From Turnera subulata (taxonomy: Eukaryota > Streptophyta > Magnoliopsida > Malpighiales > Passifloraceae): a stretch of DNA of 64,000 bases. The stretch lies in NCBI GenBank assembly GCA_028386065.3, contig JAKUCV010002736.1:121150-185149 (forward strand). Reading direction: 5' to 3'. Positions 1 to 64,000 of this stretch are shown one piece after another. The notes beneath the pieces were generated by a model, which did not search any database, had not been told where the DNA came from, and worked only from the letters and a program-made list of their open reading frames with translations. Within the stretch, counting starts at the first letter, position 1, and each line of letters starts with the position of its first letter. The translations under genes and the position numbers were made by a program.

Positions 1-3000
1 CCATGATCTACCTCCCACTTAACAAGGCAAGATGGAGTCCAGCTAAAAGACATTAAAGAAGCACACACTTGAGTAACACCAAGTGCGGTAAATTTCCAAT
101 TTATTTTGCTTTTAATTTGGTTATTTTTGTTCTTTTTGTGTGTTTCTCTTGTTTTTAATCAATCGGGTGCTGAAATTTGATGGAAAAGGGAATCACAAAG
201 TCAGAGATTCGTCAGGGAAGTCCTTCTAAACCCTTTTTGATGTTAAGTCTTCACCATTTCTTTACGAAAAAGGACTTTTTAGGCTTGCACAGGCTCACAC
301 AGGCTTAGCCTGTGTCGAATTTTCACAACACCCTAACCCCTCATTTGATAATCTCTTGCGCTTAGGGAATCTCTAGAATTAGGGAAGGTTCGAATAGGTA
401 GGGCTAGGACTAGGTTCTCTGCTGAAAAACTTCCTCTTGCTCGCACTAACTCCAAACTGGGACAGCATGAGCAACAAGCTCAGCCTGTTGCAGCCATTCT
501 GCCCAGAGCAATAGAGAATAAGGAAGTTTTGCCTTAAACACGCCATAACACAATTACCCAGTAGGATTATTCCTTCTCCTATCCACGTCTCATTCATGCT
601 AAGGGATACAACACTCTACCAAAAGGGGGCACATAACTGACACTTTAGGCGGCAACGAATCATTACAAGCAGACATAACCTTTCACATTCCCACCCTCTC
701 AACGTCTCTAAACAGACATTAATTACCTATAAAGGACGACCCCTATCCTTTCCTTCTCTACTTCATCTTCCTCCTCCAAAAACCTTGTTGCTACAACCCT
801 AACTCCACAATCATCACTTCATATCGCCATCTTCCCGACTCAGTCATGGACAACAACAACAACGCCAACAACCCAACCAACAATAACACACCCAATCCTC
901 CACCCTCATCTTCTAACCCAGAGATCACCACTACCATCACCTTCCCTTTTCGCATCACCCGCCCCCTCTTCCAAATCGTCCATCGCCCTCTCCACATCAA
1001 CCCACCACCACTGCCACCATTTGCCACCACCCCCACAACACGATTACACCCAGACCTTCCCCCACTACACATCCTCATCAGCGAGTTTGCTCGCCTCTAC
1101 CCACCACCAGCAACCCCATGCCGCCTCAATCTACCCACCCCACCCACTAACAACCCAAACCCCAACCTCACCGCAAAACCTTCCACAACACCACCACCCC
1201 CAATCACCCAATACAAACGTCGCCACCGCCGATAACTCATCAATACCATGGGCGACGACCTCGACCTCAACCACGACCGCTAACCTGAACACGAGACCAC
1301 ACTCACCCCTCCGATGCGCCTAAAAAAGCTCGCAGTCACCGATGACAACGACATCATCGACTTGACTGAAAACCAACCCCCTACAAACTCAACACCTGCC
1401 ACCATCTTTCGACCACCAAAGCGACCACGGACCCGCTCCACTACCAAGGACACCGCCATATCTAGCCGAACACAACCCACCACACAACAAACCAACAACG
1501 AGGAGCGATCCAAGCGAAACCAGGATCGCCCTCGAGAACCACACACACCACCGCCCCACCAATGAACCAGAAATAGAGGAGGAAGAAACTTAAAGCAGTG
1601 ACGACGAGGCGGAGGACATGCCACTCCCTACTCAGCGCTTTATCTTCCAACCTGCAAACGCCAGCCACCGACGCGCCTGGGTATTCGCACAAACCCAGAC
1701 AGTGCTTGTCAGCTGGTGGCTGGATATGGATGCACTCAGAGCCATCAGAGCTAGGGGCATCACTGAAGTGCGCGGGATCACACAGACACAGGGCAGGGCC
1801 ATAACTGACTTCCATAGCCAGTATATGGCCCAGCACGTGCAATTGACAGAAACCCTCAATAATTTGATGAAAATGGCACTTGCCCTGACGCGGTCACCAC
1901 ATGCAGGACCACCACCATCCAACCACAAGAGCCAATACCGCTAACTCCACCTTTCCAGCACCTCTAGTCTAGTTTTAGAATGTCTAACCCCTACCACATA
2001 GGATACAACTTTCAGTTTGGGGTATTTATCTTTGTGTTTAGAACTAGACCTTTTGTATTTCAATTTTGAAAATTGGTTTTATTTTGCTTGTCTTTGTTTT
2101 GGCATTGCACCTTCCTTTTATTTGGTTTCAGCAGTGAGGACACTGTTAGTCTTCAGTTTGGGGTATTTTATTTTAGGGTGCAAATGCCATTTTATGCCTT
2201 CTGTACTTTTCTGATGATTCAATGCAAATTCAAATGCTTATCTATTTTTCATTATGCTTCTCCAGAGTGTGAGCCTGTCCTTATATTTATGCATCTTCCA
2301 CATTTTCTGTTTAATTCTGCTCATACTCTAATCTCAGGACTTGTCTCATTTCCAAAACAAGCAGAACAGACATAATCAAACAATTACATTCCATGAAATC
2401 TGTCAGATAAGAAGGATCTTGCTAAATGGTTGTCTACACGACACGGGCTCAGCCTGCCTACCACAGAACAAACCCTTGTCTCCATCAAGGCGAAATTCAA
2501 GCAAGAGTCCTTCAAGCAAGGAAAGGATCTAGTCCATCTTTTGCATACCAACAGACCACATAAATCCATACTACACTCATCAGTCCATTGCAACCCTATT
2601 TGAGCCAACTAGGATGGCCCTCCACCCTACTCACCTCACCCCAACCACTTGAAGCCGAAACATGGGCTATCATTCCTTCAACAGCATCACCCTGTTGATG
2701 AGTCTGTGAACGAGATTTAATTCTATCAAGCATCTGAGACTCTTTACACTTAAATACATACCCAGAATGTTACCACACTTCTTGTACTGCCCTCTTCCCA
2801 GCTGCAATAAAAAAAAAAAAAAGAGAAAGAGAGAGAGAGAAAAGAACAAAATAAGGCAGCGGGCGAAGAAAGGAAAAACATGGGAAGGAGAAATGAGGAG
2901 AAAAGAAACATTTTGTGAATCAGACTCCATCTCAAACAAGAGGATACATTGAGCCTCTGGGTAGCATGAAAACTCAAGGGATATGGAATCAAATAGTCCC

Positions 3001-3501
3001 CATACAGCCTCAGACTGTTCACAAACTATACTGAAGGTTTCAAGTTCACAGGCCACCAACACTTGCTCAGTCTAACCACCATTCATCGACAACCATCACC
3101 CTAACCTCGGTACAACACAAAAAAGTCCTGGAGATCCTTGCTTGTTGACTGTTGCACATTAGTGGAGATAAGGGATGATGGGTCTGCATATGAGGTAATG
3201 TTTTTCACTTCCCAAAAAAAAAATGATTTTAGCAGGATCCCTTTGACGACAGATGATTGGAGGTTAGTTGAAAGACTATTCCTGTAAATTTTTATGACAG
3301 AAACCACTGACAAGGAATTTGATTGGAGTTGATGCAGTTTTAAAAGAAAACAAGGGGGATTCCTAAATTAAGGCGTCACATGGGAGAAACCCGATGAAAA
3401 TTTGGATGCATTGGAACTGCCCTTACATCTTTCCAAAATCATGCCTTCTTTTCTTTTTCTGATTGCTTGAGGACAAGCAAAGTCTTCAGTTTGGGGTATT
3501 T
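1..3501 (+). mobile_element. Athila-like Ty3/gypsy element A1, 3' internal region (5' part outside window)
   Basis: The first 60 bases contain a stretch (agtccagctaaaagacatta) that matches in layout the sequence just after the integrase stop of the Athila element A2 (60267 onward), so the window opens just past pol of a forward element. A long region follows with a decayed extra ORF (846-1944) and mostly non-coding DNA. It ends at a polypurine-like tract (cagtttggggtatt, 3488-3501) directly before the 3' LTR. The same tract occurs twice more upstream (2011 and 2155). A purine-rich stretch lies near 2809-2850. No gag, RT or integrase is present here. The lineage call is by layout and by resemblance to A2. 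Confidence 0.7.
846..1944 (+). pseudogene. Decayed post-pol ORF of element A1
   Basis: The start at 846 (MDNNNNANNPTNNN) opens a Pro/Asn/Thr-rich reading frame to 1235. Coding-like sequence then moves through other frames (1021-1323, 1314-1565) into a final frame, 1618-1944, which ends QYMAQHVQLTETLNNLMKMA. Just upstream of 1618 the same frame reads an acidic stretch broken by a TAA at 1591. The pattern is a single ORF broken by several frameshifts and at least one stop. Athila-type elements often carry an additional, sometimes env-like, ORF between pol and the 3' LTR; position fits, but I see no signal peptide or transmembrane segment that would support an envelope role. Its end lies 1557 bp before the 3' LTR, nearly the same distance as for the ORF in element A3. 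Confidence 0.5.
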
Positions 3502-5621
3502 TGATGCATGTGAAATATGCATAGTTTAGGGCATAATTTTGGATGCAAATTGTTCTAAATTCATTATCATTATATGCCTCCTATGCAATATTCCACCATA
3601 TTCTTCCAATGTCCATCCCTTGCTGTATGATTAGTTATTTCAGGTGCATTTTGATCAATTCAAGAGGATTTCATTGAAGAATGCGAAGATACAGCATCAG
3701 CCACAGCATGAGCCTGTGGCGGAACCTGTGAGCCTGTCCCTGAGGTTATTGTTCATGGAGAATTCAATTGAAGGCCTCAAACCACCTTCAAATCACAAGA
3801 TTTCCACTGAAACTCATTGCCCTCACTTTGATCCAAGAAATCCTCATGACACCTCTTCATTGGCAGAAGAAGCAGAAATCGATTGAAGGGAAAGTTGAGG
3901 AAGAACTGCAACAGGCCCAAGCACAGCATCAGCCTGTGCATCTTGCAAAACCCAGAAATTGCAGGAGGTATATAAAATTTCACCACATGCACCACCTGCT
4001 CCACTAACATAAACAAACATTCTCCTGACGTTCCCAGAGCACTTTCCAAGGAAAAAGGAATAGGCACATGCCACTCAGAGGGAATCCACCTTAAAGAACA
4101 ATTATCCTCTGCAAAGGACACCTTTGGAACTTACAACCAACCAATCAACTTGCTGCCCATCACGCCTATCCTGACGCACACGCTGGAAGACTGACGGGCC
4201 AACTTGCCCAAACACCCATACTTTCCAGCAAGTTGGGAGGAAACAGGCTGAGGAGCTGCACCTATAAAAAGACGAAGCGAGAAGACACCAAAGAATTCCA
4301 TCGACAAAGACACTCCTAACATTGGCAGAATTCCTGGAATAGAGGTGGGACCCAGAAACACCAACGGTCCCAGGGAAACACGATTCTGTAGCCTTTCTAG
4401 GCAGTAATCGTGTTGTCCCTAACCTCCAGATTGTTCAAAACACTATGCTATTCCATACTTCTATCTGTTTTGTAATTTCGATTATGAACTAAACAACCCC
4501 TTCTTAGGTTGAAGGGGTGAACATGTCTTTGATTTTAATGCAATAGATTGCTCGCATTATGTTCTTAACCAGTCTTTCTTGTTTTGGTTGTTGCAAACTT
4601 GCACCATGTCTGAGTCTTGATCAAACCCATGCATGATTACAGGTGGCTAGGTGAAGGACCGAAAGGAGAAACCTTAGCCACTAGAACAACATCAACCAAC
4701 CCTTAGTTTTTAGCTCCTTAAAGAAGTTAGAACTAATTGAGGAACTAGCCTCAACACCAATCTTAGACCCCTGTGTTTGACCAATGCGAGAGCATTAGGA
4801 GTGTGAGAACCATGAGAGGCACCTGTGAGCGAAAGCAAATGGGTGCAGTATAGGTTGAGAGCGCCTGCAAGAACTGATTCTATTAATTGACTCTTTTGCT
4901 GTCAACAACCTCAGCCTATACACAGCACAGCCTCAGCCTGTGCCTAGTACAGCCTCAGTCTGTGACAACATAGTCAAGAAGATAACGCAATCCCTAAATT
5001 GATTCTTGATTGACTACTGGGTAGAATCCTCTTAGTTTAGTTACAGTCTGGTGAAGGACCGAAAGGAGATGCCAGGAGTGCTAGACCTACAATAGTCAGC
5101 CTTCGCTCCTTAGCCATTCGAAAGAAGATAGGGAGAGACTGTTGGCATTAGCACCAACATTGAACTTCACCCTTAAGTAGACGACTACTCTAGTGACAGA
5201 GGGTAGATGGAAGCTTAGGGAACTATTGATAAGATCGAAAGTCGTTGATAGTACCTTAGGTTGGGAGCCCCTTCATGACATCTCATTAGTCACAGCCTCA
5301 CTCACAGGCCAAGCCTCACCCACAGGCTCGGCCTGTGACTGAGGCTGTCGAGCAATTTATATGTATAAAACAGGATATGTGAACCCCGGATGCCTAAAAA
5401 TCCACCAAAACTGAAACCTTCCTCATTTAATCAGCTATTACATTTATCTTTCCTGCTTAGTTTAGATTTTAATCATCATTCACCCAAATCCATCCCTATT
5501 TAATTTTTTTCAGGCCTAGTTTGTCTTAAATTGAAAGGAAACAAACTCAACCTGTCCCTGTGGATATGACCTTGATAAAGTACTCCAACAACCCTGTGCA
5601 CTTGCAGGAACCTACGTTGCA
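3502..5621 (+). repeat. 3' LTR of Athila-like element A1
   Basis: It begins TGATGCATGTG directly after a polypurine-like tract and ends near ...cacttgcaggaacctacgttgCA. The start resembles the A2 LTR (tgatgagcatg, 53270) and the A3 LTR (tgatgtgtgcata on the minus strand). The tail resembles the A2 LTR tail (tgtgcacttgcag). The exact 3' end is uncertain by about 20 bp because the partner LTR lies outside the window. Many copies of a short palindrome-like CAGCCTGTG word are scattered through it. Confidence 0.65.
4263..4270 (+). promoter_or_regulatory. TATA box of A1 LTR
   Basis: TATAAAAA about 760 bp into the LTR, at the usual place for the U3/R border. No other promoter signal could be confirmed. 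Confidence 0.45.
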
Positions 5622-6207
5622 GACAGACGACATCATTTCTTTTTGCTTCAGGTTTGTCGTCATTTTGAATCAATGTCAGTTTGTCAATATCAAAACCTGT
5701 ATGAGACAAGGAGGCATTAGCAAAACACTGTTTTCTAACAATACTGATCCTAATTATGTTCCACATGTAAAGAAAGACTGCGCCCAATATAAACTGTAAA
5801 AAAAATGTAAAGCTTAGTAATATAAAAGTAATACATTATTTCTAATGTAGATATTGTTAAGTTTAAATTTCTAGAGAAAATAAAATTTTTAGATGCCTTT
5901 GATATACATTATAGAATAAGAATAAAATTAGTGAGAGATATTCTCATCTTTTTAAGGTTAATGATCTTGATTAACAAAAATCATTAAACACTTTCTTCAA
6001 CTCCAAACTTGGAGTGATGGTATAAATCTTGAAGTCCCATTTCCTCTATGCTTCATACAATACAAATTGATATCATATTTTTATTGGTTAACATAACATA
6101 ATTGAAAATCAAGGTAACTGAATGAAAAATGCATTCAACAAATGTGCTTCTGTTTGTGTCTCCGTAATGTGGTAGTCTATCATTATCTTATAATACACAT
6201 TCTATTA

Positions 6208-6470
6208 CTCCCTCTGTCCCTTTTTAATTGATGTTTTAAGAATTCATAATTGTCCCAAAAATATTGTGGCTTTGGAATCTTTTAGGAGCATTAAATGACT
6301 TTTTCCCCATTTTGTCTTTAACTTTATAAGTAATTCTTTAATGACTTCTTTTTTTTTCCTTTAAATAGAGGGCAATTTAGTCTTAACATTTTTAAATTTA
6401 TACCTATTAAATGGATTCCTTGATGGGAGTGTTGATTCCTTAAACGTCAATAAAAAAGGGACAGAGGGAG
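6208..6470. mobile_element. Stowaway-like MITE (Tc1/mariner type)
   Basis: 263 bp with terminal inverted repeats: left end CTCCCTCTGTCCCTTTTTA, right end reading the same on the minus strand with small differences. It is flanked by TA at 6206-6207 and 6471-6472, the Tc1/mariner target duplication. The duplicated copy at about 19392 has the unoccupied site (ctattagtagata), which fixes the ends. No transposase; non-autonomous. Confidence 0.9.
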
Positions 6471-6575
6471 TAGTAGATAAAAAAGGACGTTTCTAGACAG
6501 ATTGCACCATAACGTGTGGCATTCAGCAGATGTGTTTGCTTCTGTTGAGTTTCCATAACATGGCAATCTCAATCA

Positions 6576-7005
6576 TAGTTATCAATCCCAGCCTGACCGG
6601 TTCAACTGGTTGAACCGTGACCCGCAATATGTGCTGGGTTTTTAAATGTGTTGAACTAGATCTACAACTGAACAGTGTAAAACTCACTGACTCTGTAGGT
6701 TTTGTGGCGACCCGATTGAAACAATGACCCTGTCGGGTCAGTTCTAAATCACAGAACACAAAAAAAATTATTCTTTTTGTTTTTACATAAAATTATATTA
6801 TTTAAAGAAAATGAGATTTTATATTTATCTTTTATTATCAAAATATAAGTACATATTAATATATATATATTAAAATAATTAATTATTTAATAATTATTAT
6901 TCAGGATTAATTACATTGAACCCTGGTTCGAACCCGGTTGGACCACTGAACCGCAGTCTGCGACCTTTTCAGGGTCTGTGTTTGGGCTGGGTCTGATAAC
7001 TATAG
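6576..7005. mobile_element. MITE with TAGTTATCAA-type inverted ends, copy 1
   Basis: The left end (tagttatcaatcccagcc) is mirrored by the right end (ggctgggtctgataactatag) as a terminal inverted repeat. The inner sequence is AT-rich with GC-rich arms. The left flank carries TCTCAATCA; on the right this flank is missing, unlike copy 2, so the right flank was probably deleted after the duplication. See 19494-19914 for the intact target duplication. Confidence 0.75.
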
Positions 7006-7125
7006 TAAGATAAAAAAAAAATTAGACAACCAAAACAAATAATAATTAAACAAAGTAAGGATAATTTTGTCAATTCAAAAACAATTTAGGATTCCAGCCC
7101 TTCTCTGTTTTGGTATATTGTATAA

Positions 7126-7165
7126 CTAGGTAGTTACTCCGCGCGTTGCTGCGGGATTTAGGCTT
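7126..7165 (-). mobile_element. Possible Helitron 3' terminus, minus strand
   Basis: Homology between the two duplicated segments breaks exactly at CTAG (7126-7129). On the minus strand this is preceded by a GC-rich hairpin-like stretch (7139-7154, arms CCGC/GCGG) about 9 nt away. A hairpin followed by CTRR is the 3' signature of Helitrons, which insert between A and T; here the base outside the end is T on the minus strand. The other end was not found, probably because E2 inserted next to it. Confidence 0.35.
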
Positions 7166-7254
7166 AAGGTATGAGTTGATGTAAGAAGGAAAAAAAAGAT
7201 AATTCTAATACTTCAACATAATAATTACATATATTTTTATATCCTTTGGTATAC

Positions 7255-9095
7255 TGTGAACACCCAAATTTGACCCACGAATTTGCCACAAAAATTAGAT
7301 TCTAAACATGTTCGAACTTAGGGTTAATGAGATGATTTGATCCTAGGAGTAAGGCACGTCAGGAATTTATTTTAGTAGAAATAATACATTTTGGCAATTT
7401 GAGCCTTTGTATATTGGAATACTAGGATTAATGAGATGATTTAATCTTAGGGTAAAATATATAATAAGGTTTATTTACACTGAAATGTGTTTATTTCATT
7501 ATTTGGGCCTTTTATCTATCTTTAATCCAATTTTAATGAGCTGATTTATCCTTGAGTTGAGGAAGGGTTTAAGGGTCCAAATTAATGAATTCTCTAGAGT
7601 TTAATTAGGCCACAAACATTTTACTTGCAGACTAATTTTGGTTTTAATTTTCGTGGAAAATCAGAGTCAAATCACCCTTTAATTGGTAAATGTGTTTTTG
7701 GTACGATTTTGTTTAAAATGGGTGTTAATGTCTAATCAATCAGTTATGGAATGATTTTGAGGTGTAGTAATCAAGTAATTGAGTGATTCTGGGTTGATTA
7801 CGCAGTACGATCAAATCAGGGCTGAATTAGGGGGATTGGGGGTTCGAAAAGGGAAAGAACGGGTGACACGCGGACTGTCAGGCGGTTATCTCGCGACGAC
7901 TGTCAGGTGCCGGCGGACATCCACGCATCACCGCCGGCACTGGCGGTCATGCAGTGGATGACCGCCGGCAGCGGCGGTTATAGTCTCCCAATTTCGCCCA
8001 AATCTCCGATTTTGTTTCTAATTTCGATCCTATGCGGTTTTGGACCAGATTTTCGGGCATAATCTTCACCATTAAGCAGGTCCACGTCCCTAGGCTTCCC
8101 AGAACACTATAAATAGGACCCCTCACACACATTTCAAAGGATCAATCACTCATTACACACACACCCCCATACGCTTTGTTTGCTTGGAGAAACTCTATTT
8201 CTCCAAGCCTAGAAACATTCCTATAGGCAGAAACTCTGGAGTAATTTCTTGGGAAAGCATCAAGGAAGAAGCCAACAAGAAGGGATCAAGAGGAGATCAA
8301 GAGGAGGAGGCAATCAAAAGCATTTTAGGAGTCAAGAAGGTGGGCAATCCGAGTAGAAAGACCTCATGCAAGCAGTCTCAGAGAAATAATACATGTCTGG
8401 AATTCTAGAAGTTGGATTGCCATGATCTTGGAGTCTTTGGAAAGATAAGAGGGAAAGCTAAAACTTTGCTGTTGAGACCAAAAGCTGAATCAGCCATTTG
8501 CATTGTCCAAAATCCAGTAGAAGATGACCTATAGTTTCTGTCCAACAACCGAGCTAAGTGTTCTAACCCTTTTTATTGCGCACTTTATTGATTGTTGCTT
8601 GCTGGTTATTTGATGATGCTTTTGTTGATTATGTGATTGCTGTGATGCCATGTCAAGAACTACGTGGGCTTTGAACCCGGTCGCCGGGGTACGTAGTTTG
8701 TCTCTAGTGGTGGAGACTCAAGCCCAAATGTTTTTATTTTCCCTTTTTGTTTCGTTTCTTCTTCTCCTGTCCCTCCAATTCAATTTCGTGATTTTTATGT
8801 GATTCATTTCCACACTTGCACACCTGCACAAGACACACATAATTTCTTCAATCACACAAGGTTCCGACCCAACACGGATGGGTGCCTAACACCTTCCCAT
8901 CCGTGACGAATAATCGATCCCATGTCTTTGGTTCGCCATGACCATGTAGCCTAGAGGAGTCATGTAAATGTTTTTCCCAAATTTTGCCCTTAATAAAATT
9001 TGGGTGGCGACTCCATTGACATGGGATTGACCCGAAGAAGAAGGTGTAAGGAAATAAGTGAATAGGCCCAAGTGATTTTGGGTCGGGTATTCACA
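7255..9095 (+). repeat. 5' LTR of E2
   Basis: 1841 bp, TG...CA. It matches 15867-17716 along its length, with scattered substitutions and small indels (for example a 12-bp insertion in the 3' copy near 16410). A GC-rich inverted-repeat block (7890-7980, repeated GCCGGCGG/CCGCCGGC words) precedes the TATA box. Confidence 0.92.
8108..8115 (+). promoter_or_regulatory. TATA box of E2 5' LTR
   Basis: TATAAATA, followed about 30 bp later by a CA-rich likely start region. The 3' LTR has CATAAATA at 16732-16739, so that copy of the box is damaged. Confidence 0.6.
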
Positions 9096-9097
9096 GT

Positions 9098-9115
9098 TGG
9101 CGACTCCGCTGGGGA
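9098..9115 (+). other. Primer binding site of E2
   Basis: TGGCGACTCCGCTGGGGA starts two bases after the LTR. The terminal TGG is what a CCA-ended tRNA would pair with. Similar sites are described as tRNA-Arg-like in some plant Ty3/gypsy elements, but the tRNA cannot be assigned by eye. Confidence 0.7.
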
Positions 9116-12100
9116 AGTAGTGGGTTCAAGAGACTTTGCGCAATTGTAGAATCTTGTGTGCCTTTTACTTGTCATCATAAGTGCCCTCCATTCATGATGA
9201 TTGATGTGAAGCCTTTACCGTAAGAGGGCGAGGGAATCCAAGTCCACCATAATGCCTTCTTTAAGCGATGGCGGCTTGAGTGAACCCGTTTCTCGATGCT
9301 TAGCAATGATGGGGATTAATGGGCCTTAGACCTCACGCGATATCCATTGTCACATGTGAGTAGGTCAACCCATTCCCTAGAGGCAATCTTTTGGCCCCCA
9401 ACGAGCTGCATACCCTGAGCATCTCATGCATTACGAATCAATAAGTGGTATGTGCATTTTTGTATGAATATTATTGTGGAATCTTGTATGTGTAATTAGA
9501 GTATTTTTATTTTGATAAATCAGAAAAACCAATAAAAAATGTATAGGAAAGTGTATTGTAAATAAAGTGTTTTTGTTTTGGGACCGCCGTGCAAACTCTG
9601 CGTAGGGTGCTACATGTGTGAACTGATGAGTTTAGGAAAGGAACCTTAGGGAAGTAAGTACACATGGTTGATTTTTGGTGTTATTCCTCAGTTGGTACGC
9701 ACGTTCAGCCGGTCTACCTTGTCTTAGGGAATTCACATTTGCATACGCTGGGCATTGCATCACATGTTTTTTCAAAAAATAAAACACAAATTCGAGCTAG
9801 GGTATTTCACTTTTTCAAATCCTCATTTTTTAAGCTTGAGTCTTGAAAGAAGGAAAAAGGAAGAGATGTTTTAAAAGAATAATGAAACATGATTTGTGAG
9901 TGTATTCCATCACGCTTTCCCACTGTTTTTAAATGTCATGAGAGAAAATAAAGGTTGAGTCTAGGATTCCTGATAACCATGAACCCTATTATTAGAATTG
10001 AACCCTCAGGATACTAAGTGTGGGTAGTGCCTTAGTTGGAAGGAGATGATGAAGAAAATAGGGATGAGGGACATATCATAAGGTGATGAATCTCAACAGA
10101 TGGAGAGATGGGGAAGACATGGAAGTCATGGAGGTATCCTAAGGTAAAAGGTGGGAAGAATGCAGAGGCAGTGACGAAGCATCGACTTAAGACATTGAGG
10201 TGACTTTGGGGCCTTCTCGCGATAGGGGATGTAAGCCCCAATATTTATGGCAGAAAGGGGATGACAGGATGATTTGGTTGGGCTTTCTCATAAAAGGAGA
10301 TGCAAGTCTGGATACTCTCCCGAGGAGGATGGCATAAGCCCTGATTTTTATTTGTGAATCAAGTTGATGAGCCAAGATGAAAAGCTGAGGGAAGAACCAC
10401 ACATGGGAAAGCAAGCTGACAAGCTGAGCCAAAGAACTGGGATGCAAAATGGAGCCAAGCCGATGGGAGTTGGGTATGCAATCTAAGACAAATCAAGGGG
10501 GGCCATCTCATGGGAAGAAATGCAATCCCAGTTTTTAGGGGAGAAACTAGGAAGAAGAGCACATGAAATGACTTGAGGTATGGTGAGGGGACAAAGAATG
10601 AGGGGAGCTGATGTTTGGGCTTTCTCGTGAGAAGAGATGTAAGCCCCAGTAATTCTAGTAGAAGAGGTGAGATGAGGTGACCCGATTGGGCCTTCTTCAA
10701 AGATACAGATGTAAGCCCCAGTTTTTTACTTATGAATCAAGCTGATGATCCAAGATAAGTCGAGATGAGGAATCAAACTGGAGAGCCAAGTTGAGGAGCC
10801 CAGAAAAGAAGTTGAGGGAGAAGAACTATACGATGAAAAGCCAAGTTGATAAGTCGAGCCGAGGGACTAAACTGACAAGTCGGGTTGATGAGCAAAGCTG
10901 GGGTATCGAGTGAAGACATGGACATTGAGCCTTCTCGTGAGGTGACCTGATTGGACCCTACTCAAAGACGAAGATGTAAGCCTCGACTTTACCTGTGAAC
11001 CAAGTTGACAAGCCGAGACGAGAAGCTAAGAGAAGAGCCATATGATGAGGGACCAAACTGTCAAGTCGAGTCAATAACCTGAATTGAGGGACCAAGTGGG
11101 GTAGCCGAGTCGAGTTGTCAAGTCGTCAAGTCGCAATGCCAAGTTGGGAAGCCATGGAACCAGGATATAAAGCCGAGCCGAGCTAATAAGGTTTGAGTAT
11201 ACGAGCTAGGACAGGCTAAGGGGTCATTTGATGGTTATCCAGTCTTGGAGAGGAACAGGCATGAGTTATAATTTTCAGAAGGGAGAAGCGATGATGGGCA
11301 AAGGAACGACCTGGGGATATGATGATGAAAGGGGTGATGGGGGCAATGATAAGGCGGCACTAATGTGGGGGCAATGAGATGAGGCAATAAGAGTGTTGCA
11401 TTCCAAGGGACCACTCAGTAGTATTGGGGGTAGAAGAGAACTACAAGTGCGGGGGAAAGTTGAGTGGAGACCACGGGCCAAATTGTTAAACATGGTTAGG
11501 ATGATGACCAAGAATAGAGAGAGCCAGCATAGTTTCTCTTTAGAGTCTAGAGGTTGAGTCGAGTCAAAAGAGGACAAGGGTTAAATTCTATGTCCAACAA
11601 TCAACAGAGTCATCATTTGTACTTTAATTTTCCACAAAAGGAATAAGATTCTAATTTCCTTATCTTCTGTGTATATGGGGCAAGCTGTGCATAATTTCAT
11701 AACATTCAATTGGATCAATCTAGGGGACCATAAAAATGAACTACGAAGACCTGATTCTGTAGATGTAATCCGACCTTACCTAGTACATATTCTACCAACA
11801 CCAGCTAATTCCTAAGTACTCACTCGCACTACCCTTCAAACACTTACCCGGTTTGACCTTTGAACACCTATCCAACCTGACATCTATGTTAACCCCATCG
11901 TGCCTACCATGAACACTTGTCAAGAAATGGAGCTCTCGAAGATAAATCAGGCTTCAAAATAAATTCCATCTAAATACACCTGATCAAAGAAGATGTCACC
12001 CTTTTCGAAAAAAAATAAAAAGAAAAGAAGAAGAAAACACAAAAAAGGGAGAAAAACGGGGACAGCGATGAGACCTTTAGTGCTCGAAAATTGAAACCAA

Positions 12101-13739
12101 GATGGAAAAAAAAGTCATAAATGAAGAGGACAAGTGTTTTCCTGCTAAACACCAAACACCCACTATCCTCAGCCTTCCACAAAACACCCTCGTCTCAAAC
12201 CCGACACCATATCCACAGATACGTAGGTAACCCGGGCTCGGTCTAATATTGGTTCCCAGATTGATTCAATGGAAAGATTGGGGTCATTGCTAGATACACA
12301 TGCTATACTATTGATTGTACTTAGGCCTCTTTTGTAGTCTTATGTCCCCTCCACTCGAACGCCTCTTTTGTAGTCTTATGTCCCCTCCACTCGAACATAT
12401 AGCTTGGGCTCATGAAGTTGTAGATGTTGGTCAAGTCTATCTCTATCTAGAAACCCATCTTGAATTCGGTCATCACAAAGCACATCTCTCCAATGGTCTC
12501 TTAGATATGTGATTCTGGGTTTCCCTCATTTTAGTTGGCGAGTCTACCTCCATATTGGTCATTCGAGTGCACTCGGCCCGGGCGGCCCTCATCTTGCTCA
12601 AACTTTATGATCTCAGTATTCTATGCCTATGCTATCCCCACGAGGAGAAAGAAAGAAAAAAAAAAGGGAAAAAAGGGGTTCGCTTGGTTGAAAACCCGAA
12701 AGGTTGGCCTAGGCAAAATTTAAAGCTAAAGGGGAAATGGGATAGCAACCAACGACAAGGGGCATCTATGGGGTAGATAACATCATTTTGAAAATGATTC
12801 ACTTGGGCAGTTAGGAACAAGCATCTAGGCACATTGCCTCCATCTATTTTTGAAGGGGTATCCAGTCATCTATTTATTTTGCTTTATGGGTTATCATCCA
12901 TCAAACCTCTCAACATGGAATGGTCACCCTTGGGGTCATGATTAGAATTTGAAATGAATAGGGTTCATAATCACTGGGAATCTTCTCCTTTGGGGCTTTT
13001 TGTAAATTTGATGGGATAACTCGCCTTTCTCAAATTATCTAACTCTCACCTTAGCTCGAACGGTTTTCAATGCTCATGCATCATACTAGGGGCATTCACA
13101 TACAAATGCACCATGTCTAGATAGAAAGCACACCCATCTAAACATACGTGTAGAAGTAGACTGCACTTGCATTCAAGGGGAAAGGGGTGAGAGAATAAAA
13201 GAGAAAAGAGAAGAGACGAGGAGAAAGAAAACGAGAGAAGAAGAGGGGAGATTTCGAGAGGGGGAAAGTTGGAAGACGAAGAGAGGAAAACATGACGTGG
13301 AGAACAAAAAAGGGAGAAGAAGAGGGAAGAAGGGGGAAAAGGAAAAACACATCGTAAGCACTTGCATCAAACAAGCATGTAGGAACTAGGGGCAGGCTCA
13401 TGCATTGAAGAGATAAACACATTTTAGACATGCTCATGCATCATGTAAATTCTGGGATTCCTCGATAGGTAGATTCGGTTGGTGACAAATGATTAATAAG
13501 GGATGCAACATTGTGAATTCATCACTTGATGTATACTTACACTTCCTAGGGTTATTAGCTGAAGAGGCATGGCATGAACAAATCTTATATATAATGAGAA
13601 TCGTAGACAAGGGGCATGCCATGCCTTATTTCTCTGACTTGTCAATTCGACAACACACAATAGAGGCACATCTACCTTGAGATTAAACCTACATCATGAT
13701 ATTAGGGGCAGTGCGGGTCCGTAATCCAGGTTGATGAGG
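9116..13739 (+). other. E2 internal region, non-coding, first part
   Basis: No supported gene. 10200-11200 is a low-complexity tract of repeated words (aagtcgag, gagccaag, gatgtaagccccag) containing stem-loop modules, e.g. arms TTGGGGC/GCCCCAA at 10206-10241 and related modules near 10616-10650 and 10685-10721. 12325-12396 is a perfect tandem duplication. 13180-13345 is almost pure purine on the plus strand. Several stretches of 60-120 open codons exist but have low-complexity composition and no family resemblance. Confidence 0.6.
12325..12396. repeat. Perfect 36-bp tandem duplication in E2
   Basis: The unit begins gcctcttttgtagtctta and ends ccactcgaac; it occurs twice head to tail (12325-12360, 12361-12396) with no difference, so it is recent. 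Confidence 0.95.
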
Positions 13740-15763
13740 TTGCAAGAGGCATGCTACCCCACCTTTTGAGTCAAGCTTTCCAGGGCATGTTACCCCCGGA
13801 TGGATTTGAGAGATTTATTGGGGCATGTTACCCCGTGAGGCTTGAACCAATTGTTAGGACATCCATCCCATTCTAATCGATTGACTCCTAGGGGTATGGC
13901 GGGCCCATTCATTCGTTTTAAACTAGATAGATCACCCGTTGGCTATAGGCTGGGACGTCTATGAATGATTCTAAACCCGGGGTATACTAAACCTCATCTC
14001 TAAAACCATGGCGAGATGCTAGGGGCATCACACCCCACTTCTGATTTGTATGTCTCAAGGGGCGTAACACATGCATCATTTCCCTTAAATCCAGTAAATA
14101 GGGGCATCGGATCCAGACAACCCGACCATGAGGAAACCCTCTTCTCAAACCTGTGAGATTATGAGGGAACTAGAAATACTAGGATGAACCCAGGCACATC
14201 CAACCCAAACTCGAGAATGTGAGTAACCAAGAAGTGAGGCGACCAAACCATGAGATGACACCCTTTATTCTACACCAAGAGATAGGAACCCAGTCAAAAG
14301 CCAGAGACCTAGTTTTTGCAAACCTGAGCGATGAGAGCACCCAATCAAATAGGAATCCAGTCAAGAAAGCAAAAGACCCAGTCTTTGCGAACCAGAGAGA
14401 TGAGGGAGCCCAGTCAAAAGTCGAAGACCCAGTCTTCGCAGCCTTGAGAGAACCAGTCAGAAGCCAATGACCCAGTCATTGCAAACCTGAGCGATGAGAG
14501 CACCCAGTCAAGTAGGAACCCAGTCAAGAAAACCAAAGACCCAGTCTTTGCAAACTAGAGAGATGAGGAGTCTAGTCGAAAGCCAAAAACTCGATTCTTG
14601 TCAATCTCGAGATAAACCTGAGGGAATCTAGTAAAACCAGTTTTGAGAAAAGCCAGAGAGGAGTCCAGATAAAAGGGATCCAGACCTAGAAGAACCCAGT
14701 CAGAAGAGAGATGAGAGGGAAACCAGAGGTGAGCCAATCAAAAGCCGGGACCTAGCTCCCACAAACCGAGAGATGAGAGAGACCAGACTTGGGAGAAAAC
14801 CAGAAGTGAGGGAAACTAGAAGCCGGGGACCCGATCCTTGCAACCCTGAGAAGGGCCCAGAACAAACCAACTATGAGACGAGGGAGAACCTTGAGAGAAT
14901 CCAGACATGAGAAACTCGGGAAAGAACCGAAAGCCGGGACCTAGCACCTGCAAAACTGATAGATGAGGGAAACCAGACATGAGGGAATCCAGATAAGAGA
15001 AAATCCTGAGAGAAATTAGAGATGAACAAACCAAAAGTCGGGACCTAGCTCCCGCAAACCGAGAAACGAGAGAGATATGAGGTAAGACCAGGACTAAGAC
15101 ATCTAAAGCCGAGATATGGTTCCTGCAAACCTCGAGATACAAACCAAAAGCCGGGACATGGCTCCCGCAAACCTTGAGATACAAATTGGAAGCCGGGAAC
15201 CCAGTTCTCGCAAATCATGAGATGAGGAAACCAGATAAAAAGCCGAATACCAAGTATTCACAAACCACGGGATGAGATGATTACCGTCAATCGAGCCACG
15301 AAGTGGCACCCTTTTGATGAGAGATGTAGGGGCATGTGATGCCCAAGGACTAGATAACCAGGCCGTGAAACGACATTTCTGACGGAAGTCAAGGGCGAAG
15401 CCATTGGGATGAGATGATTCCCGAAAACCATGACCTAGGATGAGATGATTCCCAATTCGAAACCTAGTTGACAAAGATGAGATGATTCTTTGTTTGATGA
15501 CCCGATAGATGAGATGATTCTATCAATTCGAGATGAGATGATTCCCACCAACCATAAACTTGGGATGAGATGATTCCCAAGTCAAAATCCAGTTGACAAA
15601 GATGAGATGATTCTTTGTCGACAACCTGATAGATGAGATGATTCTATCACCTCGAGATGAGATGATTCCCGAAGACCTGGGATGAGATGATGCCCACAAA
15701 CCGAGGGCCAATCCCTCAAAACTTCAGGATGAGAAGATTCCTGAAGAGGAGCATGGGATGCTT
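13740..15763 (+). repeat. Hairpin-dense tract in E2
   Basis: The tract contains three kinds of short inverted repeats. (a) GGGG-catgtta-CCCC at 13820-13834 and GGGG-catcaca-CCCC at 14022-14036. (b) 14372-15259: a core near CCCAG or CCTAGC with arms such as CGAAGA/TCTTCG, CAATGA/TCATTG, CAAAGA/TCTTTG, CGGGA/TCCCG and GAATA/TATTC. (c) 15267-15746: loop TGAGATGAT with arms such as ACAAAGA/TCTTTGT, GATAGA/TCTATC, ACTTGGGA/TCCCAAGT, GACAAAGA/TCTTTGTC and CTTCAGGA/TCCTGAAG. Single hairpins also occur at 15295-15307, 15330-15344 and about 15751-15763. No coding function is visible. Confidence 0.9.
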
Positions 15764-15846
15764 CAAAACTTAGCACACACATCACACATCTATCATTCAA
15801 ATTTGGTTGTTCCTTTCTTACATTGTTTCGTCCTTAGTACCTAAAG

Positions 15847-15866
15847 ACCCATCAACGAGGGGCATC
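15847..15866 (+). other. Polypurine tract of E2
   Basis: The sequence acccatcaacgaggggcatc directly abuts the 3' LTR, where plus-strand DNA synthesis would be primed. It is only partly purine, as is common in this kind of element. Confidence 0.6.
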
Positions 15867-17716
15867 TGTGAACACCCAAATTTGACCCACGAATTTGCCA
15901 CAAAAATTAGATTTTAAACTTGTTCGAACTTAAGGTTAATGAGATGATTTGATCCTAGGAATAAGGCACGTCAGGAATTTATTTTAGTGGAAATAATACA
16001 TTTTGACATTTTGAGCCTTTGTATATTGGAATGCTAGGATTAATGAGATGACTTAATCTTAGCGTAAAATATATAATCAGGTTTATTTACACTAAAATGT
16101 GTTTATTTCATTATTTGGGCCACTTATCTATCTTTAATCCAATTTTAATGAGATAATTTATCTTTGGGTTCAGGATGGGTTTAAGGGTCCAAATTAATGA
16201 ATTCTCCAGAGTTTAATTAGCCCACAAACACTTTACTTGCAAACTAATTTTGGTTCTGATTTTCGTGAAAAATCAGATTCTAATCACCCTTTAATTGGTA
16301 AATGTGTTTTTGGTACGAATTTGCTTAAAATGGGTGTTAATGTGTAATCAATCAGTCATGGAATGATTTTGAGGAATAGTAATCAAGTAATTGAGTGATT
16401 CTGGGTTGATTAAGGGGTTGATTACGCAGTAGGATCAAATCAGGGCTGAATTAGGGGGATTCGGGGTTCGTAAATGGAAAGAACGAGTGACATGCGGACA
16501 GCCAGGCGGTTATTTCGCGACGACCGCCAGGTGCCGGCAGACATCCACAAATGAATGCCAGTACTGGCGGTCATGCAGTGGATGACCGCTGGCAGCGGCG
16601 GTCATAGTCTCCCAGATTCGCCAAAATCTCCGATTTTGTTTCTAATTTCGATCCTACGCGGTTTTGGACAAGATTTTTGGGCATAATCTTCACCATTAAG
16701 TAGGTCCACGCCCCTAGGCTTCCCAGAACACCATAAATAGGACCCCTCACACACATTTCAAAGGATCAATCACTCATTACACACACACCCCCGTAAGCTT
16801 TGTTTGCTTGGAGAAACTCTATTTCTCCAAGCCTAGAAACATTCCTATAGGCAGAAACTCTGGAGTAATTTCGTGGGAAAGCATCAAGGAAGAATCCAAC
16901 AAGAAGGGATCAAGAGGAGATCGAGAGGAGGAAGCAATCAAAAGCATTCTAGGAGTCAAGAAGTTGGGCAATCCAAATAGAAGGACCTGATGCAAGCAGT
17001 CTCACAAAACAATCCATATCTCGAGTTCTAGAAGTCGGATTGCCGTGCTCTTGGACTCTTTGGAAAGCTAAGAGGGAAAGATACAATTTGCTGTTGAGAA
17101 CAGAAGCTGAATCAGCCATTTTCATTGTCCAAAATCCAGTAGAAGATGACCTATAGTTTCTGTCCAAGAACCGAGCTAAGTGTGCTAACCCTTTTTATTG
17201 CGCACTTTATTGATTGCTGCTTGCTGGTTATTTGATGATGCTTTTGTTGATTATGTGATTGTTGTGATGCCATGTCAAGAACTACGTGGGCTTTGAACCC
17301 GGTCTCCGGGGTACGTAGGTGGTCTCTAGTGGTGGAGACTCAAGCCCAAATGTTTTTATTTTCCCTTTTTGTTTCGTTTCTTCTTCTCCTGTCCCTCCAA
17401 TTCAATTTCGTGATTTTTATGTGATTCATTTCCACACTTGCACACCTGCACAAGGCACACATAATTTCTTCAATTGCACAAGGTTTCGACCCAACACGGA
17501 TGGGTGCCTAACACCTTCCCATCCGTGACGAACCCCCGATCCCATGTCTTTGGCTCGCCACGACCATGTAGCCTAAAGGAGTCATGTAAAGATTTTCCCA
17601 AATTTCGCCCTTAATAAAATTTGGATGGCGGCTTCATTGACATGGGATTGACCCAAAGAAGAAGGTGTCAGGAAATAGGTGAATAGGCCCAAGTGATTTT
17701 GGGTCGGGTATTCACA
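15867..17716 (+). repeat. 3' LTR of E2
   Basis: 1850 bp, TG...CA, aligned to 7255-9095 over its full length. The TATA box is changed to CATAAATA (16732). Many substitutions relative to the 5' LTR show an old insertion. Confidence 0.92.
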
Positions 17717-18889
17717 AATACCTATCCTAAATCTACACTACTTACCAAGATGGACAACTCAAGTGATAGAAAACACAAACTAAATAACAAAATTTATGAC
17801 TATAAAATAAAATAAGATTATAGTCATTTTTAGAAATTATTTGGCCTATTTTTATTACATGAGCTATTAACTGATGATATGCAGTTTACAACAACAATAC
17901 ATTTTAGATATATAAAACAAATAGAACAAAATTGTACAAGTGTTCTAATTTTAGTAGAATCTGTTAAGAATAATAAGATACTTTTAAGAAGAAAACAACT
18001 TTAAACCATTTATGTTTTATAATTAGTACATGCTTTCAAAGAAGAATTCAAATGAACAAAAAAGCAAAGGGGGTAGATCTCAATAATTATTTACACTTGA
18101 AATTCGAGGGGAAGAACAAAATACTTAGATGAAGATATATGTCAAGAGACCTAATTTTGGATAATCTTCTTCCAACCACACGCTGTTTTTTACACTGTCT
18201 TTTTAGTCTGAATAATACTTGATGGAGCTGCTACTTTTGTGTATCTGATCATTGAAAATTGGTCATATTATTTTTTTTTTGCATTCATTTATACATTAAT
18301 ATATAAACATAATGGTTATCCATTACAATAAATTTAGGAGCAAACATGGTGGATTGACAACCCAACTCCCCATAGTGTCTATTGGGAGTGAGCTTCCACG
18401 TATCCATAGAAGTCTAATTTACAAAGGTCTTCGGAAAGGGACAAAACTCAAACTCACATGATCTGAAAATTTTTTGCACAAAAAAAAACTAATGTCAGAT
18501 GATAACCCATAAATTAAGAGACCCTCATAGTATGTACATAAATTTATGAACAATTCCAGGACATGAGGATAGGATAGGTAGCTGACTCGGAATAAAGAAG
18601 AAAAAAAGATAAGAGTGGTAAATAAGCATGAGGTACAAATGATAAATTGGGTATTTTACCTCTTATTTGCCAGCTCTAACCAAACACAGGACATTGGTGT
18701 TCAATTAAAAAAATAGATTCAAATAAATTCTTATTAGGGGGAAAAATAAATTTTATTTAAAGGATGGGCAACTCGTCCTTTGTGATTTCCTTTTTATTTT
18801 TTTATTTCCTAAAAGTTGAAACTATTCTAGCATAAAAAAATTTGAAACTATTTGACGATCAGACCAAGAAAAAGTAAATTGAGACTTCA
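17717..18889. other. Intergenic region, no gene seen
   Basis: AT-rich sequence between E2 and the second duplicated segment. No long reading frame, no clear repeat ends. If E2 landed in a Helitron (see 7126), its remaining part should lie here, but I could not find the Helitron 5' end. Confidence 0.5.
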
Positions 18890-20083
18890 TATGTTGATCT
18901 TAATTATGTTCCACATGGAAAGAAAGATTGAGCCCAATATAAACTATAAAAAAAGAAAAAGATGTAAAGCTAAGTAATATGAAACAAAATACTATGAGTA
19001 TAAAAGTAATACATTATTTCTAATGTAGATATTATTAGGAAAATATAAATTTCTAGAGAAAATAAATTTTTTAGATGCTTTTGATATACATTATAGAATA
19101 AGAATAAAATTAGTGAAAGATAATCTCTTCTTTCAAAGGATAATGATCTTGATTAAAGGAAGCATCATTAAACACTTTCTTCAACTCCAAACTTGGAGTG
19201 ACCGTACAAATCTTGAAGTCCCATTTCCTCTATGTTTCATACAATACAAACTGATATAATATTTTTTTATTGGTTAATATAACATAGTTGAAAATCAAAG
19301 TAAGTGATTGAAAAATGCATTCAACAGATATGTTTGCCTCTGCTGAGTCTCCGTAACGTGGTAGTCTATCATTATCTTGTAATACACGATCTATTAGTAG
19401 ATAAAAAAAGATGTTTCTAGACAGATTGTACCATAGCGTGTGGCATTCAGCAGATGTATCTGTTGAGTTTCCATAATATGGCAATCTCAATCATAGTTTT
19501 CAATCCCGGCCCAACCGATTCGACCGTGACCCCCAATATATTCTGGATTTTTAAATGTGTTGAACTGGACCTACAATTGAACTGTGTAAAACCCGCGGAC
19601 TCGGTCGGTTTTGTGGCGACCTGGTTGAATCTATGACCCAGTCGGGTCACTTCTAAATCACAAAACACAAATTAAATTTATTGTTTTTATTTTTACATAA
19701 AATTGTATTATTTAATAAAAATAAGAATTTATATTTATTGTTTATTATTAAAATATAGGTTAATATTAATATATATATTAAAATAATTAATTATTTAGTA
19801 ATTATTATTCTAGATTAATTACATTGAACCCCTAGTTCGAATCGAGTTGGACCACTAAACCGTAGCCCGCGATCTTTTTAGGATCTGTGTCCCGGCTGGG
19901 TTTGATAACTATAGTCTCAATCATGTAATACACAATTTTTAAAGTAGATAAACAAAATAATTAGATGACCAAAACAAATAATAATTTTAAATAAAGTGAG
20001 GATAATTTTGTCAATTTAAAAACATTTTGGGCCAATTTGTTATTTCACTCCATCCAACCCTTCCTGTTTTAATATATAGTATA
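18890..20083. repeat. Duplicated non-coding segment, copy 2
   Basis: This matches 5745-7125 from taattatgttccacatg to the TATA-like tata before 20083. It lacks the Stowaway insertion and has an intact right flank of the MITE. The two copies lie 13 kb apart in the same orientation, so they were a closer direct duplication before E2 inserted between them. Confidence 0.85.
19494..19914. mobile_element. MITE with 9-bp target duplication, copy 2 (Mutator-like?)
   Basis: The element is bounded by TCTCAATCA on both sides (19485-19493 and 19915-19923), a perfect 9-bp duplication. Ends: tagttttcaatcccggcc and, on the other strand, ctatagttatcaaacccagc. A 9-bp duplication is typical of Mutator-like elements; an 8-bp reading with hAT-like ends is possible if the ends are shifted. 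421 bp, no coding capacity. Confidence 0.8.
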
Positions 20084-20384
20084 ATATAATTTCTAATTCA
20101 TCAGTTTCCATGAAAATAGCAGAAAGATCATACCAGAAAGATCTGATGATGTTATATACAATACCACACCAAAGATTATTTATAAATTAAGACACTAAAA
20201 CATCATATTGTGTTATATACTATACTGTATAGTATCACCACTGTTACAGAGACATACAATATGGCCAAGAAAAGGAAAGAAAACAAAAACATTCAAGATT
20301 GATTGGAATTTAGAGCGCTGTAAATTGATTAATTAAGGCTTCTCCCTGATGAAACTTGGAGTAGTATGATTCTTCTTCTGCTAT
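20084..20384. other. 3' flank of the DC1 gene
   Basis: AT-rich sequence just downstream of the DC1 stop codon (minus strand). It should contain the 3' UTR and poly(A) site, but no unambiguous signal can be picked. No other feature seen. Confidence 0.5.
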
Positions 20385-21733
20385 TCAACCCGATATACTT
20401 ATCTCTGTCGATTTAGTCTCCTGTTGATCACTGTTAATGTCTGCCTTCCATAATAATACCTCTAATGAAGTATCACCCTGCAATTAAAAATCAACGTACA
20501 ACAATCTCACCAAAATTAATCATAACGATTAAGAAGTAGGGTAGTATGTCTGTGCTAATAAATCTTTTACTGCAGCTTGTGGAAAGCATGTTACTGTTCA
20601 GGGAAACATACAACTGAGAAAATTGAGGCAGTGAATGAAATCTTACCTCTTTGACATCGATTAGCATCAAAAAAAAATCTTACCTCTTTGATGACGCATC
20701 CAACATGAGCTATGAACATGCATTCCTCACACCAGTAAACAGGATGATTTGGGTTTCTTGGCTTCCCACAAGCATAGCAATAATAGACACCGGAATCATC
20801 CTCTCGCAAAGAACCAATAAGAGTGATGGGATCAACATGCTCACTATGCTTCACTACTTTTGGTAGAGGGATGCATTCGAGATGTATATTAAGGTCACAC
20901 TCCACACAGCGATAGAATGAGTCACTAAATGTACGTCTACACCTGCAGCACCTGAATCTGCTCTCTCTACCAAGATCCCCCAACCATAAATCACATGCCG
21001 CGAAACAATAAAGATCATGCTCATGGAATTCAAGTTTCAGACTGGATGTAAGATCAGTTGCACACTTGGGATGGAGGAAAAACTCGCACTCCGAACAGGA
21101 ATACCCCATATAGGATATTTTTGATCCACAGACCCTGCAACTTTGATTTCGGTAATCCAAATTTTTTGCAGATAATCTATGTGGGAGGTGATATGATGGT
21201 TGTATTTCTAACTTTATTTCCAAACATGACTCGTGGACGAAGAATTTGCAAAAGTACACGAAGCAACAATAGGTCGAACCCGAAATTGATAACCGACACA
21301 CCTCACAATGTATCCCAAGCTCACTGCTGCAATTGGCCAGGGTGAGTTCATGGTGGTGGCCTAAATGTTTAGTCTTGACTTCAGGATGCCTCTCATTGAA
21401 ATTCTGACACTGATCCTCAGTCTTAAAGGCGCATTCCGCATCAAGAGCATAGGTGCATGTAAAACATTTATAATGGAACTCATTGCAAACATTTCTACAG
21501 AGACCACACATAAACATTTCTGCAACAGATATTGCAGACAGACTGTGTCTGTGAAGGGGGTGTCTAATGTCACGGGGGAAGTCGGTGCAAGATGGATGAA
21601 AATGAATCCTGCAGGATTCGCAAGTGTACATTTTACCGCCCTGGATCTGTGTTTCACACTTAAAGCAGTTCATAACCTCCAATCCTTCAGTGGCATGAAA
21701 GGTTAATTGATGACGAACATCATGTCTTTCAAT
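20385..21733 (-). CDS. DC1-domain protein, second half (exons 2 and 3)
   Basis: Exon 2 is 20684-21733 (350 codons). It starts after an acceptor (...ctttggatgcag) with IERHDVRHQLTFH and ends ...AHVGCVIKE at a GTAAGA donor. Exon 3 is 20385-20477, after acceptor ...ttttaattgcag; it keeps phase 0, reads GDTSLEVLLWKAD... for 30 codons and stops with TGA. Six DC1 units are visible in exon 2, each with His-Cys-x2-Cys...Cys-x2-Cys...His-x3-Cys spacing; the last reads REDDSGVYYCYACGKPRN. DC1 proteins are plant zinc-binding Cys/His-rich proteins, some linked to defence or hormone responses, with no known enzymatic role. An ATG at 21739 exists, but it overlaps the acceptor and is probably not the start. 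I infer that this half is spliced to the ORF at 21776-23158. Confidence 0.85.
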
Positions 21734-21775
21734 CTGCATCCAAAGAAAAATTTCAAGAGTAAATGTGGGATTGAA

Positions 21776-23158
21776 TTAAAATGCAATGACCACATTAATT
21801 CGAACTAAGTTAATCACATAACTAAAACGCCTCAATTGTGAAATAGAAGAAGAAATAAAAAAATGAGACCAGAAGAATATTGTAAAAAAGATGGGAAGGG
21901 ATGGTCTTTCCTCATGAATCTTGGTGTTTAAGTCTCCTCTTTGCTCTCCTTCTTCTGCCTTCACTGGTTCTGTAACTTGCAAGACCTTGCCATCTTGCAA
22001 GTTCCCGAAGGAGGATTGATCGTCCTCATCAGAGATGATACATTCTATATGAGCAACATAAGGGACATCCTCTGGGCATTTCTCGCAGAAATACACAGGA
22101 TAGTTTCCATTTCTTGGGTCCCCACAAGCATAACAGATATACTCACCCGAATCATCTTCGCGGAATGAATCCCGGAGAGTGAGGGGATCGGAGTGGCAAT
22201 CATAGTCAATCTCTAGCGGAAGGATGCATTGCAGGTGGACATTGAAGTCACATTCCAAACACAGATAGAAAGCGCCCTTGCAAAGCTGGTCACACTTGTT
22301 GCATTTAGACAGAGAGCCAGTGGGATCTGTAGGTACAAAGCAACGTAGCTCATGGTGGTGGTATTCGCTGTGTCTTAGTGGAACATTTTGATCCATACAA
22401 CTATTACCACACGCCACATGGATATTGAACCCATTGCAAGATTTTTCAAAACACACATAGCGTAGGCTGAAGTCAAAAGTTTTGCAAGCAAAACATTTCT
22501 CAAGCATCTTTTCCACCGTGGGCTCAAGAGGGTGAGGGTGATACGGGTGTTGTATTTCCACCTGTGGTATTTGTTCTAGACAGGATTTGTGAAGGTAGAA
22601 CCGGCATCGCAGGCAACAGTAACAAGCATCATCATATGAAAGCCACCGGGAGCATGCCTTACACCTTTCCTTGCCTGTATACGAGAGGACAAGCTTATGT
22701 TGGTGCAAGAAATGTTCAACCTCAGTTACGAGGTTGTTGTACCTGTTCTCGCTGTGTTGATGTTGATGGTCACAACTGCGACCCTGGGTCTGATGTGCAC
22801 AATACACATCAAGATTGATCTCGCACTTCACGCAGCTGTACGAGAACGAAAACTTGATATTTCTGCAACAATTGCAGGCGAACCCACCAGAAATCTGTTG
22901 GAGGATGAGAGGGTGGTCAGTGGATGAGTGAAGGGGAGAAGTGTATAGCTCCATAGGCAATTCAGAGCATGATTTGTGGAGTGGATCAAACTTACAGTCC
23001 TCGCAAATATAGGATGGACCATTTACCTCTTCTTTGCACACACAGCAGGCTAATGCGCCAATTGCGCCAACTGCCTCGTGATGTGCTACTATATGCTCCG
23101 GAATTGCCTCAAAAAATGTCAAGTCATGAAGGTTGTGGGTGAAATGTCTAAAACCCAT
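21776..23158 (-). CDS. DC1-domain protein, first half (exon 1, 3' boundary unresolved)
   Basis: The start at 23158 (MGFRHFTHNLHDLTFFEAIP) was chosen over an ATG 28 codons upstream because DC1 proteins commonly begin with a similar His-rich segment. Six DC1 units follow at about residues 24-66, 78-122, 148-190, 203-248, 262-310 and 318-372, with CxxC pairs such as CCVCKEEV, CNCCRN, CKACSRW, CFACKTF, CNKCDQLC and CYACGDPRN. The sixth unit (REDDSGEYICYACGDPRN) closely matches the twelfth unit of the second half, so the protein looks like a duplicated six-unit block. After about residue 400 the frame turns AT-rich and hydrophobic (FFTIFFWSHFFISSS) up to the stop at 21776, which looks intronic. 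Phase-0 donor candidates are after 21986 (AAG|GTCTTG) and 21965 (CCA|GTGAAG); neither is strong. Confidence 0.85.
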   Translation of the reverse strand: MGFRHFTHNLHDLTFFEAIPEHIVAHHEAVGAIGALACCVCKEEVNGPSYICEDCKFDPLHKSCSELPMELYTSPLHSSTDHPLILQQISGGFACNCCRNIKFSFSYSCVKCEINLDVYCAHQTQGRSCDHQHQHSENRYNNLVTEVEHFLHQHKLVLSYTGKERCKACSRWLSYDDACYCCLRCRFYLHKSCLEQIPQVEIQHPYHPHPLEPTVEKMLEKCFACKTFDFSLRYVCFEKSCNGFNIHVACGNSCMDQNVPLRHSEYHHHELRCFVPTDPTGSLSKCNKCDQLCKGAFYLCLECDFNVHLQCILPLEIDYDCHSDPLTLRDSFREDDSGEYICYACGDPRNGNYPVYFCEKCPEDVPYVAHIECIISDEDDQSSFGNLQDGKVLQVTEPVKAEEGEQRGDLNTKIHEERPSLPIFFTIFFWSHFFISSSISQLRRFSYVINLVRINVVIAF

Positions 23159-23497
23159 CTTGATCTTCTGGTTTAGGAGAGTGATCCAGGTTATGAAGCT
23201 AAATCCTTGATTAGTCAACCGCAAGATGGATAGCTTAAACACAGCTTTTCTTGTGTTTGTTTTGTTTGGTCTTAAAAGGAATAGCCCAGTAGTAGTATAA
23301 GATAAATAAATAAAATACGTGTGTGCCTATCCTTTTTTTTTTTCTTTTTTTTCATGTAAACAAGTGTTATAAATAAATTATGGTGAACTAGCTCACTTCC
23401 CTTGGGTTCCACCGGCTTGCATTAATTTTTCGAAAAAATTTAACAATTTAACTACTATTTCTAGGCATATATTATGTAATATTAAAAAAACTTGTAT
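23159..23497. other. Upstream flank of the DC1 gene
   Basis: This holds the 5' UTR and proximal promoter of the minus-strand DC1 gene, cut off by the insertion of E3 at 23498. A poly-pyrimidine run (23332-23352) and AT-rich words (ttatttatttatc on the minus strand) are present; no single TATA box can be chosen with confidence. Confidence 0.45.
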
Positions 23498-23880
23498 TGT
23501 AACAGTCCAGGTAAAAATTTCATTTTTATCGGGACTGTTTAAGTTAATGTACAGTAATTTACCAATGATTTTTAATCTTGGGTAATTAAATTATGGTAAA
23601 TTGAATATTGGATTCCGAAACCGAGCCTTGTCCCACGCTCGGGATTTTTCTGCAGATTTTACGGACCAAAGTTGGGATTTTTCCGGGTCCGGGAATCTTC
23701 GGAAAAAGCCGGGATTATTCTCGAATTATCGGACCAGAAATAAGATAAGTGGGTATACCGGATATTTTCTAGTCCAGGTGGGTCACACTTCACATGCAGC
23801 ATAGTAACTGCATAATTGCAGTTCAATTATTCAGCCGCCAACTCCTATTAAGCTTGTGACTTATCAATAATTTTGCTGTC

Positions 23881-23887
23881 TATATAA
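23881..23887 (+). promoter_or_regulatory. TATA box of E3 LTR
   Basis: TATATAA about 385 bp into the LTR; repeated at 36231-36237 in the 3' LTR. It implies a short U3 and a very long transcribed leader (over 2 kb). Confidence 0.6.
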
Positions 23888-24378
23888 CTATTTTTCTTCT
23901 GCCTTCCTAGTGCACTTCATCACCTTCACCATCAGCATCTTCTCTTCCTTCCCTGCGAAAACAAAAACAACAAAAACCCATTTCCTACAAAATCGTTTGA
24001 ACCAGAAAAGAAAGAAAAAAAAAATACAACACGCCACCACCTAAGCTGCGTCGTTTTGACCAGTAACCCCACCTTCCCTTCTCTTCTTCTTCTTCTTCAC
24101 GGCAGCACCACTACCGAAGCCACCACACCAACACCTCTCCTCTCTCCTTCCTTTTTCCTTCTCTTTTCCCTCCTCCACCCCGAGTTGTCGCCTTCGCCTT
24201 GCCGCCGAGGAGCCGTCGCCGAGCCTGCAGATCCGACGCCGAGGAGCTCGCGTCTTTCCCCTCGTCGCGACATGCCGCCGCCGTGTTGTTTCCACCTGCA
24301 GCTCGTCGCCCAGCGTTCCGCCGTGTAGCCGCCGCCTCGTTGCTCGCCCGTCCGACGCGCCGTCATCTGCAACCCATC

Positions 24379-24387
24379 AAGGTGAGC
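24379..24387 (+). other. Candidate splice donor in E3 leader
   Basis: AAG|GTGAGC fits the plant donor consensus. A candidate acceptor (ttctcatatag, AG at 31173-31174) lies 6 bp before the gag ATG at 31181. Splicing would remove the hairpin array and most of the leader. E4 has a comparable strong donor at 40573. No transcript data are available here. Confidence 0.4.
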
Positions 24388-25482
24388 AACCCGTGGGTGT
24401 TGTGACGGGTCCGACCCAGATAGAGGGCCGCGGGTCGGGTGACCCCAGGGTAAATGGGTTTCGATTATGGGTTGGTGTTATGTTGGGCTTGGGCTGAGTT
24501 TCGATGGGCTTGGGCTGTGCGCTTATGTTGGGTATTGGGCTGGGAAGTGGCTGGGCTGATGGTATGTGGGCTGAACAGTACCATTTGGCCCAGTCAGTTT
24601 TAAAAAAGAGAGAGATAGAAAGGAAATAAAATCTGGAAAAAAAATATATATGAAGAAGAGGAAAATTAATTTTGGAAAAATATTATATGGAATTAAATAG
24701 AGGGAAAATATAATTGGGGAATTAATGGGGAAATATAAATTTAGGGGAAGTATGTGGTATATAGAAAATAATTTTGGGAACATATATAAGGTAAGTAATA
24801 ATTTGTAGAAATAGTATTTTGGAAAGAACATACTTAAGAAATAATTATGGAAAGGGTATTATCAAAGTATAATACCGGTATAGTACCCGGGTATAGGAAA
24901 AAGTATAGAAGGGTATTTTTGACACTTGAAATAAATGGTGAATGATGATAATAATGGAAATCAATCCGGGAGAGTAACCGAGCCGAGTTTATATTTAATT
25001 TACGGTATACAGTATTAGCATGGCATTTGCATACCATCTTATGTGTGCATATTATTTGATTGACTTAGGAGTTGATAACGAGCAATTTGCTGAGGAACCG
25101 GACTTGGAACTTGCTGGACAATTCCATAATTGATATCGGCTAAGGTGAGGATGGATAACCCTTGTTATGTTGCCTGTAATACTTTGTGTGCTTTGTTGTT
25201 CGATTGAACTGCTGAATTGTTGATTGTTTGCTGATTGACTGTTGTGGTTATTATTGTTGCTTTTGGACTATGATATTGATTCTGTGGATATTATGCTGAG
25301 ATTGATGTTGAACTATTGACTGTGGAAATTGTGGAAAAGAATTTGGAATTGGAATTGGAAATGATTGAGATGTTGGTAAAATTGTCATGTGGAAGTAGTG
25401 GTACGACCCGATGGTTTGATAATTAATTTTGGGATACTATGGTCAGTTACTTGGTTTGATTGGCCCGTCATGCCTGTGGTTA

Positions 25483-25673
25483 GGGTATACCAAATACCCA
25501 GTGGCTCGGATATGCCGAATATCCGCGGTGGCTCGGATATGCCGAATATCCACAGAGGCTCAGATATGCCGAATATCTGGTTGGCATGACGTTGCCTGAG
25601 GTTGGGGTATACCGAATACCCAGTGGCTCGGATATGCCGAATATCAGCGGTGGCTCGGATATGCCGAATATCC
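25483..25673 (+). repeat. Array of 17-bp hairpins in E3 5' LTR
   Basis: Seven units with 6-bp arms and a 5-nt loop. GGATAT/ATATCC (loop gccga) occurs at 25508, 25535 and 25657, and with one mismatch at 25630. AGATAT/ATATCT occurs at 25562. GGGTAT/ATACCC occurs at 25483 and 25605 with loops accaa and accga. Arm changes stay complementary. The array lies in the transcribed leader. Its counterpart in the 3' LTR is partly replaced by the complementary segment 37825-37971. Confidence 0.9.
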
Positions 25674-25900
25674 GGTTGATCTGATATATGGATTGGTTCT
25701 TGATCTAGTATCCGGAATTAATTGATTACCAGGTACGACCCTAGCTTGTCCAGTGACGGGGGCCCGGTAGATAAAATTGCTATTAATAATTAAGCATTCT
25801 TTTGGCCTTGGTTCAGTTGTTGAGATATGTTGTTGCTTGTCTGTGATTGCTTTTAAGTATTACGGTTGCTTGCATATCACTGTTTATCCTTCGTCGGTGA

Positions 25901-26115
25901 CACTACTAATTTCCAAGCCGTTTCTTACGGCACTTTCTTACGGAAACCATCCGAAAGCAAATTGGAAGAGCTTTCTTACCGGTTTCTTACGGATTACTTA
26001 CGGAAGGGGAGAGATGTGATTTCTTTCGGATTTCTTACGGTTTAAATCCGTAAGAAGATTCCGAGCTCCACTATTGGGTTTCCTTACGGACATTGTTCGT
26101 AAGGAAGCGATAAGA
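25901..26115. repeat. Left subterminal repeats of the CACTA element
   Basis: At least six copies of TTTCTTACGG or CTTACGG in both orientations within about 200 bp. In CACTA elements such subterminal repeats bind the element's own transposase accessory protein. The right-end cluster is at about 30315-30610. Confidence 0.8.
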
Positions 26116-27205
26116 AAAGGAAAAAAGGTACTCCCAGGCTTAAACGATGTCGTCTCTTTGTCCTTAGTCCAAAAAAAATATATACATAATATATAATTAT
26201 TCCTCACCCGACGACTCTCTCCCCTCTTCTTCCTCAATTACTTTTACAAATCCCTAAATCTTCATTTCCTTCACCTCTGCCACCATCAATTCATTTCCTT
26301 CACCTCCTCTCCCTCCCGCCTCCTCAATCTCACAGCCAACGGCGTCACCTCCTCCTCCTTCTCCCTCTTGGTCAACGGCGTCGAGCTGGTCTTGCCCCCT
26401 CTCTTCCACTTCACTTCCCCTGCTCCGTCTACTGCCTCCGCCGCAGCCTGGCAGTGCCCAAGAAACAGCCGCATGCTAGTACCGGCTAAGCTGACCACCG
26501 CGTTTGAAGAAAGAAACCGCACGGGTGTAGTGTTCACTTGTTGCTCTCGTGGTGTGTGTGGTTTGTTTACTATTTTGCCAGTAGGGAAATTTGGTAAGCT
26601 GGGGTTTTAATTGAAAAGCCTGGGATGATAGGTCCAAAGAGGGATTCCATGATCTGTATGTTGTTTAACCTGGCCTGTCCAAGTATCTCCACACATACCG
26701 CAAAACCTTTACCACAAAATCTGCTACTATTTATACTTTACGTATCTCTAGTCATTTCAATTTCTCATTGTTTTGGCTACTAGTAGAGCAGAGATTCCGG
26801 AATGTACGAGTACGTTTCTATGTTGTGAGTTGTGACTAATTCTATGTTGGAGCTGGAAACATTAAGAACACAATTGTGTGATTGCTTACATGAATAATTT
26901 CATTTGCTCACTAATGAACTTCATCATGGCTGCCTTTTTGCTTTTTCTATTGCCTTTCCAAGTATTTTTGTAGTTTCAGTTCTTGATAAATTGGTCTGCT
27001 CGGTTCATCCAGGTTAGGCATCAAATGCTAGATGACAAAATCTTTAGCAAGCAAATGCTAGATAACAAATGCAATCTATACTATGCCATTAAAGTTCAAT
27101 TGGAACTCCTGGCTGTCCATTTTGCTGCTCAGCGCAATTATCTTATGGGCTCATTACTCATCAGCTGAACATTATTTCTTCTTCTCTTTTTTTTTTTTTT
27201 TGCAG

Positions 27206-27319
27206 AGGGAAAAGAAGATTTGCAGGATCTAAATGGTATTTTTGTGTATAATGTTGCTGAAAGAGAGTATCTAGACCGGCCAACAACTAGGCTTATTAAA
27301 CATTTTGAACAGATAAAGG
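27206..27319 (+). pseudogene. Captured exon of unrecognised gene in CACTA
   Basis: An open stretch between a good acceptor (poly-T then tgcag) and donor GTATGT. It reads GKEDLQDLNGIFVYNVAE..., continuing with YLDRPTTRLIKHF. Composition is that of a real protein exon and it has no stop, but I do not recognise the family. It lies on the plus strand, like the other two captured exons. Confidence 0.55.
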
Positions 27320-28020
27320 GTATGTATTGGGGAAACATTTTGGTTTATGTGTTGGAGTAGGCTGGATTTCTAGTTGTAAGTTTAGTCTTCCTTTCTTTAC
27401 TGATTGTTCTTCCATGCAAAATTTCAAAAATAGCATATCTGTTTTATGTATTCTAACCCCACACCCCTACCCCAAAGGCAGGGCAGTGAATTAGGCTTTT
27501 GAATTTCTAGACTTTCATTGAAGCTGTGTTTCAAATTTTGCTCCAATTGTGGATACCAATTTTAATTGGGACTAACAGTTTTCTGGTGCAGGGAACACTT
27601 CCAAAAGCCAGGTCTCTTTTCTTATTCTCCGTCGTTGTCGTTGGCGGCCAGGTCTCTTTCCTTTTTCTCTACTCTGTTTTAGTTCATTTATGTGCTTTTC
27701 TTTGAGTTATAGAAGCGAAAAAAATGGCTGTTCTTTCTCTTACTGGAGATTTTTGCATGTTTCTTTTGATTTTAGGTTTTCTTACTTAAAATGTGTGTAT
27801 ATGCTCTGTTTTGGTTCGTTTTGTGCTTTTTTTAGTAATAGAAGTGGAAAAGTGGGGGGATCTTCATATCGTTCTTTCGATTTCAAGTTTCTACTGAAAA
27901 TGTGTATATATACTCGGCTTAATATCCATTTTGAGCTAACAAATAAGATTGTTTCTGTTTGGCCAAACCTAATTCTACGTAATTTTTTTATCATTAGCTC
28001 TTTTTTTTGTGTGGTTTCAG

Positions 28021-28131
28021 CATCTGGAGTCTGTAATTAGAGCCTGCGTACCAGTAATCACATCTTTAATAAATAAAAGCATTGAAGAACTTGAAGCAGA
28101 GTTGAACCTCCTTGGCAGACCTATTGCAATT
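28021..28131 (+). pseudogene. Captured dynamin-related protein (DRP1-like) exon fragment
   Basis: After acceptor gtggtttcag it reads HLESVIRACVPVITSLINKS, continuing with IEELEAELNLLGRPIAI. This matches the stalk region just after the GTPase domain of plant DRP1-type dynamins, in which LINKS and a LGRP-like word are conserved. The expected donor is not clear, so the exon end is approximate. Without the GTPase domain or neighbouring exons it cannot be functional. The assignment rests on remembered family sequence, not on a search. Confidence 0.75.
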
Positions 28132-28195
28132 GCTTGCATTACATATTATGTGCAGTTTCTCCCTTTTCTTCCATGATGGGTGTTCTTCTTTGCAG

Positions 28196-28277
28196 GTGCA
28201 GGAGATTGTTCTCTCAGCAAACATAGGATGTGCCCTGTGCCAACAAAGAGTGGCTGATATAATGTCAAGAATGAGCG
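28196..28277 (+). pseudogene. Captured heavy-metal-associated (HMA) domain exon fragment
   Basis: Between acceptor tttgcag and donor GTAAGA it reads VQEIVLSANIGCALCQQRVA followed by DIMSRMS. The GCxxC pair after a beta-strand-like IVLSAN and before a helix matches the first half of an HMA fold, which in plants binds copper or other soft metals in chaperones and HIPP-type proteins. It is a single exon carried by the CACTA element. It lies about 65 bp after the dynamin-like fragment, so two host genes were joined inside the transposon. Confidence 0.7.
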
Positions 28278-31064
28278 GTAAGATATCTTAGAAATGCTCA
28301 TGTTCAACGTTCATTGTGTTGCACAGTGGTATTTATTTTGGATATTATTATATGCTGTAAGAACAATTGTCCTTTTAACATTTAACAATCTTAAACTGTC
28401 ATTTGTTCCCTGTAGCCCTTAATTTTTCCATGTGTTGGATGATTAGGATTGCTCAGAAATCCATGTAGGGTAACTTGCATGGATAATGTGTTGTTTTGCT
28501 GTTACTGGTCCCAAGCTGGGATCTCTAGTTGCTGATGATTTGGACAGTACTGGATATTGTTTACTTCCTTCACCTGGTTCAGAATGTGTTGGCTTTCAAT
28601 TTTGAACGTGTTGTGCTGCCTTTTTCTCCTCTCTAAAGCCATGTAAGCATCTTTAATAAATAAAAAACAAGGGGCTTATGTCTGTTTTTTTTTTTTTGCT
28701 ATGGATGAAAAGTCTAGAAAAATTATGACATGCAGGACTCATTCACCAGAGATGTAGTTTGGAATTAAATTTTTTTTGGGACTATGTGAATGCAAGTTGA
28801 TCTTTGGAAATTTGGAATTCATTGCGTCCACGCTGATAGCATCATAGTCAATTGTCAATAGCATTTGATATAATATGAGCTCACAAACTACCAGGTCATT
28901 GTGCTCATTCATTTTTTTCACAACTCATGCTTTATTTTGATGGTCTTAATTGCTTGTGCTGCAGGGGTTCCTTACCAATACCTATCACAAATTACCAGCC
29001 CATTGTGCTGATTTTCTTCTGCAGAATGATGGGAAGCATTCTCGTTCTATGCATTCTATAGATCTCTTCTACAAACTATTAATCTTCCATCTAGTTTTTC
29101 TTTCCTTTTGTCGAAGGTATTTGTGCATTATTCATGAAAGTAGTGGATCCATTTTCGTAAATCTCTACTACATTCAGTATTGACATATTAGACTGATGCA
29201 TCCTAGCATAGGCATCTAACAGCTTTAGCTCTAGAGTCTAGACCCTTTAGAATTAGTTTGTTTCCACTATCTATAAATATGCGTCCAATCTTGTATAGTG
29301 GACATCATTACCACTTCCAACTTCTAACGGGATGCTCTTACATAAACAAGAAAAAAAAAACCATTCCTGTTATTCAGTTTTTGGGAATAATAGGTGGCAT
29401 GAAACAGATAGGATTACCATTCACTTGCCTTTCTACCTTCTCATTTTTGTTTATACTTGCATTGCTATGGTTGTAGGTTCTCACAATAATGTCAGCTGTT
29501 GCAAAGGATCTTATAACTGGTTAAACCATGCAGAATACTTCAACAACTGATCAACAATACAGGTATTTTGCCTTGCCCTTTTTTACTAATTGCACTTTGA
29601 TTCGTGAGGTTTTAAGAGTTTGAAAATCACAAAATCTTGTGGTGTTGTTTATGAGAAGATTATCCCATTTACGTCTTGTGCAATGGCACTTGTAGCTGCA
29701 CTAATTGATGACCAATAATGTGTTACATTCCTATGTTTTGATGTCTTGAAACTATCTGTTTTCCATCTACTTCTTATATTGCTGATTGTTGGGGATTTTC
29801 CCTTTGTGGCCGAGTCGAATCAAAGTTTTAGCATTCTTAATGCAGCATGGATTACTACATGCATACCCATTCTAGCAATTCATACAGCAGAAGTTGCACT
29901 GTTGGCTTTTGAGTACGGAAGAAATCTGGTTTGTGAATTTGCTTAATCGTAACCCAAATATCAAGACAACTTGTACTCCTTTTTATTTGTAGATCAAATA
30001 CTCCTACAACGACCATTTTAGTCTTTTGTTAGAACTAGGAAGTCTTTTCTGCTGATTTTTTTTCTATTGTAATTCATGTATTTATGCAAGTTTTTAATTG
30101 GAAACATTATTCGAGGTGTACCAATAGTTATGGATTGTGTTTTTTCCCTTACATGTATAGAGCAACCATTATAAATTAATCAAAGTACGAGCACTTTTTG
30201 TAAATGATTGTTATTTCGATTAATTCTTGATAAATAATATTAGACTAGACTTTAATTGGTACAAAGTAAACTGACCAATGATACAAGGTAGACACGCGAG
30301 TATGAGCTCCACAACTTCGTTTCTTACGGCTTTCTTACGGCTCTTTCTGTAAGAAAGAGATAAATCTACGAAATTAAGGCGACAATTCGGTGGGCCCCAC
30401 TAGAGATTTACTTACGGCTTTCTTACGGCCGAAACGTAAGGAAGATGTAAGGAATGTTTTCTTACGGCTTACTTACGGATTTCTTACGAGCTCTAGGTTT
30501 CTTTCCAAATTTTGCTTACGGACAGCTCCGGTAAGTAAACCGTAAGAACGCCGTAAGAAACGTTGTTTTCTTACGGATTTCTTACGTCTTTCTTACAAAC
30601 TGGGCCTTAAGAAAAGGCTTGGAAATTAGTAGTGTGAGCACTTCGGACTCACCCCTCGCCTACGGGGTTTCATCCCGTAGGTTAAGTTGTTTCCGTAGTT
30701 CAGGTACGATGTTCGGTGGCTGCTGCTTTCTTCTCCACCTGACTCCGGATCCATACCTCCGTTGCATGTGCATAAGTCTTCCGCTGCTATTCTATTACTT
30801 ATGATGCTGTACTACAATTCCGCTGCTGTGTGATATATATTGCTGTACTGCTGATTTCCTGTGATATGTATATTACTGATACTATCTGCTGCTGCTGAGA
30901 GCACTGTGTATGGATTGAATAATGGTCCCCGAGTGTGGGTGACAGTTGTATTGATAGTTGCTATTGTTTAGTATTTGCACGTTGTACTGTCTGCTCTATC
31001 ATTATGAATAGTTTCGGCACGTGTTTACTGTGTTACGGTAAATACGGGTCGGGGCGCTTCAGTT

Positions 31065-31080
31065 TGGTAGCGGAGCAGGC
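31065..31080 (+). other. Primer binding site of E3
   Basis: TGGTAGCGGAGCAGGC starts 3 bp after the LTR end. It resembles the initiator tRNA-Met site (TGGTATCAGAGC) used by Tekay/Del-type elements, with changes. Confidence 0.7.
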
Positions 31081-31180
31081 AGAAGGTCATTAGGGACATA
31101 ACTGTGGTTGCTTGACTGTTGTTTGTGCATAAGATTTGCCATGACATGATATGCATACATACATTCTCATATAGGTACGA

Positions 31181-32257
31181 ATGGATCCGGTTGGAGGGAA
31201 TCAGCATGCTGGAGTTCACCTGGATGACGACCAAGTATCGGTGGATCAACCGCAGCAAGTTGCGGGAGGTCCGGAACACTCTGCGAATGTTCCTTTGGGA
31301 GACCCTGCGCAGATGTTGAACGTGGTGACTCAGATTTTGCAAAGGCAAGATGCCAAAGATGCCCGTATCGCAGTTGTGGAAGCTCGGGAACAGGAGAACC
31401 AGGGACCTGTTGAGGATCCAGTGTATACGAAGCTGGAAAAGCTTGGGGCTGAGGTTTTCACTGGTGTCACTACACCACAGGATGCTGACCGTTGGCTCAG
31501 ACAGATGAACCGGGTTATGTTGAGGCTGACATGCAGGAATGATAGGTGGGCCAGATATGCCGCCGCCATGTTTCGAGGAGATGCTGTTGATTGGTGGGAG
31601 TCTACCACCAGGGACATGCCGACACCTATCATTATACCATGGAATCAGTTCATGGAGATGTTCCGAAGGAAGTTTGTCTCTGAGGCATACCAGGATCAGC
31701 TGAGGCGAGAGTTTCTGGGATTGCAACAGGGACCATACCAGACGGTCAATGAGTATGAGATCAAGTTCAACCGTTTGTCCATCTATGCCAGTGAGTTTGT
31801 GGCTACTCCGGATGCCAGATGTAAACGTTTCTGGGATGGTCTTCGATCTGGCATCCAGACAGTCATGGGGTGCAAGGTCTATGAGACTTACCAGGACATG
31901 TTGACGGGTGCTTTAAGAGCTGAGATCATCTGGCTGAATAATGAGAAGGAGCAACAGGAGATCCGCAAGAGACAAGCTGCACAGAGTTCTGGGGGACAGA
32001 ACAAGAGGTTCCAGACACCTGCTAACCGATCCGGGTATGGACAGGGCCGCTCTATGCCCATGAGTCAAGGACGTGGGTAGAACAACAACACCTACAACCG
32101 AGGCAGTTCTTGGACTCAGTCTGGAGGGACTTCATCTGGGGATACTCGCCCGAGATTTCTTATGTCTCAGGTGAGGTGCTTTGAGTGTAACGAAGTTGGG
32201 CACTACCGATATGCTTGTCCCAAGTTGGGAAGATCTGGAGGTACAGCACCTACCTAG
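31181..32257 (+). pseudogene. Gag of E3, interrupted by two TAG codons
   Basis: The start MDPVGGNQHAGVHLDDDQ opens 299 codons. The core capsid region has the Ty3/gypsy retrotransposon gag pattern (DADRWLRQMNRVMLRL; YAAAMFRGDAVDWWEST). The frame meets TAG at 32078 (after ...SQGRG), continues through a CCHC zinc knuckle CFECNEVGHYRYACP, then meets a second TAG at 32255. Downstream pol (from 32261) is in the same frame, so the ancestor had one gag-pol ORF. Both stops are one C-to-T step from CAG (Gln), a CHG context prone to methylation-driven change. Gag would form the particle that packages the RNA. As it stands, the protein ends before the RNA-binding knuckle. Confidence 0.9.
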
Positions 32258-32260
32258 ACA

Positions 32261-35200
32261 GTGCAAGCTTCAGTTGCTAGTGTTCCTAGTGGTTCTGGAG
32301 TTGGCCGAGGTCGAGGACGTGGAGCTGTTCCTGCTAGGACCCAGTCGGACACGAATCAGAGTGCAGCTGTGCCGAGAGCATTTGTTATCACCGTTGAGGA
32401 GGATCCGGAGAATGCTGATGTCATAGCAGGTATTTTTACAGTTTTTGGTAGTACTGCTTATACTTTGATAGACCCTGGTGCTACGCATTCATTTATTGCG
32501 CAAAGTTTTGCAATACTACATAACTGTACGGGTGAGAGTTTAGTTTGTCCAATGAGAGTTAGGTTACCTGCGGGTATAGTAGTCAGATTAACCCATATGT
32601 GCAGAGATGTTTCGCTTTCATATGATAGCGAGATTTTTCTTGCACGGTTGGTCGTGATGAATATGGGAGGTTTTGATATCATATTGGGGATGGACTGGTT
32701 GTCCAAGTACAGTGCTATGGTGAACTGTCGAACCAAGGAAGTGTTGTTGACTTCCGAGGGCGGACATAAGATTTTGTTGACAGGTATTGGGAGAGCTGCT
32801 ACCACATATAGTATCTCTGCTAATCAGGATGTTGGGATACAGCCATTGGGTCCAGATGCTTTGTTGACCCATGCCAAGGGTGAAGAAGTTCAGACTCCGG
32901 TTTTGGGAGACATCATGGTTGTGAGAGAGTTTCCAGATGTGTTTCCGGAGGATTTGCCAGGATTGCCACCTGACAGAGAAGTTGAGTACACCATCGATTT
33001 GATGCCAGGAGTGACACCTATCTCGATGGCACCATATCGGATGGCACCAACAGAACTCCAGGAGTTGAAGAAACAGTTGGATGAGCTGTTAGAGAAAGGT
33101 TTCATCAGACCTAGTATTTCACCTTGGGGATCACCAGTCCTCTTTGTGAAAAAGAAGGATGGTAGTTTGCGCATGTGTGTGGACTACCGACAGCTGAACA
33201 AGGTGACAGTGAAGAATAAGTATCCGCTTCCCAGGATTGATGATCTTTTTGATCAGTTACAGGGAGCTACTGTATTTTCTAAGATTGATCTTCGATCTGG
33301 TTACCATCAGGTCAAGATTGCAGAGGAGGACATACCGAAGACAGCTTTCCGCACTCGGTATGGTCACTTTGAGATCACAGTGGTTCCTTTTGGCTTGACC
33401 AATGCACCTACAGTTTTCATGTGTTTGATGCACTTGGTCTTGAACGAGTTCTTGGATAAGTTTGTTGTAGTCTTCATCGACGATATACTGATATACTCCA
33501 AGAACCGAGAAGAACATGAAGAGCACCTGAGGATAGTGCTTCAGAGGTTGCGAGAGAAAGAGTTGTATGCTAAGTTTAGCAAGTGCGAGTTCTGGCTTGA
33601 AGAAGTTGCATTCCTTGGACATGTTGTATCCGGGGATGGAATTAAGGTTGATCCTGCTAAAGTAAAAGCCGTTCTGGAGTGGGAGCCGCCTAAGACGGTA
33701 CCAGAAGTCAGGAGTTTTCTTGGCCTTGCAGGATATTATCGAAGATTCATCGAGGGTTTCTCTTTGATAGCTAGTCCTATGACCAAGCTGTTAAAGAAAG
33801 ACCAAGTCTTTGTATGGAGTGATGCTTGCCAGAAGAGTTTTGATGAACTGAAGAAGAAGCTGACAACAGCACCAGTCTTGACAGTGCCTAAGCCAGGAGT
33901 GGAGTATGTGCTGTTCTGCGATGTTTCAGGTCTTGGTTTGGGAGCTGTTCTGATGCAAGAAGGCCGAGTGATAGTCTATGCTTCGAGACAGTTGAGGCCA
34001 CATGAGAAGAACTATCCGACACATGACTTGGAGATGGCCGCAGTGATTCTTGCTTTGAAGATCTGGCGACATTATCTGTTTGGAGAGAGATGCCGGATTT
34101 TCACAGATCACAAGAGTCTCAAGTATATCATGACTCAGAAGGAACTTAACCTGCGACAAAGACGTTGGATTGAGTTGCTGAATGATTATGATTGTACTAT
34201 TGAGTATCATCCTGGAAAAGCTAATGTTGTAGCAGATGCTTTGAGCCTGAGACAACCAGAAGATGCTTCCACGACTTACTCGATGTCCTCACTCATCGAG
34301 TTAAGGAAGATGGGAGTTGATTTGTCAGTTGATGAGACAGGAGCTTTGTTGACACATATTGAAGTCAAGTCTAACCTGAGAGGCTGGATTGTTGAGTTAC
34401 AAGATGGAGATCCCGACCTGATCAAGCTGAAGGAAGCAGTCCGTAGTGGAAAGGAAGATAAGTTCCACATAGCCGAGGATGGTGCACTGATGCTAGGAAA
34501 GCGCCTATGTGTACCCAGTGTTGGTGACCTGCGCAGTCAGATTCTAGAAGAAGGACATATGACACCGTATGCTATGCATCCCCGGAGCACCAAGATGTAT
34601 CAGGATTTGAGGAGTCATTTCTGGTGGCCACGTATGAAGAAGGATGTAGCTGAGTATGTGGCTAAGTGTATCACTTGCCAGCAAGTGAAAGCTGAGCATC
34701 AGGCTCCAGTTGGGAAAATGAGATCTCTGTCAGTGCCAGAGTGGAAGTGGGAGATGATTACCATGGATTTTGTGGTCGGATTACCGTTGACCCGGAGACA
34801 GCATGATGCCATCTGGGTTATCGTTGATCGACTTACAAAATCAGCCCATTTTCTTCCCATTCGACAGACAGACACCTTGGATAAGTTGGCGAAGCAATAT
34901 GTTGCAGAGATTGTGAGGCTACATGGAATTCCTAAGTCCATAGTCTCAGACAGAGACCCGAGATTCACATCACGGTTCTGGAAGAGTCTGCAAACAGCTT
35001 TGGGGACGAAGCTGAGTTTTAGTACTGCATTCCATCCTCAGACAAATGGGCAGTCGGAGAGGACTATCCAGACACTAGAAGATATGCTAAGGGCTTGTGC
35101 TCTTAACTTCAGTGGGAGTTGGGATCAGTATTTGCCTTTAGCGGAGTTTGCCTATAACAACAGTTATCATTCCAGTATTGGCATGCCTCCGTTTGAAGCT

Positions 35201-35812
35201 CTTTACGGAAGGAAGTGCCGAAGTCCAGTTTGCTGGGATGAAGAAGGTCTTCGTTTGATCGTTGGTCCGGATTTGGTTAAGCAGACTGTTGACAAGATTC
35301 AGACAGTCAAGCAGAGTATGAGAGCAGCACAGGACCGACAGAAGAGCTATGCCGATAAGCACCGCCGGGAGATGGAGTACCAAGTGGAAGAACGAGTTTT
35401 CCTCCGAGTTGCACCTTGGAAGGGTGTAATCAGATTCGGGAAAAGAGGGAAGCTGAGTCCCAGGTACATTGGACCGTATGAGATAGTGGAAAGGATTGGA
35501 TCCCTGGCGTACAGATTATCTTTGCCAGAGGAGTTGTCACGGATTCATGATGTGTTCCATGTTTCCATGTTGAGGAGGTACAGATCAGACCCGAGCCATG
35601 TGGTTACTATAGTAGATGTTGAGGTCGCAGAGGATCTTACATATACGGAAATGCCAGAACAGATCCTTGCCCGAGAAGTCAGACAATTGAGGAACAGAGT
35701 TATTCCGATGGTAAAGGTTAAGTGGAGCAAGCACTCTGCGAATGAGTCCACATGGGAAGTTGAGGAGCATATGCGTTCCCAGTATCCGCACTTGTTCACA
35801 GCTTCGGAGTGA
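32261..35812 (+). CDS. Pol polyprotein of E3 (protease, RT, RNase H, integrase, chromodomain)
   Basis: 1183 open codons in frame with gag; the ATG at 32261 is only the first after the second TAG and not a natural start. Visible in order: aspartic protease [10 protein letters not shown] (about residue 70); reverse transcriptase with [35 protein letters not shown] and the catalytic [11 protein letters not shown] (about 405); RNase H (about 545-670); integrase zinc finger ending CITCQQVK and the core with [17 protein letters not shown] and NGQSERT (about 834, 895, 931), giving the D,D,E triad; and a C-terminal chromodomain-like region (about 1125-1180) with [20 protein letters not shown]. Chromodomains steer chromovirus integration to heterochromatin. 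Apparently intact; production requires readthrough of the upstream stops. Confidence 0.95.
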
Positions 35813-35847
35813 ATTTCGAGGACGAAATTCTTTTAAGGTGGGTAGGC
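35811..35847 (+). promoter_or_regulatory. Pre-PPT hairpin and polypurine tract of E3
   Basis: A perfect 8-bp stem GAATTTCG/CGAAATTC with loop agga (35811-35830) overlaps the last two bases of the pol stop codon. It is followed by ttttaaggtgggtaggc, the plus-strand primer region, up to the 3' LTR. The same hairpin with a different loop occurs in E4 (44912-44931). Confidence 0.85.
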
Positions 35848-38676
35848 TGTAACAACCCAGGTAAAAATTTCATTTTTACCGGGACTGTTTAGGTTAATGT
35901 ACAGTAATTTACCAATGATTTTTAATCTTGGGTAATTAAATTATGGTAAATTGAATATTGGATTCCAAAACCGAGCCTTGTCCCACGCTTGGGATTTTTC
36001 TGCAGATTTTACGGACCAAAGTTAGGATTTTTCCGGGTCCGGGAATCTTCGGAAAAAGTCGGGATTATTCTCGAATTATCGGACCAGAAATAAGATAAGT
36101 GGGTATACCGGATATTTTCTAGTCCAGGTGGGTCACACTTCACATGCAGCATAGTAACTGCATAATTGCAGTTCAATTATTCAGCCGCCAACTCCTATTA
36201 AGCTTGTGACTTATCAATAATTTTGCTGTCTATATAACTATTTTTCTTCTGCCTTCCTAGTGCACTTCATCACCTTCACCATCAGCATCTTCTCTTCCTT
36301 CCCTGCGAAAACAAAAACAACAAAAACCCATTTCCTACAAAATCGTTTGAACCAGAAAAGAAAGAAAAAAAAAAATACAACACGCCACCACCTAAGCTGC
36401 GTCGTTTTGACCAGCAACCCCACCTTCCCTTCTCTTCTTCTTCTTCTTCACGGCAGCACCACTACCGAAGCCACCACACCAACACCTCTCCTCTCTCCTT
36501 CCTTTTTCCTTCTCTTTTCCCTCCTCCACCCCGAGTTGTCGCCTTCGCCTTGCCGCCGAGGAGCCGTCACCGAGCCTGCAGATCCAACGCCGAGGAGCTC
36601 ACGTCTTTCCCCTCGTCGCGACATGCCGCCGCCGTGTTGTTTCCACCTGCAGCTCGTCGCCCAGCGTTCCGCCGTGTAGCCGCCGCCTCGTTGCTCGCCC
36701 GTCCGACGCGCCGTCATCTGCAACCCATCAAGGTGAGCAACCCGTGGGTGTTGTGACGGGTCCGACCCGGATAGAGGGCCGCGGGTCGGGTGACCCCAAG
36801 GTAAATGGGTTTCGATTATGGGTTGGTGTTATGTTGGGCTTGGGCTGAGTTTCGATGGGCTTGGGCTGTGCGCTTATGTTGGGTATTGGGCTGGGAAGTG
36901 GCTGGGCTGATGGTATGTGGGCTGAACAGTACCATTTGGCCCAGTCAGTTTTAAAAAAGAGAGAGATAGAAAGGAAATAAAATCTGGAAAAAAAAATATA
37001 TATGAAGAAGAGGAAAATTAATTTTGGAAAAATATTATATGGAATTAAATAGAGGGAAAATATAATTGTGGAATTAATGGGGAAATATAAATTTAGGGGA
37101 AGTATGTGGTATATGGAAAATAATTTTGGGAACATATATAAGGTAAGTAATAATTTGTAGAAATAGTATTTTGGAAAGTACATACTTAAGAAATAATTAT
37201 GGAAAGGGTATTATCAAAGTATAATACCGGTATAGTACCCGGGTATAGGAAAAAGTATAGAAGGGTATTTTTGACACTTGAAATAAATGGTGGATGATGA
37301 TAATAATGGAAATCAATCCGGGAGAGTAACCGAGCCGAGTTTATATTTAATTTACGGTATACAGTATTAGCATGGCATTTGCATACCATCTTATGTGTGC
37401 ATATTATTTGATTGACTTAGGAGTTGATAACGAGCAATTTCCTGAGGAACCGGACTTGGAACTTGCTGGACAATTCCATAATTGATATCGGCTAAGGTGA
37501 GGATGGATAACCCTTGTTATGTTGCCTGTAATACTTTGTGTGCTTTGTTGTTCGATTGAACTGCTGAATTGTTGATTGTTTGCTGATTGACTGTTGTGGT
37601 TATTATTGTTGCTTTTGGACTATGATATTGATTCTGTGGATATTATGCTGAGATTGATGTTGAACTATTGACTGTGGAAATTGTGGAAAAGAATTTGGAA
37701 TTGGAATTGGAAATGATTGAGATGTTGGTAAAATTGTCATGTGGAAGTAGTGGTACGACCCGATGGTTTGATAATTAATTTTGGGATACTATGGTCGGTT
37801 ACTTGGTTTGATTGGCCCGTCATGGGACACCAATCCCATATGGTTTATGGGTCACCGAGCCTATACGGCTTATAGGCGCCACCGAGCCTATACGGCTTAT
37901 AGGCGTCTCCGAGTCTATACGGCTTATAGACCAACCGTACTGCAGCGGACTCCAACCCCATATGGCTTATGCCAGTGGCTCGGATATGCCGAATATCCGC
38001 GGTGGCTCGGATATGCCGAATATTTGGTTGATCTGATATGTGGATTGGTTCTTGACCTAGTATCCAGAATTAATTGATTACCAGGTACGACCCTAGCTTG
38101 TCCAGTGACGGGGGCCCGGAAGATAAAATTGGTATTAATAATTAAGCATTCTTTTGGCCTTGGCTTAGTTGTTGAGATATGTTGTTGCTTGTCTGTGATT
38201 GCTTTTAAGTATTACGGTTGCTTGCATATCACTGTTTATCCTTCGTCGGTGAGCACTTTGGACTCACCCCTCGCCTGCGGGGTTTCATCCCGTAGGTTAA
38301 GTTGTTTCCGTAGTTCAGGTATGATGTTCGGTGGCTGCTGCTTTCTTCTCCACCTGACTCCGGATCCATACCTCCGTTGCATGTGCATAAGTCTTCCGCT
38401 GCTATTCTATTACTTATGATGCTGTACTACAATTCCACTGCTGTGTGATATATATTGCTGTACTGCTGATTTCCTGTGATATGTATATTACTGATACTAT
38501 CTGCTGCTGCTGAGAGCACTGTGTATGGATTAAATAATGGTCTCCGAGTGTGGGTGACAGTTGTATTGATAGTTGCTATTGTTTAGTATTTGCACGTTGT
38601 ACTCTCTGCTCTATCATTATGAATAGTTTCGGCACGTGTTTACTGTGTTACGGTAAATACGGGTCGGGACGCTTCA
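35848..38676 (+). repeat. 3' LTR of E3
   Basis: 2829 bp, TGTAACAACCC...CTTCA, matching the 5' LTR with few differences except at 37825-37971. It preserves the empty site of the CACTA insertion. TATA box at 36231. Right-hand target duplication TGTAT follows. Confidence 0.95.
37825..37971 (+). other. 147-bp segment that is the same-direction complement of the 5' LTR
   Basis: Read left to right, every base pairs with the base at the position 12352 bp upstream: 25473 cctgtggttagggtatac against 37825 ggacaccaatcccatatg, and so on to 25619/37971. I compared all 147 positions: 145 are exact complements. The exceptions are 25552/37904 and 25593/37945; undone, they would be ordinary transitions. Flanks are normal LTR homology (cccgtcatg before, ccagtggctcgg after). 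It is not a reverse complement, so a simple inversion does not explain it. The 5' LTR version is the native one, because its GGATAT/ATATCC hairpins continue outside the segment in both LTRs. Confidence 0.97.
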
Positions 38677-39668
38677 TGTATATAATTCGTTTCCAAATTA
38701 TACATTTTTATCAATTTTTTCTATTTTTTCATATAGATCTGAAAAATAAATAAAAATTATTAAAATATAAATTAGAATACAAATAAGAAAAATAAATAAA
38801 ATAAACTATTTAATAATAATATAAATAATAACTAATTTTTTAAACTTAAACATGCATTGTTGGCCCCTAAAACAAAAAACATATTAAACAACCGAAGAAA
38901 AAGTTCAAAAAAAAAAACTAATAAAAAATAAAAAATATAAGAGAGTAATTTTTAAAACATAGATGAGTAAATGAATAAAAAATATTATCATAAAAAATTA
39001 AAATAGAAAAATATAATATAGTTTAGAAAAATAAATTCTAACCTAATAAATAATAATATAAAAAATAATTAGTTTTGCAAAGTTAAACGTGGATCATTGA
39101 GCCAAAAAACAACAAAAATATTAAACAACAGAAGTAAAAATCAAAAGTATTAATGAAGGATAACAAAAAGTATAAAAAACTTAAAGAGAATAATTTTAAA
39201 GAAATATAAATCAGGAAAATAAATAAAAAAATATTATTATGCAGAAAAAAATTAAATTAGAAAATAGAATATAAATAAGGAAAATAAATAAAATAAATTG
39301 TTTAATAATCATATAAATCATACTTAATTTTTTATATTTAAACATATATCAGTGAGTCTCAAAACAAAGAAATATATTAAACGATAAAAAAATCTAAAAT
39401 AATTAATTAATAATAAACAAAAAATAAAAAAATAAGAGGGTAATTTATAAAAATAAAAATAAGGAAAAAAATAAAAAAATATTATTACGAAGAGAGAACA
39501 TTAAAATAGAAAATGAAGAAAAATTAGAAATGAAATAAAATAAAATACTAAATAGTAATATAAATAATAATAAATTTTGTAAATTTATACCTGCATCAAT
39601 AATTGATCGGGCCTACACAATTGACCCCTAAAACAAAACATATTAAACATATAATAAAAAATTGTAAG
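38677..39668. repeat. AT-rich tandem array (about 240-bp units), left part
   Basis: Degenerate units are marked by a recurring phrase (taaacatg...ttggccc...aaaacaaa...atattaaac) near 38845, 39080, 39335 and 39570. Between the phrases are long A/T runs. It continues on the far side of E4 at 47868. No genes. Confidence 0.7.
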
Positions 39669-39992
39669 TGTAACAGCCCGGATAAAAATTTGGATTTTTA
39701 CCGGGACTATGAAAGTCTTTTTACAGTAATTTACCGAAAAATTAATCTTGGGTAGTTAATTCAAGGTAAATCGGGCATCGTTTTGCGAAATCGAGGGTTT
39801 TCCCGCGCTCGGGATTCTTCCGTGGATTTTTCGGACCTGAGTTAGTATTTTTCGGGTCCCGGAATCTTCGGAAAATCACACCGGAAAATAACTAAGGGGG
39901 TATCAGTTATTTTCTGGTCCGGACCGGACTCGCTTCATAATGCAGACAAGCTGCATTATTGAATGATCACACGTTGTACAGTATTTCACGGT

Positions 39993-40000
39993 TTATAAAA
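39993..40000 (+). promoter_or_regulatory. TATA box of E4 LTR
   Basis: TTATAAAA just before the GA-rich block; repeated at 45262-45269 in the 3' LTR. Confidence 0.55.
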
Positions 40001-40569
40001 GAAGAAGAAAGCAGGAGAAGAAAGGAAGAGGAGAGGAAGAAAGGAGAGGGAAAAAAAAAGAGAGAAAAAGAAAAAAAAAAAGAAAAAGAAAAGAAGAGAA
40101 AAAAAAAGAGAGAAGAAAAGAAAAAAAAAAAGAAAATCGGAAGAAGAAAAACAGAGAGGAAAAAGAGAAAAAAAAAAGAAAGAAAAAAAAAGAAAGAAAA
40201 TGAAAGAAAAATAGAAATAAAATAGAAAAAAGAAAGAAAAAAAACCGGGTGTGAACAGTTCGTCACCCTCCTCTCCCTCGGGTTACTGTTCACGGGAAGA
40301 CGATCGGCGCCGTCGTTCGCTGCACCGCCGCCACCATCGAGCTCGCCGTGTCGACGCGACCTCAACCCCGTCGCCCCCGTCGTCTTCCGCCGCCTGACGG
40401 GCCGTGACGCGCCGTTGACCCGGCGGACGACCCGCGGATCCGTCTTCCTCCGCTCCTGCAACTGCTCCTGCCGTCGCCGCGCCTCCTTTTCGCCGCCCAT
40501 GGAATCGCCTCGATGTCGTCGACCCCGCGCTCGCTTCCTTCGTGTTGTCGTGCCGCCGTCGCCGTTCCT

Positions 40570-40579
40570 AAGGTAAGAA
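40570..40579 (+). other. Candidate splice donor in E4 leader
   Basis: AAG|GTAAGAA is a strong plant donor, conserved at 45855-45864 in the 3' LTR. As in E3 it follows a C-rich block and precedes the AT-rich zone and hairpins. An acceptor near the gag stub (42688) is not obvious. Confidence 0.4.
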
Positions 40580-41610
40580 TCCGACTCATCTGGGCGGGTC
40601 GCGGCCGGGTCGCGCCTCCCATGGGTGCTGGGTTGCAGGGTTGGGTTGTTTTATTTTTTAAAAAAAATATATATAAATATCTGTATATATATAATTAATC
40701 TGGTATTTAATTTAAAAAAAAATATATATTCACTTTGAGAAAAATATAGAAAGTATGATTTATGGTTTTAGGGAAAAATGTATGTATATATATACCTTGA
40801 TAATTATGTTTTGTTTTGAAAAAAATGTTATTATATATATTTAGGAAAAAGATAAATATTCTATATATATTTTCTGGAAATTATAAATACGTTATTATTT
40901 TTCTGGAAAATTATGGTAATTAACTTTGGAAAATATATATATGGTACACATGATTTATATTTCTAAAATATATAATTATTTTGATAATGTAATTGTTTGG
41001 AAAAGTATTTTATGTTTGGAAATATATATGTGTATTTATAAATTCGTATTTATTTTCAGAAAATAAGTTTATGTGATTATACTTTCTGGAAATGGAGTTT
41101 TCTAAAGATAATAATACTTGGAAATTATATTTTGTAAAGTATAATAATTTTTATAGAAATATTATGGAAAATATATACATATGTTATAATTTCCAGAAAA
41201 ATTATGGTAATTATTATTTTGGAAAAAGTATATTATTTTATGAAAATGTTTTGATTTAATAGTTTTGGAAATATATTTTTGTAACCCTATATGCATACGA
41301 TATATTTTCGGAAAAAGGGATAATTATGGTAAAAGATCTATTATTTCCTATACTTGGCCCTACCCAATAAAGCGTCATTACCGTAGTATCATATGGCTAA
41401 TACACGTAAATACACCCGTACAACAAAGCAACACATCCAAAATTATAGCCCGTCAAAGGGCTCCTCGGCCGAACCCTGGCCTGTAACAGAAGCCTCAACT
41501 CATTAGCCGGTTCCACTCCTACCTAAAGGAAGTTTACGTGCCTGTATTACTCGGTTATTGTGTTGATGATTATTGCACTATTGGATGTTGCATTTGTTGT
41601 GGTTTGGTTC

Positions 41611-41989
41611 GGGATGTTTATCCCAGTGTCCTAATTGTTTTTGGGATGTTTATCCCCGTGCTTTGAGTTTTGGATGTCTATTTCTGTGTCTTTTGGTATA
41701 AGTATTATGGAATAAATAATGAATTGTGATAAGGATGTCGATCCTCGGTTTGGATGGGATGTCTATCCTGGTATTTTGGTTAGGGATGTTGATCCCTGTG
41801 ATTTGATTTTGATGATGATAATATAATTGTCACGTGGTAAGTAGTGGTACGACTCGATGGTTTAAGACTGTTTTGTGGTGGCCATGACCTGGGTTACTTG
41901 TGATAAGCATGTCTATGCTTGGGATGTCTATCCCGTGATTATATTTGAGATGTCTATCCCTGGGTTCTTATTTTTGGGATGTCGATCCC
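41611..41989 (+). repeat. Array of 14-bp hairpins in E4 5' LTR
   Basis: About ten units with 5-bp arms and a 4-nt gtNN loop. GGGAT/ATCCC occurs at 41611, 41643, 41783, 41921 and 41976. AGGAT/ATCCT is at 41732 and AAGCAT/ATGCTT at 41905. Degenerate units are near 41672, 41756 and 41946. The AGGAT and AAGCAT variants show paired changes on both arms. Confidence 0.9.
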
Positions 41990-42574
41990 TGGGTTCTCTT
42001 GGATTTGGTCTGACACCCTAAATATGTTGATAACCAGGTCTGACCCCTAGCTTATCCGTGACGGGGCCCGGAAAGATAAAATTGGAAATTGGATTTTGTT
42101 TAAGTGTTTTGGTCTTGGAACAGTCTTGGGTCTTGTCTTTTAATTTGGCTGTTATGCTTGTTTTTGACCATGAGTAATTATAGTGTTGCATATTGATTGT
42201 CTATCCTTCGTCGGTGAGCACTTCGGACTCACCCCTCACCTGCGGGCTTTCATCCCGTAGGATGAGTTATTTGTGGTACAGGTTTGATGCATTCCAGACA
42301 GGCTACGGCGTTATCCCTTGGACAGGACTTGGATCCATAGTTTGCATCTATGTCGCATACAGTGTCTTTGTGAGTTATTAAGTCCTCCGCTGTGCATTAT
42401 ATTGCTATTGTTGGGCCATTGGGCCGGTTATGATGTTATTGTTGTTTTTATTTTGGGCTATTGAGCCCGAGTTTCTGTTGTATACACTGTATGCTGGGCT
42501 TGGTTTGGTTGGGTCGTCACAGTTCCGGCACGTGTTTACTGTGTACGATAAACAAGGGTCGGGGCGTTTCATTT

Positions 42575-42590
42575 TGGAAGCGGAGCGGGC
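42575..42590 (+). other. Primer binding site of E4
   Basis: TGGAAGCGGAGCGGGC just after the LTR, aligned with the E3 site TGGTAGCGGAGCAGGC. Confidence 0.65.
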
Positions 42591-42687
42591 GTTAGGTCTT
42601 GTTGGGCAGTCCTTGTGTGTTTGTTGTTCTTATTTGCATAGTTCGCTCCATCTGTTTATTATTTTATATCATTTTAGTTAGTGCATT

Positions 42688-42777
42688 ATGGATCCAGTCA
42701 AGGGACACCAGCTGTCGCAGAACATACACATAAGAGGTAATGATGCCATAAATAAGCAAAAATATAAATATTATTAA
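42688..42777 (+). pseudogene. Vestigial gag start in E4
   Basis: A 29-codon frame starting MDPVKGHQLSQN, matching the E3 gag start MDPVGGNQHAG in the same place after the primer site. It soon runs into AT-rich sequence and stops at TAA (42775). The rest of gag-pol has been replaced. This supports descent of E4 from an autonomous chromovirus. The start codon may be kept for translation or packaging. Confidence 0.7.
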
Positions 42778-42844
42778 TATTGCTAATATTAATATTACAA
42801 ACATTAAAATTACATTATATTATAAAGAAAATACATTCATCTTC

Positions 42845-43171
42845 TCGGTACAACGTTGACCCTGAAGCTGTTGGGGTCATTGTTGATGTTGACCGTGATG
42901 TTGTCGCTCCACGAGAACCACATGCCGCTTGCGTTGTTCTGGCCAGGAAGCTCGAACCGGTTTTCTTGGGGAACCGAAGTGGGATGAGACCGTGATCGTC
43001 TTCAGGCTGCCAATGGGTCTCCGTGAGAAGAACCATGTTGGGCTTGTACTGGTTCTTCAGGTCCCTCAGAGTACGCGAGAATTCCTGGGAACGCCTAGCG
43101 ACTCCTCTGCAGTTCCACACCAGTAGTCGGGCCTTTGGCCAAGTTGGAGGTAACCGAGTGACTCTGGGCAT
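42845..43171 (-). pseudogene. Captured LINE-type endonuclease fragment, antisense in E4
   Basis: From 43171 the minus strand reads MPRVTRLPPTWPKARLLVWN then CRGVARRSQEF...MVLLTETHW. The WNCRG and TETH words are those of the apurinic-type endonuclease (exo/endo/phosphatase fold) at the start of plant LINE ORF2. After about 80 residues the coding sense shifts frame and continues FELPGQNNASGMWFSWSDNI, also LINE-like, before a stop near 42843. It is a truncated, frameshifted piece opposite to the element's own transcription, with no RT domain. Identification is by motif only. Confidence 0.55.
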
Positions 43172-43181
43172 GCTTCGGCAG

Positions 43182-43394
43182 TCATCGAGAGCTGGTAATA
43201 GGTACCTTGCTCCAGGAAGTGGACTCTAGGTTGAACTCCTGAAGTCTTTCAGAGATGAAAAACATGACGGAATTGGCCGAGCCGTAGTAGGAGGTCCTCA
43301 GAGTGCCATGGTCCTCCAGGAAGAACGTCTCTTCCTTGGGAGTGACGAAGAACCTCGATGAGTAGAGTTCGTCGACGAAGACCAGACGGGGCAT
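43182..43394 (-). CDS. Unrecognised small ORF, antisense in E4
   Basis: 70 codons from MPRLVFVDELYSSRFFVTPK to ...WSKVPITSSR, ending just before the LINE-like fragment on the same strand. Composition is protein-like (many Phe, Tyr, Ser, Glu) rather than low-complexity. I do not recognise it. The frame is open upstream to 43583, but that part looks less natural. It may be part of the same captured transcript. Confidence 0.3.
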   Translation of the reverse strand: MPRLVFVDELYSSRFFVTPKEETFFLEDHGTLRTSYYGSANSVMFFISERLQEFNLESTSWSKVPITSSR

Positions 43395-44384
43395 TCGAGC
43401 TTGTTCGGTAGTTCCTCTGGACGCTCGTTGATCATGCTGTAGGCCAACCGATTTCTTCAGCCTAGGTTGGCACCCTCGACGAAGAAGACGGATGATGGAG
43501 CAGGCATTCTGACTTGGCGACTTTGTGTCTTTATTGAACGTGTTTGTGTTTACTTTTCTAAACGTGACAAAACTTGCTTTCAAATGCTTTTGATGATTTA
43601 CACCTCACCGCTCCGTCTTTTATACTCTTATGGGGAGCGTGATCACTGTTTTCGATCTTCAAGATTTTGCTTTTTGAAAATTTTGCCGTTGCCTCATTTA
43701 TTGCTTCGTTACTTTATATGTTTTTCGGGCTACAAATGCCAGTGTTTTTCAGCTCTTTTCCATCTCACGATTTTTTATCGCCTTGGCTACTTTGCTTTAT
43801 TCTTTTTATGACTCTTTCTTGCATCTTTTATCACATGCATCCGTGACCGTTGTGGCTAGAATGGTGGGACCATACCTCGAGTAGAGTGTATGTGCGACAA
43901 GCTTACACCTGTTCGGACATCATGGAGGGATACGAAACTTGGCAGACGTTATTGGCTCATGCGGAATTTGTGAACAAGTGGGTAACGTTTCTATCGAGGG
44001 ACACAGGACGCTCTCGTGATCATCACCTTGCGAGTTAACGGACGTCTTTTTCACGAGGAAAACCGACGTCACCGTTAGCTGTGCATGTTACGTTTCTCGG
44101 GATCAGGGATCATGAAAACATGTTTTGTTTTAACTTCTTTATGTTTTGGTTTTGTTAAACGAGTTTTATTTTTAATTTCTTTATTTTGGTTTTACTTCCT
44201 TTTATTGGTTCCGTTTTTAACATCTTTATGTTATGATTTTATTTTACCTTCTCGATGGTTTTGTTTTGCTTTAAATATTTTGTTTTTCTGTTTAACACAA
44301 GACTTTGTAACATAAGAGTTTTGTTTTAAAAAGAAAACTTATTTTATTTAATTCATAACAGTTTTACAACGGAGAAGAAGTACT

Positions 44385-44762
44385 CTATTGAGTTACATGC
44401 TTCTCTAAGTCTTTTACAAGCTTTTGGATGTTTTTGACGTGGGTAAAGAGTTCCGCGCATGCCAGTTCTATCTGCATCACCGCCGAGCTGATCTTCTTTA
44501 GTGAGACGTTCAGCTGCGTCAGTATCTGCAGTGGAGTGCTGGTTTCAGCAGTTGCCTTGCCCTTCCTATCCTCAGCTTTCTTGCTGGCACGTTTCTTCCG
44601 CCGTCTTCGAGAGACCACCATATGTTCTTTGAGACCGATGACGTTCGTCTTGAAGCGTTTCTTCGGAGGTTCTTCATCGGAGCTTGTCGGGAAAGCAGTA
44701 CCACCGATATAGCAGTTGTTCTCGGAGTCAAAGGTAGTTCGAGAACGGATTGGAGAGTCCAT
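44385..44762 (-). CDS. Unrecognised basic/coiled-coil small protein ORF, antisense in E4
   Basis: 125 codons from MDSPIRSRTTFDSENNCYIG to ...LVKDLEKHVTQ. Visible features: an acidic SSDEEPPKKRF segment, a strongly basic stretch (RRRRKKRASKKAEDRKGK, about residues 52-69) that could act as a nuclear or nucleic-acid-binding signal, and a C-terminal heptad-like helix (LNVSLKKISSAVMQIELACA). It has its own ATG and stop and lies near the right LTR on the opposite strand. It is not gag or pol. It may be a captured host or viral-type gene; function unknown. Confidence 0.4.
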   Translation of the reverse strand: MDSPIRSRTTFDSENNCYIGGTAFPTSSDEEPPKKRFKTNVIGLKEHMVVSRRRRKKRASKKAEDRKGKATAETSTPLQILTQLNVSLKKISSAVMQIELACAELFTHVKNIQKLVKDLEKHVTQ

Positions 44763-44911
44763 GGTTGTGTGTGAGTTTGCAAGTCATGAGGTTCGATTCT
44801 TATAGAGGATGAGATGTCGCTTAAGGGTATAAGCGGTATCTCGCGTTGAGTTTGGACACCTGGCAGAGAGTGCCAGAAGCTTATCGTGGTAGGACCCACG
44901 GATAAGATAAG

Positions 44912-44949
44912 GAATTTCGGGGACGAAATTCTTTTTAAGGTGGGTAGAC
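44912..44949 (+). promoter_or_regulatory. Pre-PPT hairpin and polypurine tract of E4
   Basis: Stem GAATTTCG/CGAAATTC with loop ggga (44912-44931), then tttttaaggtgggtagac up to the LTR. Same stem as E3 with one loop change. Confidence 0.85.
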
Positions 44950-45946
44950 TGTAACAGCCCGGGTAAAAATTTGGATTTTTACCGGGACTGTGAAAGTCTT
45001 TTTATAGTGATTTACCGAAAGAATTAATCTTGGGTAATTAATTCAAGGTAAATCGAGCGTCGTTTTGTGAAACCGAGGGTTTTCCCGCGCTCGGGATTCT
45101 TCCGTGGATTTTTCGGACCTGAGTTAGTATTTTTCGGGTCCCAGAATCTTCAGAAAATAACTAAGGGGGTATCAGTTATTTTCTGGTTCGGACCGGACTC
45201 GCTTCATAATGCAGACAAGCTGCATTATTGAATGATCACACGTTGTACAGTATTTCACGGTTTATAAAAGAAGAAGAAAGCAGGAGAAGAAAGGAAGAGG
45301 AGAGGAAGAAAGGAGAGGGAAAAAAAGAGAGGAAAAGAAAAAAAAAGAGAAAGAAAAGAAGAGAGAAAAAAAAAAGAGAAGAAAAGAAAAAAAAAAAAAA
45401 GAATATCGGAAGAAGAAAAACAGAGAGGAAAAAAAGAAAAAAAAGAAAGAAAAAAATAGAAACAGAAAAAAAAGAAAGAAAATGAAAGAAAAATAAAAAG
45501 AAAATAGAAAAAAGAAAGAAAAAAAAAACCCAGGAGTGAACAGTTCGTCATCCTCCTCTCCCTCGGGTTACTGTTCACGGGAAGACGTTCGGCGCCGCCG
45601 TTCGCTGCACCGCCGCCACCATCGAGCTCGCCGTGTCGACGCGACCTCAACCACGTCGCCCCCGTCGTCTTCCGCCGCCTGACGGGCCGTGTCTCGCCGT
45701 TGACCCGGCGGACGACCCGCAGATCCGTCTTCCTCCGCTCCTGCAACTGCTCCTGCCGTCGCCGCGCCTCCTTTTCGCCGCCCATGGAGTCGCCTCGATG
45801 TCGTCGACCCCGCGCTCACTTCCTTCGCGTTGTCGCGCAGCCGCCGCCGTTCCTAAGGTAAGAATCCGACTCATCTGGGCGGGTCGGGCCGGGTCGCGCC
45901 TCCCATGGGTACTGGGTTGCCGGGTTGGGTTGTTTTATTTTTTAAA

Positions 45947-45983
<37 letters not shown>

Positions 45984-47862
45984 ATTATTCTGGTATTTAA
46001 TTTTTTAAAAAAATATATATTCACTTTGAGAAAAATATAGAAAGTATGATTTATGGTTTTAGGGAAAAATGTATGTATATATATACCTTAATAATTATGT
46101 TTTATTTTGAAAAAAATGTTATTATATATATTTAGGAAAAAGATAAATATTCTATATATATTTTCTGGAAATTATAAATACATTATTATTTTTCTGGAAA
46201 ATTATGGTAATTAACTTTGAAAAATATATATATGGTACACATGATTTATATTTCTGAAATATATAATTATTTTGATAATGTAATTGTTTGGAAAAGTATT
46301 TTATGTTTGGAAATATATATGTGTATTTATAAATTCGTATTTATTTTTGAAAAATAAGTTTATGTGATTATACTTTCTGGTAATGGAGTTTTCTGAAGAT
46401 AATAATACTTGGAAATTATATTTTGGAAAGTATAATAATTTTTATAGAAATATTATGGAAAATATATACATATGTTATAATTTACAGAAAAATTATGGTA
46501 ATTTTTATTTTGGAGAAAGTATATTATTTTATGAAAATATTTTGATTTAATAGTTTTGGAAATATATTTTTGTAACCTTATATGCATACAATATATTTTC
46601 GGAAAAAGGGATAATTATGGTAAAAAATCTATTATTTCCTATACTTGGCCCTACCCAATAAAGCGTCATTACCGTAGTATCATATGGCTAATACACGTAA
46701 ATACACCCGTACAACAAAGCAACACATCCAAAATTATAGCCCGTCAAAGGGCTCCTCGGCCGAACCCTGGCCTGTAACAGAAGCCTCAACTCATTAGCCG
46801 GTTCCACTCCTACCTAAAGGAAGTTTATGTGCCTGTATTACTCGGTTATTGTGTTGATGATTATTGCACTATTGGTTGTTGCATTTGCTCTGGTTTGGTT
46901 CGGGATGTTTATCCCAGTGTCCTGATTGTTTTTGGGATGTTTATCCCCGTGCTTTGAGTTTTGGATGTCTATTTCTGTGTCTTTTGGTATAAGTATTATG
47001 GAATAAATAATGAATTGTGATAAGGATGTCGATCCTCGGTTTGGATGGGATGTCTATCCCAGTATTTTGGTTAGGGATGTTGATCCCTGTGATTTGATTT
47101 TGATGATGATAATATAATTATCACGTGGTAAGTAGTGGTACGACTCGATGGTTTAAGACTGTTTTGTGGTGGCCATGACCTGGGTTACTTGTGATAAGCA
47201 TGTCTATGCTTGGGATGTCTATCCCGTGATTATATTTGGGATGTCTATCCCTGGGTTCATATTTTTGGGATGTCGATCCCTGGGTTCTCTTGGATTTGGT
47301 CTGGCACCCGAAATATGTTGATAACCAGGTCTGAACCCTAGCTTATCCGTGACGGGGCCCGGAAAGATAAAATTGGAAATTGGATTTTGTTTAAGTGTTT
47401 TGGTCTTGGACCAGTCTTGGGTCTTGTCTTTTAGTTTGGCTGTTATGCTTGTTTTTGACCTTGAGTAATTATAGTGTTGCATATTGATTGTCTATCCTTC
47501 GTCGGTGAGCACTTCGGACTCACCCCTCACCTGCGGGCTTTCATCACGTAGGATGAGTTATTTGTGGTACAGGTTTGATGCAATCCAGACAGGCTGCGGC
47601 GTTATCCCTTGGACAGGACTTGGATTCATAGTTTGCATTTATGTCGCATACAGTGTCTTTGTGAGTTATTAAGTCTTCCGGTGTGCATTATATTGCTATT
47701 GTTGGGCCATTGGGCCGGTTATGATGTTATTGTTGTTTTTATTTTGGGTTATTGAGCCCGAGTTTCTGTTGTATACACTGTATGCTGGGCTTGGTTTGGT
47801 TAGGTCGTCACAGTTCCGGCACGTGTTTACTGTGTACGGTAAATACGGGTCGGGGCGTTTCA
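44950..47862 (+). repeat. 3' LTR of E4
   Basis: 2913 bp; matches 39669-42571. Differences include a 13-bp gap near 45157 relative to the 5' copy and an expanded TA microsatellite (about 45947-45985). Confidence 0.94.
46912..47281 (+). repeat. Array of 14-bp hairpins in E4 3' LTR
   Basis: Same array as 41611-41989. Two units that are imperfect in the 5' LTR (ATCCT at 41765, GAGAT at 41947) are perfect GGGAT/ATCCC here, so decay has hit the 5' copy. Confidence 0.9.
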
Positions 47863-47867
47863 GTAAG

Positions 47868-48240
47868 AATTAATTAATAATAAACAAAAAATAAAAAACA
47901 TAAAATAAGTTATTTTCAAAATAAAAAACATAAAATAAATTTATAAATCAATTATTATGAATAAAAACTTTAATACTAACAATAAAATATAAACTAGGAA
48001 AATAGATAAAAAATATTTAGTAATTATTAATTTTATAATTTAAACATACATAATTGAGTCCTAAAATAAAAATTAAAAAATTACAGAAAATAATTGAAAA
48101 ATATATAAAAAATAAAAAGGACCACAAAAAAATATTATATAAAATAATAATATAAAGAACAATTAATTTATGAAATGAAAAATTATCAAATTGAAAGACA
48201 TGAAAAATTAAACATACCTTTGCGTCAATTAAACTCATAT
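47868..48240. repeat. AT-rich tandem array, right part
   Basis: Continues the array interrupted by E4: the marker phrase recurs near 48030 (ttaaacatacataattgagtc) and a decayed one near 48208. No genes. Confidence 0.65.
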
Positions 48241-49136
48241 CTATGCTAATAAGGAGATTCTATAATTTTATTTAAGGATTCCTACAATCTCGAAACTCTA
48301 AATTAATTTTTCCATAAATCATTGTCAGGAGTCAATTCATCCAAAGCTCTAATATACATTTTCCTGTACAAACAAAAAATATAAAAATAATTAAAATAGA
48401 TTGGAAAAATAAAAAGAATATAAAAACAAATAGGATGCTTAATTATGAGAGACAAAATAATTTTAATATTATATCAACATTCATACATATGCAAATAGAA
48501 ATAAAACAAAGAAAGAATTAGAGAGAATGAGTGAATTATAGAGAAACTGTATCAGACACAAACAGAGATATAGACTATTATTTCACATACACAAACAAAA
48601 ACTGTATCTGTATTTATAGAGAGATGATGGAATTTTTTACGAGATGCAAGATAACAAGAACAAAAATGATTAAAGGTTAGTTGAGTATAATATAATTCTT
48701 ATCAGATAACAATAATAGAGTAAATCACATAATATATATATATATAACAATCTCTGCGTGTGAATTTTCTTTTGACCAATTTGGGTGTGTCTGGAATTCT
48801 TTTTCAAACAATATAATTAAGATCAGATTCATCAATTTAAATAAAAGGAGTTTTATCCTTATCTTTATTGATTAGAAACTCTGGTTATCAGTTTTTTGCG
48901 TGTGAATTTACATTTGAACAATTTGAGTGTGACTGGAATTCTTTTTAAAAGAGTATAATAGATCAGATTACTCTGAGATAATTATGTTTGTCATTATGGC
49001 CAATCAGGCTACACCAACAACTCTCCAGATGGCAATAAAAAAAGAGCCCAAAGCCTCCACATGGCAATAAAGCAAGACTCCAAAAATCCTATGTGTCAAA
49101 ACCTGGTGAGGGATACAGCTTTAAATATATATAATA
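48241..49136. other. AT-rich region, mostly unassigned
   Basis: It holds a possible short minus-strand exon near 48303-48363 (frame KMYIRALDELTPDNDLWKN after a tgtacag acceptor) and a diverged tandem duplication (48756-48968). No gene can be supported. Confidence 0.4.
48756..48968. repeat. Diverged tandem duplication, about 142-bp period
   Basis: gcgtgtgaattttcttttga near 48756 and gcgtgtgaatttacatttga near 48898 begin two related units, each running to agatcagatt. Confidence 0.75.
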
Positions 49137-49847
49137 GATGTCATTGTTACCATCCAGTAAAATTTATTTTTACCATACTCGAATTTATCCCTGGTAAATA
49201 TTTTACCCCTACACCAAACATTCACATGGTTTTTATTTCCACCTACCTATCTACCACAATTGTCTCCATCTTTATTACCTAAAACTATGTGATTTTTATT
49301 CTTATAATCAAACCTAATTTATTTGTTTTTATCCTCCCATTTTCACTTAGAAATACCCCATTTATTTCCATACACACACACCTTTCATATCCATAAACTC
49401 ACTCTCTCCAAATTTTTGTACACCTCTCTTCTTTCCTTCCTTCATCATTAGTATAATTATTCTTCTTTTCTATTATTATTAAAAGTGTATTACTTCCACA
49501 AAGTTGTATTATTACCTTGATCAAGTTTGTATCATTCCATCAAATAGTGAAATTCTTCTTTCCCAAATTTTATAACACGTTATCAGCACGAGTCTCTACC
49601 ATACTAAAGTAGTTATTTTTAAAACTTTTCTTATTACTACTTTCTTCCTTTCTATATATATTATATATTCCTTATTATTATACTATTATTATTGTTGAGC
49701 GTATATATTATATATTACTTATTATTATGCTATTATTATTGCTGAAAGATTTATCGAGTAAGCTAAAATATATTACATATTCTATATTATCATTGTTCAA
49801 GTGCTCTTTATACTTGTTTTATATCTTTTGCTATTATTACTGTTACA

Positions 49848-50187
49848 ATGGTAAATGTTACAAAATTTGAATTCAAGGTCCGTGACATTTCCAGAAGAAA
49901 TTTATCATAGGCACTAGATGCTGAAATACATTTAGATGCTAATGGTTTGGGGGACATTATTAAAAGAAGAAAACAGAGCATCAAGCTTAAAGAATGTGAA
50001 AGTTATAATTTTTCTTCGCCGCCTTCTTCTTAATAGTATAAAGATTAAATATCTTATTGTCAAACACCTTGAAAATCTTTGGAAGAATTTAAAAGAAATA
50101 TATGACCACCAGAAGATGGTCATTCTAGAAAAAAAAAATCTCTACTTTTTATACATCAAATGTGCTCCTGCAGCAGCAATATCATGA
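49848..50187 (+). pseudogene. Copia gag remnant
   Basis: Starts MVNVTKFEF, meets TAG where SW is expected (S*ALDAEIHLDANGLGD), then shifts frame into KEENRASSLKNVKV and KNLKEIYDHQKMVIL. These words match the gag of copia elements common in plants (LDAEIHL, LWNNLKERYDHQK). Further remnants (LQQQY) continue past 50170. Gag would package the element RNA; this copy is dead. Confidence 0.75.
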
Positions 50188-50800
50188 AGAAGGCTACACG
50201 AAATTTTCGGATTGAAAAATTATGAATCCTATCTACTTAGCTCTACTATATTTCCTGAAGTGAATGTGACCTTATAATGATAATTTTGGTTTGGGCATTT
50301 GAACAGGCCATTGGTCAACATGCCGTATAGCAAGTCATTTGGTAGAGTTTTACTAAATATCCCTGAAGGACAATTCTAATATTATTGAAACCAACTTTGT
50401 CCAAGATGATGACAATGATATTAACTTCTAGATAGATTCATTTATGGATATTGTTATTTATCTTGCTTACCCTAAAGGTGCAAGCGAATATATATATTTT
50501 AAAGATAAAAGTGCAAAATTTAATTTATTTTATGTTCCGTTTTATCATGTTATTATGTGTTACATTTTATTGTATTTCATTTATCTTATATTTTACTTTT
50601 ACTTATATTTATTTTATAATATATCATATCTGTTATATTTTTAATGTGAATATAAAACTATGGTTTCTATAATAATAACTTTTGCATTTGTCCTGGAGAC
50701 AATACAATAACACATTCCGTATATAATAAACGGAAAATATTTGTAAGTAGCATGTGATAACACAATCTAAAAAAAAAAGAGAATGAGAAAAAGATTAATA

Positions 50801-50926
50801 TGCTCTGGAAGAGCAAAAGTTTTACTATGCTCTAGAAGAGCATATATTTAAGCTCCGGAAGAGCACAAGTTTTACTATAGATTAATATGCTCCGAAAAAG
50901 CAAATATTTATGCTCTAGAAGAGCAT
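50801..50926 (+). repeat. Hairpin array in the copia relic
   Basis: TGCTCT-gga-AGAGCA (50801-50815), ATGCTCT-aga-AGAGCAT (50827-50843 and 50910-50926), with degenerate units near 50851 and 50887 and another past 50939. Flanking text (aagttttactat) also repeats. Confidence 0.85.
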
Positions 50927-51359
50927 GAATTTTATTATACTCGTAAAGAGCAAAATTTTTCCTACTTACAATAATAAAAGTCTATGTCTCAAAGGAATTT
51001 AATAATATTCAAATAGATATTAGGAATAAGTGAAAGAGATGTTTAATATCTCTATATAATAAAGTCTACTCTTGTAGGTAACAAACAATTTGTGGGAAGA
51101 TTACCTGCATTAGCCTTTAGATTATACTATGCAAAATCTAAGTAGGTGAAAGTTATCATATCTAGCCTGAAGCTGGCAAATAATTTTTCTTAAATTATTA
51201 AAATACATAGTTTGCACAGCCTGAAGCTGGCACCAACTCGAAGTTGGTTCATGGATTTCTTGTTTGCCATGACCGGTTGAGCCATCCCGGATCAATAATG
51301 ATGTGAAGAATTATTGAAAATTTATTGGTCAATCATTGAAAAACCAGAAGTTTTTACAA

Positions 51360-51812
51360 TTCAATGAATTTTCATGTGTTTGCATGCTGCGGAGGAAAAT
51401 TAATTATTCGACCTTCCTATGATGAGGTTCGCCTAAAATCACCAGCAAGTTTGGAAATAATTTAGGGACATGTACGCGGACTAATAAATCCGCCATGTTG
51501 ACCATCCAATTATTTTTATGGATTTAATCGATGCATCGACTAGATGGTCTATTGTGTGCTTGTTAGACGCAATTTGGCATTTTGCGCGCTTATTTTAATA
51601 ATTAAGCCAATTGCGGGTACACATCCCTAATTATTTAATAAGACTATATGTCTTGATAATGCTGGTGTATTCCTTCAATGGTTAATATATATCATTGAAA
51701 ATAATGGTTGAACATCATGTAGCTTATGTTCATACCTTCAATAAGAGTGTCATTGAGCCATGTGTACTTGCTAAAACCTTGGTGACCACATTCATGTGCA
51801 ATCATCTAGACT
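51360..51812 (+). pseudogene. Copia integrase remnant
   Basis: In broken frames the strand recalls the copia integrase core: a GPI.PPxGPFRYF-like stretch near 51475-51520, LLDAIWHFARL near 51565, and VEHHVAYVHTFNKSVIEPCV near 51705, which lines up with the VEHxVAxVHTQNGLAES word of plant copia integrases. Stops and frameshifts throughout; non-functional. The open frame 51695-51952 runs on into unrelated sequence. Confidence 0.6.
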
Positions 51813-52360
51813 CCAGTGAAAACATAGCCTTGAAGGAACCAATAAACAGGCCACGAAATGTATTGGAGCGGTTATGGGAGGAGGGGGAAGAATTTGGTGG
51901 AGTAGTAGAGGAAAAAGACAGCAGAAAGGTCACAAACCACATTGACAAGTGAGCGGAGAAGGGATCTCTCAAAGCAATGAGGAGGAATAGCCTTCTTCAG
52001 GTCTGCAAGAGTGACGGTGGTTTTGTGTGTGGCACTCTCTTTTGTTTGCTTGCCATTTCTTTGGTTATAGTACTCTACAAGAGAAGCAAATACAGTAGTA
52101 GCTTATACAAGTTTCAACCAAAAAGCTTCACTTGTAGCTAGAGAACTACTTTGATCCCTCACTGCATTATGTGCTTTATATATACACTGCCCTAAGGATA
52201 TGTTTTTTTGGTAGGCTTCAAGGAAGTACCCTTGTTGTTCAACATTGACGTGCGCCTTAGTATGGCAAGCAATTCAAGAAAAGACTAAACAACCATTTGC
52301 ACAGTCAAATATAAAGAATAATAAAATGTAACAACTTCCTTGATAGGATAAGAAGGTATC
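51813..52360. other. Unassigned region
   Basis: Moderate-GC sequence with no recognisable protein on either strand and no repeat ends. It lies between the copia relic and an LTR fragment. Confidence 0.4.
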
Positions 52361-53150
52361 TGTAACGTCCCGAATTTTTCATAATTACATTTATAGAATT
52401 TATAGAATTTTAATTCTAATTTTATCCTCAAAATATTCCCGAGTCAAGAAATTAATTCTTTTCCTTGGTTAAATGTATTTTTATCTTGGAGTTGTCCTAA
52501 ATTGAGGTTCCGTTGCGGATCGTTTCGAGTTCGGGGTTGAGGAGTTGTTTTAGATGTAGTTTTATTGAAACTACGTAGTTTTGAGGGGATATAGGAAAAA
52601 GAAAAAGAAGAAAATGTTGACTAGGGAGGGTTGACCGTGCCTCAGTTCAAAACGACGTCGTTTGGACTGGGGCCGACTCACACCCTAAAAAAAACCCTAT
52701 CTCTTTTCCTTCCTTTCTTTTCTTTTCTTTTTATTTTCCCTCTTCTCTTCTTCCTTCCGCCGCTACCTTTGTCCTTTTCTCTCTCGTGTGCTCTCAAGCA
52801 ACACACATCGCCACCGCCACCACCCTTAGCTTTTTCTTCCTCTCGACGCTGCCGTCTTCTACTTTCTGCAGCAGTGGAGGGCAGTCGGGGAAGGCCGTGA
52901 CGGGAGCGACTGCCGGCACTCGGGCCTTCAGTTGTGTACGCCGCCACACCCCTATTTCTCTTCCGTCCGTCGAGTCGCCACCCGAGGTCGCCCTATTTGC
53001 CGTCAGCCTACACGAAGAGGAAGCTTTGCAGAGGACCTGTGACGGGACTCTGCAAGCATGCATTGGGTGAGGAGTACCTGGTTAGGCTCGCTACCGCCGA
53101 CCTCTGGTTAGCCTTCGTCGGCTGAGTTATTGGTAAGACGGGCTGCTGTG
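52361..53150 (+). repeat. Truncated LTR of a Tekay-like element
   Basis: Begins TGTAACGTCCCGAATTTTTC, the typical start also seen in E3 and E4 (TGTAAC...CC), and continues with a C/T-rich leader (52700-53000) like theirs. The rest of the LTR and any body are missing. The right limit is approximate; 53151-53269 before A2 is unassigned. Confidence 0.55.
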
Positions 53151-53269
53151 GTAAGCAAATCCACATCCCGAAAGTAATAATGCAGCCAAAATAAAGAAAA
53201 AGTCAATGACAAGTGTAATCATATGCAGTGTCAAACTATGGATCCACCCAGGAAGGAAACACGGCTACC

Positions 53270-54605
53270 TGATGAGCATGAAATTACACATTTTCACAGC
53301 ATGCACTGTAGTCTTTTAGCCTTGAATTTAGCATCCATTCATGCATTTAGGTAGGAAATCACTTGTTTTTATACCAAAATTCTACTTCCCTAGCACTTAT
53401 TTGCTTTCAGGTGCAATTAGGTCCTTTTTGGAGTGGATTTTGACGATTTTGGCCCGAAAACAGCGAGGCACGGCTGAAAACCTAGTTCTAGTTCAAACTG
53501 CACCAGCGACAGCGCCCAGATGTAGCCTAACAGCAGCGCTGTATCAAAGTCCTGATTTTTTATAATTAATTCAGAGACTTGCACCCAAATTCAAGGGGTT
53601 TTTGTTGAAGATCACGTGGACACTCCTGGGAAGGAAAGAAGACCTTTTGCTGCTAGGTTTTGAGAAAAAAACTTATTCCTCAAGAATTAGGGTTTAAAAA
53701 AAAAGATTTGTTCTCTATAAATAGAAAAGAACGAAAACCCTAAAGACTATCTTCGACTTCTCTACATTCTGGAGTATAACACACATCTTTCGGAGCAGAA
53801 GGAGCTTGAAGAATTCAATTGAAGCAAGTGAAGACTTTAGGTTCATAATTTGACAGCATGTCACTGTCGCTTATTACTTTGTTTGTTGTTTCTAGCTTCT
53901 TCATGAACTAATTTCTCTTTTCTAGGTTTATGGGATGTAGCTATAGTTATGTTTGAGTAATAATTCGTGTTTTGGCTTTACTATTCGTTGTTGCCTTGAT
54001 TTGTGTATGGAGAGCTTAACAGCGCACGCGGCCTGATCACCCTCTTGTGCACCTTAGACGACCTAGCGAAGCACTGAACAGGAGAAGTTAGGAAATCTGA
54101 TCGTTCCATTCACAACCTCTATCCTAACTGTTGACGAAAGAGATTTTTAGGGCAGTTAAGGATCCAATACCTAGTACACTGCCTACTGCACCTTAGGACA
54201 GGCAACGATGGCGAACAGTAGGTTGTTCGGGACTAGGGTAGGTTTACAATAAAAGTGAATAGCTGGTTGTAGGTTATATAGACTAGGGAGCCCTACAAGG
54301 TAGACGAATAAATTAGCCAAACCATAGGTTTATTACTTAGACAGCACCCGCTGTAGTGAACCCCGGACAACCTAGGGTCCTTTATTACTGCATCACCTCA
54401 CCAGTACACGCTGTTTCTTTATTTACTGTTTATTTGCTTTATTTTCTCTGCCTATTACTCTCACCAATTCGATACCTTCTTTACTTCTTATTTTATAGCC
54501 TAATAGATCGAAAGCTCTAAGGCCAGTGTTATTTCACAGTCCATGTGATTTGACATTGTTTACTACAGCAACGCTGTGCACTTGCAGCCGGTTTTTGCAC
54601 GAACA
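53270..54605 (+). repeat. 5' LTR of A2
   Basis: TGATGAGCATG...GCACGAACA, 1336 bp, ending 6 bp before the primer site. The start is chosen by likeness to the A1 and A3 LTR starts. A TATA box is at 53716. Many short CAGC..GCTGT-type palindromes are scattered inside. Confidence 0.75.
53716..53723 (+). promoter_or_regulatory. TATA box of A2 LTR
   Basis: TATAAATA about 446 bp into the LTR, with a pyrimidine/CA-rich region downstream. Confidence 0.6.
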
Positions 54606-54611
54606 AGTTTT

Positions 54612-54630
54612 TGGCGCCGTTGCCAGGGAC
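54612..54630 (+). other. Primer binding site of A2
   Basis: TGGCGCCGTTGCCAGGGAC matches, apart from one position (A for G), the tRNA-Asp-type site TGGCGCCGTTGCCGGGGA common in Athila/Tat elements. Confidence 0.85.
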
Positions 54631-54756
54631 TGTAATAATACTACTTAGTGTTTTAAATTGATTAGGCTTTCTTTATTTTCTGATTTTCTTTGTTTACTTG
54701 TGGCAGGAGATCGACAGCACACGTTGTACCCTCTCTATCAGTGTCTCGATTGGTGT

Positions 54757-56162
54757 ATGCAAACCAGGAGTCAAAAACCTGATCTTGTACACATCTCTGA
54801 CATTGAAGGCGCTGCTAGGGCGAACCGCAGGCAAGCAAGGCAACAAAAAGCAGCTGAAACAGTTGAGACATCGACAATGGCCTGTATTAATCCTCCACAC
54901 AATGGCCTGGATGCGGATGGTAACATCATTAACCCCCACACGGCCAGGATGACCTACCAAGGAATGATGAGGGCAATATCATCAATCTTGTAGGCCCGAG
55001 GAACCAGCAGCGCCAGCATCAGAATGCTGTTGCCCATGATGTTGTCGATCCTTTCGCCAACATCCCCAATCTGCCAATCTATCAGCTTACGCGACCTCGC
55101 CATACAGCACCTACTGGAGCCATAGCACCATTTAATAATGATCAACCTTATGAGTTCCGAACTAACTTGGTTTAAATGGTGCAAAACAAGCAGTTGGGAG
55201 GATCAGCGCTAGAGGACCCTAACCAGCACTTGGAGGATTTTCTGGATATCTGTGCCACCACCAGGATTCAGGGGTGTTCTGAAGATGCCAAGAAGCTTCA
55301 TCTTTTCAAATTTTCTCCAGGGATGGAGACAAGAGATGGCTGAAAACTCTACCAGCGAACAGCATTACCACCTGGGAGCAAATGGAAGAAGCATTCTTGA
55401 AGAAATATTTCCCTGATACAAAGATGGATGAGCTCCATGGGCAAATCTGCAATTTCACGCAGAAATATGATGAAACAATGGCGCAAGCATGGGAGAGATT
55501 CCAGGATCTGATCCAGCATTGCCCAGCTCATATGGTGTACCCATCAGCGATGCTGGGGATCTTCTATCGTGCCATGTCACCTGAGGATAGGTGCACTCTC
55601 AATGCTACAGCGCCTGATGGGAAGTTTAAGCATGCACCGTATGAGGATGCCAAAAGAATCATGCTTAACCTTGAAAATGATGATGAGCCACGCCGCAGTG
55701 CAAGGGGAGTGCATCATGTTGATAAGAACACCAATATTGAGGCCCAGCTTGCTGCAATCTCCAAGCAACTCAAAGATTTGACTACCAAGCCAGTGCAGCC
55801 TGCAGCTCAGGTAAAACCTATTGCCCAATATAACGTATATGAAATTTGCAGTGGCCCTCACTCTTTCCTTGAGTGTCCTGAGAAAAATACCGAGGAGGCA
55901 AATTTCATAGATCGTCGCCCAAATCAGTAATACAAAAACTACAACCAGGGGTATAACCAGGGCTGGCGTTCAAACCCCAACCAGGGCTACAATCAGGGGT
56001 ACCAGCATCAAGGACAGCAGCAGCAGCGGCAAGGAGGACAATAAGGAGGATACTCAGAATTAACCCAAATGATGAAGCAGCTGCTTGAAGGTCAGAATAG
56101 GATGGAAAAGGAGTTAAATCAGCTGAAGGCATACAACAAGATGCTGGAGAATCAAGTTGCAT
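54757..56162 (+). pseudogene. Gag of A2, broken
   Basis: Starts MQTRSQKPDLVHISDIEGAA, then shifts frame near 54960 (NDEGNIINLVGPRNQQ), reaches a stop near 55173 (EFRTNLV*), shifts again near 55340 and reads a clean capsid stretch 55382-55930 (EQMEEAFLKKYFPDTKMDEL...; CNFTQKYDETMAQAWERFQD). A Gln/Tyr/Gly-rich tail follows with TAA stops near 55928 and 56041. Athila gag normally also carries a zinc knuckle; here only a trace (ICSGPHSFLECP) is seen. Non-functional. Confidence 0.8.
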
Positions 56163-56240
56163 AATTCTATGCAGCAGCAGCAGCTGCAGGGGAGGCTACC
56201 AGGGCAACCAGAGGAAAATCCAAAACAGTAGTGTCAGGCT

Positions 56241-56786
56241 GTGATTTTAAGGAGTGGAAAAGAGCTTCCAAATCCTGTTCCTAAACCCAAGGAGAAACAG
56301 GATGCAGCAGTTGAACCAGTGACACTGCAGGAAGCCGCGCCAAAGAAGACACCACTGCCAGTGCCATTCCAGCCCCCGCTGCCATATCCACAAGTGTACA
56401 AAGATAGCAGGCTTGAGGACCATTATCGTAAGTTTGTGGATATGCTCAGTGGCATTAGATTGGAGATTTCCTTCACCACTGTTCTGGATAAAATGCCCAC
56501 CTATGCTAAATTTTTGAAAGAGATCCTTACAAATAAGCACACTATCGAAAAGCAAACAGTGGCGCTGACAGCAAACTGCAGTGCCGTGGTGCAGCATCAG
56601 ATTCACATCCCCAAGTTGGGTGACCCAGGAAGTATTTCAATATCTTGTGAAATTGGTACCCAGAACTTTAACCGAGCTTTATGTGATCTTGGTGCTAGTG
56701 TGAGCCTGATGCCTTTATTAGCAGCCCAGCAGCTAGACTTTGGAGAAATCAAGCCTACCCGCATGGTGTTGCAGCTTGCTGACTGA
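56241..56786 (+). pseudogene. Gag-protease junction and protease of A2
   Basis: Opens MILRSGKELPNPVPKP, a linker like the SGK-containing linkers of Athila polyproteins. The aspartic protease follows: RALCDLGASVSLMPLLAAQQ with active-site D-L-G-A. It stops at TGA (56784), one C-to-T step from CGA (Arg), and the protein clearly continues in the same sense (SVKYVVGVLEDVPVKVGKF) into the RT frame. Cleaves the polyprotein when intact. Confidence 0.8.
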
Positions 56787-56801
56787 TCCGTAAAATATGT
56801 A

Positions 56802-58451
56802 GTGGGGGTCCTTGAAGATGTCCCAGTCAAGGTGGGAAAGTTCTATATTCCCTGTGATTTTGTCATCACGGACATGAAGCTCGATGACCAGACCCCCATC
56901 ATCCTTAGCCGACCTTTCCTTACTACAGCGGGCGCACTTCTTGATGCTCGAGACGGGAGTGTGACATTATGCGTTGGGGAAGAGACAGTGGAGTTCAACG
57001 TACAGAGAGCTCTAAAGTCTGAAGTCCCCTCTAACGCCTGCTATATGGTCCGGATCTTGAAGGATGATCTAGAAGATATTATCACGGAGACAACGCTCGC
57101 TGTGCATTCCGACGACTCGTTGTTGGTTTGCTTAGCGACAAGTGAAATGCCAGAAGATGAAAACCTTGCTATGGGAGATGTAGCACATCAGTTGTCTACT
57201 GCCCCTATTCTGCATCCTTCCCAGCATGTGTTTGAGGTACTCCAGCGCGACACTGGCACAGAAATAGCGATAGCAGATGCTGTACCTCAGCCCGCCGTAC
57301 CAAATGTGGAACTAAAACCCCTTCCATCATATCTCAGGTATGATTTCCTTGGTTCCAATTATTCATATCCTGTTATTGTTAGTGCTGACCTTTCTGCAGA
57401 TGAGACCAGCGCCTTGCTGGCTGTCCTCAAGCAGCATTGCGCTGCTATTGGCTATACCATTAAAGACATCAAGGGGATCAACCCCTCTCTCTGTATGCAC
57501 TGCATTCCATTGGAAGAGGAATGCAAAGCCACTATTAAGCATCAAAGGAGGTTGAATGAGAACATGAAGGAGGAGGTCAAGAAGGAAATCCTCAAACTTC
57601 TTGACGCTGGCATCATATACTCCATCTCGAATAGCCCATGGGTGAGTCCGGTGCATGTGGTGCCTAAAAAGGGAGGGTTGAAAATAGTTCACAATGCCAA
57701 CAATGAATTGATACCTACTCAAACAGTGATGGGTTGGCGCATGTGCATTGACTACCGTAAGCTCAACAGTGACACCCGTAAAGATCATTTCCCCCTCCCT
57801 TTTATCGATCAAATGTTGGAACGGCTAGCTAAGCACACACACTTCTGTTATTTGGATGGATATTTAGGGTTTTTCCAAATTCCTATCCATCCAAACAATC
57901 AGGAGAAGACAACTTTCACCTGCCCATACGGTACGTTTGCATACAGGCACATGCCATTTGGTTTATGCAATGCACCTGCTACTTTTCAGCGTTGCATGAT
58001 GAGCATATTTTCTGATTTTATTGAGAATATCATGGAGGTGTTTATGGATGACTTTTTTGTATATGGAACTTCATTTGATAATTGCTTAAGAAATCTACCC
58101 AAGGTGTTGCAGTACTGTGAGGAAACTCATCCTATGCTTAATTGGGAAAATTGTCACTTCATGGTAAGAGAGGGCATTGTACTGGGAAATTTAGTCTCAG
58201 CTCGTGGTATTGAGGTTGATAAAGCAAAAACTGAAGTTATTGAAAAATTGCCTCAACCCACGACATTGCGCGCTGTTCGTAGTTTCCTTGGGCATGCTGG
58301 TTTCTACCGACGCTTTATTAAGGACTTCTCAAAGATTGCAAAGCCTTTGACGAACCTCCGTAGTAAAGATGTCGACTTTGTATTTGATCAGTCTTATGTA
58401 GATGCCTTGTGCAGGTTAAAGCAGGCGTTGGTGACCGTACCAATCATGTAG
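56802..58451 (+). pseudogene. Reverse transcriptase of A2
   Basis: 549 open codons. Reverse transcriptase motifs: SNSPWVSPVHVVPKKGG, WRMCIDYRKLNSDTRKDHFP, CYLDGYLGFFQIPIHPNNQE, YGTFAYRHMPFGLCNAPATF and the catalytic EVFMDDFFVYG (about residue 411), then GHAGFYRRFIKDFSKIAKPL. The two catalytic Asp are present. The frame ends at TAG (58449) where Athila proteins have Gln, before RNase H. The ATG at 56802 is internal; the true protein started in gag. Confidence 0.9.
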
Positions 58452-58481
58452 CCACCTAATTGGACGCTGCCCTTCGAGATC

Positions 58482-58934
58482 ATGACTGATGCTAGCGACC
58501 ATGCCGTGGGCGCTGTACTGGGGCAGCGAAAAGATGGAAGGCTCCATGCCATCTATTACGCCAGTCGTACGCTGGACGATGCCCAACTCAATTATGCCAC
58601 TACTGAGAAGGAGCTGCTGGCTGTAGTCTTTGCTATTGACAAGTTTCGATCATACCTTCTTGGATCCAAAGTGATTGTTCATACTGACCATGCTGCTCTG
58701 CGATACCTCTTGACCAAGAAGGAGGCTAAGCCCCGCCTCATCCGCTGGATCCTTCTCCTTCAAGAATTCGATTTGGAGATCAGAGACAAGAAGGGAACGA
58801 AGAATGTGGTGGCAGACCATTTTTCTCGCATTATTCTAAATCGAGAATATTCACCATTGGATGAGCCCCCTATCAATGATCAATTGCCGGATGAGTTATT
58901 AGTGGCCGCAGTGCACGCTGTATGGGAAACATGA
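58482..58934 (+). pseudogene. RNase H of A2
   Basis: [20 protein letters not shown] opens the Ty3/gypsy RNase H: catalytic D in TDASD, E in [13 protein letters not shown] in [12 protein letters not shown], and the end motif [10 protein letters not shown]. Separated from RT by the TAG at 58449 and from integrase by stops near 58932 and 58970. Removes RNA from the RNA/DNA hybrid in an intact element. Confidence 0.85.
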
Positions 58935-58982
58935 CCCGCTGCCAGTGCTTTCAGAATCGATTATCTGTGGTAAGCACAGTAT

Positions 58983-60257
58983 GTGAATTACATAGTAAGT
59001 GGTGTCTTTCCCCCTGATATCAACTACAATCAAAAGAAGAAATTCTTATCTGATATCAAGGACTACTACTATGATGAGGCGGATTTGTTCAAACGCTGTG
59101 GAGATGGTCTTATTCGTAAATGCCTACCTGAAAAATCCCACAAGACTGTCCTTGTAAGTTGCCATCAGACCCCTTATGGAGGACATTATGGAGCTCAGAA
59201 GACGGCAATCAAGGTGCTTCACTCTGGTTTCTTTTGGCCGACTATCTTCAAAGATGCTCGGGAATTTGTGAAGTCTTGTGATCGTTGCCAGCGCACTGGA
59301 AATATTTCCCAGCGCCATGAAGGTCTGCAGCAGGGGCTGCTGTTCGTCGAACCCTTTGATGTATGGGGTATTGACTTCATGGGTCCTTTTCCTTCCTCCC
59401 ATTCACACCAATACATTCTGGTAGCTGTGGACTACGTGACCAAATGGGTTGAAGCTATTGCATCTCCCACTAATGATGGCTCTGTTGTTACTCGATTCTT
59501 TAAGAAGAATATTTTCATACGGTTTGGTGTTCCAAAGGTCATTATTAGTGATGAAGGGTCCCATTTTTGCTACAAGCTATTTGGGGCACTGTTGAAGCAT
59601 TATGGGATCACACACCGGGTTGCAACGCCCTATCACCCTCAAACCAGCGGTCAAGTGGAAGTTTCTAATAGAGAGATCAAACGTATCTTGGAGAAAACTG
59701 TCAGCACCACCCGCAAGGACTAGTCTATGAAGCTAGATGACGCGCTGTGGGCTTATCGGACGGCCTACAAGACCCCTATTAGCACCACCCCTTATCGATT
59801 GGTGTGTGGGAAGTCCTGCCACTTACTAGTGGAGTTGGAGCATAGAGGTTATTGGGCAATCAAGGCCCTTAACTTCGATGACAAGGCAGCAGGTGCTGCC
59901 CGGCAGCTCAAGCTCAATGAGAATGAAGAAATACACCTTGAGGCTTATGAGAACAATACAATTTACAAGGAAATGTCCAAAAGGTGGCATGATAGGAACA
60001 TTCTCAGAAGGCAATTCAAGGCCGGTGAACAGGTGCTGTTGTTCAATTCTCAGCTGAAGCTGTTTTCTGGAAAACTTCGCTCACACTGGACAGGAACCTA
60101 CATGGTGGTAACTATTTTTCCACATGGTGCTGTTGAAATCCAAAAGGGGGACCATTCCCCTTTTAAAGTCAATCACCAGCGGCTCAAGCGTTATTTTCCC
60201 AATGCCCCGATTGATGAGCCGCTGGTTGCTTCACTAGCAGCGCCCGCTGTTAAGTGA
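58983..60257 (+). pseudogene. Integrase of A2, split by one TAG
   Basis: Zinc-binding HHCC region ([18 protein letters not shown]...CDRCQRTG), core triad in [23 protein letters not shown] and [19 protein letters not shown], then a TAG at 59721 where the lineage has Trp ([19 protein letters not shown]). The second part (59727-60257) holds the C-terminal domain with [20 protein letters not shown] and [16 protein letters not shown], ending at TGA. All three catalytic residues survive; only the stop breaks it. Confidence 0.9.
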
Positions 60258-60516
60258 TCTGCTTTGTGTCCAGCTACAAGACGTAAAAGAAGCGCTGCCC
60301 GGGAGGCAACCCGAGGGTAAGTTTTAATGTTTTTAGTACATACCATTTATTTTATCTTTGTTTGGGTTTTTTGTGTTGTTCTTTTGCAGCCCTAAAAAGT
60401 AGAAAAATCAGAAAATACCATAAAGACGAGGATTTGAAGGATTACAGCACGCGCTGTTGCTATTTTCACACGCATTGACATCCAGAGAAGCCACTTACAC
60501 TCTTCTTTTATTTTTC
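60258..60516 (+). other. A2 post-integrase sequence, truncated
   Basis: Non-coding; begins with the same kind of phrase (tccagctacaagacgtaaaa) found at the left end of the window in A1. Cut by the A3 LTR at 60517. Confidence 0.6.
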
Positions 60517-61981
60517 TGCTATTGATAGCCTCCTGCAAGTATACAGGGTGTTGTAGTACCAAGGTCATCTCACAGGGATCTTTGCTAAGTACTATTAACA
60601 ATGTGATACGCGATTATCTAGAAAATAAGTCCTCGAAGAGGAGTCGATTGAGTTGTGCAAATAAATAAACAAATGAACAGCAAAAGGTGGTAGTAAAAGA
60701 GATCACAATAGATAAATACACCTAGGACTTCGGGGAATCCCTTGCCAATATTTCCATGCAATTTAAGTACAACACAACCAAGTCGTGTTCTGTCACTACA
60801 TGACCTGCCTGTGTGGATCTAATATTAAATCTTAAAATTACTCTTCTTTGAAAGAACCGGTAAACTCAATTAGATCAATAACCTATTTCCGTAAGCCGTA
60901 AAACCCCTTCCTAACTTATCTCCACTATCCATTCTGCCAGTGTTGAAATAAATTAAGAGCTTTAAGTTCTTACCTTCTAAGTCTCCAATAGGAAGCACGC
61001 CTCTCCCGAGGTCGGTCCCTAAAGCCCGGTCTAAGTTTTCTATAGGGAATTGACGCTGTCACTTAGCAATTTCCTATTATAAATTTAAGCTAATTGGTGG
61101 CCAAACAACTAACTTAATTAAGCATCAAAGACCGAATCAAAGAAGAATTAATTTAGAGACACAATAATTAATTAAGTTTGCATGAAAATAATTGACAAGA
61201 TCATCCCCTAATCCTAAATTTAAAAATTAGCTAGACATGATTTGAGAAGAGTCAATTATTTGAAAATAATTCATCATTGATATTTAAGTGAAGAAATAAA
61301 TTACAGAATTAAAAGACCAACCTTGAACAGATGACGAACCCTTCCCAAAGAAATGCCCAGCTCAAACTAATCTAGTAAACTAAAGAAAAGTGTTTGCTTT
61401 ACAAAGGGAATAAAATAACAATAAAAAAAACTAAGCCTAGGATGAACATGACGAGCTGCAGGAAAAATTGGAAGTGATTGATGTGCTGCAGAGCTCTCTT
61501 CCCCAACTCCAAGTCTTCTCCCTTTTGGCGTCGGGTCCCGCGTCATTTTATAGTGGATGGAGGGGACCATTTGTGTGGCTTGAATTAAATGCATGGAGAA
61601 AGGAGAAGAATCAGGTCCAAAGACCATTTCATGCGCCAACTAATCAACAGGTGGTGGCTAGACTTGGTCTTTGTGGATTTGATTTGACTTCCCTCCATTT
61701 TACAAGGATGACCACGTGTGCAATGAACCACTCTTGAATAATTCTTGTCTCATTCATGATTCCAATTCTGCTCCTTGTAGCGCAACTCCAAGCAAGCCCA
61801 TACTTTCCTTGTTTTCATCTAAAAAGGTCCAGAATTCTTGATTTCCTGCGCTTACACACTAGGAAAGAAAATAATTAAAAAGAAACTAAATAAAGGCTAG
61901 AAAAATAAATAAATAAATGCTGAAAACAACTAAAATGTCACAAATTAAATCCCAAAATGTGTGTAAAATATGCACACATCA
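60517..61981 (-). repeat. 3' LTR of reverse-strand Athila-like element A3
   Basis: On the minus strand it starts TGATGTGTGCATATTTTACA at 61981, preceded by the tract aagcttaagtttgggggcg, and ends ...ggctatcaatagCA at 60517. The tail word tatacttgcaggagg resembles the A2 LTR tail. 1465 bp. TATA box at 61546-61552 on this strand. The partner LTR lies beyond the window. Confidence 0.8.
61546..61552 (-). promoter_or_regulatory. TATA box of A3 LTR
   Basis: TATAAAA on the minus strand about 430 bp into the LTR, matching the spacing in A2. Confidence 0.5.
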
Positions 61982-64000
61982 CGCCCCCAAACTTAAGCTT
62001 TTGCTTGTCCCCAAGCAAATAACATGAAAATAATGAGGAAAAGGAAAAATCACTCAACATGCTAGCCAAAAATCGATATCTCAAATTCACGGAAAAACCC
62101 TTCAAAAATATCCCAAGATGTCAAGATTCCTAGACTCGCAAAGAACCTAAAAAGGATAATCCCAATCGAACCAAATTCTACCTAACTGGGCCATGACACC
62201 ATTTGGACCATTCTCCGTCTGCCTTAATTTTGCTGAAAAAAAAAGTAGGTTAGTCTTGGCATTTATTAAAGAAAAGAAACAAGGTCAAATAAGCAGGTTC
62301 ACTCTTCGTTCTCCACTAATGTCAAGGACACAAATCAAAGGATCAAAAGGACTTGTTAAGGTTGTAATGGGGCTTGGTTTAAGTTAACAAGAAATGAGAA
62401 GAAGGTAAAACAAAAAGATGCAAAAATGCTCGAAAGATTTGTACCATAACACTTAGCAAAAAAAAATGATGTTTTGATAGTTCTAATCAGTGTGTGCTTA
62501 CTGGAGAATTTTTCCTCTTTCTTTTTTTTTTTTTTGGGTTTGTCTAGGGGACAATTATTTATAGATGAAGGAATACTTCTTGGCTCCTTTTTTCCTGTCC
62601 CCTTGTTTTTTTTTCATTTTTCTTTTTAAGTGAATGAAGCAATACTCCCGAAGATCGACACAGGCTCCTCGTGTAGTGCCTGTATAGATGAACCAAAATA
62701 TGAACTGACAAGTGTTAAGGGTACAAAATAATTCGAGCAAAATGCATAAAAGGTATGGAAGGTGAAAGAAAGTTAGATGATAGCCATGGTTTCAAATGGC
62801 GAAGGTGGGAAGATGCGGGTAGGAAAGAAATTATGGCTATCAATACGGGCCCAAAAGAGGTTAGCAAAGAAAAATATGAACACACGGGTAGGCTATGTCT
62901 AGAAGTTAGTGTTACAAACCAAGGAAAAATGCCTTAATCACGTCCGATTGATAGTGCCATTGTGTTAATTTCGCCTTGACCGAATAACGAACCTGTTCTA
63001 AGACCTGTTTATCAATGCAAAGTTTTTTTTTTTTTTGAATTAAAAGAATAAACAGCAAAAGGAGTTAGAACGGACTATGACCAAATGAAACCATGGCCCA
63101 TACAGGACTTTATTCGGCCCAACCTGAACTGTTCCCTCAAGGCCCAAAGCAAGCCCGAGATACCTGTCATACAATGAAATAAATTTTTGCCGAGTTTCCC
63201 GTTTCATTGACAAGCCTGAGTTGACACGGCCATTTGAGTGATTCTGTGACTTATTCAACTAACAAAAACAGAGAATTAAACAGACCGAAGCTGAAAACTA
63301 AAATAAACGGGCTGAAAACTGAAATAAACGGAATTAAAAACTAAACTGAATCAAAGACATGCTGAACCATAAATTCGCAAAAATTGTTCCCCCCCCAAAC
63401 TAGAAAGGTGTCGTGTCCTCAGGGCACCAAAAACACAAGAACCAACTGATAAAGGCTATATGGCAGCAGCAAAAGTTATTATCCATAAAAGAAGAAAAGA
63501 AATGAACAAAAGAAAAAGGAAGAAACCAACTGAACCAAATCAGCGTCCACGGTGCCGCATCAAGTGGTCAAGATCATGCTTGATCTCGCGCAAAGAAGGG
63601 ATGAACAACTTAATCCCCTCCCACAGCTTCTCTTGGAATTGCTGGAATTCAAACTGAAAGGCGGATTGCCTCTCATCAGCCCGTGCTTGTCGACCGGCAA
63701 ACCGCTGAAAATCGTCATACAATTCGGGCAAAGCCTCCAAGCCCTCCAGCGCCCTCTCAGAAATGGGCAGCCTGTGTGAACTGCATCCATCAGCAGCATC
63801 ATCGTCACGGGCAGCAGCAGCATCATCATCCTGCACACGAAAAGTACTTGCACCACCACCTCCATTCACCCTAGGTAAGCCCATGCGGAAAAATGTGTCT
63901 AAACCCAAATCTGAGGAACTAGGATGAACAGTATGTCTAGACAAATCAAGACCAAAAGAGACAGCAATGGCCGACACCAGTCCTCCTCCACCAATTTTTT
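61982..64000 (-). mobile_element. A3 internal region, 3' part (element continues beyond window)
   Basis: Starts at the polypurine tract (61982-62000 on the minus strand) next to a ttgcttggggacaagcaa word, like ttgaggacaagcaa before the A1 LTR. 62000-63539 is non-coding and includes poly-A/T runs (about 62519-62536, 63022-63036). 63540-63977 holds a post-pol ORF. Confidence 0.7.
63540..63977 (-). CDS. Post-pol ORF of A3, unknown function
   Basis: 145 codons from MSAIAVSFGLDLSRHTVHPS to ...IKHDLDHLMRHRGR. The frame may extend upstream, so the start is the best visible ATG only. Features: an acidic run DDDAAAARDDDAADG and a helical C-terminal part (FQFEFQQFQEKLWEGIKLF) with heptad-like spacing. 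It lies between pol and the 3' LTR, ending 1558 bp from the LTR, as the decayed ORF of A1 does (1557 bp). No signal peptide or membrane segment, so an envelope role is not supported. Confidence 0.5.
   Translation of the reverse strand: MSAIAVSFGLDLSRHTVHPSSSDLGLDTFFRMGLPRVNGGGGASTFRVQDDDAAAARDDDAADGCSSHRLPISERALEGLEALPELYDDFQRFAGRQARADERQSAFQFEFQQFQEKLWEGIKLFIPSLREIKHDLDHLMRHRGR

What the first reader, a model, noticed from the sequence alone, without database searches (positions are those of the whole stretch)
37825..37971. 147 bp of an LTR are complemented in place without reversal
The two LTRs of E3 are nearly identical except here, where the 3' LTR is the same-direction complement of 25473-25619 at 145 of 147 positions, with identical length and clean edges (cccgtcatg before, ccagtggctcgg after). 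Inversion would give a reverse complement, which does not fit. The hairpin arms therefore read CCTATA/TATAGG instead of GGATAT/ATATCC and still form stems. The two exceptions (25552/37904 and 25593/37945), once undone, are normal LTR transitions, so the segment was native sequence that had already diverged. Known replication, repair and recombination do not produce parallel-strand complements. An assembly, format or deliberate editing artefact is the first explanation; if real in the genome it would need a new mechanism.
Basis: seen in the sequence. Interest (0 to 1): 0.97.

Follow-up and report, generated by a model that had tools for sequence, protein, structure and literature searches.

The report
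Short complemented blocks litter genome assembly

Summary
Confirmed: window 37825-37971 is the same-direction complement of 25473-25619 at 145/147 positions, with exact edges. It is not unique. When the window's own genome could be searched (518.7 Mb), I read 17 such tracts (15 events) in 12 contigs. They lie in the LTR hairpin array, elsewhere in LTRs, and in one stretch whose window counterpart lies between two LTRs. Two more lie in this window, one in each LTR of the neighbouring element. Genome-wide, 20 flipped hairpins stand against 4,699 native ones.

No tract measures more than 200 bases, and 6 of 15 events measure 197-200. Edges mostly differ between copies. One tract starts on the first base of a solo LTR beside an unflipped target-site duplication. 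In four comparable LTR pairs the tracts hold 2 differences against 15.1 expected from flanks (P=3.6e-5). I know of no base-pairing process that gives a parallel complement. Best reading: a systematic in-silico artefact, short blocks reversed but not complemented. No reads were available, so this is inferred. If real in DNA, it would be categorically new.

The parts
37825..37971 (+). flipped tract t1 (147 bp) in the 3' LTR of E3: in-place, same-direction complement
   Evidence: 145/147 against the 5' LTR; 147/147 against a native copy in contig C5468
25473..25619 (+). native counterpart of t1 in the 5' LTR of E3
41338..41534 (+). flipped tract t10a (197 bp) in the 5' LTR of E4
   Evidence: complement of C5049:20960-21156 at 92.4% and of further copies
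46629..46825 (+). flipped tract t10b (197 bp) in the 3' LTR of E4, identical to t10a
   Evidence: 100% identical to t10a; differences between the LTRs resume just outside it
35848..38676 (+). 3' LTR of E3
23498..25900 (+). 5' LTR of E3, first part
30635..31061 (+). 5' LTR of E3, second part (begins with the TGA duplicated by the insertion)
25901..30634 (.). CACTA-type insertion splitting the 5' LTR (not part of the anomaly)
   Evidence: terminal inverted repeats and TGA duplication
31181..32080 (+). E3 gag ORF
   Evidence: Pfam Retrotrans_gag
32261..35812 (+). E3 pol ORF
   Evidence: protease, RT, RNase H, integrase and chromodomain matches
39669..42571 (+). 5' LTR of E4
   Evidence: pair at 95.3% with 44950-47862
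44950..47862 (+). 3' LTR of E4

Best explanation
The 147-bp block is one of 17 in-place complement tracts read in this assembly, and it was most likely made when assembly or finishing software reversed short blocks (at most about 200 bases) without complementing them. Shown: the blocks recur in 12 contigs; they replace native sequence in place; their edges mostly differ between copies; none measures more than 200 bases; and in the four LTR pairs that can be compared they are more alike than their flanks. Inferred: the block was held or marked apart from the rest of the contig (for example gap-filled, repeat-collapsed or lower-case bases) when the contig was turned over. A reverse-strand string that is reversed but not complemented gives exactly the complement in place; a complement table for capital letters only, applied to a sequence with lower-case blocks, would do this. 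The two LTRs of one element would receive the same block because their reads could not be told apart. Which program did it is not known.
For: (1) Recurrence in unlike places: hairpin array, plain LTR, the start of an LTR, and a stretch whose window counterpart lies between LTRs. (2) A size limit: the 15 event lengths are 90, 94, 147, 151, 152, 158, 161, 187, 190, 197, 199, 199, 199, 199, 200 (listed). (3) Differences between LTR partners inside tracts: 2 against 15.1 expected from flanks of 280-400 bp, P=3.6e-5; for the two elements with both LTRs flipped, 0 against 10.05. A flip inherited by transposition should have aged like its flanks. (4) No private change of a kind that ageing in the flipped state would leave, apart from two in C5109 that match a unit present natively in C2649. 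(5) One tract starts on the first base of a solo LTR whose duplication CCTAG is not flipped; a repeat boundary is a natural place for an assembly break. (6) Joining scars in two of these contigs: a single N between two identical 240-bp copies (C5049:19160) and a single N beside a poly-C run (C2490:99128). (7) Only A-T/C-G letter exchange without reversal fits.
Against: No raw reads and no second assembly were available. The files held have no lower case, so the lower-case idea is untested. I found no paper describing such an error (all narrow searches). Not all un-complemented tracts look pooled: E4's carries 11 private changes in 197 bases against 3 native copies, and those of C7032:25502, C5109 and E4 are no closer to other copies than their flanks are. 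Identical edges in both LTRs of C2815 and of E4 could also mean inheritance followed by gene conversion. The length limit was noticed after the fact and is only moderate against a smooth distribution (P=0.015).
Confidence: 0.83

Rival explanations
1. The tracts are real in the DNA: a process copies or exchanges stretches of up to about 200 nt with parallel polarity, in LTR repeats above all.
For: They recur in 12 contigs with exact edges. Both LTRs of two elements carry the same tract. One tract respects an LTR terminus. One paper claims parallel DNA synthesis in vitro (PMC4304224, abstract and results section read).
Against: No accepted enzymology (my knowledge). A limit at 200. Tracts in both LTRs have not aged (0 against 10.05 expected). 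No sign of CpG decay particular to the flipped state (small numbers).
Confidence: 0.06
3. Microinversion or template switching in the palindromic array.
For: The array is rich in hairpins, a setting known for inversions.
Against: 38/147 as reverse complement, chance level. No exact 10-mer from the reverse complement; the longest inverted match between the 60-bp flanks is 5 bp. Tracts also occur outside the array.
Confidence: 0.01
4. The flipped state is an old, normal variant of the LTR family, passed between copies by transposition or gene conversion.
For: Other copies carry it. The right edges of the E3 and C5049 array tracts coincide. Two elements carry it in both LTRs.
Against: Edges mostly differ from copy to copy. 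The un-complemented tract fits each subfamily's own sequence. No ageing in the flipped state. It would still need a first parallel complement.
Confidence: 0.03

Closest known systems
'Complement' (C-type) repeats as reported by REPuter in chloroplast genomes
   Same: Same letter relation: same direction, complemented (PMC5877577, passages read).
   Different: There the minimum is 30 bp with Hamming distance 3, and the passages give 0-1 such repeats per genome; here 90-200 bp, in place, between homologous copies.
Microinversions (PMC8755829, abstract read)
   Same: Short in-place change of strand relation.
   Different: Those are reverse complements of 17-33 nt flanked by inverted repeats; here there is no reversal and no such flank.
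Scaffold-orientation errors in short-read assemblies (PMC9635638, passages read)
   Same: A strand-handling fault of assembly.
   Different: There scaffolds differ in orientation; I found no description of short blocks complemented without reversal.
Parallel DNA PCR claim (PMC4304224, abstract and results section read)
   Same: Would give the same sequence relation.
   Different: In vitro, designed primers, 120-base template; no genomic tracts.
Ty3/gypsy chromovirus-type LTR retrotransposon (host of the tract)
   Same: gag, protease, RT, RNase H, integrase, chromodomain, long LTRs, 5-bp duplication.
   Different: An ordinary member as far as tested; the complement tract is no feature of the family.

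Membership tests
Microinversion | segment equals the reverse complement of the ancestral state | tested here: not met
   38/147; 0 bases covered by exact 10-mers of the reverse complement
Microinversion | flanking inverted repeats | tested here: not met
   longest inverted match between the 60-bp flanks is 5 bp
Parallel-complement (C-type) repeat | same direction, A-T and C-G exchanged | tested here: met
   145/147, best of 24 letter substitutions
Assembly artefact | recurs in unlike sequence of the same assembly | tested here: met
   17 tracts in 12 contigs
Assembly artefact | bounded by a size limit | tested here: inconclusive
   15 event lengths of 90-200, 6 of them 197-200; P=0.015 against a smooth distribution, noticed after the fact
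Assembly artefact | raw reads contradict the assembled state | not testable with these tools
   no reads are held
Capitals-only reverse-complement fault | tracts coincide with lower-case bases in turned-over components | not testable with these tools
   the files held are upper case only
Old real DNA variant | tract has aged in its flipped state like its flanks | tested here: not met
   0 differences against 10.05 expected where both LTRs are flipped; no CpG decay particular to the flipped state in 9 tracts (small numbers)
Ty3/gypsy chromovirus (E3) | protease-RT-RNase H-integrase with chromodomain | tested here: met
   (chromodomain 26.0 bits against a cut-off of 25.1; integrase core rve 28 bits, below its cut-off of 32.6)
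Ty3/gypsy chromovirus (E3) | target-site duplication and TG...CA LTR ends | tested here: met
   TGTAT on both sides; TGTAACA...GCTTCA

The most novel reading that the evidence does not exclude
Chromosomes of this likely plant contain many tracts, at most about 200 nt long, in which the two strands have exchanged bases in place: a parallel-polarity copy has replaced the original, in LTR repeats above all and at times in both LTRs of one element. That would be a new class of mutation and a new kind of DNA synthesis or strand exchange.
Probability: 0.06. Interest if true: 1.

Novelty: not a real feature. Interest (0 to 1): 0.55.

Why it matters
If it is an artefact, a genome that users take at face value holds short blocks that ordinary aligners show only as unalignable inserts. 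LTR dating, repeat consensus building, small-RNA and methylation mapping and primer design would be misled, and the same fault may sit in other assemblies from the same pipeline. Any genome can be screened in one step by aligning it to its own un-reversed complement. If it were real, it would break the rule that DNA is copied antiparallel.

Tried and rejected
Rejected: inversion and template switching. An edit of this window alone. An exact 17-mer match in a viral contig, L001, and an exact 22-mer match in another, L006: neither has further similarity to the LTR at the match. An inherited and aged flipped lineage. A file-offset explanation: the 0-based starts 37824 and 25472 are multiples of 64 but the ends are not aligned; other tracts were not tested for it.

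Led nowhere: Rfam (0 matches). Protein search with a frame crossing the tract (none of 344 candidates at E<=10). Viral contigs with the pol protein (none of 11 stretches). Bacterial genome contigs with pol (4 loci; one search found no LTR similarity in them). Native 21-mer and flipped 23-mer in viral contigs: 0 each. Searches for complemented pol and LTR pieces in the whole genome did not complete, so I cannot say whether coding parts are flipped at the same rate. In the internal regions of C2649 and C2815 the alignment to E3's ran unbroken over 4,787 columns each, so no flip was seen in those; too little to conclude from.

Full report
OBSERVATION. Window 37825-37971 and 25473-25619 are both 147 bases. 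In the same direction they agree as complements at 145 positions, as identical letters at 0, as reverse complement at 38 and as plain reverse at 37. Of all 24 letter substitutions only A-T/C-G exchange fits. The edges are exact. BLAST of the window against its own un-reversed complement gave this pair 257 bits. With the segment masked, the longest non-simple parallel-complement word in the window is 12, against 11-18 in ten Markov simulations.

HOST ELEMENT. E3 has gag, protease, RT, RNase H, integrase and chromodomain matches (the integrase core match is below its cut-off). Its LTRs are 2.8 kb (35848-38676, and a split 5' copy), and 5-bp duplications TGTAT stand at 23493-23497 and 38677-38681. 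The two LTRs therefore come from one insertion and began identical (established biology of LTR elements). A CACTA-type element (25901-30634, duplication TGA) sits in the 5' LTR. Outside the tract the LTRs differ at 38 of 2,684 aligned bases, 31 of them transitions; inside, un-complemented, at 2 of 147. Both inside changes are CpG-type transitions in native orientation.

THE KEY RESULT: IT RECURS. The window's own genome (G000, 518.7 Mb, 7,125 contigs) answered twice (35 other attempts met a busy machine). For a 401-base query across the tract, 40 of 2,303 candidates were scored: the window itself, 5 loci carrying the flipped state, and 34 places matching only outside the tract. A pattern search of the whole genome found 20 flipped hairpins CCTATAYGGYTTATAGG in 10 contigs. 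The tool's control, the pattern read backwards, equals the reverse complement of the native hairpin and was found 4,699 times. The flipped state is thus about 0.4% of these units.

TRACTS. I compared 204,915 bases, then 243,814 and 263,814 (of which 9,861 N), with their own un-reversed complement. This gave 13 tracts (11 events, counting both LTRs of one element once). The loci added four more. In contig coordinates: C2490:158974-159120 (this finding, 147); C2649:273689-273839 (151; its partner LTR is native and matches as complement throughout); C2815:77213-77364 and 84750-84901 (152, both LTRs of one element); C5109:262187-262386 (200); C4943 near 385374-385467 (94 by motif; up to 98 by BLAST); C5049:12719-12879 (161); C7032:25502-25700 (199); C7032:23180-23378 (199); C6151:34060-34250 (190 by motif; 191 by BLAST); C5049:10955-11153 (199); C2490:162487-162683 and 167778-167974 (197, both LTRs of E4, window 41338-41534 and 46629-46825); C1363 (158), C3269 (187), C3659 (90) and C3882 (199). 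That is 17 tracts, 15 events, 12 contigs. Some edges are uncertain by one to a few bases where a substitution or indel lies beside them. BLAST alignments run up to 213 columns with gaps and end effects. Eight leftover matches of 65 columns, all with C2815:89588-89651, were not classified. The sample is not random: most stretches were fetched because they hold this LTR. Tracts not selected by a flipped array at that spot are the two of C7032, that of C6151, C5049:10955 and the two of E4.

WHERE THEY LIE. Not only in hairpins: C7032 and C6151 have them in plain LTR, C3882's reaches upstream out of the array, E4's lies in another part of the LTR, and the window counterpart of C5049:10955 (43091-43274) lies between E4's LTRs. 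The C7032:23180 tract starts on the first base of a solo LTR; the duplication CCTAG just before it is not flipped and is repeated after the LTR. The E3 and C5049 array tracts share their right edge.

REAL OR NOT. Four LTR pairs allow a test. Inside the tracts the partners differ at 2 positions, both in E3; from the flanks (280-400 bp a side) 15.1 were expected (P=3.6e-5). For the two elements with both LTRs flipped it is 0 against 10.05. A flip that was old and copied by transposition should have aged with its flanks. In E4 the nearest LTR differences stand just outside the tract, at 41335 and 41537. Changes private to flipped tracts were sought against native relatives of at least 85% identity and 85% coverage: 9 of the 12 tracts known then had two or more such relatives. 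Private changes were 0 (E3), 1 and 1 (C2815), 5 (C5109), 0 (C4943), 1 (C7032:25502), 0 (C6151), 11 and 11 (E4). None is a CpG-type decay in the printed orientation except two in C5109, and these are the complement of a unit present natively in C2649, which the filter had left out. The numbers are small, so this test is weak alone. Un-complemented, E3's tract is 100% identical to the copy in C5468, whose flanks are 95% alike; C6151's is also closer to other copies than its flanks are, but those of C7032:25502, C5109 and E4 are not. The length list stops at 200, with 6 of 15 events at 197-200; against a smooth distribution of the same mean the chance of no longer tract is 0.015, noticed after the fact.

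MECHANISM (inferred). Turning a contig over means reversing and complementing. A block that is reversed but not complemented ends up as the complement in place, with the same length and exact edges: precisely what is seen. Blocks stored or marked apart from the contig would be the victims: gap fill, collapsed short repeat contigs, or lower-case bases met by a capitals-only complement table. Lying where two LTR copies cannot be told apart, starting at a repeat boundary, and a size limit all suit such blocks. Joining scars are present in two of these contigs: a single N between two identical 240-bp copies (C5049:19160) and a single N beside a poly-C run (C2490:99128). The program is unknown, and case is lost in the files held.

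LITERATURE. Searches listed no description of such an artefact that I could see; they were narrow and the library lacks most subscription papers. Read in part: PMC4304224 (abstract and results section), PMC9635638 (passages), PMC5877577 (passages), PMC8755829 (abstract). Others were seen in listings only.

VERDICT. The decisive test is raw reads.

Noticed in passing
window 25901-30634: CACTA-type DNA transposon (ends CACTACTAATTTCCAAGCC / GGCTTGGAAATTAGTAGTG, 3-bp duplication TGA) nested in the 5' LTR of E3; only one ORF of at least 90 aa inside (116 aa).
   Followed up: partly
window 39669-47862: E4: two LTRs of about 2.9 kb (95% identical) only about 2.4 kb apart, no ORF of 200 aa between them; probably a non-autonomous element.
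   Followed up: no
window 20591-23242: Two adjacent minus-strand ORFs of C1/DC1-domain proteins (382 and 488 aa), perhaps a gene pair or a split gene.
   Followed up: no
G000 C5049:19160 and C2490:99128: Single N between two identical 240-bp copies, and single N followed by a poly-C run: signs of failed overlap joining or gap filling.
   Followed up: partly
G000 C5049:2800-6660: A run of at least 3,861 N ends next to the array region of the LTR whose partner carries a flipped tract; it may be an assembly gap or a withheld stretch, not decided.
   Followed up: no
G000 C2490:159120 and C5049:12719 (LTR sense): Two tracts in different elements share the same right edge (CTTATG|CCAGTGG).
   Followed up: no
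G000 C2815:89588-89651: Parallel-complement matches of 65 columns to C7032 and C2490 copies of another repeat, left unclassified.
   Followed up: no
L002, L003, L004: Contigs filed under bacterial genomes (CAKZKU010000297.1, NZ_SWBM01000019.1, NZ_VCHY01000050.1) encode relatives of this plant-type gypsy pol at 52-63% identity; they look like contamination.
   Followed up: no
G000: Flipped hairpins are 15 forward and 5 reverse, while the native control is balanced (2339/2360); with so few tracts this may be chance.
   Followed up: no
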